A DNA stretch of 64,000 nt. Origin: Rubrobacter calidifluminis. Its GTDB lineage: Bacteria; Actinomycetota; Rubrobacteria; Rubrobacterales; Rubrobacteraceae. A program made the position numbers and the translations under genes. The notes beneath the pieces were generated by a model. The model was not told the DNA's origin and did no database searches. It saw nothing but the letters and a program-made list of their open reading frames with translations. Positions 1 to 64,000 of the stretch are shown here, piece by piece. The stretch covers positions 1 through 64,000 of the forward strand of contig NZ_JAQKGV010000015.1 in assembly GCF_028617075.1 (NCBI RefSeq), read 5' to 3'. Numbering within the stretch: position 1 is the first letter of the stretch; each line of letters starts with the position of its first letter.

Positions 1-2
1 TG

Positions 3-425
3 GCTTATGTGGTGAGCTTCACGCCGCTTGGGAGGTATCTGAGGGCGGTTGGTTCGAATCAGGAGGTGAGCCGGCTTGCAGGGGTGAGGGTCAACCGGCT
101 GAGGTTTGGTGCGTTTGTGATGGCGGGACTTTTTGCCGGAGTGGGGGGTGTTCTGAGCGTGGCAAGCAGTGGCGGGTTCGATCCCAACTCTTCGCAGACT
201 TATCTGTTGCCGACCTTTGCTTCGGTGTTTCTCGGGACGGCTGTGATTGAGCCGGGGAGGTTCAACCCGGTTGGCAGTTTTGTAGCGATTTACTTTTTGG
301 AGACGGGGATAGTGGGGTTGCAGTTGCTTGGGGCTTCTGGGTGGATAAGCGATGTGTTTTATGGGGCGGTGCTTGTGGTGGCGGTGACGATCTCTACGCT
401 GATCGGGCGGCGCAAGTTGGGTTGA
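3..425 (+). CDS. Sugar ABC transporter permease, C-terminal part (5' end outside window)
   Basis: This is the C-terminal ~140 residues of an RbsC-type (BPD_transp_2) inner-membrane permease of a carbohydrate ABC importer. The reading frame is open to the left edge of the window, so the gene starts upstream and the GTG at 9 is internal. The family signature TPLGRYLRAVGSNQEVSRLAGV, the cytoplasmic loop that couples to the ATPase, is visible at the start. Three hydrophobic segments follow, with the typical GFDPNSSQTYLLPTFASVF and GTAVIEPGRFNPVGS stretches. The substrate cannot be read from this fragment. The next gene is an amidohydrolase on the same strand, 81 nt before its preferred start, so the transporter may serve that catabolic step. 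Confidence 0.85.
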   Translation, partial: AYVVSFTPLGRYLRAVGSNQEVSRLAGVRVNRLRFGAFVMAGLFAGVGGVLSVASSGGFDPNSSQTYLLPTFASVFLGTAVIEPGRFNPVGSFVAIYFLETGIVGLQLLGASGWISDVFYGAVLVVAVTISTLIGRRKLG

Positions 426-506
426 TGGAAGCCGCTAAAAATGAGGACATGATACTGATCATACTACCATCTTCGCGACTCTATGGACAGAGAAAGGAGC
501 ACTGAA

Positions 507-1556
507 ATGCCAGTTGTGGACATCAACGTTCATCATCTGCCGGAGGATCTTTTCTCCAACGAGAAGATTCTTTACGGATTTCTGAGCTCAGCCCCGCGCG
601 GTTTTGGTGAGATCGCGCGGGTGGAGACGCTGGACGATGGGAAGAGACAGCTGATCCTTGAGAAACCGAAGGGGCATTCGAACCTCAACTATGTCGAGGG
701 CGATTACTCGGCTGAGGCGAAGCTCGCTGCGATGGACGATGCTGGAGTAGATTACGCTATAATGCGGGTTCCTGTCTGGCAGGAATGGCTGACGCTGGAC
801 GTCTGCAAGCGGGTCAACGACAACGCCGCCGAGATCGTCGAGAGATCCAATGGACGACTGTTCGCCACCGCTTGCGTGCCGCCTTGGGGTGCTAAGGAAG
901 AGATCTACGAGCTAGAGAGATGCATCAAGGAACTCGGTTTTGTCGGGGTTCAGGTCGCCTGTCATTATGGACAGCTTTATCTAGATGACGAGGCCTTTGA
1001 TCCTTACCTGAAGGTGCTCAACGAACTGGAGGTCCCGGTTATCGTTCACCACACGCCGCTACCGGTCGAGTGGCGTTCAGTGATCGACTATACCAACCTG
1101 CGCCGGGAGTTTGGCCGTATCGTCGATCAGGCGATCGCCGTCGGACGCGAGCTATTCAGCGGTATATTCGCCAAGTATCCGAACCTGCGCTTTATCCACA
1201 CGATGCTGGGCGGAAACTGGTTCGCCAATACGGAGCTGTTGATGCCGCACGCATCCAACAAGCAGGAGTCGATCCTTCGCTTGGACCCGACCGGGCGCGA
1301 GCAGATCGAGGAGTTTCTGAAGAACAATATTTTCTTCGATCTCACCCACCCTCATTCGTGGGGCAGGGAGCAGATCGAGTGTGCCTTGAAGGTCAACGGT
1401 GCAGACCATTACATGTTCGGTTCCTCTTTCCCTGTCTTCTATGGGTGGATGAGTCAGGGTGTCGAGTTTGTGAAGAACACGCTGGATCTGAGCGATGAAG
1501 ATCGTGATGCGGTTCTCTACGGGAACGCCAAGCGGTTGTTCAACCTGCCGATCTGA
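507..1556 (+). CDS. Amidohydrolase_2 (ACMSD-like fold) protein with altered metal site
   Basis: A 349-residue TIM-barrel protein of the amidohydrolase_2 family, whose members are metal-dependent decarboxylases or hydrolases of small acids. The ATG at 507 is preferred over the one at 483 because AAAGGAG lies just upstream. The barrel strands are recognisable: DINVHHLP (residues 5-12), VIVHHTP (around 181), FIHTMLGG (H231) and FGSSFP (304-309). In typical members the first motif is DxHxH and the last is GSDxP. Here Asn7 replaces the first His and Ser307 replaces the catalytic Asp, so the usual metal centre looks incomplete. It lies directly downstream of an ABC sugar permease. A short inverted repeat, ATGAT-ACTG-ATCAT at 449-462, lies in the upstream gap and could be regulatory. 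Substrate unknown. Confidence 0.8.
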   Translation: MPVVDINVHHLPEDLFSNEKILYGFLSSAPRGFGEIARVETLDDGKRQLILEKPKGHSNLNYVEGDYSAEAKLAAMDDAGVDYAIMRVPVWQEWLTLDVCKRVNDNAAEIVERSNGRLFATACVPPWGAKEEIYELERCIKELGFVGVQVACHYGQLYLDDEAFDPYLKVLNELEVPVIVHHTPLPVEWRSVIDYTNLRREFGRIVDQAIAVGRELFSGIFAKYPNLRFIHTMLGGNWFANTELLMPHASNKQESILRLDPTGREQIEEFLKNNIFFDLTHPHSWGREQIECALKVNGADHYMFGSSFPVFYGWMSQGVEFVKNTLDLSDEDRDAVLYGNAKRLFNLPI

Positions 1557-1626
1557 GCTGGCCAAAAACATGCCGAACTAGAATGACGACCGGCTGGTAT
1601 TTTCTATGTGCCCTTCAGAGTACTAG

Positions 1627-1643
1627 GGCGTGTCTGACGATTC
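1627..1643. repeat. Candidate terminal end of a decayed IS5-type element
   Basis: The sequence GGGCGTGTCTGACGATT, preceded by ACTA, lies just beyond the C-terminal end of the transposase remnant. It looks like the outer end of an IS5-family element. No matching inverted copy is visible on the other side, near 1985, so the element has lost its other end. Confidence 0.3.
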
Positions 1644-1980
1644 ATGAGGACGACCAGATCATCAGCGAGGCGATCACACCAGCGCCAGTAGTTAGCGACT
1701 CGTTTTCGTACCTCGTCGCCACCGCGCGCTACTGCTTAATAAGGCGGTTGACGCACCTCTCCACGAAGTTGCGTCTGCGGTAGGCCTCCCGGTCGGAAGC
1801 CGGCGGCCTGCGAACCTGCCTCCTCCGGCGCTCCTGCTGGTCACGGCGCTCGGTGATGACGTGCGGGATTGCCGCACGTCATCACCGAGCGCCCGGCAGT
1901 AATCATGGGCGTAGCCGCAGTCGGCCAGCAGCCGACGGGGCCTCTTGCACGACGGGTCGGGTCTCCCCGTGGGCCGTGGT
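1642..1980 (-). pseudogene. IS5-family transposase remnant (C-terminal part, frameshifted)
   Basis: The minus strand encodes recognisable IS5-type DDE transposase C-terminal motifs in broken frames. They are CKRPRRLLADCGYAHDYCRAL (about 1950-1870), then after a frameshift IPHVITERRDQQERRRRQ and DREAYRRRNFVERCVNRL, then an in-frame stop, and finally RAVATRYENESLTTGAGVIASL. The RRNFVERCxNRLK and ATRYE motifs contain the catalytic Glu region of the family. The N-terminal half is missing. The fragment abuts the 5' end of the broken PTS EIIC remnant, so insertion or later deletion probably removed the start of that gene. With no intact frame it cannot make transposase. Confidence 0.75.
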
Positions 1981-1984
1981 CATG

Positions 1985-2697
1985 CTTCTCAAGAGGATAA
2001 AACTGCCCGGCGGGTTCGGACGGCTGATGACAATACTCGTCTACCCGATCGTCGGATCCATCGTGGGGGCGCTCTGATATAGTCGTGCTCGGCCAGCCCA
2101 TCGCCTCTGCCACGGATTCTCTGCAGAGGTGGTTGAAGAACCTCCAGGGCGCAAACGCCATCTTGCTCGGTGTGATCCTCGGCGCGATGATGGCCTTCGA
2201 CATGGGCGGGCCAGGAACAAGACCGCCTACGCCTTCGCCATCGCAGGACTGGCGGGCGGCGCGTTCGGACCGATGGCCGCGGTGATGGCCGCCGGGATGA
2301 CCCCGCCGCTGGGGCTCGCGCTGGCTACCCTCCTGCGTCCCGGGCTCTTCACCCGGGCGGATCGGAGCAACGGACAGGCCAGCTGGATCATGGGAACCTC
2401 TTTCATCACCGAGGGGGCAATCCCCTTTGCCGCGGCCGACCCGCTGCGCGTGATACCTTCGAACATGGTAGGCTCGGCGGTGGCCGGGGCGCTCTCGCTC
2501 GTGTTCGGTTGCACCCTGCGGGCGCCCCACGGTGGTATCTTCGTGATCGGCTCGTCGGACACTGGCCGCTGTGCCTGCTGGCGATCGCCGCGGAACCGTC
2601 GTGGGTGCGGTTCCCGTGATCGCGGCCAAGCAGTTCACCGGCGGCGCCGACAGGAAGGAGGAGAGCGCGGGCAGGACAAGGGAGGTGGTCGCCTCCT
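1985..2697 (+). pseudogene. Fructose-type PTS EIIC remnant, multiple frameshifts
   Basis: This is a degenerate C-terminal half of a fructose-family PTS permease (EIIC). The homologous pieces are spread over changing frames: KLPGGFGRLMTILVYPIVGS (about 2000-2075), then [19 protein letters not shown] through [19 protein letters not shown] (2085-2215), then [19 protein letters not shown] through [18 protein letters not shown] and [14 protein letters not shown] (2215-2545), then a last piece, [12 protein letters not shown] (2600-2640). The MMAFDMGGP and [15 protein letters not shown] motifs are hallmarks of fructose EIIC. At least three frame changes and the missing N-terminus mean no functional permease is made. 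It precedes intact HPr and EI genes, so a former fructose PTS operon has lost its membrane component here. Confidence 0.8.
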
Positions 2698-2773
2698 GAA
2701 GGCTCTGCGACCCCGCCCCTGCGACGCGGGGCCGCACCGGCTTTACTCACGGGATACAGGGAAGGAGGAATGG

Positions 2774-3034
2774 ATGTTCGAACGCGAGGTGTCCGTGGTA
2801 CCGAAGGCTGGCCTGCACTCCCGGCCCGCGGCGAGGTTCGTGAAGACGGCCAGGGGTTTCAGGTCGGACATAGTGGTTGTGAAGGACGGCAACGAGGCCA
2901 ACGCCAAGAGTCCCATCAGACTCATGACGCTCGGCGCAAAGTGCGGCGATCGGGTCACGATCCGGGCTACCGGCGAGGACGAGCGGCAGGCGGTCGAAGC
3001 CCTCGCCGAGATCATCTCTAAAGAGGAGGAGTAG
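2774..3034 (+). CDS. ptsH: Phosphocarrier protein HPr
   Basis: An 86-residue HPr. It is the soluble phosphocarrier that accepts phosphate from enzyme I at His15 and passes it to EIIA domains. The active-site stretch [12 protein letters not shown] places the phosphorylated His exactly at position 15. Ser46 ([13 protein letters not shown]) is present, so regulation by an HPr kinase is possible in principle. Length and fold markers match the family. The ATG at 2774 follows the ribosome site AAGGAGGA; another ATG at 2770 is in a different frame. It lies 3 nt before the EI gene, so the two are clearly one operon. The EIIC remnant upstream is broken, so HPr must act with EII proteins encoded elsewhere or in a regulatory role. 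Confidence 0.93.
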
Positions 3035-3037
3035 GGC

Positions 3038-4675
3038 ATGGCCGGCAGGCGTGTTACCGGGGTCGCGGCCTCGGAGGGCGTTGCGGTGGGACCCCTCTTC
3101 CGCTACCGTCCCCAGAGGCTCGAACCCGAGCGTACTTCGATCCGCGAGGAGGACGTCGGGCGGGAGGTAGAGCGCTTTCACGCAGCGGTGGAGAGGGTCG
3201 CGCGGAGGATCTCCCAAACCAGGGAAGAGCTCGAGAGGCGTGGATCCTCCGAGGAGGCCGGGATCCTCGAGGCGCACGTGGAGCTTGTAAAAGACCCCGA
3301 GCTCTCCTCGGAGGTGGAGAGGAAGATAAAGGAGGAGCTGAAAAGCCCCGAGGTCGCCCTGCTCGAGAGTGCAGAGGAGTTCGCCAAGCTCTTTGAGGGA
3401 ATGGAGGATGAGTACCTGAGAGCCCGGGCCGATGACGTGAGGGACGTCTCCCACCAGATAGCCTCCGAGATCATGGGCGTCTCCTCTTCTTCGCTCTTCT
3501 CGCAGATGGAGGGACCCTCCGTCGTCGTGGCGCAGAACCTTACCCCTTCGGAGACGGCGACGCTCCCGAAGGAGAAGGTTCTCGCCATCGTGACGGCTGA
3601 GGGTTCGAAGACCTCCCACGTCGCGATCATGGCCCGCTCGATGGGCATCCCGGCCGTCGTGGGGCTTGGAGGCGAAGCCGTCGAAGAGCTCTCTACGGCC
3701 TCCGTCGTGGCCGTAGACGGAGGAGAAGGCTACGTGGTGGCAGACCCGGACCCCGAGGAGCTAACCCTCTTCGAAGAGAAGGAGCGTCGGGCGAGCGCCG
3801 AGAGGGAATCGCTCGAGACCTTCCGGCACGTCCTGGCCAGGACCAGAAGCGGCAGGCGCATAGAGGTCTCTGCCAACCTCGGCTCGCCCGGAGAAGCCGA
3901 GGAAGCCCTCAGGTGGGGGGCCGAAGGGGTGGGGCTCTTCCGCACTGAGTTTCTCTTCATGCAGCGGGAGAGCCTGCCGGAGGAAGAGGAGCAGTACGAA
4001 GCCTACGCCACGGTGGCAAGAACCTTCTCCGGCAGACCCGTCATCGTGCGCACCCTCGACGTGGGAGGAGACAAAGAGCTCCCCGGCATAGACCAACCCG
4101 AAGAGGAGAATCCCTTTTTAGGCTGGCGGGGGATAAGGATGTCCCTCGACGAGCCGGAACTCTTCAAGATACAGATAAGAGCGCTGCTCAGGGCCGCCAC
4201 GGAAGGCGACCTCAAAGTCATGTTCCCCATGGTCACGGGGGTGGAGGAAGTCAGGAAAGCCAGACGACTGATAGAAGAGTGCGAGAGAGAGCTCGAAGCG
4301 GAGGGAAAGCCAAAAGGGGAGCTCGAAGTCGGGGTTATGATAGAGACCCCTGCAGCGGCGCTGTGCGCGAAAGAGCTTGCGCGGGAAGTCTCCTTCTTCT
4401 CGATAGGCACGAACGATCTCGTGCAGTACACCCTGGCGGCCGACAGGGGCAACGAGAAGCTCAAGAGCCTCTACCGGGCCGATCATCCGGCGGTCCTGAA
4501 GCTGATCGAGATGAGCTGCCGGGCGGCGGAGGAAGAGGGGATATGGGTTGGGGTGTGCGGGGAGGCAGCCTCCGACCCGGATCTCATCCCCACGCTGGTG
4601 GAGCTCGGGGTGAGCGAGCTCTCTATGAGCCCTCCTTCGATCCCCAGGGCCAAGAAGGTGGTTTCGGAACTGTAG
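3038..4675 (+). CDS. ptsI: PTS enzyme I (phosphoenolpyruvate-protein phosphotransferase)
   Basis: A 545-residue cytoplasmic enzyme I that autophosphorylates from PEP and phosphorylates HPr. The N-terminal HPr-binding helical domain is followed by the swivelling His domain (GSKTSHVAIMARSMGIPAVVG, active His194) and the PEP-binding barrel. In the barrel, GLFRTEFLFM, the DVGGDKELPG loop, the metal-binding segment SIGTNDLVQYTLA and the acid-base Cys507 (GVCGEAASDP) are all present. Length is slightly below the usual ~570. It sits 3 nt after ptsH. Its last ~106 bp recur at 15043-15151 downstream of the P450 gene, which suggests a rearrangement anchored at this 3' end. Confidence 0.95.
   Translation: MAGRRVTGVAASEGVAVGPLFRYRPQRLEPERTSIREEDVGREVERFHAAVERVARRISQTREELERRGSSEEAGILEAHVELVKDPELSSEVERKIKEELKSPEVALLESAEEFAKLFEGMEDEYLRARADDVRDVSHQIASEIMGVSSSSLFSQMEGPSVVVAQNLTPSETATLPKEKVLAIVTAEGSKTSHVAIMARSMGIPAVVGLGGEAVEELSTASVVAVDGGEGYVVADPDPEELTLFEEKERRASAERESLETFRHVLARTRSGRRIEVSANLGSPGEAEEALRWGAEGVGLFRTEFLFMQRESLPEEEEQYEAYATVARTFSGRPVIVRTLDVGGDKELPGIDQPEEENPFLGWRGIRMSLDEPELFKIQIRALLRAATEGDLKVMFPMVTGVEEVRKARRLIEECERELEAEGKPKGELEVGVMIETPAAALCAKELAREVSFFSIGTNDLVQYTLAADRGNEKLKSLYRADHPAVLKLIEMSCRAAEEEGIWVGVCGEAASDPDLIPTLVELGVSELSMSPPSIPRAKKVVSEL
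4570..4675 (+). repeat. Direct repeat, copy 1: 3' end of ptsI
   Basis: These last ~106 bp of ptsI are repeated in the same orientation at 15043-15151. By hand alignment 94 of 106 positions match (about 89%), with one 3-nt insertion in the distal copy. The intact gene owns this copy. Confidence 0.85.
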
Positions 4676-4766
4676 AGAAGACACTTTAAATTCATGCCTT
4701 CGCTGTCGTGCCACGTACGTTCGGAGAGTGTGTTCTTGCCAGAGGAGGAACCGGGCATTGAACGAT

Positions 4767-5090
4767 CTATTTGTTTGACTCTTCGAGCCTCTGAATACGG
4801 CTTTCAAGATACTCCAATCTACGCCGCATTCCTTCCGCATCGTGTTCATCGGCGAGACCGGCGCTGCGCAGCCCCTGGCGCGCGAAGATCTCCAGGAGAT
4901 CTCGCGACCCCTCGGAGAGTGAGTTGAGCTGTGAGATGAGGGCCTTTGCCCCGTGGTTTCCTCCAGACTCTTCCAGCTCCACGCGCCCCAGTTCCACGAG
5001 CACGTTCACCGTCATCTGCACCCGCTCTCGCAGCGCCGAGACGGCTCCGGCCTGCAGCAAGAGCATGCGCTCCAGAAACGACTCTGGCAT
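4767..5090 (-). CDS. Hypothetical helical protein, last gene of the UbiB operon
   Basis: A 107-residue protein without a domain I can name. It is almost entirely helical by composition. The first ~80 residues are amphipathic, with no membrane segment. The tail, MRRRLEYLESRIQRLEESNK, is a short coiled coil of leucine heptads. The neighbour at 6918-7307 ends in a very similar coiled-coil tail, so the two small proteins may pair or share a partner. It lies 28 nt downstream of the UbiB-family kinase gene on the same strand. A phasin-like or scaffold role is conceivable but unsupported. It is convergent with ptsI, with 91 nt between the stops and no clear terminator. Confidence 0.6.
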   Translation of the reverse strand: MPESFLERMLLLQAGAVSALRERVQMTVNVLVELGRVELEESGGNHGAKALISQLNSLSEGSRDLLEIFARQGLRSAGLADEHDAEGMRRRLEYLESRIQRLEESNK

Positions 5091-5118
5091 GAATTCTCCT
5101 TTCTCCTCTGGTGTCTCT

Positions 5119-6876
5119 TTAACGTCTGCGAGTGCGGAGCAGCTCCCTGGCGCCGAGGTACAACAGCGGGGACGCGATGGTGGAGATCGCGAGCCGGTTC
5201 ATGCCCTTCTTGATGTCTCTGGAGATCTTCCTGAGGTCCCTTATGGAATCTTCGGAGATCCTGTACTCCTGCTTTATCGAGAGGTCGTTCCACGCAAGGC
5301 GCTTGAAGATCTGGTTCATGCGCCGGGGAAAGGTGGAAACGAGCTCCCCCAACTCGCCGACGAGGCTTGCGTTGGCCCGGTAGTTGAAGCGGCGCATGAG
5401 GATGCTGCGCATTATCTGAACGTCTGCGCTCTCGACCAGGGCGTGGTATGAGACCTCGGGACAGAGCCAGCGGGCTGTGCCTTCGGCGGCGGTGAACCCT
5501 TTCGTCCACAGCGCGAGCCCGGTCGGGATGCGGCAGTGGTTCTGCATCCCGATCCTGATGGAACTCAGAAGCAGGTTCCCCCAGTTGTAGTTGCTGGACT
5601 GCGGGCTGTCCACATACCTCATGTACATCCCACGCCACTGGTCCTTGAGCTTGGAGAGGTTCGTGTACTTCGTCGGCTCGATGATCTCGGCGCAGATCTC
5701 CGCCGCGTCGGAGCACTGGTTGAGCCGGATGTGCATCAGAAAGCGGAAGATCGCCTCGGTATGCACGGCGTCCATGCGCCCGATCATCCCCCAGTCCACG
5801 ACGACGGCATCCTTGGTGTGCCGGTCTATGAGGATGTTGGAGGCGTGCGGATCGGCGTGGTACTCGCCGCTCAGGAAAGCGTAGACGTAATAGTGTGCGA
5901 GGTCGGTCATCCGCTGCAGCCGCTCCTCGAAGGTGAGAAAGTCTACCGGGAACTCCGTGAGATCCCAGCCGTCCACGAACTCCATCACCAGCACACTCCG
6001 GGTGTACAGATGCACGTCGGGGACCCGCACCGTCTCGAACTGGTGCTCCTCGAGTATGCGCCGGGCCCGCCCCATCGCCTCGGCCTCGGCGGTCATGTCG
6101 AGCTCTTCCATCGAGGAACTGTAGTACTCGCCGACGAGGCCGGGGAGATCGAGAGAGAGAGCCACGGGCGCGGGGAGCAGCTTGTGGAGTCGTTTTGCGA
6201 GAAACCGGATCACGGTGATGTCGGTGTTGAAGAGCTCCCGGACACCGGGACGTATCACCTTCACGGCGACCGGGGTTCCGTCGCGCAGCTCTGCTCTGTA
6301 GACCTGTGCCAGCGAGGCAGATCCGATGGGATTTTCATGATCTATGTACCGGAAGGTGCCGAGCCCTTCGGGGAGCTCTCTCTCGATGACGCTCGCCAGG
6401 TATGGGAACGGCATCGGGGGAATGTAGTCGAGGAGCTTCGAGAGCTCGGTGGTGATCTGCTCGGGCAGTATCTCTTGCCGGGTAACCAAGACCTGCCCGA
6501 GCTTGATGAACGTCGGCCCGAGTTCTTGGAAGGCGAGCCGGAGTCGCACCCCGATCTTCTCCAGAGAGTCGGCTCTACCCTCGACGGGTCTCTTCCCAGC
6601 TCCGAACGCCCCGGCGAGGGAGCTGTCCCTGAGCAAATACAGCAGCCCGTGCCTGGCGAGGACTCGTGAGATCTCCCGGAATCGCCCGATTCGGGTTATG
6701 CTCGCGCGTACTTCGTCGAGTTCGGCCTCAATTTCTTCCACTAACTCGGGCGTGAACTCATCCAGAGTGACCCTGTCTCGGGACCGGTCGAGCTTGAACC
6801 CGCTACTCCACGATCCCGTCCGATCCCACCCGTTCGAGCGGAAGACGGCGTTGTCTTGCGTCTCCATCTCAGGCAC
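5119..6876 (-). CDS. ABC1/UbiB (AarF) family atypical kinase
   Basis: A 585-residue member of the UbiB/ADCK atypical kinase family, which supports quinone or lipid metabolism through ATPase activity. The family-defining KxGQ motif is visible in GPTFIKLGQVLVTRQ (around residue 125), with the Ala-rich nucleotide loop in GSASLAQVYRAELRDGTPVAVKV, the HADPHASNILI catalytic loop (around 340) and VDWGMIG in place of the usual DFG (around 360). The C-terminus has a hydrophobic stretch that may anchor it to the membrane. The GTG at 6876 follows a strong AAAGGAGGAGG a little far upstream; the ATG at 6867 is an alternative. It is in a same-strand run with an SCP2 lipid carrier and two small helical proteins, which favours a lipid or isoprenoid role. 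Confidence 0.9.
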   Translation of the reverse strand: MPEMETQDNAVFRSNGWDRTGSWSSGFKLDRSRDRVTLDEFTPELVEEIEAELDEVRASITRIGRFREISRVLARHGLLYLLRDSSLAGAFGAGKRPVEGRADSLEKIGVRLRLAFQELGPTFIKLGQVLVTRQEILPEQITTELSKLLDYIPPMPFPYLASVIERELPEGLGTFRYIDHENPIGSASLAQVYRAELRDGTPVAVKVIRPGVRELFNTDITVIRFLAKRLHKLLPAPVALSLDLPGLVGEYYSSSMEELDMTAEAEAMGRARRILEEHQFETVRVPDVHLYTRSVLVMEFVDGWDLTEFPVDFLTFEERLQRMTDLAHYYVYAFLSGEYHADPHASNILIDRHTKDAVVVDWGMIGRMDAVHTEAIFRFLMHIRLNQCSDAAEICAEIIEPTKYTNLSKLKDQWRGMYMRYVDSPQSSNYNWGNLLLSSIRIGMQNHCRIPTGLALWTKGFTAAEGTARWLCPEVSYHALVESADVQIMRSILMRRFNYRANASLVGELGELVSTFPRRMNQIFKRLAWNDLSIKQEYRISEDSIRDLRKISRDIKKGMNRLAISTIASPLLYLGARELLRTRRR

Positions 6877-6917
6877 TTTGAGAACTCGCCTCCTCCTTTT
6901 CCCTCTCCACCCGCTCT

Positions 6918-7307
6918 CTAACGGGGCTTCGTGTCTTGATCGGCTCCCCGCTCGATGACCTCGCGCAGTGAACGAACCTCTTCTTCTAGCCGCGCAATCC
7001 TTTCCTCGAGCTTGCCGCTCTCCCGATGCTCCTCTTCTCTGCGCTGAGAACGCCAGCGCATGTAGAGCTCATAGAGTGTGAGAAGGCTCTTGTCCTCAAG
7101 TACCGCGTCCTGGAAAGCGTCTTCTATGGTCTCCTTGTGTCCGTAGTCGCCGTGGTCGGCCCCATAACGAAGATGCTTCTCCATGAAGCGGTCTATCTGT
7201 GGGTTGTTCGGACCGCCGCTCTGCCGGAAGAATGCCTCGATGCGCTGCTGCATCGTGAGCCTCTCCTGGCTGCGGAGCTGCTCGACCCGGTCTGCTCGCT
7301 CCTCCAT
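6918..7307 (-). CDS. Hypothetical protein with C-terminal coiled coil
   Basis: A 129-residue soluble, charged protein of unknown function. The middle (NPQIDRFMEKHLRYG and LLTLYELYMRWRSQ) is helical and the C-terminus, KLEERIARLEEEVRSLREVI, is a clear coiled coil. It sits between the SCP2 gene (8 nt away) and the UbiB kinase gene (41 nt away) on the same strand, so translation is probably coupled. The similar coiled-coil tail of the 107-residue protein at the end of the operon suggests partner proteins. No signal peptide or membrane segment is seen. The ATG at 7307 has only a weak ribosome site, consistent with coupling to the upstream gene. Confidence 0.65.
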   Translation of the reverse strand: MEERADRVEQLRSQERLTMQQRIEAFFRQSGGPNNPQIDRFMEKHLRYGADHGDYGHKETIEDAFQDAVLEDKSLLTLYELYMRWRSQRREEEHRESGKLEERIARLEEEVRSLREVIERGADQDTKPR

Positions 7308-7315
7308 GATCCAGA

Positions 7316-7759
7316 CTACCCCTGAAATCCCACCGGAAGCTGCTCCCTGGGTACCCGCTCATAGACCCTCTGGGCCGCGCCGAGCAACTCCCTCGCCCCC
7401 TGAATGTTCGAAGAGAGCCTGCCCCGATCTCCTTTAACCGCCTTCATCTGACCGCGCACGAGCGCCCGCGCTATGTCGAGCCGCCCGTCGAGCAGGCTCT
7501 TCCAGACCTCCGGCGTCGCGGTGATGGTGTAGGGCGCAGATTCGATATCTTCTGCCGTGGCGATCCGGGCCTCCTTACACTCCCCACCGGAGAGCTCCAG
7601 ATATGCCGAGACCTCTTCTTCTACTCCCATGGCCGGATCAGCCTGCATCGTCAGCACGATAGGTTCATTCCAGTCTCTACCCACATCCCTGTAGGTGTCG
7701 CTGTTGTTTATCTCTTTGGCCCATTCCTTCACCCACTCGTCCGAGAAGATTCCTTTCAT
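7316..7759 (-). CDS. SCP2 sterol-binding domain protein
   Basis: A 147-residue single-domain SCP2-like lipid carrier. The fold markers are the beta-rich N-terminal half (PIVLTMQADPAMGVEEEVSAYLEL), the YTITATPEVWKSLLDGRLDIARALVRGQMKAVKGD segment typical of SCP2 proteins (residues ~80-115), and the C-terminal helix. Such proteins bind hydrophobic ligands in a tunnel. The ATG at 7759 has a GGGGAGG ribosome site. It leads the three-gene UbiB run. The alpha/beta hydrolase 68 nt upstream is on the same strand and may share the transcript. No catalytic domain is attached, so it probably presents lipids to partners. Confidence 0.85.
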   Translation of the reverse strand: MKGIFSDEWVKEWAKEINNSDTYRDVGRDWNEPIVLTMQADPAMGVEEEVSAYLELSGGECKEARIATAEDIESAPYTITATPEVWKSLLDGRLDIARALVRGQMKAVKGDRGRLSSNIQGARELLGAAQRVYERVPREQLPVGFQG

Positions 7760-7827
7760 TGAACCGACCTCCCCGTTCAGTAGAAGGCATCGGATGATAA
7801 CCTAAAAGGGTAAAGTATCGTATGTGT

Positions 7828-8715
7828 TTAGGTTCTGTCAAGAGCGAGGGATTCCTCGAGCAGGCCAAGGATCGCGTCGTTTACTACATGTGGCTCTTCG
7901 TGCTGGAGCCAGTGGGTGGCGTTGGGGAGCATGATGAGCTCGGCGCGGTCGCAGAATCTGATACTCTCACGGGCGAGTTCTTTGACGAGGAAGTCGTCTC
8001 GCTCACCCCAGATGACTCTGGTGGGGGCTTTGACGCGCGGATCTTCGGGGATCGGGGGAGCGTGGCGCACGAGCGCCCGGTACCAGTTGAGCATTCCCTG
8101 GAAGGCCCCATCTCTCTCCCAGGCCTCGCGGTACTCGTCGAGGTCGGATCTCGAGAAAGCATCCGACCGGCTGCTAGCGAGGAGCGCCTGCCGCAGGATG
8201 CGCCAGCCGGTAAGCCGCGAGACGGCCTCGGGAAGATACGGGAGCTGGAAGAGCGCGATGTACCAGCTGTACACCATCTGCGACGGTCTGGCCGGCAGAA
8301 GCTGGCTGAACGCCAGCGGGTGCGGTGCGTTCAGTATCACGAGCCGCTCCACGACCGAAGGCTGCCACAGTGCGAGAAACCAGGCTACGACTCCACCGAG
8401 GTCGTGGCCCACCACAGTCGCGCTGCTTCTTCCACACTGCTCTATCAAGACCCGCACGTCGTCGACCAGCTCCTCCATCCGGTACTCCCAGACCCAGCGC
8501 GGCTTATCAGAGAGATTGAACCCCCGTTGATCCGGAACCACCACTCGACACCCCGCTGCAGCCAGCGCCGGGATCTGCTCCCGCCACCCGTACCAGAACT
8601 CCGGAAACCCATGCAACAAAACTACCATGGGCCCATCCTCCGGACCGGCCTCCACTACATGCAGTCTCACTCCCACGGAAATTCCCACATGCCGAAACGT
8701 CGCCTCAACTTCCAT
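7828..8715 (-). CDS. Alpha/beta hydrolase, epoxide-hydrolase type
   Basis: A ~295-residue alpha/beta hydrolase with the features of soluble epoxide hydrolases. The oxyanion-hole motif HGFPEFWYGW is near residue 35, the nucleophile is Asp (GHDLGG, about residue 104) rather than Ser, and the catalytic His lies in NATHWLQHEEP (about 267). A cap region rich in Tyr and Trp (QMVYSWY) could supply the ring-opening tyrosines. Haloalkane dehalogenase is an alternative, because the Asp nucleophile is shared. A start at 8763 is possible; 8715 is preferred for its GAGGGAGAGGG upstream. It is divergent from another hydrolase at 8876, with a shared AT-richer control gap at 8764-8870. It may detoxify or process epoxides formed by the neighbouring oxygenases. 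Confidence 0.88.
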   Translation of the reverse strand: MEVEATFRHVGISVGVRLHVVEAGPEDGPMVVLLHGFPEFWYGWREQIPALAAAGCRVVVPDQRGFNLSDKPRWVWEYRMEELVDDVRVLIEQCGRSSATVVGHDLGGVVAWFLALWQPSVVERLVILNAPHPLAFSQLLPARPSQMVYSWYIALFQLPYLPEAVSRLTGWRILRQALLASSRSDAFSRSDLDEYREAWERDGAFQGMLNWYRALVRHAPPIPEDPRVKAPTRVIWGERDDFLVKELARESIRFCDRAELIMLPNATHWLQHEEPHVVNDAILGLLEESLALDRT

Positions 8716-8875
8716 CCGTCGCCCTCTCCCTCGTAACCATCCGTGTAGTTGACCTGCTCCCATCCTGAAGTTATCATCAGATTACCACAGATAGATCATT
8801 TTATAGCGCGAGATTTCCTGTATTGAGAGGGGTGGCGGAATCGTAGGAAAGATCTTTCGGGGCATAAGGGAGGGT

Positions 8876-9781
8876 TTGGGGATCGGGGATCTCCCGGCGC
8901 GGGAGGTAGAGCGCAGGTACGCCGATTCGGCTTCGCGGTTTATGGAGTTGGGTGAGGCGCGGGTGCACTACAAGGACGAGGGGAGAGAGGGAGCCCCCGC
9001 GCTTCTTCTTCTGCACGGCACCTTCTCGTCGCTGCACACGTGGGATGGATGGGTCGATAGGTTGAGGGACCACTACCGGATGGTGAGGCTGGACATCCCT
9101 GGATTCGGCCTCACCGGGCCGCCGCGAGGGGGTCGCTTCACGATTGAGTGGATGGTGGGTTTCATAGACGACTTCACCGAGGAGCTGGGTTTGGAGAGGT
9201 TTCACGTCGCCGGTAACTCGCTCGGAGGATATTTCGCGTGGCGCTACGCCGCCGAGCGCCCCGGGAAGGTCGATCGTCTGGTGCTCGTGGACGCGGCGGG
9301 CTATCCCATGCCGCTGCCGCCGATCTTGAAGTTCATCGCCACTCCCGTGCTGGGGTCCAGCTACAGAGTGCTCTCGCCGCGCTTTCTGGTCGAAGCTAAC
9401 GTCAGGCAGGTCTACGGGGACACGCGCAGGATAAGAGATCACGTCGTGGAGAGGTACCACCTGCTCATGCTACGTGAAGGCAACCGGAGGACGCTGAAAG
9501 AGAACCTGCCGCACCTGAGCAGGTTCGAGGATTTCCGGCGCGTCAGAGACGTGCGCGCCCCCACCCTCGTAATGTGGGGAGAGGAGGATCGCTGGATCTC
9601 CCCCTCCATGGCGCGCAGGTTCATGCGAGATCTCCCCCAGGCCAGGCTCGTCACCTACCCCGGTGTAGGGCACGTCCCGATGGAAGAGATCCCTGAGCGC
9701 ACCGCCGATGACGCGCACGCGTTTCTGAGTGGTTCCGCGGATCTCGCACGGCAGGCAGGCTCAGAGAAGGAGAGAGAGTGA
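8876..9781 (+). CDS. Alpha/beta hydrolase (serine type), first gene of oxidative operon
   Basis: A 301-residue alpha/beta hydrolase. It shows LLLLHGTFSSLHTWDGW (oxyanion hole), DIPGFGLTGPP, the Ser nucleophile in GNSLGG (Ser115) and the catalytic His in PGVGHVPMEE (around 265), so it is an esterase or lipase-like enzyme. It overlaps the next gene by 4 nt (GTGA) and opens a five-gene run ending in a Baeyer-Villiger monooxygenase and a P450. An ester made by the Baeyer-Villiger enzyme would be a logical substrate. The TTG start is only 1-2 nt from AAGGGAGGG, an awkward spacing; ATG at 8942 is the alternative but lacks a ribosome site. Confidence 0.88.
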   Translation: MGIGDLPAREVERRYADSASRFMELGEARVHYKDEGREGAPALLLLHGTFSSLHTWDGWVDRLRDHYRMVRLDIPGFGLTGPPRGGRFTIEWMVGFIDDFTEELGLERFHVAGNSLGGYFAWRYAAERPGKVDRLVLVDAAGYPMPLPPILKFIATPVLGSSYRVLSPRFLVEANVRQVYGDTRRIRDHVVERYHLLMLREGNRRTLKENLPHLSRFEDFRRVRDVRAPTLVMWGEEDRWISPSMARRFMRDLPQARLVTYPGVGHVPMEEIPERTADDAHAFLSGSADLARQAGSEKERE

Positions 9782-11130
9782 AGGCCGGATCCACCTCCCC
9801 GCGCAGGAGATACTGCATCGTAGGAGCCGGGTACTTCGGACTCGGCGCGGCGAAGGCTCTACGAGACGACGGAGTCCCTTACGACCATCTCGCCGGGGGC
9901 AACGGCGTCGGGAACACTCTGACGGAGACACTCATGGCCACCTCTTCGAAACGGTCCATCGAGCACCCCGATTACCCGGTCCCCGAGGAGTGGCCGGAGT
10001 TCCCCGGCGAGGGGCGGATACGCGCCTACCTGAGAGATTTCGCACGGGAACACGACCTCGACGGGAAGATAGAGTTCGGGCGAAGCGTAAAAGGAGCGCG
10101 ACCGCTCGATGGCAGAGACGGACACAGCGGGTGGCGGCTGGAGCTGGAGGACGGCGAGATACGGCACTACGCCGGCATCGTCCTCACCGAGGCGCGCACG
10201 CAGAAACCCCGGGTGGACCTCCCCGGTCATTTCTCAGGCAAGCGGGTTTACGCCACAAACGAAGAAGAAACCAGAGATCTCGAAGATGAGAGGGTGCTCG
10301 TCATTGGAGACGGCAACCTCGCCTGCGCCATCGCCACCAGGATAGGACGACGCTCCAGGAAATGCTACGTCTCCACCAGGGGCGGTTCTCTCCTTCCGGA
10401 GACGCTGCTCGGCGTGCCTCTCTCAGAGCTCGAGGAACGGCTGTGGTGGCTCTCCGACGAGCGGTTTCTGGGGCGGCTCGTCGGGCCTCTCTCCCGTATG
10501 ATCTTGAGAGATCAACCACCGTCACGGCTCCTGCGACGCGATCTTTTGGAGGAACCAATCGTCAGCTCCGAAGCCCTGCACCAGATACGACGCGGCGCTC
10601 TCGAAGTGAAGCCGGAGGTCGCGCGCTTCGATGGCGAGGACGTTCACTTCGTCGACGGAAGCGTCGCCGCGGTGGATGCCGTCGTCCACGTCCCCTCGGA
10701 GAGAGACGTCGCGCTCCCCGTGGGCGAAGAGCTCTTGAAGTACGAAAACGGCGTTCCGGTGCGCGTCGGGTCCGTCTTCCTACCGGGTCTGACCAACTGC
10801 TACCTCTTCGGGCCCCTGATCACACGCGGAGGAAGCGGTCGCATCATCTCCGAGGGCAGCGAAGTCCTCGCCAGAGCGATACGAGCTCAGGAAGAGTTGA
10901 GCCACCCCCTCGTCGAGGATCTCGCGCGCATGTGGCCGCCGGACTCGCGCCTCCCTCTGAGCCCGGCCGCCGTACTGCGCGAGATACGAGCGCTGCGACG
11001 CTGCATCGATGGGATAGTCCTCTACGGCCGCTTCAGAGGGTACACGGCAGGCATGCCGCCCGCGATACCACCGGCTCCCGCGCAGCACGAAAACGCTTCA
11101 ACGGCACGGAAGGAGGCCCTCAGCACATGA
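9778..11130 (+). CDS. Flavin-containing monooxygenase-like protein, divergent signature
   Basis: A 450-residue protein with two dinucleotide folds arranged as in flavin-containing monooxygenases: CIVGAGYFGLGAAKAL (FAD, residues ~13-28) and VLVIGDGNLACAIATRIG (NADPH, ~175). The family fingerprint FxGxxxHxxxY is degraded: the matching segment is PGHFSGKRVYATNEE, where the expected His is absent. The usual GGxW after the first fold is also missing. It may be a flavoprotein that no longer forms the peroxyflavin, or a subfamily with other chemistry. Translation is coupled on both sides: GTGA overlap with the hydrolase and ATGA overlap with the SDR. It differs from the canonical monooxygenase at 12079 in the same operon. 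Confidence 0.75.
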   Translation: MKAGSTSPRRRYCIVGAGYFGLGAAKALRDDGVPYDHLAGGNGVGNTLTETLMATSSKRSIEHPDYPVPEEWPEFPGEGRIRAYLRDFAREHDLDGKIEFGRSVKGARPLDGRDGHSGWRLELEDGEIRHYAGIVLTEARTQKPRVDLPGHFSGKRVYATNEEETRDLEDERVLVIGDGNLACAIATRIGRRSRKCYVSTRGGSLLPETLLGVPLSELEERLWWLSDERFLGRLVGPLSRMILRDQPPSRLLRRDLLEEPIVSSEALHQIRRGALEVKPEVARFDGEDVHFVDGSVAAVDAVVHVPSERDVALPVGEELLKYENGVPVRVGSVFLPGLTNCYLFGPLITRGGSGRIISEGSEVLARAIRAQEELSHPLVEDLARMWPPDSRLPLSPAAVLREIRALRRCIDGIVLYGRFRGYTAGMPPAIPPAPAQHENASTARKEALST

Positions 11131-12047
11131 GACTCAGGCCATCAGCGGAGTTTCTCGCCCGGGCTCTGGGCGCGGCCGCCGGCGCGGCGATAAAGCGCTC
11201 CCCCTCAAGACGACTCTCTTTCGCCGCCCTCGGGGCGCTCTCTTCCCTCGCGGCTGGAGAGCGGCCCGCTCGGATCCCCCTGCGGGGCATGAGGGTCGTC
11301 ATCACCGGGGCCTCCGGCGGCGTGGGCAGGGCCACCTGCGAGGCCCTGCGCAGAGAGGGGGCGCGCGTCGTCGGCATCGACCTCTCCCCCGGAGAAGGCA
11401 CGATTTTCGGCGACGTGACCAGCAGAGAGAGCATCGAAGCCGCGATCGAAGAGGCGGCGCGATCCCTCGGCGGGATCGACATCCTCATCAACAACGCCGG
11501 GATAGGTCGCGGAGCGGACGCTGGAGATTTTCCACAGGAAGAAGCGTACAAGACGCTGGAGGTCAACCTGTTCGGGGCGTGGAACACCACCGCCGCCGCC
11601 CTTCCGCACCTCTTGAAGAGCGGAGGCCACGTCGTCAACGTCTCCAGCGGCCTCGCCATACTCAACGTCCCCTACGCCGCCCCCTACGCCGCCAGCAAGC
11701 GCGCTCTCGCAGCGTATTCCGACGCGTTGCGCCTGGAGTACGCCGGGCGCATAACCGTCAGCACCATCTACCCCGGCTACATGAAGACACCCATCCATGA
11801 CGTCGTCGAGTCGCAGAACGCCTCCCTGGATGGCCTGGTGCCCGAAGAGCCCGTCTCCAACGCCGCGGAGGCCGTGGTGAGCGCGTGCAAGACACGCGCA
11901 CGCGACGTCTTCACCAGCTTCACCGGGCGCGCGGGGCTCGCCCTGGCCCGTCACTTCCCGGCGCAGGCCGACGCGGTCGTCAGGAGCCGGTTCGAGAAGA
12001 TGCTCGAGAGCCGTCCGCTCCCGAGCTTCGTCAAGAACGCCCCGTGA
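11127..12047 (+). CDS. Short-chain dehydrogenase/reductase
   Basis: A 306-residue classical SDR with an N-terminal extension of ~50 residues before the Rossmann fold. It shows TGASGGVG (cofactor), NNAGIG, the catalytic Ser (VNVSSGLA) and YAASK. The acidic residue after beta-2 (VVGIDLSPGEG) suggests NAD(H) preference. The ATG at 11127 follows AAGGAGG and overlaps the upstream stop by 4 nt. In this operon an SDR would interconvert an alcohol with the ketone that the Baeyer-Villiger enzyme uses. The extension (PSAEFLARALGAAAGAAIKR) is Ala-rich and could bind membrane; it has no signal-peptide cleavage site that I can see. Confidence 0.9.
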   Translation: MRLRPSAEFLARALGAAAGAAIKRSPSRRLSFAALGALSSLAAGERPARIPLRGMRVVITGASGGVGRATCEALRREGARVVGIDLSPGEGTIFGDVTSRESIEAAIEEAARSLGGIDILINNAGIGRGADAGDFPQEEAYKTLEVNLFGAWNTTAAALPHLLKSGGHVVNVSSGLAILNVPYAAPYAASKRALAAYSDALRLEYAGRITVSTIYPGYMKTPIHDVVESQNASLDGLVPEEPVSNAAEAVVSACKTRARDVFTSFTGRAGLALARHFPAQADAVVRSRFEKMLESRPLPSFVKNAP

Positions 12048-12078
12048 TGGAAAGTAAGATCGAGGAGGTTCCAGGCCC

Positions 12079-13629
12079 GTGCAGACCGTGAGCCATCAGG
12101 ATACCGCGGATCGGAGAGACAGCGAAGGCTTCGAGGAGGTCGTGGACGTCGCCGTCGCCGGCACCGGCTTCGCCGGGCTCGGGATGGCCATCCGCATGAA
12201 GCAGGAAGGTCTCCACGACTTCGTTCTGCTGGAGCGTGCCGACGAGGTCGGCGGGACGTGGCGGGACAACACCTATCCCGGAGCCGCCTGCGACGTGCCG
12301 AGCCACCTCTACTCGTTCTCCTTCGCGCTCAACCCGGAGTGGAGCCGCAAGTTCTCCCCGCAGGAGGAGATACAAGAGTACCTCCGCCGGTGTGCCAGGG
12401 AGTACGGGATCATGCCCCACGTCCGGTTCGAGAGCGAGATCCTCTCGGCGGACTGGGACGAGGAGCTCCGCCGCTGGGAGATAGAGACCACCCGCGGACG
12501 CGTCTTCGCGAAGGTCTTCGTCTCCGGCATGGGGGCCCTGAGCGACCCTTCGTTTCCAGACGTCCCCGGCCTCGAAGATTTCGAAGGCCATTACTTCCAC
12601 TCCTCGCAGTGGGACCACGACTACAACCTGAAGGGCAAGCGAGTCGCCGTGGTGGGAACCGGGGCCTCGTCCATCCAGTTCGTCCCCCAGATACAACCCC
12701 TCGTCGAGAGCCTGCACGTCTTTCAGCGCACGCCGCCGTGGATCATCCCGCGTCGGGATCGGGGTTTCACGAGGCTCGAGAAGTGGGCGCTCAAGAGTGT
12801 ACCGGGGCTGCAGAAGCTCCTCAGGTCGGGGATCTACTGGGGACGGGAGAGCTACGTCCTCGGCTTCAGCGTAGACACGCGGTTCATGAAGGCGATAGAG
12901 CTGCTCGCCAGAGCTCATCTGCATCGCCAGGTTCCCGACCCGGAGCTGCGCGAGAGGCTCACCCCGGACTACACCATAGGCTGCAAGCGCATCCTCCTCG
13001 CCGACGACTACTACCCTGCCCTGATGCAGCCCAACGCCGAAGTGCTGACCGAAGGTCTCGCAAAGGTCGAAGGCTCCACGGTAGTGGGGTCCGGGGGCAG
13101 CAGACGTGAGGTCGATGCGATCATCTTCGGAACCGGCTTCCTGATCCACGACCTTCCGGCCTCCCACAGGATACGGGGGCGGGGCGGCACGCTCCTCGCA
13201 GACGTCTGGCGCGAAGGCACCGAAGCGTACAATGGGACGACCATCACCGGGTTCCCGAACCTCTTCTTGCTGCTCGGTCCCAACACCGGCGTCGGACACA
13301 CCTCGCAGGTGTACATGATCGAGAGCCAGATCGAATACGTACTCTCCTGCCTGAAGATGCTGGAGAGGCGCGGTGCGGAGACGCTGGAAGTACGCGAAGA
13401 GGTTCAGAGAGACTACAACGACCGTCTCCAGAGAGCTTTGCGCGGGACGGTGTGGACGTCTGGAGGATGCCGTAGCTGGTATCTGGATGAGAGGGGGCGC
13501 AACTACACCCTCTGGCCCGGCTTCACCTGGCGCTTCAGGCGCATGACCCGGGAGGCCGATCCCGCCGACTACGTCCTGGAAGGGAGACTCTCAACGAGCA
13601 GGCGTACGAGGAGGCCGGTCGCCCTGTAG
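12079..13629 (+). CDS. Baeyer-Villiger-type flavin monooxygenase
   Basis: A 516-residue class B flavoprotein monooxygenase. All the diagnostic motifs are present: the FAD site VAGTGFAGLGMA (residues ~27-38), GGTWRDNTYPGAACDVPSHLY with its FAD-stacking segment, the Baeyer-Villiger fingerprint FEGHYFHSSQWD (about 168-179), and the NADPH fold VVGTGASSIQF (~191). It would oxidise a ketone to an ester or lactone with NADPH and O2. GTG at 12079 has GAGGAGG upstream. It is 31 nt after the SDR and 59 nt before the P450. An SDR, a Baeyer-Villiger enzyme and a serine hydrolase in one run suggest an alcohol-ketone-ester-acid degradation route. Substrate unknown. Confidence 0.93.
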   Translation: MQTVSHQDTADRRDSEGFEEVVDVAVAGTGFAGLGMAIRMKQEGLHDFVLLERADEVGGTWRDNTYPGAACDVPSHLYSFSFALNPEWSRKFSPQEEIQEYLRRCAREYGIMPHVRFESEILSADWDEELRRWEIETTRGRVFAKVFVSGMGALSDPSFPDVPGLEDFEGHYFHSSQWDHDYNLKGKRVAVVGTGASSIQFVPQIQPLVESLHVFQRTPPWIIPRRDRGFTRLEKWALKSVPGLQKLLRSGIYWGRESYVLGFSVDTRFMKAIELLARAHLHRQVPDPELRERLTPDYTIGCKRILLADDYYPALMQPNAEVLTEGLAKVEGSTVVGSGGSRREVDAIIFGTGFLIHDLPASHRIRGRGGTLLADVWREGTEAYNGTTITGFPNLFLLLGPNTGVGHTSQVYMIESQIEYVLSCLKMLERRGAETLEVREEVQRDYNDRLQRALRGTVWTSGGCRSWYLDERGRNYTLWPGFTWRFRRMTREADPADYVLEGRLSTSRRTRRPVAL

Positions 13630-13688
13630 AGACAGGACGTATCTTTCACAGTTTTCGGAAGCTGCAGCGAGCCGCCAGGAGGAGATAG

Positions 13689-15071
13689 ATGTCAGGGAAA
13701 GTCCCGCCGTTCTGTCCGGAGTTCATGGTCGTGGCCTCGCGCGACCTGCTCAGAGGGCTCGAAAGGGCACGAAAATACGGCGATATCGTGCGCACGAGGG
13801 TGCCGGCTTCTCTGTGGCTGATCTTCGATCCGGACGCCATAGAGGAAGTGGTCGTCAGGAAGAACAAGAGCTTTCGCAAAGGCGTCGTGGAGAAGAACAG
13901 CCTATCGTACATGGGCAACGGCCTGCTCACCAACAATGGAGACTCGTGGCGGCGAAACCGCCGTCTCATGCAACCAGCGTTCCACAGAAAGAAGATCGAG
14001 GCCTACGCCGAGACGATGGTTCGCTGCGCGGAGGAGATGCTCGAGGAGTGGGTGCCGGGCCGAGAGATCGACCTGCACGAAGAGATGATGGCCGTGACGC
14101 TGCGTATCATCAACCTGACGGCGTTCGGCGCGGACGTGAAAGAGAGCGCGGAGGCCGTGAGCCGCGCCCTCCTGCCAATCGGCGACAGGCTGGAGGGGCC
14201 GGGGCGCAACATGTACCCGCTCCCCGAGCGTATCCCCACCCCGACGAACCTCCGCTACCGCCGGGAGATGCGGCGTCTGGACTCGATCATCCGCTCCATC
14301 ATCGATGACAGACGACGCGCCGGAGACGCCGGAGAGCGGGATGACCTGCTCTCCATGCTGCTCTCCGCCCGTTACGAAGACACCGGTGAGGGGATGAGTG
14401 ACGATCAGATACGCGACGAGGTGATGACGATCTTCCTCGCCGGACACGAGACCACCGCCAACGCCCTGACGTGGGCCTTCCACCTTCTCGCCGAGAATCC
14501 GGAGTCGGACGAGCTCCTCTCCAGAGAGGTGCAGGAGGTCGTCGGAGAGCGCGAGCCGAACTTCGCCGACGTCCCGAAGCTCCGCTATGCCACGGCGGTC
14601 TTCAAGGAATCCATGCGCCTCTATCCCCCGGTCTTCGCCTTCACCCGTGAAGCTGCGGAAGACGTGGAGATCGGCGGCTACACCATGCCGGCAGGTACCG
14701 AGGTCGTCGTGAGCCAGTGGGTCACGCATCGGGACCCGAAATTTTTCTACGAACCCAGGACGTTCAGACCGGAGCGGTGGCTGGACGGATCAACCGGGGG
14801 ACTTCCCAGATATGCCTACTTCCCCTTCGGAGGGGGGCCCCGGCAGTGTATCGGCAAGCCCTTTGCGGAGATGGAGGGGCCTCTGATTATGGCCTCGATA
14901 GTCCGACGCTACAGGCTTTCCTACAGGGAACCCGGACAGGAGGTCAGACTGCGTCCCGCCGTCACGTTGCGTCCCTCCTTCGGTCCGGACAACCGCTACG
15001 GGCTACCCCCTATGGTGCCAGAAGGACGGGTTGCAAGACGGTCTCCGGTCCGGATCTCATCCCCACGTTAG
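13689..15071 (+). CDS. Cytochrome P450
   Basis: A 460-residue soluble P450. It shows the I-helix oxygen-activation motif AGHETT (near residue 250), ExxR in KESMRLYPP (~306) and the heme loop FPFGGGPRQCIGKPFA with ligand Cys387. The overall look (RIINLTAFGADV, FRPERW) is close to the bacterial relatives of CYP4/CYP102, which hydroxylate fatty acids or alkanes, so a long-chain substrate is plausible. ATG at 13689 follows AGGAGG. No ferredoxin or reductase gene is adjacent. The last ~10 codons read into the duplicated ptsI 3' fragment at 15043-15151, so the C-terminal tail was probably re-made by that rearrangement. Confidence 0.93.
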   Translation: MSGKVPPFCPEFMVVASRDLLRGLERARKYGDIVRTRVPASLWLIFDPDAIEEVVVRKNKSFRKGVVEKNSLSYMGNGLLTNNGDSWRRNRRLMQPAFHRKKIEAYAETMVRCAEEMLEEWVPGREIDLHEEMMAVTLRIINLTAFGADVKESAEAVSRALLPIGDRLEGPGRNMYPLPERIPTPTNLRYRREMRRLDSIIRSIIDDRRRAGDAGERDDLLSMLLSARYEDTGEGMSDDQIRDEVMTIFLAGHETTANALTWAFHLLAENPESDELLSREVQEVVGEREPNFADVPKLRYATAVFKESMRLYPPVFAFTREAAEDVEIGGYTMPAGTEVVVSQWVTHRDPKFFYEPRTFRPERWLDGSTGGLPRYAYFPFGGGPRQCIGKPFAEMEGPLIMASIVRRYRLSYREPGQEVRLRPAVTLRPSFGPDNRYGLPPMVPEGRVARRSPVRISSPR

Positions 15072-15151
15072 TGGGGCTCGGGGTGAGCGGGCTCTCTATG
15101 AGCTCTCCTTCGATTCCCAGGGTCAAGAGGGTGGTTTCGGGGCTGCCGTAG
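15043..15151 (+). repeat. Direct repeat, copy 2: orphan ptsI 3'-end fragment
   Basis: This is a same-orientation copy of the last 106 bp of ptsI (4570-4675) with 12 mismatches and one extra codon before the stop. In the ptsI frame it still reads GPDLIPTLVGLGVSGLSMSS and then SPSIPRVKRVVSGLP followed by TAG. It has no upstream ptsI sequence and overlaps the last codons of the P450 in another frame. It is therefore a relic, not a gene. Together with the intact copy it brackets 10.4 kb. Confidence 0.85.
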
Positions 15152-15157
15152 GGTTCT

Positions 15158-16330
15158 TCAGCCGAGCAGGCTCTCTCCCGGCAGCCCTCCGCGGTCCGCG
15201 CCGAGCCAGGCGGCGACCGTCGCCCCGACGTCCGAGAATCCCCGGCGCACGCCGAGCGGGCGCGCCTTCCCGCTGGCGTCCGCCAGGAGCAGCGGCACCC
15301 GCTCGCGGGTGTGGTCGGTGCCGCGGAAGGTCGGGTCGTTGCCGTGGTCGGCGGTGACGATGAGGAGGTCCTCTTCGCCGAGGGTCTCCAGGATCTCCGG
15401 GAGGCGCCGGTCGAAGCGCTCCAGGTTCTCCGCCATCCCCTCCGGGTCGCGCCGGTGGCCGTACTTGGCGTCGAAGTCGACCAGGTTGGCGAAGACGAAG
15501 CCCTTCTCGAGATCGCCGAGCGCCTTGAGCACCGCGTCCACCTTCGCCATGTCGTCCGGTTTGCCGGGGAGGTGGCGGGTTATCCCCCGGCCGTCGAAGA
15601 TGTCGTAGATCTTACCCACGGCGACGACCTCCCTCCCCGAGGCCTCCACCCTGTCCAGATAGGTCTCCCCGAAGGGCTCGATGCCGTAGTCGTGGCGGTT
15701 CTCGTTCTCCCGCTCGTAGGAGCCGGGCTCTCCGTGATAGGGGCGGGCGATGACCCGCTCGACCATTATCCTGCCCTCGCCGATGAGCATACGGTGGGCC
15801 TTCTCGCAGGCCGCGTAGAGCTCCTGAAGCGGGATCACACCGGTGTGGGCCGCGACCTGAAAGACCGAGTCGGCGGAGGTGTAGACGATCCAGGCGCCCG
15901 TCCTCTCCTGCTCTGGCCCGAGCTCCTCTATTATCTGCGTGCCGGAGGCCGGGCGGTTGCCGATCACCCTCCTCCCGGTCTCCCGTTCGAAACGGGAGAT
16001 GATCTCCTCCGGGAACCCCTCGGGGTAGGTGGGGAGCGGCTCTTCCAGCACGAGCCCCATCATCTCCCAGTGGCCGGCGAGCGTGGCCTTCGCCGCCGAG
16101 CGCTCGGTCATGAGGCCCCAGGAGGCCCGGGGCTCTTCGGTTGGAGGCACTCCTTCCAGCTCCAGGACGTTGCCGAGCCCGAGGGAGGCCAGGTTCGGCA
16201 GCCTGAGGCCGCCCACGGCCCGGGCGGTGTGGGCCAGCGTGTTCGCGCCCTCATCGCCGAACCTGGCCGCGTCGGGAGCGTCTCCGACCCCGACGCCGTC
16301 CAGCACGATCACGGTGGCCCTGCGTCCCAT
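15158..16330 (-). CDS. deoB: Phosphopentomutase
   Basis: A 390-residue phosphopentomutase of the alkaline-phosphatase superfamily. It interconverts (deoxy)ribose 1-phosphate and 5-phosphate in nucleoside salvage. It shows the N-terminal metal site VIVLDGVGVGDAPDA, the GANTLAH segment with the phosphorylated Thr, the substrate-binding region GNRPASGTQII, and the metal ligands in DFDAKYGHRRDPEG and VTADHGNDPTFRGTDHTRE. The length matches the family (~390-400). The ATG at 16330 follows AAGGAGGG. It is convergent with the P450 and stands alone on this strand. The nucleoside-linked partner genes are not next to it in this window. Confidence 0.95.
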   Translation of the reverse strand: MGRRATVIVLDGVGVGDAPDAARFGDEGANTLAHTARAVGGLRLPNLASLGLGNVLELEGVPPTEEPRASWGLMTERSAAKATLAGHWEMMGLVLEEPLPTYPEGFPEEIISRFERETGRRVIGNRPASGTQIIEELGPEQERTGAWIVYTSADSVFQVAAHTGVIPLQELYAACEKAHRMLIGEGRIMVERVIARPYHGEPGSYERENENRHDYGIEPFGETYLDRVEASGREVVAVGKIYDIFDGRGITRHLPGKPDDMAKVDAVLKALGDLEKGFVFANLVDFDAKYGHRRDPEGMAENLERFDRRLPEILETLGEEDLLIVTADHGNDPTFRGTDHTRERVPLLLADASGKARPLGVRRGFSDVGATVAAWLGADRGGLPGESLLG

Positions 16331-16399
16331 GTCCCTCCTTGCGGTACCATCTAGCTGACGTATCGGAAAGAATATCAGGGCCTGGAGATTTCTTGCGAG

Positions 16400-16891
16400 A
16401 TGGGTCTGACCTCTGAGACGAAGACCACGGAGGGTCGGGTGCGCGACGCCCGGGCCGAGGATGCCGGGGTCCTCTACGAGCTGGCCTGCGAGCTGGCGAG
16501 GGCTGTTGGAGACGTGGAGCCGCCGCAGGGGGCGGTGAGGGAGAGGCTGCTCGAGCTTCTGGAGGAGCCGCGGGCCCGGGTCTTCGTGGCCGAGCTCGGG
16601 TGTGGCGTCGTCGGGGCCGCGAGCGCCTGGGTGAAGCCGGATCTCGCCCACGGCGACCGGGTGGTCGAGGTGCCGATGCTCGTCGTCTCGCAGGAGTACC
16701 GGCGCAGGGGGTTCGGGAGGCTCCTGATCGAGGCGGTGAAAGAGCTCGCTCTCGCGAGCGGGGCCTCGCTCATCGAGCTGGTCGCCACGAAGGACAACAG
16801 GAGCGCCCGCAACTTCTACCGGACGATGGGCTTCGTCGAGACCGAGCACGTGGCGCTCGAGTACGTCGGCGACCTGCGCGAGACCTCCTAA
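16400..16891 (+). CDS. GNAT-family N-acetyltransferase
   Basis: A 163-residue GNAT protein. The acetyl-CoA pyrophosphate loop is seen in VVSQEYRRRGFGRLLIEAVKELA (residues ~97-118), followed by the C-terminal signature TKDNRSARNFYRTMGFVET. One domain fills the protein. The acceptor substrate cannot be inferred. It is divergent from deoB, and its stop codon overlaps the stop of the facing membrane-protein gene in the 4-nt CTAA at 16888-16891. No strong ribosome site precedes the ATG at 16400. Confidence 0.88.
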   Translation: MGLTSETKTTEGRVRDARAEDAGVLYELACELARAVGDVEPPQGAVRERLLELLEEPRARVFVAELGCGVVGAASAWVKPDLAHGDRVVEVPMLVVSQEYRRRGFGRLLIEAVKELALASGASLIELVATKDNRSARNFYRTMGFVETEHVALEYVGDLRETS

Positions 16892-17424
16892 AGTAACACC
16901 CGGGCCGCGGCGAGGAGCAGGATGGCGGTGGTGGGCAGGGCGGCGTAGAGGATGCGCCTCAGAGGAACCTCCTGCACGATGCGCAGCCCGGCCGGGATGA
17001 GCCCGGCCCCGAAGAGCACCCCGAGGACCCACCTGAGACCCGGTACGGCGGAGAGCACGGCCAGGTACCCGAGCGGGTACGCGAGCGTCCGCCAGGTCAT
17101 CAGGTAACCGAAGCGCCCCCCGATCGACCCCAGGTGGTAGAGTGCGCCGAGCGCGAGGGAGAGCGGGAGCGGCAGGAGGAGCGCCGCCGCGGCCTCCCGG
17201 ATTCCCCCCGCGAAGAACCACGCCACGGCCGCTGGAAGCCCTGAGAACGCCAGGAAGAGCGCCGGGGCGCGCACGTCACCGAGCTTCGGCAGGACCTCGA
17301 AGAACTGCAGGGGGTGTGAGACGAGCCGGCCGAAGAGCCTGAGGTAGCTGGAGAGCGGACGCGAGACGTCCCACTCGCTCGGCGCCCCCCGGATCGTCTC
17401 CCGCGTGTAGCCGCGCTTCGTCAT
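16888..17424 (-). CDS. Yip1-like multi-pass membrane protein
   Basis: A 178-residue protein with a short hydrophilic N-terminus (MTKRGYTRETIRGAP) followed by about five membrane segments. It begins with LFGRLVSHPLQFFEVLPKLGD, the entry typical of bacterial Yip1/YIF1-type proteins, and has the GYLMTWRTLAYPLGYL middle. Function in bacteria is unknown. A longer frame to 17526 exists, but the ATG at 17424 lies 6 nt after a TATACT box, which suggests a leaderless mRNA starting at this codon. It is divergent from the ABC transporter pair at 17514 and tail-to-tail with the GNAT gene. Confidence 0.75.
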   Translation of the reverse strand: MTKRGYTRETIRGAPSEWDVSRPLSSYLRLFGRLVSHPLQFFEVLPKLGDVRAPALFLAFSGLPAAVAWFFAGGIREAAAALLLPLPLSLALGALYHLGSIGGRFGYLMTWRTLAYPLGYLAVLSAVPGLRWVLGVLFGAGLIPAGLRIVQEVPLRRILYAALPTTAILLLAAARVLL

Positions 17425-17430
17425 GGCGGC

Positions 17431-17436
17431 AGTATA
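17431..17436 (-). promoter_or_regulatory. -10 box for a leaderless transcript of the Yip1-like gene
   Basis: TATACT on the minus strand lies six bases upstream of the ATG at 17424, so transcription should begin at or within 1 nt of the start codon. No consensus -35 hexamer is visible at the normal distance. Confidence 0.5.
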
Positions 17437-17513
17437 CGCGGTGCGCCGGGTGTTTTGCGCCCCATGACCCCGGGCGGTATAACTCTGTGGGCGTGTCCTG
17501 TGAAAGGAGATCT

Positions 17514-18452
17514 TTGAGAGGTTCACCAGAGGATGACGGCGACCTCGTCGTCGAGACCCGGGGGCTGACCAAGCGCTACGGGAGGGTGCTCGCCGTGGAC
17601 GGCGTGGACCTCCACGTGCGGCGGGGTGAGATCTACGGGTTCCTCGGGCGCAACGGAGCGGGAAAGACGACCACCCTGCGGATGCTCCTCGGCCTGATCC
17701 GGCCCACCGCCGGGGAGGCCCGGGTGCTCGGACGGAGGCCCGGGGATCCGGCCGTGCTCTCCCGGATCGGCTCCCTGGTCGAGACGCCGGCCTTCTACCC
17801 CTTCCTCTCCGGGATGGACAACCTGCGCGGGGTGGCGAGCTACGCCGGGATCCGGGCGGGACGGGGGAGGTTGCGCGAGGTGCTCGAGCAGGTCGGGCTC
17901 GGGAAGAGCGCGAGGACGAAGTTCAGAAAGTACTCTTTAGGGATGAAGCAGCGTCTCGGCGTGGCGGCGGCGCTCTTGAAGGACCCGGAGCTGCTCGTCC
18001 TCGACGAGCCGACGAACGGGCTCGACCCGCAGGGGATAACCGAGATGCGCACCCTGATCCGCTCGCTCAGGGAGGAGGGCAGGACGGTGCTTCTCAGCAG
18101 CCACCTGATGTCCGAGGTCGAGCAGGTGTGCGACCGGGTCGGGATCGTAAGCCGGGGGCGTCTGGTCGCCGAAGGCTCCGTCGAAGACCTGCGCGGGGTG
18201 GGTGGTCTCGTCGTGCGGGCCGAGCCCCTCGGGAGGGCTGGCGAGATCCTCCGCTCCGTGGAAGGCGTCGGGGGAGTCGAGGTTTTGGACGGCGAGCTGC
18301 GTCTCGCCGCTGCCCCCGAGGCCGCGCCGGCGGTGGCCCGCGCCCTGGTCGAGTCCGGGATGGAGCTGCTGGAGCTGCGGGTGGCCCGGCGGTCGCTGGA
18401 GGAGGCGTTCTTCGAGCTCGCAGGCGAGCGGGAGGGGGAGGGTGGGACGTGA
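17514..18452 (+). CDS. ABC-2 type transporter ATP-binding protein
   Basis: A ~312-residue ATPase of the DrrA/BcrA exporter type. It has Walker A GRNGAGKTTT, the Q-loop region GSLVETPAFYPFLSG, signature YSLGMKQRLGVAAALL, Walker B LLVLDEPTNGLDP and the switch His in LLSSHLMSEV. About 75 C-terminal residues form the accessory domain usual in this group. TTG at 17514 has AAAGGAGA at good spacing; the GTG at 17487 is longer but lies too close to the TATAAC box at 17478. It overlaps the permease gene by 4 nt (GTGA). The substrate is not evident; relatives export antibiotics or lipids. Confidence 0.92.
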   Translation: MRGSPEDDGDLVVETRGLTKRYGRVLAVDGVDLHVRRGEIYGFLGRNGAGKTTTLRMLLGLIRPTAGEARVLGRRPGDPAVLSRIGSLVETPAFYPFLSGMDNLRGVASYAGIRAGRGRLREVLEQVGLGKSARTKFRKYSLGMKQRLGVAAALLKDPELLVLDEPTNGLDPQGITEMRTLIRSLREEGRTVLLSSHLMSEVEQVCDRVGIVSRGRLVAEGSVEDLRGVGGLVVRAEPLGRAGEILRSVEGVGGVEVLDGELRLAAAPEAAPAVARALVESGMELLELRVARRSLEEAFFELAGEREGEGGT

Positions 18453-19303
18453 TCGCGTGCCTCCGCTTCGAAGTCTACAAGTTCCTCCGGCGGCCCTCCA
18501 CCTGGATACTCGCGCTCATCCTCGTCGTCGCCGTCGCCTTCCTGGACTACTACCAGCTCTACAACGCCTACGAGACGACCGTGAACGGCGGCAAATCTTT
18601 CGTCGGGAACCTCTCGGGGCGCGGTCTGAGAGACTTCAGGGATTACATGCTCCCGAAGGAGGCCACGCTCAACATCCCCTCGTTCCTCGCAGCGCTCGCC
18701 GCGCCGTTCGTCCTGATCCTCGGGGCACTCTCGGTCGGGAGCGAGTACGGCTGGGACACCGTGAAGACCTCGCTCACGCAGGGCGTCGGGAGGGCGGGCC
18801 TGCTCGCCGGGCGCGTCCTCGCCGTCGCCGTGGTCACCCTGGCCTTCGTTGTCGTCTCGTTCGCCGCCGGGCTCGTCTCGAGCTACGTCGTCGCCGGGGC
18901 TCTCGGCGTGCGGGCGGTAGCCTGGCCGGAGGCCTCCATGCTCCTGAAGAGCATGGGGGTCACCTGGCTCATCTTCGGCGCCTGGGCCTCGCTCGGGATG
19001 TTCCTCGCGTTCCTGTTCCGGGGGACGGCGCTCTCGATCGGGCTCGGCCTCATCTACGGGATCGTCTTCCAGACGCTCATCTCGAGCCTCTCGGCCAACA
19101 GCGAGCTCTTCCAGAGAATACTCGACGCGCTGCTCTCCAAGAACTCCTCCGATCTGGTGAGCTCGCTCGGCAGCGCGCCGAAGGCCTTCTCCGGGGGGCA
19201 GAGCACCGGTGACCCGACCCAGGCCGCCCTCATCCTCTCCGCCTACGTCGTCGCCTGTCTTCTGCTCTCGGCGCTCCTTTTCGGGCGGCGGGACGTGACC
19301 TAG
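18449..19303 (+). CDS. ABC-2 type transporter permease
   Basis: A 284-residue membrane protein with six predicted segments and a large extracytoplasmic loop after the first ([15 protein letters not shown]). The sequence [26 protein letters not shown] is the elbow-helix motif characteristic of ABC-2 permeases of the lantibiotic/BcrB type. It starts at GTG 18449, overlapping the ATPase stop, so the two subunits are translationally coupled. With the ATPase it forms a complete exporter. No regulator or precursor peptide gene is adjacent, so the exported compound is unknown. Confidence 0.9.
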
Positions 19304-19400
19304 GCGGAGCGGGGAAGCGTCCACGCTTACTGTTATACTTTCGAGAGGCATCGAGGTCTTCGGGCTTATCGAGTTTGACATCGCAGAAAGGCGGGAGGCG

Positions 19401-22226
19401 ATGAGCGTAAAAGACTCTTTTGGCGTACGCAAGAAGCTTGCGAGCGACTCCGGAGAGGTCGCCTACTACAGTCTGAAGGAGCTGGATGAGAAGGTCTCCG
19501 GGGACGTCTTCTCGCTGCCGTTCTCGCTCAGGGTGATCCTGGAATCCCTCGCGCGGGAGTGCGGCGGCAAGTTCGTCTCCGAAGAGGACGTCGAGACCCT
19601 GGCCTCCTGGCCGGATTCGGTCGGGGAAGAGCTCGCTTATCTGCCGGCGCGGGTTGTGATGCAGGACTTCACGGGCGTTCCGGCGATCGTGGACCTCGCG
19701 GCGATGCGCAGCGCGATGAAGGCCGTCGGGGGCGACCCGAAGAAGATCAACCCGCTCATCCCGGTCGACCTGGTGATCGACCACTCGGTCCAGGTCGACG
19801 CGTTCGGGACGCCGCTGGCCTTGCGGATCAACGCCGAGCGCGAGTTCGAGCGCAACCGCGAGCGCTACGAGTTTTTGAAGTGGGGCCAGCAGGCCTTCGA
19901 CAACTTCAGCGTGGTCCCGCCGGCCACCGGTATCATCCACCAGGTCAACCTGGAGTACCTCTCGAAGGTGGTGCAGGTGCGCGACGGGGTGGCCTTCCCG
20001 GACACCTTGCTCGGCACCGACAGCCATACCACGATGATCAACGGCCTCGGGGTGCTCGGCTGGGGCGTGGGCGGCATCGAGGCCGAGGCGGTGATGCTCG
20101 GCCAGCCCTACTACATGCTCTCCCCCGAGGTGATCGGGTTCAAGCTCACCGGGGCTCTGGGCGACGGGGTGACGGCGACCGACCTGGTCCTCACGGTGAC
20201 CGAGATGCTGCGGGCGCACGGGGTCGTCGGCAAGTTCGTCGAGTTCTACGGCGAGGGGCTCTCGAAGCTGCCGCTGCCCGACCGGGCGACGATAGCGAAC
20301 ATGGCGCCCGAGTACGGGGCGACCTGCTCGTTCTTCCCGGTGGACGAGGAGACGTTGAAGTACCTGCGGGGCACCGGGCGCGAGGATCTGGTGGACCTCG
20401 TCGAGCGCTACACCAAGGAGCAGGGGCTCTTCCGCACCGACGAGACGCCGGAGCCGCGCTTCTCGGAGACGCTCGAGCTGGATATGGCGACCGTCGAGCC
20501 GAGCCTGGCCGGACCCAGGAGGCCGCAGGACAGGATCCGGCTCTCCGAGGTCAAGTCGAACTTCCGGCGGGCGCTGGCCGAGATCACCGGCGCGACGAAC
20601 GGGCACGCGAACGGGAGTGGCACCCAGAAGGACGCCCCGATCGAGGAGCAGTCCGCCGAGTCGTTCCCGGCGAGCGACGCCCCGGCCGACGCGGCGGGCG
20701 TTACCGGGGAGGGCGAGCCGGAAGCGCACCCCTCTTCGGGCGGCGAGGAGGCCGATCCCGGCGGGACGGTCACCGTCACGCTCGATGGCGAGGAAGACAG
20801 GATCGGGCACGGATCGGCGGTCATCGCCGCGATAACGAGCTGCACCAACACCTCGAACCCCTCGGTGATGGTCGGGGCGGGGCTCCTGGCGAAGAAGGCG
20901 GTCGAGAAGGGCCTCTCGGTCGCGCCGCACGTGAAGACGAGCCTCGCGCCGGGCTCGAAGGTCGTCACCGAGTACCTGGAGACCTCGGGGCTCCTGGACT
21001 ACCTGGAGAAGCTGCGCTTCGACGTGGTCGGCTACGGGTGCACCACCTGCATCGGCAACTCCGGGCCGCTCCCCGACCCGATCCACGAGGCGATCGAGGA
21101 GAACGACCTGGTCGTCGCGGCGGTCCTCTCGGGCAACCGCAACTTCGAGGGCCGGATCAACCCGGACGTGAAGGCCAACTACCTGGCCTCCCCGCCGCTC
21201 GTGGTCGCCTACGCGCTCGCCGGGCGGGTGGACATAGACCTGGAGAACGAACCCCTCGGGCACGACGGCGACGGCAACCCGGTCTACCTCAGGGACATCT
21301 GGCCCTCGCAGGAGGAGATCGCCCGCGAGATCGCCGGCGCCCTCGACCCCTCTCTCTACAGGGAGCAGTACGCCGACGTCTACACCGGCAACGAGCAGTG
21401 GAATGCGGTCGAGGTGCCCTCGGGCGAGCTCTACGAGTGGGATCCGGACTCCACCTACATCCAGGAGCCCGCGTTCTTCAAGGACCTCAGCCCCGAGCCC
21501 GAACCCCTGAAGGACATAGAGGGGGCGCGGGTTCTGGTGAAGGTCGGCGACTCGGTCACCACCGACCACATCTCCCCCGCCGGGGCGATCCCCTCCAAGA
21601 GCCCGGCCGGGCAGTACCTGATCTCCAAGGGCGTCGAGCCGCGCAACTTCAACTCCTACGGCTCCCGCCGCGGCAACCACGAGGTGATGGTGCGGGGGAC
21701 CTTCGGCAACATCCGCCTGAAGAACCAGCTCGCCGGCGGCAAAGAGGGCGGTTACACCGTCCACCTGCCCGACGGGGAGGAGACCACGATCTACGAGGCC
21801 TCCGTGCGCTACCAGGAGGAGGGCGTGCCGCTCCTGGTCATCGCGGGCAAAGAATACGGCACCGGCTCGAGCCGCGACTGGGCGGCCAAGGGAACCTTCC
21901 TGCTCGGGATAAAGGCCGTCATCGCCGAGAGCTTCGAGCGCATCCACCGCTCCAACCTGATCGGGATGGGCGTCCTTCCGCTGCAGTTCACGGACGGGGA
22001 GAGCGCCGATTCACTGGGCCTCACCGGCCGCGAGACCTACGACATCCTGGGCCTCGAAGACCTCTCGCCGGGCAAGGAGCTCACCGTGCGCGCCACCACC
22101 GAAGAGGGCGAGACCAGGGAGTTCCGGGTGAAGGCCCGGGTCGACTCTCCCGTCGAGGTCGAGTACGTGAGAAACGGCGGCATCCTCCAGACCGTCCTGC
22201 GCCAGCTCCTGAAGGAGGATGGCTGA
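19401..22226 (+). CDS. acnA: Aconitate hydratase A
   Basis: A 941-residue aconitase, the TCA-cycle enzyme that converts citrate to isocitrate with a [4Fe-4S] cluster. The three cluster cysteines are seen at Cys481 ([11 protein letters not shown]) and Cys547/Cys550 ([14 protein letters not shown]). The swivelling domain carries the substrate-binding Arg and Ser in [12 protein letters not shown]. It is longer than usual (~890-910) because of an acidic, Gly/Ala/Ser-rich insertion (about residues 393-457), likely disordered, between the first domains and the Cys481 segment. ATG at 19401 follows GGGAGG. A TATACT box sits at 19334-19339. Its 3' end overlaps the next gene by 8 nt. Confidence 0.96.
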
Positions 22227-23193
22227 GCTGCCGCAGAAGGTCCTGGTAGCCCGCAGGATCCCCGAGGTCGGGCTGGACCTCCTCTCAGGCCTCGACGTGG
22301 AGGTTCTCTCGGAGGAAGATCCCCCGCCGCGGACGGCGCTCCTTCGCGCCGTCCGCGGCGCCTCGGGGATTCTCACCACGCTGACCGAGCGGGTCGACGC
22401 GGAGGTGCTCGACGCCGCGGGACCCTCGCTCGAGGTCGTCGCGAACATGGCCGTCGGCTACGACAACATCGACGTCGCCGCGGCGGAGAAGCGCGGCGTG
22501 ATCGTCACCAACACCCCCGGCGTGCTCGACGAGACCACCGCCGACACCGCGTTCATGCTCATGCTGGCCGCCGCGAGGCGGCTCGGGGAGGCCGAGCGGA
22601 TGGTCCGGGCCGGGAGGTGGCGCCACTGGGGTCCGGAGCTCCTCGTCGGCCTCGACGTGTGGGGCAAGACGCTCGGCATAGTCGGGATGGGGCGCATCGG
22701 ACAGGCCGTCGCCCGGCGCGCCCGGGGCTTCGGTATGAGCGTCCTCTACACCGCCCGCAGCAGCAAGGCGGAGGCCGAGCGCGAGCTCGGGGCCCGGCGG
22801 GTGCACCTGGAAGAGCTTCTGGCAGAGAGCGACTTCGTCTCGCTGCACGTCCCGCTCACCCCGCAGACGCATCGTCTGATCGGCTCTAAGGAGCTCCGGA
22901 AGATGAAGAGCACCTCCGTGCTCGTCAACACCGCCCGCGGTCCCGTGGTGGACGAGGAGGCGCTCGCGGAGGCCCTTGCAGAGGGCCGCATCTTCGCCGC
23001 CGGACTCGACGTCTACGAGAACGAGCCCGGGGTGCACCCGAAGCTCCTGGAGCTGGAGAACGTGGTGCTCGCCCCGCACATCGGCAGCGCCTCGATTGAG
23101 ACGAGGAACAGGATGGCCGAGATGGCGGCCCGCAACCTCCTCGCCGTCCTGCGCGGCGAGGAGCCGCCGAACCCCGTCGTCACCCGGCGATGA
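22219..23193 (+). CDS. D-2-hydroxyacid dehydrogenase (glyoxylate/hydroxypyruvate reductase type)
   Basis: A 324-residue NAD(P)-dependent D-2-hydroxyacid dehydrogenase. It shows [13 protein letters not shown], the Rossmann motif [19 protein letters not shown] and the catalytic triad: Arg in [12 protein letters not shown], Glu in LDVYENEP, His in APHIGSAS. The Gly-Tyr-Asp-Asn-Ile segment and the length favour glyoxylate/hydroxypyruvate reductase over phosphoglycerate dehydrogenase, because the C-terminal ACT domain of SerA is absent. It starts inside the end of acnA (8-nt overlap, AAGGAGG immediately upstream), so expression is coupled to the TCA gene. A role in glyoxylate disposal is plausible. 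Confidence 0.92.
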
Positions 23194-23253
23194 GGGCTCC
23201 GCAGCGGGTTTTGTAGTAAGATCTTGCGATCCTGTTCGTGACCGGGAGGGACT

Positions 23254-23946
23254 ATGCTCACCCTGGCCGAAGAACTCTTGCTTCTCGCCCTCGACGACGA
23301 GAGCGGCGCGGTCGAGCCCGCGGTCTCGGGGTCGCTGCAGTACGGGATCGCCGGGGCTCTCCTGATGGAGCTCGTGCTCGCGGGGAGGCTCGGGATGCAG
23401 GATGGCCGGCTCGTGACGCTGGACGAAACCCCTACGGGCGACGGGCTTCTGGACGAGGTCGCCGGGATGATACGCTCCGGGGAGCCGCGCGAGCCCGGGT
23501 TCTGGGTCGAGCGTCTCGGCCGGAGGGATCCGAAGGACGCTCTGCTCCCTCGTCTGGTCGAGAAGGGGATACTCCGGCGCGACCGGCGGCGGGTGCTCTG
23601 GCTCATCTCGAGCGTTCGCTACCCGACGCTCGACGGCCGGCCGGAACGTGACGTCAGGGAGAGGGTGCGGGAGGTCGTCTTCGGCGGAGCGGAGCCGCTG
23701 CCGCGCGACGCGGCGCTCCTCGGCCTGATCAAGGCCTGTGACCTCGTGGACGTGGTCTTCCGCGCGGGAGAGCGGGAGCGGGCCCATGAACGGCTCGATT
23801 CTCTGACCAGGGGTGAGTTGATCGGCCGGGCGGTGAGCGGGGCCGTGAGACAGGCGCGGGAGGATGACTTCTTCGCGGCCCAGGCGGCTGCGGCGGGTGC
23901 CGTCGTCTCCGCCACCTCCTCGTGCTCTTCGGGGGGATCCTGCTGA
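23254..23946 (+). CDS. GOLPH3/VPS74-family protein (GPP34)
   Basis: A 230-residue, mostly helical protein of the GPP34 family, the bacterial relatives of eukaryotic GOLPH3, which binds phosphatidylinositol 4-phosphate. The start LTLAEELLLLALDDESG and the middle LQYGIAGALLMELVLAGRL are diagnostic, as are DALLPRLVEKGIL and AALLGLIKACDL. The function in actinobacteria is not known. The C-terminal tail is unusually Ala/Ser/Cys-rich (TSSCSSGGSC). ATG at 23254 has GGGAGGG upstream. The stop overlaps the ATG of the next SDR by one base (TGATG), so the two are coupled. Confidence 0.88.
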   Translation: MLTLAEELLLLALDDESGAVEPAVSGSLQYGIAGALLMELVLAGRLGMQDGRLVTLDETPTGDGLLDEVAGMIRSGEPREPGFWVERLGRRDPKDALLPRLVEKGILRRDRRRVLWLISSVRYPTLDGRPERDVRERVREVVFGGAEPLPRDAALLGLIKACDLVDVVFRAGERERAHERLDSLTRGELIGRAVSGAVRQAREDDFFAAQAAAAGAVVSATSSCSSGGSC

Positions 23947-24734
23947 TGAGGGGGGAGATCCCGGTCGCCGTCGTAACCGGCTCGGGGCGCGGGATAGGCC
24001 GGGCCACGGCGATCGAGCTGGCCCTGCGCGGCTACCGGGTGGCGGCGAACGACGTGCGCGAGCCGGAGGCGACGCTGGACGAGCTGCGCAGCCTCGGGGC
24101 CGGGGCCATGGCACTCCCGGGTGACGTATCCGAGGAGAGCGACGTCCGGAGGATGGCCGCGAGCGTCCTGGAGCGTTTCGGGCGGGTGGACGTGCTGGTG
24201 AACAACGCCGGGATCAGCAGGATCGTCCCCGCCGAGGAGACGACGCTGGCCGACTGGAGCCGGACGCTCGCGGTGAACCTGACCGGTCCTTTCCTGATGT
24301 GCCGGGAGTTCGGCCGGGTGATGCTGGAGCGGGGCTCGGGCAGCATCGTCAACGTGAGCTCCGTGGCCGGGCTTCTGGGGGTGGCGGACCGGGCGGCGTA
24401 CAACGCGAGCAAGCACGGCCTCGTCGGCCTCACCCGCACCCTCGCCGCGGAGTGGGGCGGGCGCGGCGTGCGGGTGAACGCGGTCTGCCCCGGATGGGTG
24501 AAGACGGAGATGGACGCCGAGGATCAGGCCGGGGGCGGCTACACCGACGCGGACATCGAGGGAAGGGTGCCGATGGGGCGCTTCGCCTCGCCCGCGGACG
24601 TCGCGCGGGCCGTCGCGTTCCTCGCCGAACCGCGCGAGAGCGGCTTCGTCAACGGCCACACCCTCTCAGTCGACGGCGGCTGGTACGCCGACGGGAGCTG
24701 GGAGAGCCTGCGCCGCCGCAAGCAGGGCCGCTAG
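23946..24734 (+). CDS. Short-chain dehydrogenase/reductase (FabG-like)
   Basis: A 262-residue classical SDR. It shows TGSGRGIGRA (cofactor), NNAGISR, the Ser in NVSSVAGLLG, YNASK and the PGWVKTEM loop, all as in 3-oxoacyl-ACP reductase or glucose-dehydrogenase-like enzymes. The acidic residue after beta-2 (VAANDVREPE) points to NAD(H). It starts at ATG 23946, one base overlapping the GPP34 stop; GTG 23922 is an alternative inside that gene. Its stop overlaps the facing sdpI-like stop in CTAG 24731-24734. Substrate unknown. Confidence 0.9.
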   Translation: MRGEIPVAVVTGSGRGIGRATAIELALRGYRVAANDVREPEATLDELRSLGAGAMALPGDVSEESDVRRMAASVLERFGRVDVLVNNAGISRIVPAEETTLADWSRTLAVNLTGPFLMCREFGRVMLERGSGSIVNVSSVAGLLGVADRAAYNASKHGLVGLTRTLAAEWGGRGVRVNAVCPGWVKTEMDAEDQAGGGYTDADIEGRVPMGRFASPADVARAVAFLAEPRESGFVNGHTLSVDGGWYADGSWESLRRRKQGR

Positions 24735-25417
24735 TCGCCGCGCGGAGGTCTCTTCCATACGGGAGAATCTCTGTCCGGGTCGGCCTTCCAGACGCGGTAG
24801 GAGTAGACGAGGGGCACCGCGACGCAGACGAGGACTGTCGGCCCGATCGCGACCGCACCCGCCGCGGGGTACACCAGGCCCATCCCCATCAGCGCCAGTC
24901 CGGCGAGCACGAAGAGCCATCCCCCGAGGCGGTGGGTCCTGACCCACGAGCGCCTGCTCGAGAGCGTCCACGGCGTTCGGATGCCGACGAACCAGTTGGG
25001 CCTCACCTTGCCCAGGAAGTTGCCCAGCACCACGAACAGCATCCCGAGCACGACCGTGATCGCCCGGGAGAGGGAGAGTTCGTAGCCCAGATCCCACGCG
25101 AGCATGAACCCGTAGACGAGGGTGAGCAGGATCACGACCGCGTAGCGGAAGACGAGGTAGACCCCCCCGAAGGCTTCGTAGCTCTCCCGCAGGGGGTCGA
25201 CCCGCGGCAGGAACCTCATCAACAGATAGACGCCCAGCGTGATCAGCGGGAGCAGGAAGAGCCCCTCGAACCTGCCCCCGTACCCGTCCGGCTTCCCGGA
25301 GAGATCCCAGTGCACCGGTACCCGGCCCGGTACCAGCTGCCACGCCCGGGCCCCGGCCGCGAACATCGCCGCGACCAGGACCAAAAGCGGCAGCTCAGTC
25401 CGCCAGCCCGTACGCAT
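24731..25417 (-). CDS. SdpI-family / DUF1648 membrane protein
   Basis: A 228-residue membrane protein that joins an N-terminal DUF1648 segment (VPGRVPVHWDLSGKPDGYGG) to a C-terminal SdpI module (NFLGKVRPNWFVGIRTPWTLSSRRSWVRTHRLGGWLF), with six to seven membrane segments. In Bacillus, SdpI gives immunity to the SdpC toxin and also signals to the ArsR-type repressor SdpR. Here the ArsR gene overlaps it by 23 nt, which reproduces the sdpRI arrangement. No SdpABC toxin genes are present in the window, so a role in sensing envelope stress or a foreign toxin is more likely than self-immunity. Confidence 0.88.
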   Translation of the reverse strand: MRTGWRTELPLLVLVAAMFAAGARAWQLVPGRVPVHWDLSGKPDGYGGRFEGLFLLPLITLGVYLLMRFLPRVDPLRESYEAFGGVYLVFRYAVVILLTLVYGFMLAWDLGYELSLSRAITVVLGMLFVVLGNFLGKVRPNWFVGIRTPWTLSSRRSWVRTHRLGGWLFVLAGLALMGMGLVYPAAGAVAIGPTVLVCVAVPLVYSYRVWKADPDRDSPVWKRPPRGD

Positions 25418-25700
25418 CCCGGACCTTCCTCGTGCCCTCTTTCCCCACCCCGAAGAGCTCCATCACCGCCCCCACGATCTCCTCACAGACGGAGACGTTC
25501 AGGCTGTAGACGATCGTCGTCCCGTGCCGCTCGGCCACGACCAGGTTCGCCTCCCTGAGCACCCTCAGATGTCCCGACATCGTCGAGGGCGCCACCCCCA
25601 CCCGCTCCGCAAGCTCCCCCGCGCTCAGATCACCCTCCCCGAGCAACCGCAGAACCTCCCGCCTTCTCGGATCCCCCAGCGCCCTGAATGTACTGTCCAC
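25395..25700 (-). CDS. ArsR-family transcriptional regulator (SdpR-like)
   Basis: A 101-residue winged-helix repressor. ALGDPRRREVLRLLGEGDLSAGELAERVGVAPSTMSGHLRVLREANLVVAER is the ArsR/SdpR DNA-binding domain, seen here in segments over residues 6-60. No metal-binding Cys motif of the ArsR/SmtB type is present, matching the SdpR subgroup. GTG at 25700 has AAGGAG upstream. The ATG at 25748 would run the coding region through the operator and is unlikely. A perfect 11-bp inverted repeat (25711-25736) lies just upstream, suggesting autoregulation. It overlaps the SdpI gene, so both are in one transcript. Confidence 0.88.
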   Translation of the reverse strand: MDSTFRALGDPRRREVLRLLGEGDLSAGELAERVGVAPSTMSGHLRVLREANLVVAERHGTTIVYSLNVSVCEEIVGAVMELFGVGKEGTRKVRDAYGLAD

Positions 25701-25710
25701 CTCGCTCCTT

Positions 25711-25736
25711 TTTCGTTGTTTCGCCAAACAACGAAA
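25711..25736. promoter_or_regulatory. Perfect inverted-repeat operator of the sdpRI-like pair
   Basis: TTTCGTTGTTT and AAACAACGAAA form a perfect 11-bp inverted repeat around the 4-nt centre CGCC. It lies between the divergent ArsR gene and the small membrane-protein gene, directly upstream of the ArsR ribosome site. The symmetry and AT-rich content in a GC-rich genome mark it as the likely ArsR binding site. Confidence 0.8.
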
Positions 25737-25783
25737 TAATGTTATCATGCCGGGTGTCGATCTTCGGAAGAGAGGAGGCTACC

Positions 25784-26014
25784 GTGGCCGGGAAGAGGCG
25801 CTGGGGGGAGCTGAGCCGGGGGCAGCGGGCGGCGATTGTTCTGGCGGGTACGGTCGAGCTCGGGCTGAAGGTGGCGGCGCTCGTGGATCTTTACCGGCGC
25901 GAGGAGAGCGAGGTGAGGGGGCCGAAGGCCGCCTGGGTGGTCGCGCAGGCGGTGAACTTCTTCGGGCCGGTGGCGTACTTCGCTTTCGGGCGCCGGAGCA
26001 GTTTTGACCGGTAG
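25784..26014 (+). CDS. PLDc_N-type small membrane protein
   Basis: A 76-residue protein with two hydrophobic segments. It carries the pattern of the PLDc_N domain: AALVDLYRREESEVRGPKAAWVVAQAVNFFGPVAYFAFGRR. This short domain heads cardiolipin synthases but often occurs alone, with unknown function. GTG at 25784 follows AGAGGAGG. It is divergent from the ArsR gene across the perfect inverted repeat, so it may be controlled by that repressor as well. Its final codons contain the -35 box of the promoter for the DAHP synthase leader. Confidence 0.8.
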   Translation: MAGKRRWGELSRGQRAAIVLAGTVELGLKVAALVDLYRREESEVRGPKAAWVVAQAVNFFGPVAYFAFGRRSSFDR

Positions 26015-26032
26015 GGTGTGGGCGGGTAGAAT
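26004..26032 (+). promoter_or_regulatory. Promoter of the aroF leader-attenuator
   Basis: -35 TTGACC (26004-26009), a 17-nt spacer and -10 TAGAAT (26027-26032) make a near-consensus sigma-A promoter. The expected start point, 7-8 nt after the -10 box, falls on the ATG at 26040, the first codon of the aromatic-rich leader ORF. The mRNA would therefore be leaderless. Confidence 0.75.
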
Positions 26033-26039
26033 GCCGGCC

Positions 26040-26135
26040 ATGATCGCCGGTCACGGGATGAACGTGCGCTTCTATTACTTTATCCGGCGGGCCCTCCGGA
26101 GGGACGGGCCGGCCGGCGGGGTTCACCCGGCTTAA
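26040..26135 (+). CDS. Leader peptide with Phe-Tyr-Tyr-Phe, upstream of DAHP synthase
   Basis: A 31-codon ORF that begins at the predicted transcription start and ends in TAA. Residues 9-17 read VRFYYFIRR: four consecutive aromatic codons, TTC-TAT-TAC-TTT at 26070-26081. Such a run is the hallmark of leader peptides that control aromatic biosynthesis by ribosome stalling. A second in-frame ATG at 26058 would give a 25-residue version. The rest is Arg/Gly/Pro-rich and resembles no protein. The stop lies 30 nt before the terminator hairpin at 26165. The role is inferred from content and position. Confidence 0.7.
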   Translation: MIAGHGMNVRFYYFIRRALRRDGPAGGVHPA

Positions 26136-26164
26136 CCGCGGTCGGTTCGGCGGAAGATTCGGAG

Positions 26165-26197
26165 GGCGGAGGCTCCTGGAGCCTCCGCCTTTCGTTT
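26165..26197 (+). terminator. Attenuator terminator hairpin upstream of DAHP synthase
   Basis: GGCGGAGGCTCC (26165-26176) and GGAGCCTCCGCC (26178-26189) are perfect 12-nt complements, followed by TTTCGTTT. It lies in the 5' leader, before the ribosome site of the enzyme gene. An upstream segment, GCCCTCCGGA (26091-26100), can pair with TTCGGAGGGC (26158-26167), which invades the 5' arm of the terminator and could act as antiterminator. Confidence 0.7.
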
Positions 26198-26223
26198 GGG
26201 AGAAGACGGAGGGAGAAGAGGAG

Positions 26224-27531
26224 ATGGTGATGAGGGAGATGCTCGTCCTGATGCGGCCCGGGAGTTCGCGGGCGCAGGCGGAGGCCGTGCGGGCGCAGGT
26301 CAGGGAGGCGGGGCTCGAGGCCGGCATGTTCCCGGGGACGGGGAGGATCGCGGTGTGGGTGGAGGGAGAACCCCCGGACGGGCTCGAGAGGACACTCGAG
26401 TTGCTGCCCGGGGTGGAGGAGGTACTCCGCGCCGACGGATCCGCGGGCACCAGCGACCTGCGCGTCACGGGCATCCGGCCGCTCTTGCCTCCGGCGATCC
26501 TCTCCGAGCAGCTCCCGCTCTCGGAGGGGCAGGCCCGGAGCGTCGGCCGGGCGCGGGAGGAGATCGTGCGGGTGCTCGACGGCTCGGACGACAGGCTCAT
26601 CGTCGTGGTCGGGCCCTGCTCGATACACGACCCGGAGGCGGCCCTCGACTACGCCCGGAGGCTCCGGGGGATCGCCGACGAGTTGCGGGAGGAGCTCCTC
26701 GTCGTCATGCGGGTCTACTTCGAGAAGCCCCGGACGACGGTGGGCTGGAAGGGCCTCGTCAACGACCCGCACCTCGACGGGAGCTTCGCGATCAACGAGG
26801 GGTTGCATCTGGCGCGCAGATTGCTGCTGGAGATCGCGGAGCTCGGGCTCCCGGCCGGGTGCGAGTTCCTCGACCCAATCTCCCCGCAGTTCTTCGCCGA
26901 CGCCGTCGCGTGGGGTGCGATCGGGGCGCGCACGACCGAGAGCCAGGTGCACCGCCAGCTCGCCTCGGGGCTCTCGATGCCGGTCGGCTTCAAGAACGGG
27001 ACCGGGGGGAGCGTCAGGATCGCCGTGGACGCCGTCCGGGCCGCCGCCCACCCGCACAGCTTCCTCGGGGTGACCCGTCAGGGGCTCGCCGGGATCGTCA
27101 CCACCCGCGGCAACCCGGACTGTCACGTGATCCTGCGCGGCGGCAAGAACGGGCCCAACTACGACGCGAAGAGCGTGGAGGGCGCGCTCGGGGAGCTGCG
27201 CGGCGCTGGCCTGCCGCCGCGGGTGATGGTCGATGCGAGCCATGACAACAGCGGCAAGGATTACCGGCGCCAGCCGCAGGTGGCCAGCGCGCTGGCGGAG
27301 CAGGTCTCCGGCGGGCAGCGGGGCATCGTCGGGGTGATGCTCGAGAGCTTCCTCGTCGACGGCCGGCAGGATCTCGACGCCGGGAAACCTCTCGTCTACG
27401 GCCAGTCCGTCACCGACTCCTGCATGGGGTGGGAGACGACAGTGCCGGTTCTGCGCGAGCTCGCGCAGGCCGTCCGCGCCCGGCGGAAGAAACCGGATGC
27501 GCCGGCCGCCGGGGCCTGGGCCACGACGTGA
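26224..27531 (+). CDS. aroF: 3-deoxy-7-phosphoheptulonate (DAHP) synthase, AroG-type core with extra N-terminal domain
   Basis: A 435-residue DAHP synthase that condenses PEP and erythrose 4-phosphate, the first step of aromatic biosynthesis. The catalytic part is class I alpha (AroF/G/H type): VVGPCSIHDPEAALDYARRL (near residue 129), FEKPRTTVGWKGLVNDP, GFKNGTGGS and the metal ligand in VDASHDNSGKDYRRQP. It begins about 70 residues later than in E. coli AroG. The extra N-terminal part (LVLMRPGSSRAQAEAVRAQV, GRIAVWVEG, LLPGVEEVLR) resembles the ferredoxin-like regulatory domain of the Thermotoga-type I beta enzymes. ATG at 26224 follows GGGAGAAGAGG. The gene lies behind a promoter, a leader ORF and an attenuator hairpin. 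The paralogue letter is uncertain. Confidence 0.92.
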   Translation: MVMREMLVLMRPGSSRAQAEAVRAQVREAGLEAGMFPGTGRIAVWVEGEPPDGLERTLELLPGVEEVLRADGSAGTSDLRVTGIRPLLPPAILSEQLPLSEGQARSVGRAREEIVRVLDGSDDRLIVVVGPCSIHDPEAALDYARRLRGIADELREELLVVMRVYFEKPRTTVGWKGLVNDPHLDGSFAINEGLHLARRLLLEIAELGLPAGCEFLDPISPQFFADAVAWGAIGARTTESQVHRQLASGLSMPVGFKNGTGGSVRIAVDAVRAAAHPHSFLGVTRQGLAGIVTTRGNPDCHVILRGGKNGPNYDAKSVEGALGELRGAGLPPRVMVDASHDNSGKDYRRQPQVASALAEQVSGGQRGIVGVMLESFLVDGRQDLDAGKPLVYGQSVTDSCMGWETTVPVLRELAQAVRARRKKPDAPAAGAWATT

Positions 27532-27575
27532 TGTAGACTCACCGGTAGCCAGAGCGAGAGGAGCCTGCGGTTTTC

Positions 27576-29072
27576 GTGAAGGGATGGAGCACGGCGCTCC
27601 TGGTTTTGCTCCTCGCGGCCGTCGCGTGCGGCGGGAACCAGGGTGCCGGGACGCGGACGAAGGCGGCGCCGGACCTCGCCTCGACCCTGCCCGCCGCGGA
27701 GAAGGTCGACTGGGTGCGCTTCGGCTTCAGCCCCGATCGCAACGGGGTCAACCCGCACGAGAGGCTCATAGACCGCAAGAGCGTGGGGAGGCTGCGCAGG
27801 ATCTGGCGGGCGAAGCTCCCCGACGTCGCCGACTCCTCCCCGGTGCTGCTGCACGGCGTCAGGGCGTCGGGGAAGGAGCGCGACGTGCTCTACGCGACGC
27901 TCGAGAACGGTTCGCTCGTCGCGCTGGATGCCGCGAGCGGCAGGAGGCTCTGGCTCCGCAGGACTTCCGGACCAAAGATCACCACCTCCTCGCCCGTCGC
28001 CGATCCCGCCCGCTCTCTCGTCTTCTCCTACGGGCTCGACGGCAGAATCCACCGGTACAGGGCTGCGAGCGGCAGGGAGATCGAAGGCAACGGCTGGCCG
28101 GCTCCGGTCACCAGGATGCCCGAGACCGAGAAGGGCTCCTCGGCGCTCAACGTAGCGGACGGGTGGGTGTACGCGACCACGAGCGGCTACCTCGGCGACG
28201 CCCCGCCATACCAGGGGCACGTCGTGGCGGTGAACGAGAGGACGGGAGAGGAGCACGTCTACAACAGCCTCTGTGCGAACGTCCGGCATCTGCTCTCGAA
28301 CGGGGAGTGCGACTCGCAGCGCTCCGGCATCTGGGGCCGGGGCGGGGCCGTCGTGGATCCGGCGGACGGAAGCGTCTACGCGGCGAGCGGCAACGGTCCC
28401 TACGCCCCCTCCCGCGGCGACTACGCGGACAGCGTGCTGAGGCTCGCGGCTCCCGGTCTGCGCCTCGTCGATTCCTACACCCCGGAGAACTACCGGAAGC
28501 TCGAGGCGCAAGACCTCGACCTCGCGAGCGCCTCCCCCGCGGTCCTGCCCCGGATACTCCGGAGCAGAACCCCATATCTGCTGGTGCAGGGCGGCAAGGA
28601 CGGAAAGCTGCGTCTGATCTCCCGCGGGAACATGAGCGGGAGGGGCGGTCCCGGTCACGTCGGCGGAGCGCTTCAGACCATACGCTCCGCTGGATGCGCC
28701 ACCTTCACCCAGCCCGTGGTCTGGAGGAACGGAGGCAGGCTGCGCGTCATCGTCGCCGGCACCTGCGGGATGGCGGCCTACCGGGTGGCGACCGATGCGG
28801 GCGGCCGCACCCGCCTGCGTCTGGAGTGGAAGAAGGACTACAGGACGACCACGCCGGTCGTCGCGGGCGGGGTGCTGTTCGCGGCCTCGGACGGAGACCT
28901 GCTCGCGCTCGACCCCACCAGCGGACGCCTCCTGTGGTCGAGCGAACGGAAGGGTGCGGGCGGGACCATCGGGGACATCCACTGGGAGAGCCCCATCGTG
29001 GCGAACGGGAGAGTCTACGTCTCCGACGAGTCCGGCACGATGAGCGCCTACGGACTGCCCCGCGGGAAGTAG
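27576..29072 (+). CDS. PQQ-type beta-propeller lipoprotein
   Basis: A 498-residue exported lipoprotein. The signal peptide KGWSTALLVLLLAAVACGG ends in a lipobox with Cys18. The rest is an eight-blade PQQ-like propeller with repeats such as VYATTSGYLGD and DLLALDPTSGRLLW, and GSLVALDAASGRRLW near residue 115. Four other Cys residues (SLCANVRHL, GECDSQ, AGCATF, GTCGM) could form two disulfides. No PQQ-dehydrogenase catalytic Asp/Glu signature is evident, so it is probably a binding or scaffold protein at the outer membrane face. GTG at 27576 follows GAGAGGAG. TAGACT at 27536-27541 may be its -10 box. It ends 7 nt before the facing mntR-like gene. Confidence 0.85.
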   Translation: MKGWSTALLVLLLAAVACGGNQGAGTRTKAAPDLASTLPAAEKVDWVRFGFSPDRNGVNPHERLIDRKSVGRLRRIWRAKLPDVADSSPVLLHGVRASGKERDVLYATLENGSLVALDAASGRRLWLRRTSGPKITTSSPVADPARSLVFSYGLDGRIHRYRAASGREIEGNGWPAPVTRMPETEKGSSALNVADGWVYATTSGYLGDAPPYQGHVVAVNERTGEEHVYNSLCANVRHLLSNGECDSQRSGIWGRGGAVVDPADGSVYAASGNGPYAPSRGDYADSVLRLAAPGLRLVDSYTPENYRKLEAQDLDLASASPAVLPRILRSRTPYLLVQGGKDGKLRLISRGNMSGRGGPGHVGGALQTIRSAGCATFTQPVVWRNGGRLRVIVAGTCGMAAYRVATDAGGRTRLRLEWKKDYRTTTPVVAGGVLFAASDGDLLALDPTSGRLLWSSERKGAGGTIGDIHWESPIVANGRVYVSDESGTMSAYGLPRGK

Positions 29073-29079
29073 GGCACCT

Positions 29080-29766
29080 TCAGCTGTCGGCGCGCACGAA
29101 GATCGAACGCGTGAGCGGCTCACCCAGGGTGTGTACGGATCCGTCCTCCCCCTCGACCGTCACCACCCCGTCCACCCCGCGTACCTCCAGCACCCTGATC
29201 GCCGTGCCGGGTACCAGCCCTTGCTCCCCGAGATAGGCGAGCACGGCTTCGTCGCGCTGGTCCACCCGCGAGACGCGAACCTCTTCCCCCTCTTCGACGT
29301 CGCGCAGCGGCTTGTTCCGGTCCGGCTCCAGCATCCCTTCGGGGGTCGGGATGGGATCTCCGTGCGGATCGTGCGCCGGATGCCCGAGGTACTCCGCCAG
29401 ACGCTCGGTGAACGTGTCCGAGACCGCGTGCTCGAGCCTCTCCGCCTCCTCGTGTACCTCGTCCCACGAATACCCCAGGTGCTCCAGGAGAAAAGTCTCT
29501 ATCAGACGGTGCCGCCGGACCAGCCGCATCGCCTCCCTCTTTCCCCGCTCCGTCAAAGACGCCCCGTGGTAGCGCTCGTGCCGGACCAGCCCCATCTCCT
29601 GTAGCCGCACGAACATGTTCGATACCGAAGCAGCAGAGACCGAGAGCCGCTCCGCCACGTCCTTCGTCGAGGCCGCACCGGTGCCGGCTACCTCCCACAC
29701 GCTCTTCAGATAGTCCCCGACCGAAACCGAGGGCTGGGTTTGCGAATTCGTATTCATCGGCGTCAT
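29080..29766 (-). CDS. mntR: DtxR/MntR-family metal-dependent repressor
   Basis: A 228-residue DtxR-family regulator with all three domains. It has a winged helix (STKDVAERLSVSAASVSNMFVRLQEMGLVRHERYHGASLTERG), a dimer/metal domain (LIETFLLEHLGYSWDEVHEEAERLEHAVSD, with the H-E-H-E ligand pattern; the metal site of IdeR-like proteins), and an SH3-like FeoA-type C-terminus (VLAYLGEQGLVPGTAIRVLEV). It is divergent from an NRAMP manganese transporter across 119 nt that contain a palindrome, so it likely represses mntH when Mn or Fe is plentiful. A TAACAT box 5 nt before the ATG suggests a leaderless mRNA. The box overlaps a GGCTAA half-site, hinting at autoregulation. Confidence 0.9.
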   Translation of the reverse strand: MTPMNTNSQTQPSVSVGDYLKSVWEVAGTGAASTKDVAERLSVSAASVSNMFVRLQEMGLVRHERYHGASLTERGKREAMRLVRRHRLIETFLLEHLGYSWDEVHEEAERLEHAVSDTFTERLAEYLGHPAHDPHGDPIPTPEGMLEPDRNKPLRDVEEGEEVRVSRVDQRDEAVLAYLGEQGLVPGTAIRVLEVRGVDGVVTVEGEDGSVHTLGEPLTRSIFVRADS

Positions 29767-29812
29767 CGTAAATGTTAGCCCAGGACAGCTCTTTTTCCAG
29801 AACCGTCTTCCC

Positions 29813-29842
29813 TTGACGGTTAACGCGAGCTGATAGTAATAT
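29813..29842 (+). promoter_or_regulatory. mntH promoter
   Basis: -35 TTGACG (29813-29818), an 18-nt spacer and -10 TAATAT (29837-29842). The palindromic operator TTAGCCACGGCTAA begins on the last base of the -10 box. Confidence 0.65.
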
Positions 29843-29855
29843 TAGCCACGGCTAA
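29842..29855. promoter_or_regulatory. Candidate MntR/DtxR operator
   Basis: TTAGCC-AC-GGCTAA is a perfect 6+6 palindrome of the TTAGG/TTAGCC type typical of DtxR-family boxes. It sits at the start point of mntH, where binding would block transcription. A further half-site, TTAGCC, lies at 29775-29780 next to the mntR start. Confidence 0.75.
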
Positions 29856-29885
29856 ATTCAAGGCGTAGATGGAGAGGCGTGTATT

Positions 29886-31181
29886 TTGAGCGGTAGGTCC
29901 GAGGAGCCTTTGCTGCGGGGCGAGGAGATGGTGGCGCGGGCTGCCCACGCCTCGCTCGAGGGGGGCAGGAAGGGTTTTCTGAGGAGACTGTGGCCGTTTC
30001 TGGGACCGGCGTTCATCGCGGCGGTTGCGTACGTGGATCCCGGCAACTTCGCGACGAACGTCTCCGGGGGGGTGAGCTTCGGGTACACGCTTCTGTGGGT
30101 CATCCTGGCGGCCAACCTGATGGCGATGCTGGTGCAGGCGCTTTCGGCGAAGCTCGGGATCGCGACGGGCAGGAATCTTCCGGAGGTGTGCCGGGAGAGG
30201 TTTCCCCGGTCGGTGACGGTCTTCCTCTGGCTGCAGGCGGAGGTCGTGGCGGTGGCCACCGACCTGGCGGAGTTCGTGGGGGCGGCGATCGGGATGAACC
30301 TGATCTTTGGGCTACCACTGTTTCCTTCGGGGCTCATAACGGCGGCGGCGGTCTTCGCTTTACTCGCGCTTGAGAGACGTGGGACGAGGACGCTCGAGGC
30401 TGGGATAGGCGTTCTCGTGGGGGTCATAGTCGTCGCATTCGCGCTGGAGGTGTTCTATGCCAGGCCGAATCCCGCAGCCGTTCTCCGGGGGGCTTTCGTG
30501 CCAGGCTTCTCCGGGAACGGGAGCGTGCTGCTCGCCGCCGGGATCCTCGGGGCGACGGTCATGCCGCACGTGATATATCTTCACTCCGCGCTGACCCAGC
30601 GCCGGATCGTAGGCCGCACGAGCGAGGAGAGGCGCAGGATCTTCCGCTTCGAGCTGATAGACGTGATCGTCGCGATGGGGATCGCCGGGCTGGTCAACGC
30701 CAGCATGATGGTGGTTTTCGCCGCGCTCTTCCACGGTCGGGGGGGAGTGGGGGGGAGCATAGAGTCGGCCTTCCACGGCCTGGCGAACGTCGAGGGCGAG
30801 GCGGTGGCGGTCATCTTCGGCGTAGCGCTTCTGGCTTCGGGGCTCTCCTCCTCCTCGGTCGGGACCATGGCCGGTCAGGTCGTGATGCAGGGGTTCATCC
30901 GGCGCAGGATCCCGCTTTTCTTGCGCCGGGCGATCACGATAGTCCCCTCGCTCGTCGTCATCGCGCTCGGCGTGGACCCGAGCTGGGCGCTGGTCATAAG
31001 CCAGGTCGTCCTCTCGTTCGGGATACCCTTCGCGCTGGTTCCCCTCCTGATTTTCACCAGCGACCGCAAACTCATGGGGCCCCTGGTGAACGGGAGAACC
31101 ACGACGGTGGCCGCGGCGGTCGTCGCCGGGCTCATCATCTGCCTGAACCTCTTCCTGCTCTACAGGACCTTCATCGGGTAG
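29886..31181 (+). CDS. mntH: NRAMP-family Mn2+/Fe2+ transporter
   Basis: A 431-residue NRAMP symporter with 11 predicted membrane segments. The ion-binding motifs are intact: DPGN in TM1 (YVDPGNFATNVSGG) and MPH in TM6 (GATVMPHVIYLHSAL). The TM6 Met that favours soft transition metals over Ca2+ is the normal family residue. TTG at 29886 has GGAGAGG 8 nt upstream; the ATG at 29928 is a shorter option. It is controlled by a strong promoter with an MntR-type operator and is divergent from the repressor gene. It should import Mn2+ with protons, a trait linked to oxidative-stress tolerance. Confidence 0.93.
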   Translation: MSGRSEEPLLRGEEMVARAAHASLEGGRKGFLRRLWPFLGPAFIAAVAYVDPGNFATNVSGGVSFGYTLLWVILAANLMAMLVQALSAKLGIATGRNLPEVCRERFPRSVTVFLWLQAEVVAVATDLAEFVGAAIGMNLIFGLPLFPSGLITAAAVFALLALERRGTRTLEAGIGVLVGVIVVAFALEVFYARPNPAAVLRGAFVPGFSGNGSVLLAAGILGATVMPHVIYLHSALTQRRIVGRTSEERRRIFRFELIDVIVAMGIAGLVNASMMVVFAALFHGRGGVGGSIESAFHGLANVEGEAVAVIFGVALLASGLSSSSVGTMAGQVVMQGFIRRRIPLFLRRAITIVPSLVVIALGVDPSWALVISQVVLSFGIPFALVPLLIFTSDRKLMGPLVNGRTTTVAAAVVAGLIICLNLFLLYRTFIG

Positions 31182-31186
31182 CGGCA

Positions 31187-31192
31187 TATAAT
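31187..31192 (+). promoter_or_regulatory. -10 box just upstream of the UMF1-type transporter gene
   Basis: TATAAT lies 10 nt before the ATG at 31203. The predicted start point at 31199-31200 gives a 5' leader of at most 3-4 nt, so the mRNA would be nearly leaderless. No ribosome site is present. No clear -35 box. Confidence 0.55.
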
Positions 31193-31202
31193 CGCTTCCA
31201 CG

Positions 31203-32570
31203 ATGGACTTGCGCACACCGGCGGCCACCGTCCCCGGCCGGCGGGCCACCTGGCCCGTCGTGATCGCCTGGGCGCTCTACGACTTCGCCGGCACGATCTT
31301 CTCCGTCTCGATCCTGAGCGTCTACTTCCCGCTGTGGCTCGGATCGGAGCTCGGCGCCGGGGCGGACACCGTCAACTACGCCGCCGCCGGGAGCGCCCTG
31401 CTGGTGCTCCTCCTCTCGCCCTTCCTCGGGGCCGTCTCGGACCTCGGCCAGCGCCGAAAACCATACCTCGTCGTGTTGGTGTCGGTCTCGGTCGTCCTCA
31501 CCGCATTGCTGGGCGTTTCTGAGGAGGTGGCGGTGATCGTGGCGCTCTTCGTCGCGGCGAACTTCTGCTACCAGTCGGCGACGGTCTTCTACAACGCGCT
31601 CCTGCCCGGCGTCTCGGCCGGGCGCGGGACCGGGAGGGTGAGCGGTTACGGTACCGCGCTGGGCTACGTCGGCGCTATCTTCGCGCTCCTCTTCCTGCAG
31701 CTCTTTGTCGGCGACGCCTCAGCCGTGAAGGAGCTTCTCGGCCCTCTGGGATGGTGGATCGGGACGGGCGCCGCCCGCAGCTCGAACGCGTTCGTGCCCA
31801 CCGCAGTTCTGTATCTGCTCTTCAGCCTGCCGGCCTTCTTCTTCGTACCGGACCCGAAGGTGCGACGGCCGATGGACGTACGCCCCCCGGCGGTCTACCG
31901 GGACGTCATCACCACCATCCGGAACCTCCGGTCCTACCCCGGGGCCGGGACGTTCATCGCCGCCACCGTGCTCTACACCGACGCGGCGAACACCGCCGTC
32001 TCCAACATGGCGCTCTACGGCCGGGAGGTCTTCGGGATGAGCTCGGGGGGGATACGCAACCTGCTGCTCTTCTCCACGGTGTTCGCCATCGTGGGGTCGG
32101 CCGGCTTCGGGCACCTCTCCGACCGTGTGGGGCCGAAGCGGGCGCTCGTCGTGGTGCTCCTGCTGTGGCTGGTCGCGATAGCTCTGGCCGCGGTCGCGCC
32201 CGGTCCCCGGGTGCTCCTCCTCGTCGGGCCGGTCGTCGGGATCGCCCTCGGCGCCACCTGGACCGTGAGCCGGGCGATGCTCGTCGCGCTCGCCCCGCCC
32301 GAGAAGACCGGGGAGTTCTTCGGGTTCTACAACCTCGCGGGGAGGTTCTCCGCCGTCGCTGGCCCCGCCCTCATAGCGCTCCTTCTGGACGCCTTCGGTG
32401 GCCTCGGGGCACCCTCCTACCGCATCGCCATAGGGGCGCTCGCGATCGTGGTGCTCGCCGGGCTCTATCTGCTCTCCCGCACCCCCGACGTGCGCCCGGC
32501 TTCTGCCCCGGCGTCCCGCGCGTCACGGGAGGTTGAGACCCCGGAGGATAACTGGGAAGATGGACCGTGA
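31203..32570 (+). CDS. UMF1/ATG22-type MFS transporter
   Basis: A 455-residue major-facilitator protein with about 12 membrane segments. The start VIAWALYDFAGTIFSVSILSVYFPLW is the diagnostic N-terminus of the UMF1 family (bacterial relatives of the yeast vacuolar effluxer Atg22), and LGAVSDLGQRRKP is the MFS loop 2-3 motif. Substrates are not established for the bacterial family; amino-acid efflux is suggested by the yeast homologue. The ATG at 31203 lacks a ribosome site and follows a TATAAT box at leaderless distance. It lies at the head of a run with nagA and the macrodomain gene (4-nt overlaps), so cell-wall or amino-sugar recycling is a possible link. Confidence 0.88.
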   Translation: MDLRTPAATVPGRRATWPVVIAWALYDFAGTIFSVSILSVYFPLWLGSELGAGADTVNYAAAGSALLVLLLSPFLGAVSDLGQRRKPYLVVLVSVSVVLTALLGVSEEVAVIVALFVAANFCYQSATVFYNALLPGVSAGRGTGRVSGYGTALGYVGAIFALLFLQLFVGDASAVKELLGPLGWWIGTGAARSSNAFVPTAVLYLLFSLPAFFFVPDPKVRRPMDVRPPAVYRDVITTIRNLRSYPGAGTFIAATVLYTDAANTAVSNMALYGREVFGMSSGGIRNLLLFSTVFAIVGSAGFGHLSDRVGPKRALVVVLLLWLVAIALAAVAPGPRVLLLVGPVVGIALGATWTVSRAMLVALAPPEKTGEFFGFYNLAGRFSAVAGPALIALLLDAFGGLGAPSYRIAIGALAIVVLAGLYLLSRTPDVRPASAPASRASREVETPEDNWEDGP

Positions 32571-32590
32571 TGCCAGGGGGAGGCGAGATT

Positions 32591-33790
32591 TTGCCGGATA
32601 GAGAGCCCGCCGGGCGCATCGCCCTCAGGGGGAGGGTGGTGACCGACTACGAAGTCTGGTCCGAAGGGACGGTCCTCATCGAGGGCGGCGCGATAAGGGA
32701 GTTGAGCCGCGAGCCGCTGGACCCCGGTGAGGTGAGGGATTATGGAGACTCCCTGCTCGTGCCCGGCTTCGTCGACCTGCAGGTCAACGGAGCCTTCGGC
32801 GTTGACGTCGCCTCCTCGCCCGAGAGGATCGACGAGCTCTCCCGGCGGCTGCTCGCCACCGGGACGACCTCCTACGTGCCGACCGTGATCTCCTCTCCGG
32901 AGAGCCTCTACGAGGAGACCCTGCCCGTCCTCGCCGAAAAGGTCGCGCGCCGGGGCGGGATGGCCGAGCCGCTCGGCATACACCTGGAGGGACCCTTCAT
33001 CAACCTGAGGCGCCGGGGGGCGCACGCCGCCGCCCACATCGTCCCTCCAGATCCCTTACTCTTCGCCAGACTGCTCGAGCTCGGCCCTATCAGGATGGTT
33101 ACCCTCGCCCCGGAGCTCGAGGGGGCGCAGGAGCTCATCAAGACCGCCCGTAGATACGGGGTCGTCGTCTCGGCCGGGCACTCGGACGCCTCTTTCGAGG
33201 AGGCCTACAGGGCCCTCGACGCCGGGGTTCTGGCGCTCACCCACCTGTTCAACACGATGAGCCGGATGCACCACCGCGAGCCCGGTCTTCCCGGGGCGGC
33301 CTTCGCTCATCCGCTCGCGATATGCGGGCTAATCTCAGACGGCATCCACATCCACCCGGAGATGGTCGCGCTCGCCTTCCGCATGCTCGGCCCCGACCGC
33401 ATCTGCCTGGTCACCGACTCTACGGCGGCGACCGGAATGGGGCCTGGGGAGTACGCGCTTGCCACCCGCCGCATCTACCGCGAGACGAACGTCACCCGGC
33501 TTGGAAGCGGCGCGCTCGCGGGGAGCCTCCTGACCATGGAGGAGGCCTTCCAGAACATCCTCGCCTTCACCGGGTGTACCCTGCCCGAGGCGGCCCGCAT
33601 GGCCTCGACCGCGCCGGCGCGTCTGATCGGGGAGGGGCGGCGCAAGGGACGGCTCGCCCCGGGTTACGACGCCGACATCACCGTGCTCAGACCCGATCTC
33701 TCGGTGGAGGCGGTCTGGAAGGGGGGAGAGCTCTCCTACGTCGACAGGACCGGCAGGACGCTCGGGAACGGAGGAGGTGAGGGATTTTGA
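32591..33790 (+). CDS. nagA: N-acetylglucosamine-6-phosphate deacetylase
   Basis: A ~399-residue NagA that removes acetate from GlcNAc-6-phosphate in amino-sugar and murein recycling. It shows PGFVDLQVNGAFGVD (in place of HGHGG-type first motif), HLEGPFINLRRRGAH with the metal Glu, VSAGHSDASFEEAY and HLFNTMSRMHHREPG (metal His residues), and the catalytic Asp in LVTDSTAATG. The TTG at 32591 has GGGGGAGGCGAG well placed. GTG 32567 or ATG 32570, overlapping the upstream stop, would add 7-8 residues. No nagB or GlcNAc-PTS gene is adjacent, and a PTS EIIC in this window is broken. Confidence 0.92.
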   Translation: MPDREPAGRIALRGRVVTDYEVWSEGTVLIEGGAIRELSREPLDPGEVRDYGDSLLVPGFVDLQVNGAFGVDVASSPERIDELSRRLLATGTTSYVPTVISSPESLYEETLPVLAEKVARRGGMAEPLGIHLEGPFINLRRRGAHAAAHIVPPDPLLFARLLELGPIRMVTLAPELEGAQELIKTARRYGVVVSAGHSDASFEEAYRALDAGVLALTHLFNTMSRMHHREPGLPGAAFAHPLAICGLISDGIHIHPEMVALAFRMLGPDRICLVTDSTAATGMGPGEYALATRRIYRETNVTRLGSGALAGSLLTMEEAFQNILAFTGCTLPEAARMASTAPARLIGEGRRKGRLAPGYDADITVLRPDLSVEAVWKGGELSYVDRTGRTLGNGGGEGF

Positions 33791-34317
33791 AACGCGAGGT
33801 CGACGGCGTGACGATAGAATGCGTCCGGGGAGACATCACGCGGCAGCCGGACGTGGAGGCCATAGTGAACGCGGCCAACGCCCGGCTCACCACCGGTGGC
33901 GGGGTGGCCGGGGCGATCCACCGCGCAGCCGGCCCGGGCCTCGAGGAAGAATGCCGCCCCCTCGCCCCGATAAGCCCCGGCGAGGCGGTCATCACCGGCG
34001 GCCACGACCTCCCCAACGCCCACGTCATCCACACTCTGGGCCCGGTCTACGGCTCGGACCACCCGGAGGCTGAGCTTCTCGCGAACTGCTACCGCAACGC
34101 TTTACGCCTCGCTGACGAGCACGGTATCACCTCCATAGCCTTCCCCGCCATCTCGACCGGCGTCTTCGGCTACCCGGTCGAGATGGCGGCCCGGGTGGCC
34201 ATCGGGACCGTGCTCGATGAGGCCCCCGGGCTCCAGAACGTACGCCTCATACGCTTCGTCCTCTTCGGCGAGCAGGACCTCGAGGTCCACGAGCGAATTC
34301 TCGCCGCGGGAGGTTGA
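33787..34317 (+). CDS. Macrodomain (ADP-ribose-binding) protein
   Basis: A 176-residue stand-alone macrodomain of the MacroD/YmdB type. The ligand motifs are clear: GDITRQPDVEAIVNAANARLTTGGGVAGAIHRAAG (residues 15-49), VIHTLGPVYG, and the phosphate loop FPAISTGVFGYPVEMAA. Such proteins hydrolyse O-acetyl-ADP-ribose or mono-ADP-ribosyl groups. TTG at 33787 overlaps the nagA stop by 4 nt (TTGA) behind GAGGAGGTGAGG, so it is coupled to nagA. This pairing with a deacetylase is interesting, because both could handle acetylated sugar ligands, but their substrates are chemically different. Confidence 0.92.
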   Translation: MKREVDGVTIECVRGDITRQPDVEAIVNAANARLTTGGGVAGAIHRAAGPGLEEECRPLAPISPGEAVITGGHDLPNAHVIHTLGPVYGSDHPEAELLANCYRNALRLADEHGITSIAFPAISTGVFGYPVEMAARVAIGTVLDEAPGLQNVRLIRFVLFGEQDLEVHERILAAGG

Positions 34318-34444
34318 GCACCAGGGCCATTGTGCCGGCGGCAGAGACCGGGAGATCCATTGGCAGTCCGAGCATGGACACGCTCACCGCCCTCCCGGGC
34401 GTCTCACGGGGTGCGTCCCCGGTCCTCTCCTCATGGTGTGTTGC

Positions 34445-35623
34445 TCAGAGCGCGCCCTCGCGGCGTAGCGCTTCCACCCCATCCTCGTCGTAACCGAGCT
34501 CCTCGAGGATGGCCTCGGTGTGCTCCCCGACCTCCGGGATCGGACCCATCACTGGCTCCTCCGCGTTCGGGACGGCGGGCGGCAGGAGGGCGTCGAGCGC
34601 CCCGACCGGGGAGTCGACCTTCCGCCAGCGCCTCCGGGCCTCGTGCTGCGGGTGCTCCAGGAACTCCCGCACGCTGCGCAGCCGGGCGTTGGCTATCCTC
34701 GCGGCGTCGAGCCTCCCTATGACCTCCTCGGAGGAGAGGGCGCCGAAGACCCGTCCGATCTCCTCATGCAGCTCGTCTCTGTTCTCCACCCTCCTGGGGT
34801 TCGAGGAGAACCGGGGATCTCCGGCGAGCTCCGGGCGTTGCAGCACCTCCCGGCAGAAGCGCTCCCACTCCCTCTCGTTCTGGATCCCCAGGAACACCGT
34901 CCTGCCGTCGCCGCAGGGGAACGGTCCGTAGGGGGCGATGGCCGCGTGCTCCGCCCCGGTGCGCGGCGGCTGTTCCCCGGAGTACATCGTGTAGTATGCG
35001 GGGAAACCCATCCACTCGGAGAGGGCCTCGAAGAGCGAAACCTCTATATGCGAGCCCTCCCCGGTGCGCTCCCGCTTCAACAGCGCGGTGAGGATCCCGC
35101 TGAAGGCGTACATCCCGGCGGCTATGTCCGCGACGGAGATGCCGACCTTCGAGGGGGTCTCGGGCGTGCCGGTCACCGAGACGAGGCCGGTCTCGCACTG
35201 CACCAGCAGGTCGTAGGCCTTCTTCTCGCGGTAAGGGCCGCTCTCCCCGTAGCCGGAGACGGAGCAGGTGACGAGATGGGGGTGCCCGGCGCGCAGCGCC
35301 TTCGCGCCGAAGCCGAGCCGCCCGGCGGCGCCGGGGGCCAGGTTCTGCACGAAGACGTCGGCGCGGGAGATCAGACGCCGCAACACCTCCTTCGATCCTT
35401 CCTTCTTGAGGTCCAGCGCGATCGACTCCTTCGAGCGGTTGAGCCAGACGAAGTGGCTCGAGAGCCCGCGGGACTTCTCGTCGTAGTGGCGGGCGAAGTC
35501 CCCCACCCCGGGACGTTCGACCTTTATGACCCTCGCGCCGAGGTCGGCGAGCTGGCGGGTGGCGAAGGGGGCGGCGACCGCCTGCTCCAAAGAGACGACC
35601 GTCATGCCTTCGAGCGGCAGCAT
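34445..35623 (-). CDS. CoA-transferase family III (CaiB/BaiF type)
   Basis: A 392-residue class III CoA-transferase, which activates a carboxylic acid by moving CoA from another thioester. It shows PLEGMTVVSLEQAVAAPFATRQLADLGARVIKVERPG, LNRSKESIALDLKK, and the catalytic Asp in KAYDLLVQCETG; all family landmarks are present. It is the last gene of a four-gene run with acyl-CoA dehydrogenase (1-nt gap), MmgE/PrpD and MaoC dehydratase, which reads as activation, dehydrogenation and hydration of an acid. The run starts at a promoter with a TGTACGTACA operator next to the GntR gene. The acid is not known. Confidence 0.92.
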   Translation of the reverse strand: MLPLEGMTVVSLEQAVAAPFATRQLADLGARVIKVERPGVGDFARHYDEKSRGLSSHFVWLNRSKESIALDLKKEGSKEVLRRLISRADVFVQNLAPGAAGRLGFGAKALRAGHPHLVTCSVSGYGESGPYREKKAYDLLVQCETGLVSVTGTPETPSKVGISVADIAAGMYAFSGILTALLKRERTGEGSHIEVSLFEALSEWMGFPAYYTMYSGEQPPRTGAEHAAIAPYGPFPCGDGRTVFLGIQNEREWERFCREVLQRPELAGDPRFSSNPRRVENRDELHEEIGRVFGALSSEEVIGRLDAARIANARLRSVREFLEHPQHEARRRWRKVDSPVGALDALLPPAVPNAEEPVMGPIPEVGEHTEAILEELGYDEDGVEALRREGAL

Positions 35624-35624
35624 C

Positions 35625-36770
35625 CTAGAACGACCTCGGCAGCCCGAGCACGTGCTCGGCGACGTAGGAGAGGATGAGGTTGGTGGAGATGGGGGCGACC
35701 TGGAAGAGCCGGGTCTCGCGGAACTTCCGCTCGACGTGGTATGCGGTGTCGAAGCCGTAGCCCCCGAAGGTCTGCAGCGCGACGTTCGCGGCTTTCCAGG
35801 CAGCGTCGGCCGCGAGCAGGAGCGACATGTTGGCCTCGGCCCCGCAGGGCTCTCCCCGGTCGAAGAGCTCCGCGGCCCTAAAGCGCATCAGGTCCGCTGC
35901 CTCCACGTCGACGTGGGCGCGGGCTATGGGAAACTGCACCCCCTGGTTTTCGCCGATGGGCCGCCCGAAGACCACCCGCTCTTTCGCCCTTTCCGTGGCC
36001 TTCTCGACGAACCAGCGGCCGTTGCCGACGCACTCGGCGGAGATCAGGATACGCTCGGCGTTCATCCCGTCGAGGATGTAGCGGAAGCCTTCGCCCTCCT
36101 CGCCGAGGAGGTTCTGCGCCGGGACCTCGAGGTCTTCGAAGACGAGCTCGTTGGTCTCGTTGTTGAGCATCACCCGCCGGGGCTTCACGGTGAGGCCGTT
36201 GCCCACGGCTTCGCGCAGGTCCACGAGGAAGACCGAGAGCCCCTCGGACTTCTTCCTCACCGCCTCGCGCGGGGTGGTGCGGGCGAGGAGGACCATCATG
36301 TCCGAGTGCTGGACGCGGGAGATGTAGATCTTGCGCCCGTTTATGACGTAGCGGTCGCTTTCTTTGCGGGCGAAGGTCTCTATGGAGGTGGTGTCGGTCC
36401 CGGCCCCGGGCTCGGTGACCCCGAAGGCCTGAAGCCGGATCTCCCCGGAAGCTATCTTCGGCAGGTACTCCCTCTTCTGCTCCTCGGAGCCGTGTCTGAG
36501 CAGCGTCCCCATCACGTACATCTGGGCGTGGGCGGGCTGGGCGTTGCCCCCGCTCCGGTTGACCTCCTCCAGGATCACGGAGGCCTCGGCGAGCGTCATC
36601 CCCAGCCCCCCGTACTCCTCGGGGATGAGCGCCGCGAGGAACCTACTCTCGGTCATCGCCCGCACGAACTCCTCGGGGTACTCGCGCCGCTCGTCGAGCT
36701 TCCGCCAGTACTCTTCGCCGAAGCGCGCGCAGACCTGGCGTACGCTCTGCCGCAGCTTCTCGTGGCTCAA
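35625..36770 (-). CDS. Acyl-CoA dehydrogenase
   Basis: A 381-residue FAD enzyme of the acyl-CoA dehydrogenase family. FAD and substrate motifs seen are LQAFGVTEPGAGTDTTSIET, YVINGRKIYIS, VVFGRPIGENQGVQFPIA and FGGYGFDTAYHVERKFRETRLFQVAPIST. The catalytic Glu of short/medium-chain types usually lies just before the REL..I segment; here the equivalent stretch has PIST, so the base may be elsewhere in this subfamily. TTG at 36770 has GAGGTGAG and overlaps the upstream MmgE/PrpD stop by 4 nt. It probably introduces a double bond that the MaoC protein hydrates. Confidence 0.93.
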   Translation of the reverse strand: MSHEKLRQSVRQVCARFGEEYWRKLDERREYPEEFVRAMTESRFLAALIPEEYGGLGMTLAEASVILEEVNRSGGNAQPAHAQMYVMGTLLRHGSEEQKREYLPKIASGEIRLQAFGVTEPGAGTDTTSIETFARKESDRYVINGRKIYISRVQHSDMMVLLARTTPREAVRKKSEGLSVFLVDLREAVGNGLTVKPRRVMLNNETNELVFEDLEVPAQNLLGEEGEGFRYILDGMNAERILISAECVGNGRWFVEKATERAKERVVFGRPIGENQGVQFPIARAHVDVEAADLMRFRAAELFDRGEPCGAEANMSLLLAADAAWKAANVALQTFGGYGFDTAYHVERKFRETRLFQVAPISTNLILSYVAEHVLGLPRSF

Positions 36771-38149
36771 GATCTCACCTCCCCGGCTCCTTCGACGAGC
36801 AGCGGGCCCACCCCGTCTTCTTCGTGCAGGTTCCAGGCGAAGCGGACGAGCCGCTCCGCCACCTCCTCTCTCGTCCCACCGTGGGCGGCGAGGCGGCGCA
36901 CCTTCTCCTCTATCTCCGCGCGGCTCAGGGGGTTGCCGGGATCGCCCTTGGGTACGTCGACGCGCGAGGTGACCTCCCGCCCGTCCTTCGTCCTTATGTC
37001 CACCAGCCCGATCCAACGCCCCGGATAGGCCTCGTCGACCTCGGGGTCGAGGACCATCTCCACCCGGCGGGCGAATGCCTTTATCTCCCCGTCGTCCAGC
37101 GACTCCTCGGTGAAGTCCTCGAGCCCCGCGCGGCCCCTCAGCGCGACGAGCGCGAGCACGAAGCCCATCGAGAACTTGGCCTGGTGCACGCTCGCGGGCT
37201 CGACGACGTCCCCGAGAACCTCTATCGCCCCGGCGTGCACCCTCGCCCGCACCGCCTCTATGTCCTCCGCGGCGAGCCTGTGCTCCCGCATCCCGGCGAG
37301 CAGGGCGTCGGCCGCCGGGTGCGAGTGCCGGCAGGAGGCGTAATGCTTGAACGAGGTCTCGAGCACGGCCCACCGCTCCCCGAGGTCCGCCGTGAGCCTC
37401 CCCGCGTCGGCATCCGAAGACATCCCGGCGGCCATTCCCTTCTCCCCCTCCAGGATGCCCCGCGCACCCCGGAGACCCTCCCGCGCGAGGTACGCCGAGA
37501 GGAGCCCGCTGCTCGCGGCCCGGGCGGTGTGCAGCTGCTTGGAGTCGGCCCCCTCGGAGAGGAACTGCCAGAGCCCCGCCGCCTGGGTCCCGGCCGAGCC
37601 CAGGGCGTCGGCCATCTCCGCCTCGTCCGCCCCGAGAACGTGCGCCGCCGCGGCCGCCGCCGCGAGCGTCCCGGCCGTGCCCGTGGTGTGGAAGACCCTG
37701 TAGTGCGAGCGCCCGAGGAACTCCCCGACCCTCACCCCGGCCTCGTACCCGGCGACGGCGGCCGTGATGAGCTCCCTCCCCGAGGCTCCCTCCTCCTGCG
37801 CCGCCGCGAGCGCCGCCGGGAAGACGACCGCCCCCGGATGCAGCACGGAGGCGTTGTGCACGTCGTCCTGCTCGACGGCGTGCGAGGAGGCGGCGTTCAC
37901 CAGCGCCGCGAAGAGGGGAGAGGTGCGCCACCCGAAGGCCAGAACCTCACACGACCCCTCCCGCGGCCCCAGCGCCCGCGCCACCCGCTCTATCGCCCGG
38001 ACCGGCCGCTCCCGCCCCCCGGCGAGCGCCGAGCCCGCCCAGTCCAGGAAGAGCTCCTCGCTCCGGAGCACGGCCTCCTCCGGGAGATCCTCGTACCGGA
38101 GCCCCGCGAGGAAGGAGGCGAGCTCCTCCATCCTCCACCCGCCTTTCAC
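36767..38149 (-). CDS. MmgE/PrpD-family protein
   Basis: A 460-residue member of the MmgE/PrpD family, which includes 2-methylcitrate dehydratase and cis-aconitate decarboxylase. Landmarks are WAGSALAGGRERPVRAIERV, ALVNAASSHAVEQDDVHNASVLHPGAVVFPAALAAA (residues ~75-110) and FKHYASCRHSHPAADAL (~300). The HxxEQDD segment matches the family position DDxH of the active site. GTG at 38149 follows GGGGGGAGGG and overlaps the MaoC stop (GTGA). It may dehydrate or isomerise a tricarboxylate or dicarboxylate in the pathway. It does not lie in a methylcitrate operon (no prpB/C), so the substrate is open. Confidence 0.9.
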   Translation of the reverse strand: MKGGWRMEELASFLAGLRYEDLPEEAVLRSEELFLDWAGSALAGGRERPVRAIERVARALGPREGSCEVLAFGWRTSPLFAALVNAASSHAVEQDDVHNASVLHPGAVVFPAALAAAQEEGASGRELITAAVAGYEAGVRVGEFLGRSHYRVFHTTGTAGTLAAAAAAAHVLGADEAEMADALGSAGTQAAGLWQFLSEGADSKQLHTARAASSGLLSAYLAREGLRGARGILEGEKGMAAGMSSDADAGRLTADLGERWAVLETSFKHYASCRHSHPAADALLAGMREHRLAAEDIEAVRARVHAGAIEVLGDVVEPASVHQAKFSMGFVLALVALRGRAGLEDFTEESLDDGEIKAFARRVEMVLDPEVDEAYPGRWIGLVDIRTKDGREVTSRVDVPKGDPGNPLSRAEIEEKVRRLAAHGGTREEVAERLVRFAWNLHEEDGVGPLLVEGAGEVRS

Positions 38150-38658
38150 CCCTCCCCCCTTTCCTGCGGACGCGGGCGTGCCCTCTTCGGCCCCCGCCCC
38201 CGCTTGTAGACCATGATGGTCCTCCTGAACTCGATGACGACGGTCCCATCCTGCTTGTACCCTTCCGTCCTCACCTCCACGATCCCCACATCGGGGCGGC
38301 TGCGCGACTCCCGCTTAGAGAGCACCTCCGAGCGCGAGTAGATCGTATCCCCCTCGAAGACCGGCGCCGGAAGCCTGACCGCATCCCACCCCAGATTGGC
38401 AAAGACGTTCTGCGAGACGTCGGTGACGCTCTGCCCCGTCACCAGCGCCAGCGTGAAGGTGGAGTCCACAAGGGGCCTCCCGAACTCGGTCTGCGCCGCG
38501 TAGTGCGCGTCGAAGTGCACCGGCGCCGTGTTCTGCGTCAGAAGCGTAAACCAGATGTTGTCCGTCTGCGTCACCGTCCGTCCCAGCGGGTGCTCGTAGA
38601 CGTCCCCCACCTCGAAGTCCTCGTAGAAACGTCCCTTCCAGCCTTCTTTTCCTGCCAT
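38146..38658 (-). CDS. MaoC-family (hot-dog fold) dehydratase
   Basis: A 170-residue MaoC-like enoyl-CoA hydratase. The hydratase-2 active-site motif is recognisable: FTLLTQNTAPVHFDAHYAAQTEFGRPLVDSTFTLALVTGQSV, in which D and H of N/DxxxxH are present in segments. The preferred start is ATG 38658 behind GGGAGGGTG; a longer start at 38709 would cover the promoter. It is the first gene of the operon behind the operator at 38698-38709. Together with the dehydrogenase it forms an oxidation-hydration pair. Mesaconyl-CoA hydratase-type activity is possible for this subgroup but unproven. Confidence 0.88.
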   Translation of the reverse strand: MAGKEGWKGRFYEDFEVGDVYEHPLGRTVTQTDNIWFTLLTQNTAPVHFDAHYAAQTEFGRPLVDSTFTLALVTGQSVTDVSQNVFANLGWDAVRLPAPVFEGDTIYSRSEVLSKRESRSRPDVGIVEVRTEGYKQDGTVVIEFRRTIMVYKRGRGPKRARPRPQERGEG

Positions 38659-38694
38659 GCAACACCCTCCCGCTGAGAGATGTTCTTTCTTCCA

Positions 38695-38723
38695 ATTATG
38701 TACGTACAAATCTCTGGAGTCAA
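38695..38723 (-). promoter_or_regulatory. Promoter and GntR-type operator of the MaoC-to-CoA-transferase operon
   Basis: On the minus strand: -35 TTGACT (38723-38718), a 17-nt spacer and -10 CATAAT (38700-38695). The palindrome TTGTACGTACAT (38709-38698) overlaps the -10 box and spacer. This motif recurs at 40641, 40660 and 43934. Confidence 0.75.
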
Positions 38724-38729
38724 ACGGGG

Positions 38730-39470
38730 TCAGTGTATGTCTCCACGGCGCAGTTCGAGGCGGTAGGAGTAGCGGCTGGGGTTGTAGTAGGAGATGGCGA
38801 GTTCTACGGGGGTACCGTCTTCCAGGTAGTAGAGGCGTTCGACGTAGAGGAGGGGATCACCGGGTTTGCAGTCGATGTGGCGGGAGATGCACTCTGGGGC
38901 CGGGATGGCGGTGAGTTCCTGGCTTGCCCCGACGATGGGTGAGGGGAGCACGCTCTCCACGGTCCCGATGACGGTACCGGGGCCGTCTTTGGGGAGCTTC
39001 TTCTTCTGCAGGCGTTCTCCGGCGTCGGGGGTGAGGTAGACGCGGGTGAGGACGAAGGGGTTGCCCTCGTAGAGGCGGCGGATGGTGAGGGTGGCGACCT
39101 CGTCCGTGGGGAGCTCGAGGCTGGTGGCGTGCTCCTCATCGTGTATGATCTCGACCGGATCGAGCACCTCCATCTCGGTGCCGGTCCAGGACATCATCTC
39201 CTCCAGGGTGCCGATGGAGCGAAGGTACTTGCCGCGTTTGGAGAGGCCGGTGACGAAGGTGCCCCGCCCGGGGACGCGGTAGACGAGACCGTCGGCGACC
39301 AGCGACTGGAAAGCCTGGCGCACGGTGTGGCGGCTGACGCCGTAGCGCTCGCAGAGCTCGGCCTCGGTCGGCATCTGGGCGCCCTCTTCGAACTCGCCGC
39401 TCTCTATGGCCTCCCGCAGCATGTCCGACAGCCTGCGGTAGGCAGCGGGCTTGCGTCGCTGGCCTTCCAT
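38730..39470 (-). CDS. GntR-family regulator with UTRA domain
   Basis: A 246-residue HutC/UTRA-type GntR regulator. The N-terminal winged helix reads MPTEAELCERYGVSRHTVRQAFQSLVADGLVYRVPGRGTFV, here seen over residues ~30-75. A chorismate-lyase-like UTRA effector domain follows (ATLTIRRLYEGNPFVLTRVYL, PLLYVERLYYLEDGTPVELAISYYNPSRYSYRLEL). UTRA domains bind small ligands, often sugars or amino-acid derivatives. ATG at 39470 follows GGGAG. It lies between three promoters that carry the TTGTACGTACAA-type palindrome, so it is the prime candidate to bind them. Its own promoter carries a different palindrome, GTTATCTTGCGATAAC. Confidence 0.9.
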   Translation of the reverse strand: MEGQRRKPAAYRRLSDMLREAIESGEFEEGAQMPTEAELCERYGVSRHTVRQAFQSLVADGLVYRVPGRGTFVTGLSKRGKYLRSIGTLEEMMSWTGTEMEVLDPVEIIHDEEHATSLELPTDEVATLTIRRLYEGNPFVLTRVYLTPDAGERLQKKKLPKDGPGTVIGTVESVLPSPIVGASQELTAIPAPECISRHIDCKPGDPLLYVERLYYLEDGTPVELAISYYNPSRYSYRLELRRGDIH

Positions 39471-39506
39471 GTACGATCTCCCTTCCGTGTCCCTGCGGGA
39501 CCAGGT

Positions 39507-39553
39507 GTTATCTTGCGATAACGAGTATAGTTTTGCGTGTGGCCACGCGCCAA
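39507..39553 (-). promoter_or_regulatory. Promoter of the GntR gene with adjacent palindrome
   Basis: -35 TTGGCG (39553-39548), an 18-nt spacer and -10 TATACT (39529-39524) on the minus strand. Directly downstream lies GTTATC-TTGC-GATAAC (39507-39522), a perfect 6-bp inverted repeat at the expected start point. It may be an operator, but it does not match the TTGTACGTACAA sites. Confidence 0.6.
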
Positions 39554-39627
39554 ACCGGTGTGTGGAGGATGTGTGCGGGGACGCGTGGTCGAAGGGCCGT
39601 GATGGTCGTCTCTGGGCGGGAGAAAGA

Positions 39628-40485
39628 ATGGAGATGGAACGAGAGACGGAGCTCTGCCTCCTCGCGAGGCTGGGGCTTCTCTTCTCCTTCGCAGCTCTGC
39701 TCGTTCTGACGGGCTGCAGCGGAGATGGGGGGCTGGAGGTGGGGGGAGTGCCGTCATCCACCGCCTCCACCACTTCCGCGGGCGTCCGGGTCGTCGTGAG
39801 CCGGGTGGTCGACGGCGACACCCTGAAGGTCTCGCCTCCGGTGGGAGGTGAGAGCACCGTGCGGATCATAGGCGCCGACACCCCCGAGGACGTGCGTCCC
39901 GGCTATCCCGTCCAGCCTCTCGCACTCCGGGCGGCCTCCTTTACCCGCTCGCGGCTGGAGGGCCGCCGGGTGCGCCTGACCTTCGACGAGGAGCGAAAGG
40001 ACCGCTACGGCAGGCTGCTCGCCTACGTGTGGGTGGACCGGAAGACCATGCTGGAGGATGAACTGTTGAGGAGGGGACTCGCCCAGCTACTCATCATCCC
40101 GCCCAACGACCGCTACGCCGCACGGTTCGCCGCAGACCAGCGGCAGGCCAGGCGCGCGCACCGCGGGATCTGGGGCCTCCCCCGCGCCGAACGCTGCCGG
40201 GAGACCAACCGGGGCAACGGGATAGGCGAGGGCTCCCCCGGCTGTGGCACCGGCCCCGACTCCAGAGGCTCCGCCGGAAGATCCCCGGGCGTGGCCCCCT
40301 CATCCGAGGAGTCCTGCCCGAGAGGTTACCAGGTGAAGGGCAACATCACCCGCGACGGACAGAAGATCTACCACCTCCCCACAGGCGACCCCTACTACCA
40401 GGCCACCCACCCCGAGCGCTGCTTCGCCTCCGCCCGGCAGGCACGCGCCGCCGGCTACCGACCCCCGATCCTCCAGCACGATTGA
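39628..40485 (+). CDS. Secreted thermonuclease-like lipoprotein
   Basis: A 285-residue SNase-fold protein. The lipoprotein signal ends in LLVLTGCSG. The nuclease domain follows (VVSRVVDGDTLKV, IIGADTPEDVRPG, LTFDEERKDRYGRLLAYVWV) with the Ca/Asp residues and catalytic Arg/Glu in place. A C-terminal ~50-residue module is separated by a Gly/Ser linker: CPRGYQVKGNITRDGQKIYH, then LPTGDPYYQATHPERCF and a Tyr-Arg-Pro end. This module with paired Cys is often attached to extracellular nucleases and is of unknown role. ATG at 39628 follows GGGAGAAAG. It is divergent from the GntR gene and ends at a hairpin terminator. Confidence 0.88.
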   Translation: MEMERETELCLLARLGLLFSFAALLVLTGCSGDGGLEVGGVPSSTASTTSAGVRVVVSRVVDGDTLKVSPPVGGESTVRIIGADTPEDVRPGYPVQPLALRAASFTRSRLEGRRVRLTFDEERKDRYGRLLAYVWVDRKTMLEDELLRRGLAQLLIIPPNDRYAARFAADQRQARRAHRGIWGLPRAERCRETNRGNGIGEGSPGCGTGPDSRGSAGRSPGVAPSSEESCPRGYQVKGNITRDGQKIYHLPTGDPYYQATHPERCFASARQARAAGYRPPILQHD

Positions 40486-40525
40486 ACCGGACGAAAGTAT
40501 CGCGACCTCGTCCACAGGTCTGAAT

Positions 40526-40552
40526 ATCCCGGTCTCACCCCACGGGATTTTT
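40526..40552 (+). terminator. Probable intrinsic terminator after the thermonuclease gene
   Basis: ATCCCG (40526-40531) pairs with CGGGAT (40543-40548) across an 11-nt loop and is followed by TTTTT. The stem is short, so strength is uncertain. Confidence 0.45.
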
Positions 40553-40628
40553 CGCTTCCTGGCCGAAGTGTAAAGGGACGGACATTTTTATTATGTTCCC
40601 GGCATGCCCGGAGCAATACAAGATGTAC

Positions 40629-40671
40629 TTGACACGAATATTGTGCGTACATATCATATTAGTACGGACAA
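40629..40671 (+). promoter_or_regulatory. MFS-transporter promoter with two GntR-type operator copies
   Basis: -35 TTGACA (40629-40634), a 17-nt spacer and -10 TATCAT (40652-40657) form a near-perfect sigma-A promoter. TTGTGCGTACAT (40641-40652) lies in the spacer and TAGTACGGACAA (40660-40671) just after the -10 box. Both are imperfect versions of the TTGTACGTACAA palindrome, placed to repress. Confidence 0.75.
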
Positions 40672-40732
40672 ATATGGACGGGGTTGACGGGATGGCGCCG
40701 TCCGTCGGGAGGCTGAGTAGAGAGGAGGAAGG

Positions 40733-42112
40733 ATGACGACTGGTGAATCTGAGGTGTCTCGCGGGACTGGGGATGGGAGGTTCGAGGGTGCGCCGCGCAT
40801 AGAGACGAGCCTTCCGCAGCGGGCGCTGGTCTACTCTTCGATCGTTGCGTTTCTCGCGTGGGTGTTTTCGGTCTACGACTACACGCTCTTCGGGACGCTT
40901 CTGCCGAAGATGGCGCAGGATCTCGGGTGGTCGACGGCTACTAGCACTGCTGTGGCCACCTGGGTTTCGGTGGCGGTGTTTCTGGTCTCGCTTCTGGTGG
41001 GCCCGATGCTCGACCGGCTGGGGCGCAAGCCTTCGCTCATCCTCACGACGGTGGGGGCGGCGATAAGCTCCGGGCTGACCTCGCTCGCTTTCGCCGCGTG
41101 GTATGTGATCGTCGTGCGGGCGTTCTCCGGGCTTGGGTACTCGGAGCAGGCGGTGAACGCCGCCTACCTCAACGAGATCTACGGCAACCGCAGGCGGCGG
41201 GGGCTCATCTACAGCATGGTGCAGGGTGGATGGCCGATCGGGGTTCTGGTCGGTGCTGCGCTGGCGGCTGTCCTGGTTCCCGGCGTCGGCTGGCGCGGGA
41301 CGTTTTTGGTCGCGACCGCCCCGGCGATCATAATCGCCGTTTTGGGGTTCAAGCTTCGGGAGTCTCCGCGGTTCCAGGCTATGAAGCACGCGAGGAAGCT
41401 CGAGCAGGAGGGGAGGCACGAGGAGGCGGTACGCTTCGGCAGGCAGTACGGCATCGACGTACGCCACAGCGACCGCAACACCTACCGTCAGATCTTCGAG
41501 CCTGGAATAAGGAAGCATACGATCTTCCTGGCGCTGGCGTTCCTGACCAACTGGATCGGAATCCAGGTCCTGGTCGTTCTGGGAACCACGATCCTCACCC
41601 AGGGCAAGGGGGTCTCCTTCAGCAGCGCCCTGATCTTCCTCGTCGTCTCCAACGCGGCAGCCTACATCGGATACCTCTGCCACGGGTTCGTCGGCGACAT
41701 CGTCGGACGCCGGCGGACGATCGCGATAGGCTGGCTCATCGCCGGGGTGGCCTACTCGGCGATGCTCTTCGGCCCGAGCAGCGGTGCGTTCGTCCTCGCC
41801 ACCTACACGATAGGGCTTTTCTTCATCATCGGGCCGTACGCGGCCTTGCTGTTCTACATGGGTGAGTCCTTCCCCACCAGGATGCGCGGTACGGGGACTA
41901 CTGTCGTGAACGCCATGGGCCCGATCGGCGCGATCGTCGGCTCGGCGCTTTTGACGGCCTTCCTCGAAGCCGGGCTTGGCGTGACCACCGCCGCGTTCCT
42001 CTCCGGGGCTCTGGCGGTCATAGTCTCCGGGTTCCTGATGTTCGGCACCCGCGAGGTCAGGGGAGCGACCCAGGCCGAGCTCGAGCTCCTCGAAGAACCC
42101 TCTTCGGTCTGA
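40733..42112 (+). CDS. MFS transporter (aromatic-acid/dicarboxylate symporter type)
   Basis: A 459-residue major-facilitator importer with 12 predicted segments. Landmarks are YDYTLFGTLLPKMAQDLGW in TM1, the loop motif GPMLDRLGRKPSLIL between TM2 and TM3, and the second-half counterpart VGDIVGRRRTIAIGW. The acidic residue in TM1 (YDYTLFG) is typical of proton-coupled acid transporters such as the shikimate/benzoate group. ATG at 40733 follows GAGGAGGAAGG. The gene is behind a promoter with two GntR-type operators and 64 nt upstream of an SDR, so uptake of the pathway substrate is its likely role. Confidence 0.88.
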   Translation: MTTGESEVSRGTGDGRFEGAPRIETSLPQRALVYSSIVAFLAWVFSVYDYTLFGTLLPKMAQDLGWSTATSTAVATWVSVAVFLVSLLVGPMLDRLGRKPSLILTTVGAAISSGLTSLAFAAWYVIVVRAFSGLGYSEQAVNAAYLNEIYGNRRRRGLIYSMVQGGWPIGVLVGAALAAVLVPGVGWRGTFLVATAPAIIIAVLGFKLRESPRFQAMKHARKLEQEGRHEEAVRFGRQYGIDVRHSDRNTYRQIFEPGIRKHTIFLALAFLTNWIGIQVLVVLGTTILTQGKGVSFSSALIFLVVSNAAAYIGYLCHGFVGDIVGRRRTIAIGWLIAGVAYSAMLFGPSSGAFVLATYTIGLFFIIGPYAALLFYMGESFPTRMRGTGTTVVNAMGPIGAIVGSALLTAFLEAGLGVTTAAFLSGALAVIVSGFLMFGTREVRGATQAELELLEEPSSV

Positions 42113-42176
42113 GGTTTTCGTTAAGCCGGTTTGGGGGCCGCTGCGGTGGGCGGCCCTCGTCCAAAAGGAGGTGCCG

Positions 42177-42923
42177 TTGACAGCGAACCGCATCAGGGTC
42201 GCCCTCGTCACCGGGGCGGGGAGCGGGATCGGACGCGCCGTGGCGCTTCGGCTGGCGGAGGAGAGCTACGCCGTGGCCGTAAACGATCTGAAGCCCGATA
42301 CCGCGGAAGGTACCGCCTCGGCGATACGCGAAGCCGGAGGCGTCGCAGAGGCCGTCCCCGGCGACGTCTCCGACCCCGAGAGCGTCCACGCCTTCTTCGA
42401 GAGGGCGCACGAAGTTTTCGGTGCGCCGGAGGTCCTGGTCAACAACGCGGGGTTTCTGCAGCAGAAGCCCTTCGTCGAGCTCACCGTCGAGGACTTCGAC
42501 CGCATGATCTCCGTGCACCTGCGGGGGACTTTCCTGTGCATAAAGGAGGCGTTGCCCGAGATGCTCTCCCGCGGGCGCGGGGTGATCGTCAACGTGGCCT
42601 CCCAGCTCGGACAGATCGGGGGCATCGAGCTGTGTCACTACAGCGCCGCGAAGGCAGGAATCATCGGGCTGACCAAGGCTCTCGCCCGCGAGGTCTCTGC
42701 ACGAGGGGTGCGGGTTAACGCCGTCGCCCCCGGCCCCATCAACACCGAGCTCGTGCAAGGCCTCTCCGAGGAGTGGCGCCGCGCCAAGGCCGCGGAGCTC
42801 CCGCTGGGGCGCTTCGGCGAGCCGGAGGAGGTCGCGGAGACGGTCGCGTTTCTGGTCTCGGATAGGGCTTCGCTCTACGTGGGACAGACGCTCGGCCCCA
42901 ATTCGGGCGACGTGATGCTCTAG
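42177..42923 (+). CDS. Short-chain dehydrogenase/reductase (FabG-like)
   Basis: A ~248-residue classical SDR. It shows TGAGSGIGRAVALR, NNAGFLQQKPF, the Ser in NVASQLGQIGG, YSAAK and the PGPINTEL loop. The cofactor site (AVNDLKPDT) suggests NAD(H). TTG at 42177 has AAGGAGG at a 5-nt spacing; the GTG at 42171 abuts the ribosome site and is less likely. The gene follows the MFS importer and shares its promoter. A 7-bp hairpin, GGGCCGC/GCGGCCC (42135-42156), sits in the gap. Its stop shares CTAG 42920-42923 with the facing asparaginase gene. Substrate unknown, presumably a hydroxy acid of the pathway. Confidence 0.88.
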   Translation: MTANRIRVALVTGAGSGIGRAVALRLAEESYAVAVNDLKPDTAEGTASAIREAGGVAEAVPGDVSDPESVHAFFERAHEVFGAPEVLVNNAGFLQQKPFVELTVEDFDRMISVHLRGTFLCIKEALPEMLSRGRGVIVNVASQLGQIGGIELCHYSAAKAGIIGLTKALAREVSARGVRVNAVAPGPINTELVQGLSEEWRRAKAAELPLGRFGEPEEVAETVAFLVSDRASLYVGQTLGPNSGDVML

Positions 42924-43906
42924 ATGTACCACCCCTCGAAGGCGGCTTCTATCTCGTCCGGCCCCTCTCCCCGGCGCAGCAGGATGGTGAGCAGGAGCCT
43001 GGCCTTGAGCCCGTCGAGCACCCCGCCCCAGATGAGCCCGCGCGAGAGCAGATCCATCTCGGAGCCGGAAAACCCGTACGTGTTCCGGAGTACGTCGCCG
43101 CTCCCGGTGCGGGAGGTGAGGACGACCGGCATCTCGGAGGCGAGCCGCTCGACCTCCCCGACCATCCTCGACGGGACGTGCCCGCCGCCGAATGCCTCGA
43201 TGACGAGCCCGGCGTACCCGGTCTCCCGCACCGCCGAAAGCAGCCTCCCGTCGTCGCCGACGGCGAGCTTGAGCAGCGCGACCTGCTGCCCGGCTCCCGC
43301 CGGAGGGGGCTCCACCGTGTGCCGCGCCGGAATCCGCCAGGCGAGCCTCACCACGCCCTCCGAGAGCCAGCCCAGAGGCCCGGCCACGGGCGACTGGAAG
43401 GTCGCAGGGCTCTGGGTGTGCGTCTTCCTGACGAAACGGGCGGCGTGGATCTCGTCGTTCATCACCACCAGCGCCCCAAGACCCCTCGCCTCCGGAGCCG
43501 CCGCGACGCGCACCGCACCGAGCAGGTTCGCCGGGCCGTCGGCCCCGGGGAGTGTGGGGTTGCGCATCGCCCCGGTTACGACGACGGGCGCATCTCCCTC
43601 GACGAGCAGGTCCATCGCGAAGGCGGTCTCCTCGATCGAGTCGGTCCCCTGCGTGATCACCACCCCGTGCGCCCCCCCGGCGATCCTCCGCCGCGCCTCC
43701 CCGGCCACCTCGATGAGGTCCTCTACGGTAAGGTCCGAGCTCGGCATCTGCCTCAGCGATTCCGCCTCGACCTCCGCCACCCCGGAGATCTGCGGCACGC
43801 TCTCCACCAGATCCTTCCCCGTAAGCCTGGGTACCACCCCGGGCCCAGAACCCCGTACGGAAGAGATCGTCCCACCCAACGAGAGAACAGCCACCTTCGG
43901 AAACAT
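42920..43906 (-). CDS. Asparaginase/glutaminase-family amidase
   Basis: A 328-residue type-II-like asparaginase family protein. The first catalytic Thr is in LSLGGTISS (Thr13) and the second in [14 protein letters not shown] (about residue 90), with the Asp and Lys partners ([17 protein letters not shown]). It shows no signal peptide, so it acts in the cytoplasm. ATG at 43906 follows AAGGAGGGAGAGG. It is divergent from the NodB-fold hydrolase across a single palindromic operator that overlaps both promoters. Given this context, its amide substrate may be a half-amide of a dicarboxylic acid rather than asparagine; that is inference. Confidence 0.9.
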
Positions 43907-43917
43907 CCTCTCCCTCC

Positions 43918-43946
43918 TTGATTTCGACGTTATTTGTACGTACAAT
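43918..43946. promoter_or_regulatory. Divergent promoters overlapping one GntR-type operator
   Basis: TTGTACGTACAA (43934-43945) is a perfect 12-bp palindrome. Rightward promoter: TTGATT (43918-43923), 17 nt, TACAAT (43941-43946), directly overlapping it. Leftward promoter: TTGCAT, 18 nt, TAGTAT, ending a few bases before the palindrome. One bound repressor would shut both the asparaginase and the hydrolase operon. Confidence 0.78.
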
Positions 43947-44051
43947 ACTACCGCCATGGCCGGGGCTAATGCAAGGCTCTGGGGGCGGGCGCCGCCGGCC
44001 GTGGTGTGGCAAGGGGTGTTTTGGGTGATCGTTTCGAGGAAAGGAGGAAAG

Positions 44052-44990
44052 GTGCCGGAGAAAGAGATCTTCTGCTCCATCGGGGTGGACATAGACGCGG
44101 TGGCCGGGTGGCTCGGCTCTTACGGGGGTGAGGACTCGCCGGACGACATCTCGCGCGGGATGTTCGCGGGGGAGATAGGCGTGCCGCGGTTGCTCAAGCT
44201 CTTCGAGCGGTACGAGATGAGGACCACGTGGTTCATCCCCGGGCACTCGATCGAGACCTTCCCGGATCAGGTGAAGATGGTGGTCGACGCGGGGCACGAG
44301 GTCGGGAGCCACGGTTACTCGCACGAGAACCCGGTGGCGATGACGCCGCAGCAGGAGCGGGAGGTGCTCGAGTACTGCATCGAGCTCATCGAGAAGGTGA
44401 CCGGGCGCCGGCCGGTCGGGAACGTCGCCCCGTGGTGGGAGGTCTCCAACGCGACCAACCAGCTTTTGCTCGAGTTCGGGTACAAGTACGACCACTCGCT
44501 GCAGCATAGGGACTTCACCCCCTACTACGCCCGGGTCGGCGACACGTGGACCAAGATCGACTACTCCAGGCCCGCACGGGAGTGGATGAAGCCGCTCGAG
44601 CGCGGGGAGGAGATAGACCTGGTCAAGATCGGGGGCAACTGGTACCTGGACGACCTGCCGCCGATGATGTTCATCAAGGCCTCTCCCAACAGCCACGGCT
44701 TCGTCAACCCGCGCGACATAGAGCAGCTCTGGCGGGATCAGTTCGACTGGGTCTACCGGGAGATGGACTACGCGACCTACTGCCTGACGATCCACCCGGA
44801 CGTCAGCGGAAGGCCGCAGGTTCTCCTGATGCTCGAGCGCCTCATCGACTACATAAACGGGCATCCCGGGACGAAGTGGGTGACGATGGAGGAGATCGCC
44901 GACGACTTCGTCAGGCGCTTCCCGCGCAACCAGCCCAACCACGACCCGGGGCTGAACATGTACGGGATCGACACGCCGGCGACGAAGTAG
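44052..44990 (+). CDS. Polysaccharide-deacetylase-fold (PuuE/imidase-like) hydrolase
   Basis: A 312-residue NodB-fold protein without signal peptide. It matches the cytoplasmic branch that includes allantoinase PuuE and cyclic-imide hydrolases rather than chitin deacetylases: [47 protein letters not shown] (metal His pair), [11 protein letters not shown], and a C-terminal [15 protein letters not shown] with the last metal/catalytic His. GTG at 44052 follows AAAGGAGGAAA. It is the first gene of a six-gene amide-hydrolase run and faces the asparaginase gene. Ring opening of a cyclic amide or imide is the most fitting role. The exact substrate is unknown. Confidence 0.85.
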
Positions 44991-45008
44991 CGGGCGGGGG
45001 AGCACCTC

Positions 45009-45362
45009 GTGTGTGTGCTGTGCGGGCAGGACTTCGTCGGGCGGCTCCACTGGACCGACCGTCACGTCACGGACCGGGCGCTCGCGGCCGGACCGGGCTC
45101 CGACCCGGGCGAGCACCAGCGGGACCGGCGCCGGGACAGGGCCCACAGGGTGGCCCTGCTCAACGGGGTGCTCCCACATTACGGCCTGAAGGTCGAGGAC
45201 TGGAGCGGGAGCAAGTACCTGCTGCGTGACCGCAAGGGCAGATCGGAGCTGGTGCAGGACTTGGGCGCTCTGTGGCCCGCGGCGCAGCGGCTCTCGGGCA
45301 GGGTGCCGGACCCGCTCGATGCGGCGCTGCTCGAGAGTCTGAAAGAAGGGGGTGGACGGTGA
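45009..45362 (+). CDS. Small Cys-containing protein coupled to CobW GTPase
   Basis: A 117-residue protein whose family I do not know by name. It starts with CVLCGQDFVGRLHWTDRHVTD, a CxxC followed by His residues, which could bind Zn. The middle is highly charged (DPGEHQRDRRRDRAHR) and the end, VEDWSGSKYLLRDRKGRSEL then DLGALWPAAQRLSGRVPDPL, looks like a conserved domain. It lies 18 nt after the NodB-fold gene and overlaps the CobW gene by 4 nt (GTGA). The position next to a metallochaperone GTPase suggests a partner, perhaps the metal-receiving or adaptor protein. This is context-based. Confidence 0.7.
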   Translation: MCVLCGQDFVGRLHWTDRHVTDRALAAGPGSDPGEHQRDRRRDRAHRVALLNGVLPHYGLKVEDWSGSKYLLRDRKGRSELVQDLGALWPAAQRLSGRVPDPLDAALLESLKEGGGR

Positions 45363-46363
45363 CGATCCCGGTGACCGTCGTGACCGGCTTTCTCGGGAGC
45401 GGCAAGACCACGCTGCTCTCGCGTGTGCTGCGGGAGCCGGAGCTCGAGAACACCGCCGTCATCGTCAACGAGTTCGGCGAGGTCGGGCTCGACCACCACC
45501 TGCTCAGGCCCGTCGCCGAGAGGACGCTCCTTCTGGGAAGCGGGTGCGTCTGCTGCAGCGAGCGCGAGGATCTGGTGGCGGCGCTCGGGGAGCTTCTGGA
45601 CCTTTGCCAGCGGGGTGAGATCCCCGCGCTCGACCGCGTGGTCATAGAGACGACCGGGCTCGCCGACCCCGCCCCCATACTCCACACCGTCTTCTCCCAC
45701 CCCGTGCTCTCCCACCACTTCACGGTCGACCTCGTCATAACCACCGTGGACGCGGTGAACGGCGCGATGCAGCTCTCCGGGAGCCCCGAGGCGACGAAGC
45801 AGGTCGCCGCGGCGGACGAGATCGTCATCACCAAGACCGACCTCGCCGGTCCGGGAGCGAAGGAGGAGCTCGAGGCGCGCATCGGGGCGATAAACCCCTC
45901 GGTACGCATCGTCGAGGCATCCTTCGGAGAGGTGGACGTGAGGGAGCTCCTCTCTCCCGTGGTGCGGGTGGGGGAGCGGGATCTCCCGCGGCTGCAGGAG
46001 CACGACACCGCCTCGACCCACACCGTCTCGGTCACCTTCGACGGGCCGGTGGACTGGACGGCCTTCGGGATCTGGCTCAGCATGCTCCTGCACGCCCGCG
46101 GCGAGAGCGTGCTGCGGGTCAAGGGGCTCCTGGACACGGGGGGACCGGGGCCCGTCGTCCTGAACGGCGTCCAGCACGTCATCCACCCGCCGCAGCACCT
46201 CGACCGCTGGCCGGATAGGGACCACCGCTCGCGCGTCGTCTTCATCACCCGCGACATACCGGAGGATAGCCTCCTCGCCTCGCTCGGGGGTTTCTCCGGG
46301 CTGCTCGGCGCTGCGGCGGTGCCGCTCGGAGAGCGTGTCTCGGTCCGGGGAGGATCGTCATGA
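45359..46363 (+). CDS. CobW/COG0523-family GTPase metallochaperone
   Basis: A 334-residue G3E GTPase. It shows Walker A in VVTGFLGSGKTTLLSRVL, the metal motif GCVCCS (residues ~63-68, the CxCC of COG0523), the switch GLADPAPILHTV, and the NKxD equivalent TKTDLAG. The C-terminal CobW domain (DWTAFGIWLSMLLHARGESVLRVKGLL, QHVIHPPQHLDRW) binds or inserts a metal. GTG at 45359 overlaps the previous stop, and the next gene starts with an ATGA overlap, so it is fully embedded in the operon. It likely supplies Zn2+ or another metal to the hydrolases around it, all of which are metal-dependent. Confidence 0.92.
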   Translation: MTIPVTVVTGFLGSGKTTLLSRVLREPELENTAVIVNEFGEVGLDHHLLRPVAERTLLLGSGCVCCSEREDLVAALGELLDLCQRGEIPALDRVVIETTGLADPAPILHTVFSHPVLSHHFTVDLVITTVDAVNGAMQLSGSPEATKQVAAADEIVITKTDLAGPGAKEELEARIGAINPSVRIVEASFGEVDVRELLSPVVRVGERDLPRLQEHDTASTHTVSVTFDGPVDWTAFGIWLSMLLHARGESVLRVKGLLDTGGPGPVVLNGVQHVIHPPQHLDRWPDRDHRSRVVFITRDIPEDSLLASLGGFSGLLGAAAVPLGERVSVRGGSS

Positions 46364-47619
46364 GCGAACGCTGGATCTCAATAGACCGCGAGAGGAGCGC
46401 CCGCAGGATGGAGCGCGACATCGAGACGCTCGCCGGGCCGGATTACACCCGCTCGCGTAAGGCGATACGCCGCTACGCCTACACCCCGGAGTACCGCAAC
46501 ACCCTCGACTACTTCATCAAGGAATTGGAGGCCGTGGGCTTCGGGTGCACCGAGGACCCCGTCGGGAACCTCGTCGCCCGCAACCGTCCCGCCGGGGAGA
46601 GGGTCTTCGGAATAGGCTCGCACTGCGACTCCAACCGCAACGGCGGCAAGTACGACGGGACGATGGGGGTCGTGGCGGCGCTCGAGGTCTGCCGGCTGAA
46701 CGAGGAGCTCGAGCTCGGGCTGCCCCTGCAGGTGATCTCGTTCCTCGAGGAAGAGGGCTCGGGGTTCGGGCAGATGGTCCTGGGCAGCCGCATCGTCGCC
46801 GGGCGGCTCTCGGAGGAGGAGCTCAGGAGTTTCCGGGCGATAGACGACGGGCGCACCTTCTTCGAGCACGCGAAGGAGGCCGGTTACGAGCCGGAGCGGT
46901 GGCGGGAGTGCGCCCGCATCCTCGACGACCTCGTCGGGTGGATCGAGCTGCACATAGAGCAGGCCCGGGTGCTCGAGGACACCGGAAACCGCCTGGGGAT
47001 CGTCGACGCGATAGCCGGCTACGTCCACGCGGACATCACCGTCCTCGGGCGCAGCGACCACGCCGGGGCCACCCCGATGGACCTCCGCAGCGACGCCGGG
47101 CTCGTCATGGCCGAGTGCATGCTCGAGCTGGAGCGCCTCGCCAGGGAGGCGCCGGGGGGTACGGTCGGGACCGTGGGCGAGGTGGAGCTGGAACCTAACC
47201 TGATCAACGCGGTCCCCGCCCGGGCCCGCTTCTCTCTAGACATCCGGGGGGTGGACGAGAGCGCCTTCCGCGGCGTGGCGCGCCGCCTGCGGGACTTCGC
47301 CGCAGAATCCGCGCGGCGGCGCGGGGCCACGTCCGATTACTCGGAGCGCCAGAGCCTGTCGGTGACCCCGCTCGACGAGCGGGTGGTCGGGGCGCTCGAG
47401 GAGGCCGCCCGGGCGAGCGGCGAGCCTTACCTGCGCATGCCCTCCGGGGCCGCCCACGACACCATGTGCGTCGCCGGGCGGGTGCCGGCCGCGATGGTCT
47501 TCGTCCCCTGCGAGGAGGGCGTGAGCCACTCGCCCGAGGAGAAGGGCGACCCGGCGGACGCCGCGCTCGGGGTCGAGGTCATGCTCAACGCGATAAGGAG
47601 GCTCGTCGCCGCGGGATAG
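46360..47619 (+). CDS. M20-family allantoate/N-carbamoyl-amino-acid amidohydrolase
   Basis: A 419-residue di-metal amidohydrolase of the AllC/HyuC type (peptidase M20 fold). Metal and catalytic motifs are GIGSHCDSNRNGGKYDGTMGVVAALEV (residues ~85-111), the Glu pair in ISFLEEEGSGF, HIEQARVLEDTGNRLGIV, and the dimer-domain substrate residues GRSDHAGATPMDLRSDAG. A late His lies in MPSGAAHDTMCV. It would hydrolyse an N-carbamoyl or ureido group to release ammonia and CO2. The ATG overlaps the CobW stop. Next comes a dihydropyrimidinase, which would make its N-carbamoyl substrate: a classical hydantoin/pyrimidine pairing. Confidence 0.92.
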   Translation: MSERWISIDRERSARRMERDIETLAGPDYTRSRKAIRRYAYTPEYRNTLDYFIKELEAVGFGCTEDPVGNLVARNRPAGERVFGIGSHCDSNRNGGKYDGTMGVVAALEVCRLNEELELGLPLQVISFLEEEGSGFGQMVLGSRIVAGRLSEEELRSFRAIDDGRTFFEHAKEAGYEPERWRECARILDDLVGWIELHIEQARVLEDTGNRLGIVDAIAGYVHADITVLGRSDHAGATPMDLRSDAGLVMAECMLELERLAREAPGGTVGTVGEVELEPNLINAVPARARFSLDIRGVDESAFRGVARRLRDFAAESARRRGATSDYSERQSLSVTPLDERVVGALEEAARASGEPYLRMPSGAAHDTMCVAGRVPAAMVFVPCEEGVSHSPEEKGDPADAALGVEVMLNAIRRLVAAG

Positions 47620-47656
47620 GGTATCTTGGAGGAGGAGAGACGAGGAAAGGAGAAGC

Positions 47657-49084
47657 ATGTCCGTTCTGATAAAAGGCGGCCGCATCATCACCGCCGCCGA
47701 CGACTACGTGGGGGACATCTTCATCGAGGACGATACGATCTCGCTCATCGGGCGTTCGCTCGACGTGCGGGCGGAGAAGGTCATAGACGCGAGCGGCAGG
47801 TACGTCATCCCCGGCTGCGTCGACCCGCACACCCACATGGAGATGCCCTTCGGCGGGACCGTGAGCTGCGACGACTTCACCTCCGGCACGATCTCCGCGG
47901 CCTTCGGCGGGACGACGACGATCGTGGACTTCTGCCTGCAGCAGGCCGGGCAGACGCTCCCGGAGGCGCTCGAAACCTGGCACGAGAAGATAGAGCGCGC
48001 AAAGCCGGTCATCGACGTCGGCTTCCACCTCGCCGTCACCGACCTCCACGAGAAGGGGACGCTCGAGGACCTCGCGAAGGCCCCCGAGGAGGGCGTCACC
48101 AGCTACAAGCTCTTCATGGCGTACAAGGGCGCGATCATGGTGGACGACGAGACGCTCTTTAAGGTGATGCAGTTGGCCTCCGAGACGGGCGCCCTCGTCA
48201 TGGTGCACGCCGAGCACGGCGACTCGATAGACGTGCTCGTCAAGCAGGCGCTCGCGGAGGGGAAGACCGAGCCGAAGTGGCACGCCGCGACCCGTCCCCC
48301 GATAACCGAGGGCGAGGCGACCAACCGCGCCATCCAGCTCGCCCACCTCGCCGACGCCCCGCTCTACGTCGTCCACGTCTCGTGCAGGGAGGCCATAGAA
48401 CCGGTGGCCCGCGCGAGGGAGGCCGACTGGCGGGCCTGGGGCGAGACCTGCACCCAGTACCTCTTCATCGACGAGAGCTACCTGGACAAGCCAGACTTCG
48501 AGGGCGCCAAGTACGTCTACACCCCGCCGCCGCGCCCCAAGGAGAACCAGGAGCACCTCTGGCACGCGCTCTCCACGGGCGTGCTCTCTGTGATCTCGAC
48601 CGACCACTGCCCGTTCAAGTTCGACGGCCAGAAGACCCTCGGCAAAGACGACTTCTCCAAGATCCCAAACGGAGGCCCCGGCGTCGAGGATCGGCTGATG
48701 ATGATCCACAACTTCGGCGTGCGGGAGGGACGCATCTCGCTCAACAGGATGGTCGAGCTGCTCTCGACCGCCCCGGCGCGCTTCTTCGGGCTCTACCCGC
48801 GCAAGGGCACGATAGCCGTGGGTTCCGACGCGGACATCGTAATCTTCGACCCGAACAAAAAGAAGACCATCTCCGCCTCGACCCACCACTCGAACATCGA
48901 CTACAACCTCTACGAGGGCACCGAGGTCACCGGGGTTCCGGAGACCGTTTTGCTGCGCGGGCAGGTCCTGGTCGAGAACGGCGAGCTGGTCGCGAGCCCC
49001 GGCGCCGGGCGCTTCGTGAAGCGGGCGCGCTTCGGCGAGGAGCTTCCCGGGACGGCCGGTGAGCGCCCGATCAGCGTTGGGTGA
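47657..49084 (+). CDS. Dihydropyrimidinase / D-hydantoinase
   Basis: A 475-residue cyclic-amide hydrolase. It shows HTHMEMPFGGTVSCDDF (first metal pair), the carboxylated Lys151 in SYKLFMAYKGAIMVDD, metal His residues in VHAEHGDSID and VVHVSCREA, the catalytic Asp in STDHCPFKFDG, and IPNGGPGVEDRL. The full set implies an active binuclear enzyme that opens dihydrouracil, hydantoin or related rings to N-carbamoyl acids. ATG at 47657 follows AAAGGAG. It sits between the M20 hydrolase and the carbamoylsarcosine-amidase-like gene. No dihydropyrimidine dehydrogenase is present, so uracil need not be the substrate. Confidence 0.94.
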   Translation: MSVLIKGGRIITAADDYVGDIFIEDDTISLIGRSLDVRAEKVIDASGRYVIPGCVDPHTHMEMPFGGTVSCDDFTSGTISAAFGGTTTIVDFCLQQAGQTLPEALETWHEKIERAKPVIDVGFHLAVTDLHEKGTLEDLAKAPEEGVTSYKLFMAYKGAIMVDDETLFKVMQLASETGALVMVHAEHGDSIDVLVKQALAEGKTEPKWHAATRPPITEGEATNRAIQLAHLADAPLYVVHVSCREAIEPVARAREADWRAWGETCTQYLFIDESYLDKPDFEGAKYVYTPPPRPKENQEHLWHALSTGVLSVISTDHCPFKFDGQKTLGKDDFSKIPNGGPGVEDRLMMIHNFGVREGRISLNRMVELLSTAPARFFGLYPRKGTIAVGSDADIVIFDPNKKKTISASTHHSNIDYNLYEGTEVTGVPETVLLRGQVLVENGELVASPGAGRFVKRARFGEELPGTAGERPISVG

Positions 49085-49090
49085 TCGCGG

Positions 49091-49747
49091 ATGACCGACG
49101 AGCAGACCCGCCGCGTCTACGAGCGGGCCCGGATGGGCGGGCGCCTCGGCGCCCTGGGAGAGCGACCCGCGGTCCTGGTCGTGGACTTCAGCTGCGGCTT
49201 CACCGACCCCGAGTGCCCCCTCGGGGCGGACATGACCGCCGAAATAGAGGCCACCCGTCGCCTGCTCGACGCCGCCCGCCGGCGCGGCCTCCCGGTGATC
49301 TTCACCACCATCGGCTTCGAGGAGAACCTCGTCGACGGGGCGCTCTGGGTCAGGAAGGTCCCTTCTCTGGGTGAGTTGCGGCTCGGCAGCCGCTGGGTCG
49401 AGCTGGACCCCCGCCTGGGGCGCCGCGAGGACGAGACCCTCATCGTCAAGAAGGGGGCGTCGGCGTTCTTCGGGACGAACCTCGCCGCTGTCCTCACCTC
49501 ATTGCGGGTGGACACGGTGGTGCTCTGCGGCGCGACGACGAGCGGCTGCATCCGGGCGACGGCCATAGACCTGCTGCAGCACGGCTACCCGGCGCTCGTG
49601 CCCCGCGAGTGCGTCGGCGACCGCGCCGCACCTCCACACGAGGCGAACCTCTTCGACATCCAGGCCAAGTACGCCGACGTGGTCTCTGTGGAGGAGGCGC
49701 TCTCGTTCCTGGAGCGCGCCGGAGGTGGTGCTAGAATCGGGGTATGA
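49091..49747 (+). CDS. Isochorismatase-family hydrolase (N-carbamoylsarcosine amidase-like)
   Basis: A 218-residue cysteine hydrolase. The catalytic triad is in [13 protein letters not shown] (Asp about 31), [14 protein letters not shown] (Lys about 122) and [20 protein letters not shown] (Cys153, with the TTSGC motif of carbamoylsarcosine amidases and nicotinamidases). It would cleave an amide or carbamoyl group. It lies 6 nt after the dihydropyrimidinase and overlaps msrB by 4 nt (ATGA). With hydantoinase and carbamoylase it resembles the N-methylhydantoin-to-sarcosine branch of creatinine breakdown, but creatinine deaminase and sarcosine oxidase genes are not seen here. Confidence 0.9.
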
Positions 49748-50139
49748 GCGAGAAAACAGGAAAGACCGACGAACAGTTGCGCCGGGAGCTCTCCCCCGAG
49801 GAGTACGCGGTGACCCGCCAGAAGGCGACCGAGCCGCCCTTCACCGGGCGCTACTGGGACAACCACGAGGAGGGGGTCTACCGCTGCGTGGTCTGCGGTA
49901 CGCCCCTCTTCAGCTCGGAGACCAAGTACGACTCCGGGACCGGCTGGCCGAGCTTCTGGGCCCCGATCGACGAGAAGAACATCGGAACCGAGGTCGACGA
50001 CAGCCTCTTCATGCGCCGCATCGAGGTCCACTGCGCGAACTGCGGCGCCCACCAGGGCCACGTCTTCGACGACGGCCCGGAGCCCACGGGCAAGCGCTAC
50101 TGCATCAACTCCGCCGCGCTGCGCTTCGAGCCCAGGTAG
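49744..50139 (+). CDS. msrB: Peptide-methionine (R)-S-oxide reductase
   Basis: A 131-residue MsrB that reduces methionine-R-sulfoxide in proteins. It shows the structural Zn cysteines CVVCG and [20 protein letters not shown], the substrate loop [13 protein letters not shown] and the catalytic Cys120 in [11 protein letters not shown]. The length is typical of the free-standing enzyme. The ATG at 49744 overlaps the previous stop by 4 nt, so it is transcribed with the hydrolase run, although its role in protein repair is unrelated to ring hydrolysis. The ~205 nt that follow, up to the photolyase, hold no gene or strong hairpin. Confidence 0.96.
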
Positions 50140-50344
50140 GGCCGGACCCCAGGCATCTCCGGGCCTCACCCGTCCGGGTTCCGCCCCCGCGTGTTTGCTC
50201 GCCGCTCTCGGTGGCTGGCTTTCCGGGCGCCAGGGAGACGCTTCCGGATAGTCTGGCATATCCCGCCGCGGCTGTGTCCGCTCACCCAACACCCTCCCGC
50301 CGGGCTCCCTATTCTCCCCGTAGAGCGAGCCGCGGAGGTGTGAG

Positions 50345-51721
50345 ATGTCGGGAGACGGGGTCCGGGAGGAACGTGTCCAACCCCTGAATGGTAAAGACGT
50401 GGTGCGGGGTGACTACGTCCTCTACTGGATGCAGCAGTCGCAGCGGGCGGAAGACAACCCCGCCCTGGAGTACGCCGTATCACGCGCCAACGCGCTGGAT
50501 CTTCCTCTCCTCGTCGTCTTCGGCCTCACCGACGATTACCCGGAGGCCAACCTCCGCCACCACGCGTTCATGCTGGAGGGACTGCGGGAGACGCAGCGTG
50601 CCCTGGAAGAACGCGGGATAAAGATGCTCGTGCGGCGGGGATCGCCGAAGAAGGTGGCGCTCGAGGCCGCAAAAGACGCCGCGCTCGTCGTCTGCGACCG
50701 CGGGTACCTCCACCACCAGAGGCGCTGGCGCGAGGAGGTCGCCCGCGGGGCGCGGTGTGAGGTCGTACAGGTCGAGTCGGACGTTGTGGTCCCCATCGAG
50801 CTGGCTTCGGAGAAGCGGGAGACCGCCGCCCGGACGCTGCGCCCGAAGATAAAACACCACCTCGAGGACTTCCTTGTGCTGCCTGAGAAGCAGGAGGTGG
50901 AGCGGAGTTCGCTGGGCCTGAGGTGCAAAGGGCTCGACCTCACGGACGCAGAGGCGGTGCTCCGGGCGATGGACCTCGACCGGAGCGTTCCTCCCGTCGG
51001 GCACCTCTTCCGGGGTGGGACGAAGGAGGCAGGGCGGCTCCTGGAGAGGTTTCTGCGCGAGCACCTCTCCTCCTACGCCAGAAACCGCAACCAGCCTCAC
51101 ACGGACGACGTCTCGCACATGAGCAAATACCTGCACTTCGGGCAGATCTCTCCCGTCTACGTCGCACTGCGCGTCCTGGATTCTGGCGCCCCCGAAGAGG
51201 ACGTCGCCGCCTTCCTCGAAGAACTCGTCGTGCGGCGCGAGCTGGCGATCAACTTCGTTTTCTACACCCCGGATTACCACCGCTACTCGAGCCTCCCGGA
51301 GTGGGCGAGGAGGACACTGGCGGAGCACAGGGATGATGAGCGCGAGCACATCTACACCCGCAGCCAGCTCGAGGACGCCGCCACACACGATCCGTACTGG
51401 AACGCGGCGATGAACGAGCTCCGTCATACGGGATACATGCACAACCACATGCGGATGTACTGGGGAAAGAAGATCCTGGAGTGGACCGGCACACCCGAGT
51501 ACGCCTACAGGACGGCGCTCTACCTGAACAACAGGTACTTCCTCGATGGCCGCGACCCCAACTCCTACGCCAACGTCGGCTGGGTGTTCGGGCTGCACGA
51601 CCGTGGCTGGCCCGAGAGGGAGATCTTCGGGAAGGTGCGCTACATGTCCGAGGGCGGCCTGCGGCGCAAGACCGACCCCGACGCCTACGTCCGGAAGGTC
51701 AGGGACCTCGTTCTCGGCTAG
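50345..51721 (+). CDS. Class II CPD photolyase
   Basis: A 458-residue class II deoxyribodipyrimidine photolyase. It repairs UV-made cyclobutane dimers with FADH- and light. Class II landmarks are YVLYWMQQSQRAEDNPALEYA, FGLTDDYPEANLRHHAFMLEGL, SHMSKYLHFGQISPVYVAL, and the FAD/DNA region TGYMHNHMRMYWGKKILEWT followed by DGRDPNSYANVGWVFGLHDRGW. The Trp pair for electron transfer lies in this C-terminal domain. ATG at 50345 follows GGAGGTG. Its stop shares CTAG 51718-51721 with the facing lipoprotein gene. A photolyase fits a sun-exposed or radiation-tolerant actinobacterium. Confidence 0.95.
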   Translation: MSGDGVREERVQPLNGKDVVRGDYVLYWMQQSQRAEDNPALEYAVSRANALDLPLLVVFGLTDDYPEANLRHHAFMLEGLRETQRALEERGIKMLVRRGSPKKVALEAAKDAALVVCDRGYLHHQRRWREEVARGARCEVVQVESDVVVPIELASEKRETAARTLRPKIKHHLEDFLVLPEKQEVERSSLGLRCKGLDLTDAEAVLRAMDLDRSVPPVGHLFRGGTKEAGRLLERFLREHLSSYARNRNQPHTDDVSHMSKYLHFGQISPVYVALRVLDSGAPEEDVAAFLEELVVRRELAINFVFYTPDYHRYSSLPEWARRTLAEHRDDEREHIYTRSQLEDAATHDPYWNAAMNELRHTGYMHNHMRMYWGKKILEWTGTPEYAYRTALYLNNRYFLDGRDPNSYANVGWVFGLHDRGWPEREIFGKVRYMSEGGLRRKTDPDAYVRKVRDLVLG

Positions 51722-52200
51722 CTCGAAGACTGCGAGACCGAGAGGCTGCCGTTCCTGTAGGTGATCTCGAGCGTACCGTTCGGGGAGTTCATCCGCTGGG
51801 TGGTGTGGCTTCCGGGGGCATCGAAGGTGACCTCCAGGGTGCCGCCGGTGCTTTGCCGGTGGATCTGGCACTCAAGCTGTCGTCCGCCGGGTTCGTAGGT
51901 GTAGACGGCGGGCGTCTTGCCTTCGAAGGTCTCCGTCCTGCCCCCGACGGTGCAGCGTCCCGAGAACGCCACCCCCGGGGTTCCGGAGAGCCTCAGGGTC
52001 GCCTGCTGACCGCTGGTCCCACCCGTGGAGGAGCCCTGCCTTACAGAGGATGCTCCCGACGAGACGCCCGCGGTGAAACCGCCCGCGGTCCCCGCGGAGG
52101 CCGAGGTCCCGCCGGTGGAGGCCCCTCCACCGGCGGAGCAGCCCGCGAGCAGCGCGCTGAGCAGCAGTACCACGGCCGAAAGGATGCTCTCCGATCTCAA
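51718..52200 (-). CDS. Hypothetical lipoprotein
   Basis: A 160-residue exported lipoprotein. The signal peptide SILSAVVLLLSALLAGCSAG carries a lipobox with Cys21. About 40 residues of Gly/Ser/Ala/Thr-rich linker follow, then a small beta-rich domain (LRLSGTPGVAFSGRCTVGG, TYEPGGRQLECQIHRQSTGG, TLEVTFDAPG) with two Cys that may form a disulfide. I do not recognise a family. It is tail-to-tail with the photolyase, sharing the CTAG stop tetramer. It is downstream of fumB on the same strand but 134 nt away, so it is probably separate. Confidence 0.75.
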   Translation of the reverse strand: MRSESILSAVVLLLSALLAGCSAGGGASTGGTSASAGTAGGFTAGVSSGASSVRQGSSTGGTSGQQATLRLSGTPGVAFSGRCTVGGRTETFEGKTPAVYTYEPGGRQLECQIHRQSTGGTLEVTFDAPGSHTTQRMNSPNGTLEITYRNGSLSVSQSSS

Positions 52201-52334
52201 TCTCCATCTCCCTGCGTCTCGAACCAGAGAGGCCGGGCCGGAAGGGAGGGGGGATGATGGGTGGCGGCCCGGCCTGCTCTGTCACAACTCTACGCACCGG
52301 GAGCCTTAGGGTTTCAACCCGCGCAACTTTTTCT

Positions 52335-52880
52335 TCAGCGCCTGCGCCACCGCTCCCGGCCCTCGCGGTAGAGGTCGCCGCCGTGGAGGTCGTTGATCAC
52401 CACGGCGGGGAAGTCTTCGACGAGGAGGCGGCGGACCGCTTCGGCCCCGAGGTCTTCGTAGGCGACGACCTCCGCCTCCCTCACACACTTCGCCAGGAGC
52501 GCCGCCGTGCCCTCCACCGCCCCGAAGTACACGCAGCCGTGTCTGCGCATCGCCTCCACGACCTCCCGTGAGCGTACACCCTTGCCGACCATCCCGCGCA
52601 GGCCCCGCTCTATCAGCAGCGGCGCGTAGGGGTCCATCCGGGAGGCGGTCGTCGGCCCGGCGGGGCCTATCGGGTGGCCGGGCTTCGCCGGGGCCGGGCC
52701 GGTGTAGTAGATCACCTGTCCCTCCGGGTCGAACGGCAGGGGCTCTCCGCGCTCCAGCGCCTGTTTCATCCGGGCGTGGGCGGCGTCGCGGGCGGTGTAG
52801 AGCACCCCGTGCAGGCGCACCACGTCCCCCGAACGTAGCGGCTCGATATCCTCCCGCGAGAGCGGAATCCTGAGCTCCAT
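52335..52880 (-). CDS. fumB: Fumarate hydratase class I, beta subunit
   Basis: A 181-residue beta subunit of the two-subunit class I fumarase/tartrate dehydratase family, which hydrates fumarate to malate with a [4Fe-4S] cluster. Landmarks are LRSGDVVRLHGVLYTARDAAHARM, YYTGPAPAKPGHPIGPAGPTTASRMD, MVGKGVRSREVVEAM, YFGAVEGTAALLAK and the end, VEDFPAVVINDLHGGDLY. ATG at 52880 lies 8 nt after the alpha stop, so the subunits are translated together. The pair lies divergent from pckA, consistent with TCA/gluconeogenic function. L-tartrate dehydratase is the alternative reading. Confidence 0.92.
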   Translation of the reverse strand: MELRIPLSREDIEPLRSGDVVRLHGVLYTARDAAHARMKQALERGEPLPFDPEGQVIYYTGPAPAKPGHPIGPAGPTTASRMDPYAPLLIERGLRGMVGKGVRSREVVEAMRRHGCVYFGAVEGTAALLAKCVREAEVVAYEDLGAEAVRRLLVEDFPAVVINDLHGGDLYREGRERWRRR

Positions 52881-52888
52881 CGTCCCAC

Positions 52889-53731
52889 TCACAGCTCGAA
52901 CGAGAGGGTCCGGTGTGAGTGGCAGTCCAGGTTCACCGCCACGGGGAAGGCGGCGATGTGGGTCGGTGCGCTCTCGATGTGCACCGCGATCGCGGTCTCG
53001 GTGCCGCCGTAGCCGGCAGGGCCTATTCCGGTCGCGTTGATCTCCTCGAGGATCTCGCGCTCCAGCCCTGCCATCGCCGGGTCCGGGTTCGGCTCGCCCG
53101 AGCGTCGGGTGAGCGCCTTCTTGGCCAGGAGCGCCGCGCGTTCGAACGGTCCCCCGATCCCCACCCCGACCGTCACCGGCGGGCTCGCGTTCGGCCCGGC
53201 CCGCTCGACCGTCTCCACCACGAAGCGCTTCATCCCCTCGACCCCCTCGGCCGGCGTAAGCATCCTGAGGGCGCTCATGTTGTCGCATCCGGCACCTTTT
53301 ATCAGGACGGTGAAGCGGAGCGCCTCCCCCGGCACGATCTCGTAGTAGACGGTCGCCGGGGTGTTGTCGCCGGTGTTGATCCTCTCCACCGGGCTCTTCA
53401 CGATCGACTTTCTCAGGTACCCCTCCCGGTAGCCCCTCCGGACGCCCTCGTCTATCGCCTCCGGGAGGCTCCCGCCGGTGAAGTGCACCTCCTGCCCGAC
53501 CTCGACGAAGAAGACCGCATACCCGGTGTCCTGACAGAAGGCGACCCGCTCCTCCCGGGCCACCCGCGCGTTCTCGAGCAGCTTCTCGAGCACCTCGCGG
53601 CCCTGGGGCGAGCGCTCCCGCTCGAGCGCCCGGCGCAGCGCCGCCAGGTGATCCACCCCGAGCGAGACGTTCGCCTCGATGCAGGCGTCGCGCACCGCGG
53701 CGGTCACCTCCTCGACCCTTACCTCGCGCAA
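52889..53731 (-). CDS. fumA: Fumarate hydratase class I, alpha subunit
   Basis: A 280-residue alpha subunit of class I fumarase. It carries the Fe-S ligands (VAFCQDTGYAVFFVEVG and the C-terminal DCHSHRTLSFEL) and the active-site segments NTGDNTPATVYYEIVPG and VTVGVGIGGPFERAALLAKKAL. In the KGAGCDNMSALRML segment, Cys replaces the Ser usually found (GSENMS), a small oddity. TTG at 53731 is preferred: GAGGAGGGAGAG lies just upstream. The longer frame to 53884 would cross the promoter gap shared with pckA. Alpha and beta genes are 8 nt apart. Confidence 0.9.
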   Translation of the reverse strand: MREVRVEEVTAAVRDACIEANVSLGVDHLAALRRALERERSPQGREVLEKLLENARVAREERVAFCQDTGYAVFFVEVGQEVHFTGGSLPEAIDEGVRRGYREGYLRKSIVKSPVERINTGDNTPATVYYEIVPGEALRFTVLIKGAGCDNMSALRMLTPAEGVEGMKRFVVETVERAGPNASPPVTVGVGIGGPFERAALLAKKALTRRSGEPNPDPAMAGLEREILEEINATGIGPAGYGGTETAIAVHIESAPTHIAAFPVAVNLDCHSHRTLSFEL

Positions 53732-53886
53732 AGCTCTCCCTCCTCGCAGAGAAGTGAACCCGTTTACCACCGGCCGGTCTTGCGCGCGAGCCGGCGGAGT
53801 ATGCCAAATGTTAAACTTCCTGGGCAGGTCTTTGCGCTTCCGCAGAGGATGTGGGGCGCACTCAGAGGGTGAGAGGGAGAGCATCT

Positions 53887-55478
<1,592 letters not shown>

Positions 55479-55482
<4 letters not shown>

Positions 55483-55979
55483 CCGGTCACCGGGGACTCC
55501 AGCTCGGCGAGGAGCCCGTCGAAGTCCAGGGGCCGCCTGGTGAAGGTGGGCCTCCCGCCGAGCCTCGGCCATTCTCCCGGATCCCGGTCCCAGGCGAGCT
55601 CGATGCCGTTGTGGTCGGGGTCGTGGAGGTAGATGGCCTCGTGGGTGCCGTGGTCCGAGGCCCCGTCGATCGGCCAGCCGGCATCCAGAAGCCGCTTCAG
55701 GGCCCGGGCCAGGTCCCTGCGCTCCGGATAGTTTATGGCGAAGTGGTAGAGCCCCGTGGAACCGGGTGGGGGTGGTGAGCCGCCCCTGCTCTCCCAGACG
55801 TTGAGCCCGATGTGGTGGTGGTAGCCGCCCGCCGACAGAAACGCCGCTGCCTCCCCGAAGCGTGTCACCAGTTCGAAGCCTAGCAGGTCGCGGTAAAAGC
55901 CGATGGCACGCTCGAGGTCGGAGACCTTGAGGTGTACGTGACCGATCCTGGTCCCCGCGGGGATGGATTCGTGGTTCAT
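55479..55979 (-). CDS. VOC-family (glyoxalase/extradiol dioxygenase-like) protein
   Basis: A ~166-residue single-module-pair VOC protein similar to the CatE/YfiE half of catechol 2,3-dioxygenases. The metal ligands are His in IGHVHLKVSDLERA, His in GLYHFAINYPERRDL and Glu in DPDHNGIELAWDRDP, so a mononuclear Fe2+ or Mn2+ site is intact. It also carries an HHH (GGYHHHIGLNVW). ATG at 55979 follows GGAAGGAG; the 56015 start would overlap the operator. A perfect palindrome, TGGACTACAGTCCA, sits directly upstream, indicating control by a ligand-responsive regulator, for example of a quinone or catechol sensor type. It is tail-to-tail with pckA. Confidence 0.88.
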
Positions 55980-56000
55980 GGCCGGCTCCTTCCCGTTATC

Positions 56001-56019
56001 TGGACTACAGTCCATTATA
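56001..56019 (-). promoter_or_regulatory. -10 box plus palindromic operator of the VOC gene
   Basis: On the minus strand TATAAT (56019-56014) runs straight into TGGACT-AC-AGTCCA (56014-56001), a perfect 14-bp palindrome at the expected start point. Binding there would block transcription. No regulator gene is adjacent, so the cognate factor is encoded elsewhere. Confidence 0.7.
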
Positions 56020-56052
56020 TTCCGGGAACGTTCGAGGTTACCGGAAGAGCAC

Positions 56053-56658
56053 TCAACGGCGGCGGGATAGAGGAACCAGAGAGTTCATCTCGGCCAGGAG
56101 CTTGTCTCCGTTGTCTGGTCGGTAGACACCTGCACCGTTCGAGGCCATCAGGCATCCGGAGAGTCTGATGTCTACGATGACCGTCCTTGAGCCTCCGGGG
56201 TATGAAAAGGCGGCGAGCGCCGTGTCGGGCCTGCGCTCCGCCGGGCACGAGAGGGACTGGTTTTTCTCTACCGGAGCGAAGGAGTCGAGGAGTCTCTGCA
56301 GGTGTTCGATCTCGCCCTGTGAGCTGGTCGCCATGGAGCTCGCCAGGGGAGGAGGGACCGGCTTGTGATCCTGTTCAGGAGGTGCCACCACGTAGCGGCA
56401 GACCCTGAGATGGTTGGCTCCAGGCGGCACCAGCTCCTTGGATATACCGGGGCCTTTGTTCTCAACCGCTTTCGCTCCGCTTACTACCGCTATCGGTACG
56501 GACTTCGGACACCTCTTATCCATCGCGAGCCTGATGTCGGTCAGAGAGGGTTTGGTCGCGCTGCGGTGAGCGGATGGGGTGCGTACCGGCGAGCAGGAGA
56601 GCACCAGGAGGGCCACGGTCATAAATCCAGTCAGCGCGCAAAACAACCACCTGGACAT
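56053..56658 (-). CDS. Hypothetical lipoprotein
   Basis: A 201-residue predicted lipoprotein. The preferred start is ATG 56658 (SRWLFCALTGFMTVALLVLSCSPV), giving a signal peptide with lipobox Cys at about 22. The mature part shows no family I recognise. It has four further Cys (DKRCPKS, RVCRYVV, SLSCPAE, LSGCLMA) that may pair as disulfides outside the membrane, a Pro-rich stretch (PVPPPL) and the C-terminal PGGSRTVIVDIRLSGC. Base composition is lower in GC than its neighbours, suggesting recent arrival or weak selection. It lies between the VOC gene and the ABC exporter, both on the same strand but without tight spacing. Confidence 0.7.
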   Translation of the reverse strand: MSRWLFCALTGFMTVALLVLSCSPVRTPSAHRSATKPSLTDIRLAMDKRCPKSVPIAVVSGAKAVENKGPGISKELVPPGANHLRVCRYVVAPPEQDHKPVPPPLASSMATSSQGEIEHLQRLLDSFAPVEKNQSLSCPAERRPDTALAAFSYPGGSRTVIVDIRLSGCLMASNGAGVYRPDNGDKLLAEMNSLVPLSRRR

Positions 56659-56757
56659 CTCCCGACTTCCATTCGATGGTCCCGGGCTACGGTGATTTTT
56701 GTAACACCTCATACCCGGAACGTCTCGCCCTGCAGGCTGCGGGCTGCGCCGGGGATC

Positions 56758-58518
56758 TCAGGCGGCGGCGAACTGGGATTCGTAGAGCCGGCGATAGGCG
56801 GAGGGGCGGGAGACGAGCTCCTCGTGGGTGCCCTGCTCCACGACGCGTCCGTCGCTCACGACGATGATCCTGTCGGCCCCGCGCACGGTTGAGAGCCGGT
56901 GGGCTATGACGACCGAGGTACGCCCGGCGAGGAGCCTCTCGAGGGCTCTCTCGATGCGGGCCTCGGTCGCCAGATCCACGCTCGAGGTCGCCTCGTCCAG
57001 GAGCAGGATGCGCGGGTTCGCCAGAAGCGCCCGGGCGAAGGCGATGAGCTGGCGCTCGCCGACCGAGAGCCTGCCGCCGCGCTCGCGCACCTCTGTCTCG
57101 TAGCCCTCCGGGAAGGCGCGGATGAAGTCGTCTGCTCCCACGGCCTTCGCCGCCGCGACGACCTCCGCGTGGGTGGCGTCCGGGCGTCCGTAGCGGATGT
57201 TCTCCTCGATGGTGCCGGTGAACAGGAACGTGTCCTGCAGGACAACGCCCATGTGCGAGCGCAGCGAGGAACCGCGGATCTTTCGCAGATCGGTGCCGTC
57301 TATGCACACCGTCCCCGAGGTCGGGTCGTAGAGGCGGGAGAGGAGCTTGGCTATCGTGCTCTTGCCGGCGCCGGTCTCGCCGACGATCGCGAGCGTCTCG
57401 CCGGGTTCGATGCGGAAGCTCACGTCTTTGAGCACCGGTTCGCCGTCCGGGTAGGAGAAGCTCACGCGGTCGAACTCCACCCGCCCCTCCAGACGTACGA
57501 TCTCCCTCGCCTCTGGGCTGTCCGCGCGGTCCGGCTCGGTGTCGAGCACCGAGAAGACCTTCTCGAGCGAGGCCATCGTGCTCTGCAGGTCCGAGTAGAG
57601 CTGCGAGAGACCCTGGATGGGCTGGAAGAACATGTTGATGAGCCCGATGAACGCGACCAGGTGCCCGACGGTCATCGCGCCGGAGATCACCCGGAAGCCG
57701 CCGTAGAGCAGGACTATCGCGAGCGCGAGGGCGCCCATGAGCTCCACGGCCGGGAAGTAGACCGAGGAGAGCCGGGTCGAGCGGACGTTGGCCCGGCGGT
57801 AGGCCAGGTTCCTGGGTTCGAAGTCGGCGAGGGCGCGCCGCTCCCGGGTGAACGCCTGCACGACGCGCATCCCGGAGACGTTCTCCTGCAGGAAGGCCGC
57901 GACCTCGGCTATCGCCTCGCGGGCCCGGCGGAACGCCTGCATGCTCGAGCGGCGGTAGAAGATGGTTGCCGTGGCCATGAGCGGGCTTATGGACATCACG
58001 GCGAGCGCGAGCCTCCAGTCCAGGATGAAGGTCGCGACCAGCACACCCACGAGGGTGAGGGTGTTCTTGATCAGGTTCTGCACCCCGTCGTTGAGGAGGT
58101 TGGTGAAGTTCTCGATGTCGTTGGTGAGCCGCGAGATGATCCAGCCGGCCCGCTGTTCGGAGAAGTACTGCAGCGAGAGCGACTGCAGGTGTCCGAAGAG
58201 CGTGTTCCTGAGGTCGAGGATGACGTGCTGGCCGACCCAGCCCATCCCGTAGGTCTGCACGTATCCCATCGCCCACGAGGCGGCGCTCACCCCCAGGTAG
58301 AGGGCGGCCGTCGCGTAGATCACGCCCATGCTGGCATGCCCGCTCTTGGCCCCGAGTCCGTAGTCTATCGCGTAGCCGACGATGAGCGGCCCGGCGAGGT
58401 CTGCCCCGGCCGAGAGCGCGGTGATGGACGCGAGCGCGAGGAGACGCCCCTTGTAGGGCCGGGCGAAGGCGAGCAGCCGGAAGAGCGGGAAGCCGAGCAG
58501 GTAGCGCTTCAGCCTCAT
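56758..58518 (-). CDS. ABC exporter subunit with canonical Walker B and altered signature
   Basis: A 586-residue type-IV ABC half-transporter: six membrane segments then the ATPase. It shows Walker A VGETGAGKSTIAKLL, Walker B with catalytic Glu (ILLLDEATSSVD) and His in VIAHRLSTV. Its signature loop is GRLSVGERQLIAFARAL, where LSVGE replaces LSGGQ. It starts at ATG 58518, overlapping the stop of the partner subunit, so the two form a heterodimer. The altered signature complements the partner's altered Walker B, giving one degenerate and one working ATP site, as in TM287/288 or BmrCD. Substrate: lipid or drug, unknown. Confidence 0.92.
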   Translation of the reverse strand: MRLKRYLLGFPLFRLLAFARPYKGRLLALASITALSAGADLAGPLIVGYAIDYGLGAKSGHASMGVIYATAALYLGVSAASWAMGYVQTYGMGWVGQHVILDLRNTLFGHLQSLSLQYFSEQRAGWIISRLTNDIENFTNLLNDGVQNLIKNTLTLVGVLVATFILDWRLALAVMSISPLMATATIFYRRSSMQAFRRAREAIAEVAAFLQENVSGMRVVQAFTRERRALADFEPRNLAYRRANVRSTRLSSVYFPAVELMGALALAIVLLYGGFRVISGAMTVGHLVAFIGLINMFFQPIQGLSQLYSDLQSTMASLEKVFSVLDTEPDRADSPEAREIVRLEGRVEFDRVSFSYPDGEPVLKDVSFRIEPGETLAIVGETGAGKSTIAKLLSRLYDPTSGTVCIDGTDLRKIRGSSLRSHMGVVLQDTFLFTGTIEENIRYGRPDATHAEVVAAAKAVGADDFIRAFPEGYETEVRERGGRLSVGERQLIAFARALLANPRILLLDEATSSVDLATEARIERALERLLAGRTSVVIAHRLSTVRGADRIIVVSDGRVVEQGTHEELVSRPSAYRRLYESQFAAA

Positions 58519-60272
58519 CACGCCGAGGCCCTCTCCGCGTCGGAGCCGTACATCCTCGCGTAGATCCCGCCCCGTCCGAGCAGCTCCTCGTGCGTTCCGC
58601 TCTCGGCGATGCGCCCGCCCTCTACGACGAGTATCCGGTCGGCGAGCAGGATCGTCGAGAGCCGGTGGGCGACGACGAACGTCGTCAGCCCCGCCGCCTC
58701 CCTCAAGGTGTCGCGCAGGGCCTCCTGGATCTGACGCTCCGTCTCGGCGTCCACGCTCGAGGTGGCATCGTCCAGGATGAGGATGCGCGGGTGCCTGACG
58801 AGCGCGCGGGCTATCGCGACGCGCTGCTTCTGGCCGCCGGAGAGCGTGATGCCCCACTCCCCGACCCGGGTGTCGTAGCCTTCGGGGAAGCGGGAGATCT
58901 GGTCGTGCACCCCGGCCGCCTTCGCGGCGGCCACGATCTCTTCGTCGGTCGCCTCCGGGTTGCCGAAGGCGATGTTCTCCCGCACGCTCTCGGAGAACAG
59001 GAACGTCTCCTGCGGCACGATCCCGACGGCCCGCCGCAGCTCCGTGAGGTCGAGCTTCCTCACGTCGATCCCGCCGACGAGGACCTCGCCCTCCCCGGGG
59101 TCGTAGAAGCGGGGGATGAGCGAGAGTAGCGTGCTCTTGCCCGCGCCCGTGGCCCCGACGAGCGCGACAGTCTCGCCCGGCTCGACCTTCAGATCGACCC
59201 CGCGCAGCACGGGGGTGCCGCCGGCGTAGGAGAAGCCGACGTCGTGCATCTCGACGGAGAGCGGTCCGCTCTCGGGCAGGGGCCTGGGATGCTCAGGGCT
59301 CTCTATCTCCGGCGTGACGTCGAGCACCTCGAAGACCCGCTCCGAGGCGGCGAGCGCCCGCTGGCCCTGGTCCACGACCATCCCGAAGCTCTGCATCGGG
59401 GAGACGAGCTGCATCAGGAATAGCTGGAAGAGGACGAAGTCCCCTAAAGATATGCTGCCCGCGGCGTACGCGCGTCCGCCGAAGAAGATCAGGAGCACTA
59501 TCGAGACCGCGGGCAGGAAGCTCATCCCCGGGATGTAGAAGGCCCGCAATCCTCTCGCGGCCATCGTCTCGCTGAAGACGCCCTCCGCCCGCTCGCCGAA
59601 GCGTTCCCGCTCGAAGGGCTCGCGGGCGAAGCTCTTGACCACCCGGATGCCGGAGACGTTCTCCTGCACGGCCGCGGTCACGCCGGCGAGGCGCCGCTGC
59701 ACGGAGCGGAAGATCGGATGCACCCGGCTCGCGAACCGCCAGGCCGCGAGCGCCAGGACCGGCATCGGGAGCAGCACCACCGCGGCGAGGGCGGGCTTGA
59801 GGTAGAAGAGCACCGACGCCACCACGACCAGCGTGATCGCGCTGATGAAAAGCTGGAACATGCCCCAGCCGACGAAGAACCTTATGACGCGCAGGTCGTT
59901 GGTGGCCCGGGAGACGAGCTCCCCGGTCGGGGCGCGATCGTAGAGGCCGTGCGAGAAGCCGACCATCTTCTCGAAGAGCGCCCGCCGCATGCGGTACTCG
60001 ACCGCGTGCCCGACGTAGTTCGTCGAGTACCTCCGGGTGCCGTTGAAGAGGAAGCGCAGGACGGCGAGCGCCACGAGCTCCCCGGCCAGCTTCCAGAGCG
60101 CCCCCGGATCGCCGTTCCCGGAGCCGTGCGGCAGTGCCCGGTCTATCCCGACCTTGACCAGCCACGAGATGGCGAGCGTGCTCACCGTGTAGCCGACCGC
60201 GCAGAAGATCCCGAGGAGCAGGAGCAACCTGAGACCCCGGGTGAACGACATCAGCCTGAAGAACGTCTTCAA
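58518..60272 (-). CDS. ABC exporter subunit with degenerate Walker B
   Basis: A 584-residue type-IV ABC half-transporter, the first gene of the pair. The membrane part (residues 1-310) is followed by Walker A VGATGAGKSTLLSL, an intact signature GITLSGGQKQRVAIARAL, and Walker B LILDDATSSVD, where Asp replaces the catalytic Glu. The switch His is in VVAHRLSTI. Loss of Glu in one subunit with loss of LSGGQ in the other is the known asymmetric heterodimer design. The upstream gap (60273-60384) is AT-richer and holds the likely promoter. No regulator is adjacent. Confidence 0.92.
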   Translation of the reverse strand: MKTFFRLMSFTRGLRLLLLLGIFCAVGYTVSTLAISWLVKVGIDRALPHGSGNGDPGALWKLAGELVALAVLRFLFNGTRRYSTNYVGHAVEYRMRRALFEKMVGFSHGLYDRAPTGELVSRATNDLRVIRFFVGWGMFQLFISAITLVVVASVLFYLKPALAAVVLLPMPVLALAAWRFASRVHPIFRSVQRRLAGVTAAVQENVSGIRVVKSFAREPFERERFGERAEGVFSETMAARGLRAFYIPGMSFLPAVSIVLLIFFGGRAYAAGSISLGDFVLFQLFLMQLVSPMQSFGMVVDQGQRALAASERVFEVLDVTPEIESPEHPRPLPESGPLSVEMHDVGFSYAGGTPVLRGVDLKVEPGETVALVGATGAGKSTLLSLIPRFYDPGEGEVLVGGIDVRKLDLTELRRAVGIVPQETFLFSESVRENIAFGNPEATDEEIVAAAKAAGVHDQISRFPEGYDTRVGEWGITLSGGQKQRVAIARALVRHPRILILDDATSSVDAETERQIQEALRDTLREAAGLTTFVVAHRLSTILLADRILVVEGGRIAESGTHEELLGRGGIYARMYGSDAERASA

Positions 60273-60384
60273 AAACGCCGCCTCTTTATGACAGACCCAA
60301 AATCTGCGCCCCTGGCGCCACGAGGGACGCCTTTGCGATCAAAACAAATACAAGTCTATACCCTGTGGCGGCGGGTACAACCTG

Positions 60385-61293
60385 TTATCCGGACCCGCCC
60401 TTCTGTCCGCCCTGCGGGGTGCGGTTGACCAGGTAGATGCCGATCATGATCAGGAGCGCCCCCACGACGAGCGTGGCGGTGAAGGGCTCGCCGAGGAAGA
60501 TCACGCCGATCGCGACCGAGGTGAGCGGGACGACGAAGATGTACGCCGAGGCCCGGCTGGCCTCCCCCGCGCTCACCAGCCCGAGCCAGAGTATCCAGGC
60601 GAGCGTTATCGCGGCGAGCGAGATGAAGAGCAGGCTCCACCAGAACTCGCCCGAGGACCACCGGATGGCCCCCCACGACTCGGTGAGGCTCCCGACCACC
60701 GTGAGGCCGACCCCGCCGAAGAGGAACGAGAGCGCGATGAACCACAGCGTCGAGACCACGCCCTGCACCCGCTTGAAGTACACCGTGCCGATGGACCAGC
60801 TGATCCCTCCGATCACCCCGGCGAGGAGCCCGGGGAGCTCGAAGTGCCCTCCGAGATCCCCGAAGCTCACCGCCACCACCCCGAGGAAGCCGAGCACGAG
60901 CCCGACGACTTTCGCCACGCCGAGCGATTCCCCGAGGAAGAAGGCCGCGAGCAGCCCGGTGACGATCGGCTGCAGGTAGACCAGCACCGCCGCGAGCCCG
61001 GAGGGGAGATCCAGCACCGCTATCGTCTGCAGCCCGACGAAGAGCCCGGAGTTGAAGACGCCCGAGATGACGTAGGTGTGCCAGACCCCACGCAGCTTCG
61101 GACGTCCGTCCCAGATGGCCGCGATAACGGCCAGCCCGAAACCTCCGAGCAGCACCCTTATCCCGGCGAAGAGCAATGGAGGGGCGTCCCGCAGCCCGAT
61201 CTTGACGAAGGGGAACGAGGCCCCCCAGATGAGCGCCAGCGCGACGAAAGCGAGCGCTGCGTTTCTGGGGGAGGAGAGGAGCCTGTCGTTCAA
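60385..61293 (-). CDS. EamA/DMT-superfamily transporter
   Basis: A 302-residue drug/metabolite transporter with ten predicted segments from two EamA repeats. The repeat starts are LALIWGASFPFVKIGLRDAPP and VIGGISWSIGTVYFKRVQG, and the ends LAAFFLGESLGVAKVVGLVLGFLGV and IGVIFLGEPFTATLVVGALLIMIGI have the usual (F/L)LGE motif in each half. TTG at 61293 follows GGAGAGAGACGG. It lies 11 nt after the aldo/keto reductase stop, so the two are one transcript. It probably exports a small metabolite, perhaps linked to that reductase. Confidence 0.9.
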   Translation of the reverse strand: MNDRLLSSPRNAALAFVALALIWGASFPFVKIGLRDAPPLLFAGIRVLLGGFGLAVIAAIWDGRPKLRGVWHTYVISGVFNSGLFVGLQTIAVLDLPSGLAAVLVYLQPIVTGLLAAFFLGESLGVAKVVGLVLGFLGVVAVSFGDLGGHFELPGLLAGVIGGISWSIGTVYFKRVQGVVSTLWFIALSFLFGGVGLTVVGSLTESWGAIRWSSGEFWWSLLFISLAAITLAWILWLGLVSAGEASRASAYIFVVPLTSVAIGVIFLGEPFTATLVVGALLIMIGIYLVNRTPQGGQKGGSG

Positions 61294-61304
61294 CCGTCTC
61301 TCTC

Positions 61305-62279
61305 CTACATCCCCTCCGGGGCGGGTCCGCCGACCGGGACCGCACCCCGCATGATCCTGTCTATCTCCCGCAGCTCCTCTTCGGAGAGGTCTATCCCGGC
61401 CGCCGGTGCAGTCCCTTTGATGTGATCCGGCCTCCTGGCCCCGACTATCGCGGCGTCGACAGCCGGGTTGGCGAGCGTCCAGGCCACGGCGAGCTGCGGG
61501 AGGGTGTAGCCCCGCTCGCCGGCGAAGCGCTTGAGCTCTTCCACCTTCTCGAGGTTCTTCTCGAAGGCCTCTCCCTGGAACATCGGGCTCTTCGAGCGCC
61601 AGTCGTCCTCCGGGAAGCGCGTCTGCTTCGTCATCCTTCCGGAGAGCAGCCCGTGGGCGAGCGGTCCATAGACCAGCACCCCGACCCCGTGCCCGGCACA
61701 GTAGGGGAGGATGCGCTCCTCGATCTCGCGCCGGAAGAGGTGATAGGGCGGCTGCAGCGCGTCCAGCTTCCTTACCTTCTCGAAGGCTGCCATCTGCTCC
61801 TCGTCGAAGTTGGAGACGCCGACGTAGCGGATCTTGCCCTCCCTGACCATCTCATCCAGCGCCCCGGCGCTCTCCTCGACGGGGACGTCGGGGTCGGGCC
61901 AGTGGAGCTGGTAGAGGTCGACGTAGTCCGTGCCGAGGAAGCGCAGCGAGTCCTCGACACCCTTGCGCAGCCAGCCCGGGCTCGCATCCCTCAGGAGCCT
62001 GTCCCCCTCCATCCTGAGCCCGCCCTTGGTGGCGAGGACGATCTCCTCGCGTCGGCTCTTCAGTTCCGGGGCGAGGGCCTCCCCGAGCAGCCGCTCCGCT
62101 TCTCCGAACCCGTAGGCCTGCGCGGTGTCGAAGAAGTTTACGCCGAGGTCGAGCGCCCGGCGGATGGCGGACTCTATCCCGTCCTTCTGCGGGGCACCCC
62201 AGTCCCCTCCGGCCTGCCAGGTCCCGAAGGCGACCCTGGAGACTTTCAGGTCTGTCTTTCCAAAACGCGTGTATCTCAT
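61305..62279 (-). CDS. Aldo/keto reductase
   Basis: A 324-residue NADP(H)-dependent aldo/keto reductase of the AKR11/AKR13-like group. The catalytic tetrad is Asp and Tyr in VNFFDTAQAYGFGEAERLLG, Lys in IVLATKGGLRM and His in LYQLHWPDPDVP. Cofactor residues are in VPVGG/AIVGARRPDHIKG near the C-terminus. It begins RYTRFGKTDLKVSRVAFGTW, standard for the family. It starts at ATG 62279 and is followed by the EamA transporter. The region at 62280-62491 upstream is a divergent promoter gap shared with the LarA-like gene. Confidence 0.92.
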   Translation of the reverse strand: MRYTRFGKTDLKVSRVAFGTWQAGGDWGAPQKDGIESAIRRALDLGVNFFDTAQAYGFGEAERLLGEALAPELKSRREEIVLATKGGLRMEGDRLLRDASPGWLRKGVEDSLRFLGTDYVDLYQLHWPDPDVPVEESAGALDEMVREGKIRYVGVSNFDEEQMAAFEKVRKLDALQPPYHLFRREIEERILPYCAGHGVGVLVYGPLAHGLLSGRMTKQTRFPEDDWRSKSPMFQGEAFEKNLEKVEELKRFAGERGYTLPQLAVAWTLANPAVDAAIVGARRPDHIKGTAPAAGIDLSEEELREIDRIMRGAVPVGGPAPEGM

Positions 62280-62491
62280 CGAAATACCTCCTCGAAACGA
62301 CTCTCTTCGAACGCGGGTAACCCTTCCCGCAAACGCAAAAAGGCAAACGGGCTTCCCCGTTCCAGGTAGAGTCTACAACCCTCGTGGCCGGAGGACGACC
62401 TCGGAGACGCCAACCAGACGGCTCCTTGGTGCTGGACCTTGCTCTGCTGCTATCCTTCTCCGAGAGAGATGTGTTCGTGGGGGTGAGAGGC

Positions 62492-63772
62492 ATGCAGAGG
62501 ACCGTCCACGGCGAGATGGAGGAGTTGCTCTCGCGGGTCGAGCCGCCGCGGGTCGCGCTCGTCGAACAGGAGCTCGAGAGCCCGCCCGCCATAAGGGACG
62601 TCCGGTCCGCGGTGCGGGAGGCTCTCGGGGAGGTGGAGCTCCCGAGGGGTTCGGTCGCGGTCGGCGTCGGCAGCCGGGGTGTGGGGCGTGTGGCGGAGGT
62701 CGCCTCCGCGCTCGTCGAGGCGCTCAAAGACGCCGGGGCCGATCCCTTCATCGTGCCTGCGATGGGGAGCCACGGGGCCTCCACCGCCGAGGGGCAGGCG
62801 GAGGTGTTGCGGCATCTGGGGGTGAGCGAAGAGCGGGTCGGGTGCCCGATCCGGGCGACGATGGAGGCCGTCGAGGTGGGGAGGACCCCCGCGGGAGTCC
62901 CGGTCTACATGGACCGATACGCCTTCGAGGCCGATGCGGTCGTGGTCATCAACCGCGTGAAGCCGCACACCGCCTTCCGCGGGGAGGTGGAGAGCGGGCC
63001 GACCAAGATGCTCGCGATCGGGCTCGGCAAGCAGAAGGGGGCGCACGCGGTGCACGCCGCCGGCTGGGAGTACATACACCGCACCATCCCCGAGGCCGCC
63101 CGCGTCGCCATCGATGCCGGCAGGGTCGCCTTCGGGCTCGCCGTGCTCGAGAACGCCGACGAGGAGCCCTGCCGTATCGTCGCGATCCCGGCGGAGGAGC
63201 TCCCCGAGAGGGAGATCCCGCTTCTTAAGGAGGCGAAGAGAAACCTCCCGCGGATACCCTTCTCCGAGATCGACGTGCTCGTCGTGGACGAGATCGGCAA
63301 GAACGTCTCGGGTGACGGGGCCGACCCGAACGTCACCGGACGCTACCCGACACCCTACGCCTCCGGCGGCCCATCCGTGGAGCGGATGGTCTTCCTCTCG
63401 CTCACCGGGGAGACCGGCGGCAACGCCAACGGCGTCGGGATGGCCGACGTCGTCACCCGGCGTCTCGAGGAGCAGATGGACCGCGAGGCCACCTACATGA
63501 ACGCCCTCACCTCCACCACCCCGGCGCCCGTGCGGCTGCCGATGGTCATGCCGAACGACCGGCTCGCGGTCGCCGCCGCCCTCGAGATGTGCGCCGGGGT
63601 CCGACCGGAGGAGGCCCGCCTCGTACGGATAACGAACACCCTCCGGCTGCACCGGATGTGGGTCTCGGAAGCGCTGCTCGACGAGGTGAGAGAGAATCCC
63701 CGGTTGCACCTCGTCGAGGGACCCGTCCCCATGCGCTTCGACGGGGATGGGAACCTCGAGGGGGTGGACTGA
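62492..63772 (+). CDS. LarA-like (DUF2088) protein
   Basis: A 426-residue protein of the lactate-racemase-like (DUF2088) group, whose founding member LarA uses a nickel-pincer nucleotide cofactor. Landmarks are VAVGVGSRGVGRV, AMGSHGASTAEGQAEVL, NRVKPHTAFRGEVESGPTKM and IGLGKQKGAHAVHAAG. The GLGKQKGA and SHGA segments are conserved in this branch. No larB, larC or larE cofactor genes are adjacent, so a racemase role is not secured. ATG at 62492 follows GGGTGAGAGG; longer starts at 62384 or 62471 are possible. It is upstream of aroA but 160 nt away. Confidence 0.82.
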   Translation: MQRTVHGEMEELLSRVEPPRVALVEQELESPPAIRDVRSAVREALGEVELPRGSVAVGVGSRGVGRVAEVASALVEALKDAGADPFIVPAMGSHGASTAEGQAEVLRHLGVSEERVGCPIRATMEAVEVGRTPAGVPVYMDRYAFEADAVVVINRVKPHTAFRGEVESGPTKMLAIGLGKQKGAHAVHAAGWEYIHRTIPEAARVAIDAGRVAFGLAVLENADEEPCRIVAIPAEELPEREIPLLKEAKRNLPRIPFSEIDVLVVDEIGKNVSGDGADPNVTGRYPTPYASGGPSVERMVFLSLTGETGGNANGVGMADVVTRRLEEQMDREATYMNALTSTTPAPVRLPMVMPNDRLAVAAALEMCAGVRPEEARLVRITNTLRLHRMWVSEALLDEVRENPRLHLVEGPVPMRFDGDGNLEGVD

Positions 63773-63840
63773 CCGCCTCCGAAGGAGTATCTTTTCTGGC
63801 CGGCGAAAAACCCGTTGCGGCGGTGACCTGGCAGCGGGAA

Positions 63841-63846
63841 TATACT
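63841..63846 (+). promoter_or_regulatory. -10 box upstream of aroA
   Basis: TATACT ends 7 nt before the GTG at 63854, so transcription would start at this codon. No good -35 hexamer at 16-18 nt. It is probably the promoter for aroA. Confidence 0.45.
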
Positions 63847-63853
63847 CCTTTTC

Positions 63854-63925
63854 GTGAAAGAGAACACAGCAACCTGCGAGGTGATCCGGGCGCGGCTGCG
63901 CCGGGTGCCGGAAGAGAGGGGGTAG
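63854..63925 (+). CDS. Possible small leader ORF before aroA
   Basis: A 23-codon GTG-initiated frame that begins at the predicted transcription start and ends 6 nt before the aroA ATG. The sequence (KENTATCEVIRARLRRVPEE) contains no Phe, Tyr or Trp, so it is not an aromatic attenuator like the one at 26040. It could couple translation to aroA through the short gap, or be chance. Confidence 0.3.
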   Translation: MKENTATCEVIRARLRRVPEERG

Positions 63926-63931
63926 AGAGAC

Positions 63932-64000
63932 ATGGGCTACCTGTGCGTACGCGGGGTGGAGGGACCGCTGCGCGGGACGATCGGCGTCCCGCCCTCCAAG
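63932..64000 (+). CDS. aroA: EPSP synthase (3-phosphoshikimate 1-carboxyvinyltransferase), N-terminal start only
   Basis: Only the first 23 codons are in the window. They read GYLCVRGVEGPLRGTIGVPP followed by Ser-Lys, which matches the opening strand and the substrate-binding Lys of EPSP synthases (usually PGDKS; here PPSK). The ATG at 63932 has GAGAGGGGG upstream. EPSP synthase adds PEP to shikimate 3-phosphate in the pathway whose first enzyme is encoded at 26224. The assignment rests on a short segment. Confidence 0.65.
   Translation, partial: MGYLCVRGVEGPLRGTIGVPPSK

Follow-up and report, generated by a model that had tools for sequence, protein, structure and literature searches.

A ten-kilobase stretch of oxidative-metabolism genes in Rubrobacter calidifluminis lies between two housekeeping genes, ptsI (enzyme I) and a gene that we take to be deoB (phosphopentomutase), and the 3′ end of ptsI is found on both sides of it. 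How did these genes come to stand there, and what does the repeated gene end record? A sequence-only reading of the window, that is, the whole stretch of 64,000 nucleotides analysed here, had proposed an integrative element that targets the end of ptsI or, alternatively, a duplicated ptsI-linked segment that was then mostly deleted. The window begins at a contig end, with ptsI on contig C15 and deoA on another contig (C20), and we infer their linkage in this genome (C1, C9, C26 and C76 are likewise contig labels). The ptsI neighbourhood was compared in ten relatives, including G001 and G002, the only other genomes of the genus compared, as well as G011, a genome of another genus, and G012. Coordinates are collected in Table 1.

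Table 1 Features of the ptsI–deoB region (window positions).
Feature	Position	Strand	Basis
Remnant of fructose-PTS permease gene (fruA-like)	2363..2572	+	85–86% DNA match to G001/G002
HPr gene, directly upstream of ptsI	2774..3034	+	PF00381, E 9e-28
ptsI (enzyme I), intact, mosaic	3038..4675	+	TIGR01417, 572 bits
Copy 1 of repeat, functional ptsI 3′ end	4562..4672	+	repeat and sequence comparison
Inserted block between copies, 10.36 kb	4673..15034	.	absent between ptsI and deoB in G001, G002, G011
107-aa ORF without family match	4767..5090	-	Pfam and NCBIfam scans
UbiB/ABC1 atypical kinase	5119..6876	-	PF03109, E 6e-43
129-aa ORF without family match	6918..7307	-	Pfam and NCBIfam scans
Sterol-carrier-protein-2-like protein	7316..7759	-	phmmer: 2cx7, E 1.3e-16; 1wfr, E 1e-16
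Alpha/beta hydrolase	7828..8763	-	PF00561
Alpha/beta hydrolase	8876..9781	+	PF00561
Flavin monooxygenase-like protein	9778..11130	+	PF00743
Short-chain dehydrogenase	11127..12047	+	PF00106
Flavin monooxygenase, possibly Baeyer-Villiger type	12079..13629	+	PF00743; top NCBIfam PtlE-like, far under cut-off
Cytochrome P450	13689..15071	+	PF00067, E 8e-91
Copy 2 of repeat, decaying ptsI 3′ end	15035..15145	+	private changes; transitions
Native ptsI last codon, stop, junction to deoB	15146..15157	+	common to G001/G002
deoB (phosphopentomutase)	15158..16330	-	name from recognition and sequence-only reading

The 3′ end of ptsI is present twice

The last 111 bp of ptsI (copy 1) recur beside deoB on the same strand (copy 2) with 95 of 111 positions identical, which confirms the direct repeat about 10.4 kb apart that had been noticed from the sequence and extends it to 111 bp. 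A 110-bp form (4563–4672 and 15036–15145) has a spacing of 10,473, and the strongest local segment covers 98 bp at 89.8% identity (E about 3e-33 in a search of the 64-kb window). No further strong copy was found in the window, and a search of the whole R. calidifluminis genome with the repeat gave strong matches only at these two places; a third match (C1:249341; 38 bp, 84%) looks like chance, lying inside a different gene that we read from its translation as a B12-binding methylmalonyl-CoA-mutase-like protein. A full second enzyme I gene was ruled out as the source of the fragment, a single enzyme I scoring above the family cut-off in this genome.

The two copies differ in how they end. Copy 1 closes with CTG TAG, whereas an additional CCG stands before the stop in copy 2 and in the congeners (CTG CCG TAG); at the protein level, copy 1 ends in SEL*, as in many other genera, instead of SELP*, and copy 2 in LP*, as in G001, G002, and G011. 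Moreover, the last ptsI codon, the stop and the junction to deoB beside copy 2 are those shared by G001 and G002. Copy 2 thus occupies the native place of the gene end, and the duplication of a ptsI-linked segment followed by its near-complete deletion is not needed to explain it.

Copy 2 is a relic decaying without selection: it has 12 changes of its own, distributed 4:6:2 over the codon positions, and nine of them alter the protein. Five of the 12 fall at positions that do not vary across the outgroups (25 of 25 rows), a count that leaves out row L032 (short and broken) and row L033 (no match). By codon position, the differences between copy 1 and copy 2 are distributed 4:7:5, as against 2:1:12 between copy 1 and G001 (Fisher p 0.011), and this lack of a third-position excess suggests that the copies were probably nearly identical when formed. 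All 16 differences between the copies are transitions, which, compared with 236:174 in the backbone, gives a P value of about 1e-4. An unusual mutational process acting on copy 2 was considered and rejected, as the fruA-like remnant is likewise transition-rich between R. calidifluminis and G001 (23:4); against that ratio the P value for 16 of 16 is 0.08, and we read the bias as the usual mutation spectrum of DNA without constraint in this setting.

The two estimates of age disagree: at assumed rates of 2–5% for each branch, copy 2 appears to predate the split from G001 (P 4e-6 to 1e-2), whereas a comparison with the fruA-like remnant, which has 27 differences in 204, gives a P value of only 0.07. 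At 11 sites copy 1 equals copy 2 and both differ from G001. A four-taxon site count made by hand over the 111 bp with G011 groups copy 1 with copy 2 at four sites and copy 2 with G001 at two, a weak difference.

The block carries metabolic genes and no mobility gene

Ten ORFs cover 96% of the block, and the last of them, the P450 ORF, runs into copy 2 and thereby gains about 13 codons, as aligned with its own-genome paralogue on C26. Neither an integrase, a transposase or other mobility gene nor a replication or transfer gene was found among the ten ORFs with Pfam and NCBIfam, which bears out the earlier remark that no integrase is visible; with 96% of the block coding, there is no room for one. 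As for its ends, the longest word of a terminal inverted repeat is 6 bp. A transposon was therefore discarded on the lack of a transposase, the 6-bp terminal word and a duplication of 111 bp rather than a short one. Capture by Ku-dependent end joining was also dismissed, PF02735 being found in none of four genomes (that of R. calidifluminis is 96% complete) and in 1 of 14 as a control.

A DNA search of 39 genomes of the family returned partial matches only and no second copy of the whole block; the long partial matches are 64–77% identical, the best being on C26 of the same genome and its counterparts in G001 and G002. At E ≤ 1e-80, homologues of the UbiB protein were limited to the gene itself, in one of 396 genomes of the phylum, more distant homologues being possible, and the best ten listed plasmid relatives are 25–30% identical. 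The proposed comparison of base composition inside and outside the block gave a divided answer: GC3 is lower in the block (0.72–0.85) than on the deoB side (0.88–0.92), yet a low value is found in ptsI, too (0.79; 0.83–0.84 in G001).

Relatives have an empty site in a variable interval

In G001, G002, and G011 (three of the ten relatives) ptsI adjoins deoB and the block is absent, a positive outcome for the synteny check suggested by the sequence-only reading; in the other seven, deoB was not found near ptsI within the stretch examined. Both copies of the repeat map to one stretch in these three genomes, and it is because the site is empty in them that we infer an insertion.

The region upstream of ptsI also differs in the congeners, so that one clean insertion at the 3′ end of ptsI does not account for everything. 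The HPr gene precedes ptsI in six of the ten relatives, G001, G002, G011, and G012 being those without it at that place. Farther upstream, the remnant that we take for a fruA-like gene by recognition matches G001:C9:88447–88653 and G002:C76:6798–7006 at 85–86% (DNA), where it sits between deoA and an island of their own; its reading frame is broken in R. calidifluminis, and Pfam gives only HPr for the ORF. With deoA and ptsI taken as linked in R. calidifluminis, the flanking genes deoA and ptsI–deoB bracket three contents: an ABC transporter, aldehyde dehydrogenases and a dioxygenase-like gene here (C20:1–14054), a glucitol-type PTS with E1/E2 in G001 and G002, and a compact deoA–ptsI–deoB arrangement in G011. 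An IS110-family transposase gene is present elsewhere in the interval (C20), outside the block.

Divergence steps inside ptsI and deoB

Within ptsI, about 3059–3666 is near G001 (3.5% different) and 3667–4672 is distant (10.6%), and the likelihood ratio for a changepoint at 3667 was reached by none of 500 codon shuffles. On the other side, the divergence of deoB from G001 drops from 8/48 to 34/1137 at about 15194, in its 3′ end. The tract from about 3667 to about 15194 is more diverged from the congener than either side, which suggests an exchange by homologous recombination through ptsI and deoB. Fourfold-site divergence from G001 amounts to 2–8% in hutH, acyl-CoA ligase, thiolase-like, deoB, GNAT, and ABC genes, and to 7% and 26% in the 5′ and 3′ parts of ptsI, respectively; the values for deoA, the phosphorylase-like gene and the neighbour of the latter are 14%, 24%, and 21%. 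Away from the locus the picture is mixed (C26 flavin monooxygenase, 4.5%; C26 P450, 13%), and from the C26 P450 value it follows that raised divergence is not unique to the deoA–ptsI–deoB interval. Between G001 and G002, the 3′ part of ptsI is 100% identical and the 5′ part differs; the 3′ divergence could instead stem from an import into these two genomes.

Proposed history and alternatives

Collectively, we consider it fairly probable that the deoA–ptsI–deoB interval is a variable region in which an old insertion of 10.4 kb before the ptsI end left a 111-bp scar, and that homologous exchange followed. The flanking genes would serve as the substrate for homologous exchange that renews the contents of the interval, as the divergence steps suggest. 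DNA carrying the UbiB/SCP2 operon and the monooxygenase/P450 operon would have entered just before the ptsI end and left 111 bp of the tail twice, copy 1 completing the working gene and copy 2, the displaced native end, decaying since then without selection beside deoB. The DNA probably first entered by illegitimate recombination or a single crossover rather than by site-specific integration, and the whole tract from about 3667 to 15194 may later have been acquired by this genome, or lost by the congeners, as a single homologous segment.

As to how the block arrived, homology-facilitated illegitimate recombination is tentatively the foremost of several individually unlikely routes. Linear DNA would have paired by homology within ptsI on the left and been joined illegitimately at the ptsI tail on the right, making copy 1 the donor end and copy 2 the native one. 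Both the shift in ptsI from near to distant at 3667 and the two gene ends (SEL*, the form of many other genera, and LP*, that of G001, G002, and G011) fit this route, and the mechanism has already been described, with joints of mostly 3–10 bp (PMC3240628). Against it, a native copy 2 should be near G001 at silent sites, and at 11 sites the two copies agree with each other and not with G001; furthermore, that paper gives deletions as the general product.

Somewhat less likely still is a Campbell-type single crossover of circular DNA on which the 111-bp tail separated the end of the P450 gene from the UbiB operon. It would yield exactly the observed anatomy, and there is a precedent in an E. coli conjugation test, where most recombinants examined had part of the target gene duplicated, as attributed to single crossovers (PMC3240628). 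Such an origin calls for a ptsI tail of near-identical sequence on the circle, and the block contains no replication or transfer gene recognised by Pfam or NCBIfam, while its UbiB protein is remote from its best ten listed plasmid relatives.

About equally improbable is an ancestral presence of the block in the genus, followed by its loss from G001 and G002 through replacement by block-free DNA, the window then representing the older state. The import signalled by the identical ptsI 3′ parts in those genomes, and a decay of copy 2 that is not recent, speak for it; the absence of the block from G011, of another genus, and of a second copy from the 39 family genomes speaks against it.

Genomic islands and integrative mobilizable elements (IMEs) at gene 3′ ends are marked by direct repeats of the gene tail, a restored gene and an empty site in relatives. 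A decayed element of this kind, which attached at the ptsI 3′ end, restored the gene with copy 1 and lost its integrase, would account for the repeats at both borders, the slightly different gene end and the empty site in G001, G002, and G011. We nevertheless regard it as less likely still, as the block, 96% of which is coding, differs from such islands in lacking any integrase or mobility gene and in the decay of its second repeat. Its junction lies at the last P450 codons, with the P450 reading into the repeat, and the lack of a third-position excess means that an element-borne copy needs nearly the same ptsI as its source. The integrative element put forward by the sequence-only reading is accordingly not supported, terminal repeats being absent as well; nor was any report of ptsI as an attachment site found, judged by titles and abstract openings. 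A very improbable reading is that this genus uses the ptsI tail repeatedly as a docking point: recombination in the ptsI end would let gene blocks come and go between ptsI and deoB and would rebuild a working enzyme I each time, with copy 2 as an inherited docking or excision site rather than mere debris.

Relation to known variable regions

Oliveira et al. (2017, PMC5635113) describe hotspots of horizontal transfer that lack recognisable mobile elements and diversify through double homologous recombination in the core genes on either side. The present locus resembles these hotspots in its fixed flanking genes with contents varying among related genomes, its block without an integrase and the raised divergence of the genes beside the variable part. 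It differs in that three genomes of one genus are compared here, against many strains per species there, and in that a recognisable duplication scar is kept and the interval contains an IS110-family transposase gene outside the block. Similarly, foreign DNA joined inside a gene, part of which is duplicated, recalls the recombinants in PMC3240628, although the event here is read from its traces in the sequence. No paper on genomic islands of Rubrobacter was found, judged by titles.

The locus seems to be one more instance of a familiar type of variable genome region rather than a mobile element of a new sort, and the general picture is unchanged by it. It is a clear case in that the sequence preserves, next to a gene central to sugar uptake, both junctions of an insertion together with a clock in the form of the decaying tail, and it shows how a genome can acquire catabolic operons without any genes of mobile elements.

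Repeat pair and undivided site in relatives

By repeat search, the region from 3000 to 17000 contains a single direct-repeat family, its two members lying in the same orientation at a spacing of 10,473, in agreement with the sequence-only reading that the ptsI tail recurs about 10.4 kb downstream. The repeat core spans 98 bp at 89.8% identity (blastn against the window, E ~3e-33), no further blastn match in the window comes near its score, and across the 54 contigs (3.09 Mb) of the own genome only the two repeat places match strongly. In the two other genomes that form the genus comparison, G001 and G002, the window up to the end of copy 1 and from copy 2 onwards aligns to contiguous DNA, and both copies land on one 110-bp stretch. 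The synteny check proposed in the sequence-only reading comes out positive: ptsI adjoins deoB without the block in G001, in G002 and, at the protein level too, in G011, a genome of a different genus. Among ten relatives with a fetched ptsI region, deoB lies beside ptsI in three; in seven, the stretch examined contains no deoB.

Coordinates of the features discussed (window positions unless a fetched stretch or contig is named)
Feature	Location	Strand
ptsI	3038-4675	+
deoB	15158-16330	-
Copy 1, functional ptsI 3' end	4562-4672	
Copy 2, decaying ptsI tail	15035-15145	
Direct-repeat family (repeat search)	4563-4672; 15036-15145	
Segments contiguous in G001 and G002	3059-4672; 15036 onwards	
110-bp counterpart of both copies	L038 3542-3651; L039 (G002) 3656-3765	
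Block	4673-15034	
UbiB operon with SCP2-like protein and two unknown small proteins	block	-
UbiB/ABC1 kinase	5119-6876	
Two alpha/beta hydrolases, two flavin monooxygenases, SDR, P450	block	
fruA-like remnant	2363-2572	+
Frame-broken fruA-like region	~1950-2660	
fruA-like segments compared	2363-2570; L097 10448-10654	
Own deoA side	C20 14054-24350	
ABC transporter, IS110-family transposase, RraA-like, DHDPS-like, glyoxalase/dioxygenase-like, two aldehyde dehydrogenase genes	C20:1-14054	
IS110-family transposase gene	L104 (C20) 3158-4210	
Sequence shared by C20 and C15	1-427; L104 1-427	
Related cluster	L099 (C26) 2957-15311; L100; L101	
Extra stretch with SDR-like segment	L099 ~3740-4592	
G002 ptsI 5' part	L039 2152-3150	

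Decay and age of copy 2

Directly after copy 2 come CCG TAG and then the deoB 3' end, just as in G001 and G002, and copy 1 ends in CTG TAG followed by block DNA; SEL and SELP, each running directly into the stop, are both natural ptsI ends in other genera. The copies differ at 16 positions over 111 bp, distributed over codon positions as 4:7:5, against 2:1:12 between copy 1 and G001 (Fisher p 0.011), the latter being the pattern of a working gene. Copy 2 carries 12 private changes relative to copy 1 and G001 (codon positions 4:6:2), 9 of them protein-changing as counted from translations and 5 at sites invariant in 25 of 25 outgroup rows; judged by its sequence, it is a relic. An origin of one copy in another species should have left mainly silent third-position differences between them; since these do not predominate, the two copies were probably all but identical at their formation. 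A weaker, four-taxon site count made by hand with G011 gave 4 sites for copy 1 with copy 2, 2 for copy 2 with G001 and 0 for copy 1 with G001.

All 16 differences between the copies are transitions, a spectrum that departs from the backbone between the own genome and G001 (236 transitions, 174 transversions; P ~1e-4). The decaying fruA-like remnant common to these two genomes gives 23:4 (P 0.08 for 16:0 against that ratio), so that decaying DNA here shows mostly transitions; a special mechanism is not needed, and the pattern fits unconstrained decay. With 12 changes in 111 bp, copy 2 has more than expected at one-branch rates of 2 to 5% (P 4e-6 to 1e-2); by the backbone 4-fold values, a branch would be 1 to 4% long. 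With the fruA-like remnant as the clock (27 differences in 204), one branch should bring about 7 changes, and the excess reaches no better than P 0.07. The scar is not of recent date and may be older than the split from G001.

Content of the block

Family searches of the ten ORFs, which cover 96% of the block, agree with the proposed UbiB/SCP2 and monooxygenase/P450 operons, and neither an integrase, as already noted from sequence, nor a transposase or terminal repeat was found within it. For the second flavin monooxygenase as for the P450, the best NCBIfam name comes from pentalenolactone-type terpenoid pathways; because these matches are far below cut-off, a role in the oxidation of terpenoids or cyclic ketones is no more than a guess. 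The P450 ORF enters copy 2 and extends about 13 codons past the point at which its C26 paralogue ends. A search of 39 family genomes for the block yielded no second copy. In a sample of 396 genomes of the phylum, the 395 besides the own one showed no relative (E <= 1e-80) of the UbiB/ABC1 kinase, which is paired with the SCP2-like protein and two small unknown proteins. C26 carries a further, related hydrolase/monooxygenase/P450 cluster (67-77% identity), orthologous in 3 of 3 genomes of the genus, the own version having an extra stretch missing from both congeners.

Mosaic tract and wider interval

Differences between the own ptsI and that of G001 rise from 3.5% to 10.6% at a changepoint at 3667 (0 of 500 codon shuffles reach this ratio), and at the deoB 3' end they change from 8/48 to 34/1137 at about 15194. 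Divergence at 4-fold sites is low in hutH (2.0%), acyl-CoA ligase (6.0%), a thiolase-like gene (4.6%), deoB (7.9%), GNAT (4.1%), an ABC gene (3.4%) and the ptsI 5' part (7.1%), and high in the ptsI 3' part (25.6%), deoA (13.8%), a nucleoside-phosphorylase-like gene (24.4%) and its neighbour (21.3%). On C26, away from the locus, an FMO gene gives 4.5% and a P450 gene 13.3%, so some places outside are raised too. The simplest reading would be that homologous exchange swapped a stretch ending within ptsI on one side and within deoB on the other, which the window may have gained or the congeners may have lost. Between G001 and G002, the last 0.6 kb of ptsI is identical with about 10% difference before that, so that ptsI has recombined in this pair also. 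The G002 5' part, about 10% from G001 within flanking DNA 98-99.7% identical, reads as a separate import.

Upstream of ptsI, the only DNA-level match to G001:C9 or G002:C76 is the fruA-like remnant. Going from deoA to deoB, both congeners carry, in this order, the fruA-like remnant, an operon for a glucitol-type PTS that includes a regulator, E1/E2 genes and ptsI, the names of the PTS, regulator and E1/E2 genes being what we take them to be from translations; in G011, deoA, ptsI and deoB lie near one another. The window begins at the start of C15, its left side lying outside the contig. The first 427 bp, part of an ABC-transporter permease, are common to C20 and C15 at 99%; they are probably a repeat left unresolved and may be the reason for the assembly break between deoA and ptsI; we infer that C20 adjoins C15. 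The IS110-family transposase gene lies within this presumed deoA-ptsI interval. The frame-broken fruA-like region, beside intact HPr and ptsI genes, has a 70-75% DNA match to G010 and G005, a shorter remnant being kept in G001 and G002.

Origin of the scar

Three routes, compared on three genomes of the genus, would each give this anatomy. Two of them, a circle with the ptsI tail entering by single crossover and one-sided homologous recombination closed by an illegitimate joint, are both covered in PMC3240628, which describes gene-part duplication in most analysed clones, not the deletion expected for one-sided recombination. For a fragment captured at a staggered break with target duplication, the absence of Ku from 4 of 4 genomes searched (control: Ku in 1 of 14 genomes) argues against classical end joining.

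Oliveira et al. 2017 (PMC5635113) describe hotspots without mobile elements in which the core genes on either side recombine more. In its anatomy the ptsI-deoB locus fits such hotspots, the population-level criterion lying beyond three genomes, and it probably belongs to this kind, its junction being unusually legible.

Follow-up and report, generated by a model that had tools for sequence, protein, structure and literature searches.

Upstream of a DAHP synthase gene, which stands first in the pathway to the aromatic amino acids, we find in a member of the Rubrobacteria what is very probably a ribosome-mediated transcription attenuator with a leaderless leader peptide. It would match expression of the enzyme to the amounts of charged tRNA-Phe and tRNA-Tyr available. 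An aromatic-amino-acid attenuator of this kind, with a leaderless leader before DAHP synthase, had been proposed from a sequence-only reading of the window (by which we mean the whole 64,000-nt stretch of DNA that was analysed), and the proposal is well supported, a leaderless start being likely: six sequences keep the codons, the spacing, the proposed antiterminator and the terminator. The individual elements that it named can all be read directly in the DNA where it had placed them, namely the promoter TTGACC-N17-TAGAAT, the ATG at 26040, the 31-codon ORF with its Phe-Tyr-Tyr-Phe (FYYF) codons and its stop at 26133-26135, the hairpin with 12-nt arms, the T-rich tract and the ribosome site of the gene. 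The competing pairing that it drew between 26091-26100 and 26158-26167 is present as well, and it shares only GGC with the terminator arm. The features, all on the forward strand, are as follows.

26004..26009, + strand: -35 hexamer TTGACC, read directly
26027..26032, + strand: -10 hexamer TAGAAT, read directly, 7 nt 5' of ATG 26040
26040..26135, + strand: leader ORF MIAGHGMNVRFYYFIRRALRRDGPAGGVHPA, 31 codons plus TAA (26133-26135), read directly and aligned with the leaders of relatives
26070..26081, + strand: regulatory codons TTC TAT TAC TTT (Phe-Tyr-Tyr-Phe), read directly
26084..26116, + strand: protector (anti-antiterminator) hairpin A:B within the leader ORF, predicted fold of -28.4 kcal/mol
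26091..26100, + strand: 5' arm of the antiterminator (segment A), GCCCTCCGGA, pairing 10/10 with 26158-26167
26158..26167, + strand: 3' arm of the antiterminator (segment C), TTCGGAGGGC, read directly and picked independently by RNAalifold
26165..26189, + strand: intrinsic terminator hairpin, read directly; 11 bp and a 3-nt loop when folded
26190..26197, + strand: U-rich tract of the terminator, TTTCGTTT, read directly
26209..26223, + strand: ribosome-binding region of the DAHP synthase gene (GGAGG ... AGGAG), read directly
26224..27531, + strand: type Ialpha (AroFGH) DAHP synthase carrying a ferredoxin-like (FXD) domain at its N-terminus, from domain matches

Promoter and leader peptide

The two hexamers, which a direct reading places 17 nt apart, agree with the consensus at 10 of 12 positions and form the best promoter-like site of the region; within 2.2 kb there are two promoter-like sites, compared with 0.1 in shuffled sequences. 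When the whole 64 kb is scanned on both strands for TTGAC-N-TANNNT-N5-8-[AG]TG, the leader of the DAHP synthase is the single site found (0.03 expected). In five relatives (L004, L009, L011, L012 and L096) the -35 hexamer at the matching position is TTGACG or TTTACG, and in all six distinct sequences, the window included, a TTGACn-like promoter has its -10 box 6-8 nt upstream of the start codon of the leader. Mapped transcription start sites of Streptomyces lividans lie 4-9 nt 3' of the -10 box, with a mean of 6.3 nt (PMC8079986). It is chiefly because this spacing is constant in six sequences that we read the leader as leaderless; from the promoter-to-start anatomy we infer the 5' end of the transcript and the translation of the leader, and judged in this way the leader peptide is likely to be leaderless.

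One may also consider that the attenuator stands but that its leader is not leaderless, either because transcription starts further upstream or because translation begins, with a ribosome site, at the in-frame ATG 26058 or GTG 26064, both of which precede the aromatic codons. However, no Shine-Dalgarno sequence was seen 5' of either codon, and the distance from the -10 box is held at 6-8 nt in six of six sequences despite variation in leader length and in the choice of ATG or GTG. Since, in addition, the N-terminus of the leader is otherwise unconserved and published leaderless promoters have an identical anatomy (PMC8079986), we regard this alternative as unlikely. We also rejected the idea that the aromatic ORF is a remnant of PLDc_N, the gene upstream, as PLDc_N is read in a different frame and ends at 26014.

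The peptide itself is distinctive. Nowhere else in the 64 kb, whatever the frame, do four aromatic codons follow one another (0.28 expected), and FYYF includes TAT and TTT, which are rare in this DNA (8% of Tyr or Phe codons). Aligned with its counterparts (MIAGHGMNVRFYYFIRRALRRDGPAGGVHPA in the window; MRAGGYISVRYPYRSALRRGGPVTWARLM, MEQGAIFGRTYGGRYYYRCALRRGGPFVRRRPV, VSKSFYERFYYRSVLREVGPDARR, VKTNFHERFYYRFAPRRVGPDARWQATK and VKINFHERFYYRFAPRRVGPDARWHLAK in L004, L096, L009, L011 and L012, respectively), it keeps a core of R-[FY]-x-[YW] and is otherwise unconserved in its N-terminal part; the six leaders are 24-33 codons long and start with ATG or GTG. A scan of the window's own genome for strong leaderless promoters (TTGAC/TANNNT) gave 15 sites, about four times as many as the four of a reversed-pattern control, and of these 15 the window's site alone leads into a short ORF that contains an aromatic run. 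Several of the 15 open short ORFs of unknown function, such as L165 (37 codons) and L166 (30 codons).

Conservation and covariation in the family

The genome that contains the window is GC-rich. Our search set comprised 39 genomes, in which class and family form one set. DAHP synthase of this type occurs in 15 of them and the leader in eight, these being three nearly identical genomes of the window's genus together with L004, L096, L009, L011 and L012. The comparisons that follow are of six distinct sequences (L001, L004, L096, L009, L011 and L012). A TTGACn-like promoter, an aromatic leader, an antiterminator, a terminator and a type Ialpha DAHP synthase are common to all six, so that both the aromatic codons and the hairpins, which the sequence-only reading had proposed to compare in related genomes, are conserved. 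A covariance model run against the 39 genomes matched nothing beyond the loci used for its training and copies nearly identical to them, each beside this DAHP synthase.

The antiterminator helix A:C has nine Watson-Crick pairs and one G-U pair in the window. The pairing is 10/10 in each of the six sequences, and at pairs 5, 6 and 10 compensatory changes affect both bases. Since segment C is outside the ORF, the matching changes in A and C are not explicable by peptide coding. RNAalifold, with the alignment as its sole input, selects A:C and the terminator, and the terminator hairpin lies at the equivalent position in all six sequences, again with two-sided base changes. Covariation scores 0.309 (shuffled alignments, 0.217), which none of 500 shuffles and none of the slid controls reached; as the six sequences all come from one family, these shuffle counts overstate independence, and the covariation should be taken as support rather than as a probability. 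In L004, MAFFT sets segment C two columns off, which lowers the RNAalifold and covariation counts, and the hand-aligned table is the better guide.

The terminator of the window is a 12-nt inverted repeat, GGCGGAGGCTCC (26165-26176) and GGAGCCTCCGCC (26178-26189), with a centre of 1 nt, and its U-tract is imperfect; those of the relatives read TTTTTCTTTT, TTTTTGTTTT or TTTTTGTTG. A generic terminator scan of the region did not list the hairpin 26165-26189, probably because G-U pairs extend its stem into the T-run. Comparison with Rfam covariance models gave no match in the window, the best hit within the leader (E 0.095) being far under the gathering score. The leader does fold better than its shuffles (z -2.6). 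GC-rich sequence generally folds stably, and one could hold for that reason that the likeness to an attenuator is a matter of chance and that there is no regulatory element here; the conservation in relatives refutes this, the occurrence statistics and the covariation also speak against it, and we consider it extremely improbable.

Three further genomes (L005, L006 and L010) retain, ahead of the gene, the promoter and a terminator-like hairpin of the type GCAGGGGC...GCCTCTGC but lack the aromatic leader ORF, which looks like the decay of an attenuator to a bare terminator. The same three loci would also suit an explanation in which the terminator is constitutive, or controlled by a protein or ligand, and the aromatic ORF is incidental. 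Such a scenario is very unlikely, because a leader with R-[FY]-x-Y has been kept in six distinct sequences and because other Actinobacteria and many proteobacteria also have an aromatic leader ahead of this enzyme (see below). Upstream of the DAHP synthase genes in L007, L008, L013 and L014, neither an aromatic ORF nor a promoter with hairpin was found.

A predicted switch between two helices

From this arrangement we infer a switch that would work as follows. Transcription would start at, or at most 1 nt from, ATG 26040, and the leader would be translated from its leaderless 5' end. When Phe and Tyr are ample, the ribosome would pass the FYYF codons and reach the stop codon; with the ribosome there, A:B (26084-26116) would fold, C would stay free, the terminator at 26165-26189 would form and most transcripts would stop near 26197. 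When Phe or Tyr is scarce, the ribosome would instead stall at 26070-26081 and cover the base of A:B, leaving segment A (26091-26100) exposed. Stalling would thereby favour the antiterminator A:C, and the DAHP synthase gene would be turned up under shortage of either amino acid. The part common to A:C and the terminator in the window is only GGC 26165-26167 (3 nt, at the base of the terminator), whose partner would be either GCC 26091-26093 or GCC 26187-26189.

Folding of the window's leader gives the expected pattern: the predicted probability of A:C is 0.01 in the free RNA, where A is hidden by the A:B hairpin, 0.99 with a ribosome stalled on FYYF (modelled by exposing the RNA only from 2 nt 5' of segment A) and 0.00 once the ribosome stands at the stop codon. 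Fold energies calculated with A:C forbidden were set aside, since that constraint removed further pairs of A and C. As far as folding goes, the attenuation logic of the sequence-only reading is thus borne out in the window, but not in the same way in its relatives. All five have predicted equivalents of A:B (-14 to -26 kcal/mol); nevertheless A:C is favoured in their free RNA too, and in four of them also with a ribosome at the stop codon, so that equilibrium folding alone gives no clean off state there.

Moreover, in L096, L009, L011 and L012 the antiterminator and the terminator share no nucleotide at all, and the two helices adjoin, or nearly adjoin, and can coexist in a fold. One might accordingly picture the antiterminator of this family as lying flush with the terminator, the neighbouring helix blocking or delaying closure of the terminator with no competition for a strand; this seems to us rather unlikely. 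We would give no more credence to its corollary, that the window with its 3-nt overlap is one end of a range and the "fast attenuator" of ilvBNC another case.

The lack of overlap in these four sequences may also be taken in favour of some other control through translation of the leader (translational attenuation, Rho-dependent termination or ribosome stalling), to which the hairpin would contribute little. Mycobacteria offer parallels: leaderless leader ORFs are cysteine-responsive attenuators there (Canestrari 2020, cited in PMC13236596), and at these cys operons obvious terminators were not found (PMC1262725). On the other hand, the hairpin with its U-tract occurs at the equivalent position in all six sequences and shows two-sided changes, and the ribosome site of the gene lies about 20 nt past the terminator, outside the switch predicted for the window. 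We therefore hold this alternative to be quite unlikely, somewhat more so than a leader that is not leaderless, and continue to prefer transcription attenuation.

Known attenuators and other aromatic loci

The sequence-only reading had presented the leaderless attenuator peptide as a new variant. This claim of novelty fails, because leaderless attenuator peptides have already been published (ilvL of Corynebacterium glutamicum, ilvB of Corynebacterium diphtheriae and several in S. lividans) and because a Phe-Tyr-Phe (FYF) leader before DAHP synthase is known in C. glutamicum. There, the leader aroR precedes and controls the DAHP synthase gene aroF (PMC11802643, PMC4046766), whose transcription goes up when Phe is limiting and depends on Phe but not on Tyr (PMC11802643). 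The two systems are alike in having a leader peptide with an aromatic run ahead of DAHP synthase; comparing the leaders by description, they differ in that the run is FYF there and FYYF here, and they belong to different actinobacterial classes. The DAHP synthase of the window further differs in its N-terminal FXD domain. All attenuators analysed by Neshat in 2014, aroR included, are reportedly leaderless.

A nearly identical layout is that of the ilvBNC attenuator of C. glutamicum. The start codon of its leader, ilvL, is 1 nt from the transcription start (PMC11857589), and ilvL was tested with start-codon, codon-replacement and lacZ-fusion mutants (Morbach 2000, cited in PMC11857589). In this "fast" attenuator the bases of antiterminator and terminator are adjacent with one GCC overlap, an arrangement supported by mutations (PMC11857589). 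The window shares with it a leader peptide, here probably leaderless, the order of anti-antiterminator, antiterminator and terminator, and a single common trinucleotide (GCC there, GGC 26165-26167 here). Unlike the window, ilvBNC senses branched-chain amino acids and controls another gene, and four of the window's five relatives share 0 nt between the helices rather than 3. With the window, the "boundary trinucleotide" layout, which has been called a hallmark of ilvBNC, gains a second candidate, and the six covarying sequences make up a set in which the role of helix overlap could be tested.

Leaderless attenuator peptides are also described for ilvB of C. diphtheriae (PMC5784534) and, in S. 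lividans, for trpL1, trpL2, ilvL, leuL1, leuL2, metL and thrL (PMC8079986). Those of S. lividans are leaderless ORFs before amino-acid genes, with TAnnnT and TTGACn promoters, as is probably true of the leader in the window, and their starts have been mapped by RNA-seq; in contrast, their signals do not include Phe or Tyr, and no DAHP synthase gene follows any of them. With the pheA, pheST and trp leaders of Escherichia coli, the candidate has in common that stalling on codons for the end product would select the antiterminator over the terminator. In E. coli these peptides are each translated from a ribosome site of their own, and a long segment is common to antiterminator and terminator, whereas in the window the shared part is only 3 nt.

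An earlier survey of Actinobacteria found no conserved element ahead of Phe or Tyr genes (PMC1262725). In Amycolatopsis (L027, L041) and Mycobacterium (L061) we observed that the type Ialpha DAHP synthase has ahead of it a leader containing RYFWF or RAYWRF, at a -10-to-start spacing of 6-7 nt; aromatic leaders precede the type Ialpha enzyme in many proteobacteria as well. Similar leaders in Corynebacterium, Amycolatopsis and Mycobacterium suggest that Phe/Tyr attenuation of DAHP synthase in Actinobacteria may be old or may have been reinvented repeatedly. The present example would place a leaderless Phe/Tyr attenuator of DAHP synthase in the Rubrobacteria, beside the corynebacterial aroR; it adds to a known kind of attenuator and opens no new class. 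In Burkholderia, Xanthomonas and Oxalobacteraceae (L066, L078, L082, L035, L038, L080, L074, L089), strongly aromatic leader ORFs, such as MSAKFYFYFFWYLRPLADREG, were noticed ahead of type Ialpha DAHP synthase genes and are possibly an attenuator family.

Within the window's own family, the regions upstream of trpE in 30 genomes contain no Trp-run leader, so that attenuation is not, as far as tested, a general habit of the family's aromatic genes. No convincing aromatic leader was found upstream of type Ibeta DAHP synthase at 15 loci; weak ORFs at two of these (L149 and L155) were discarded, as neither has a promoter at the right spacing.

The regulated enzyme matches PF18152 at residues 6-69 and PF00793 at 116-408, and TIGR00034 over residues 78-421 with 525 bits (cut-off 173.2). 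The N-terminus MFVVMR of its relatives aligns with MLVLMR at 26239, and the gene may really begin at ATG 26239 or ATG 26230 and not at 26224. FXD is a regulatory domain known from type Ibeta DAHP synthases; its part of the window's protein had no match among solved structures. Here FXD is joined to a type Ialpha enzyme (window 26224-27531; L016). The type Ibeta DAHP synthase of the same genome (L162, C5 near 99860-100993), which comes after a chorismate mutase-like ORF, appears to begin without FXD, which looks as though FXD had passed between these isoenzymes.
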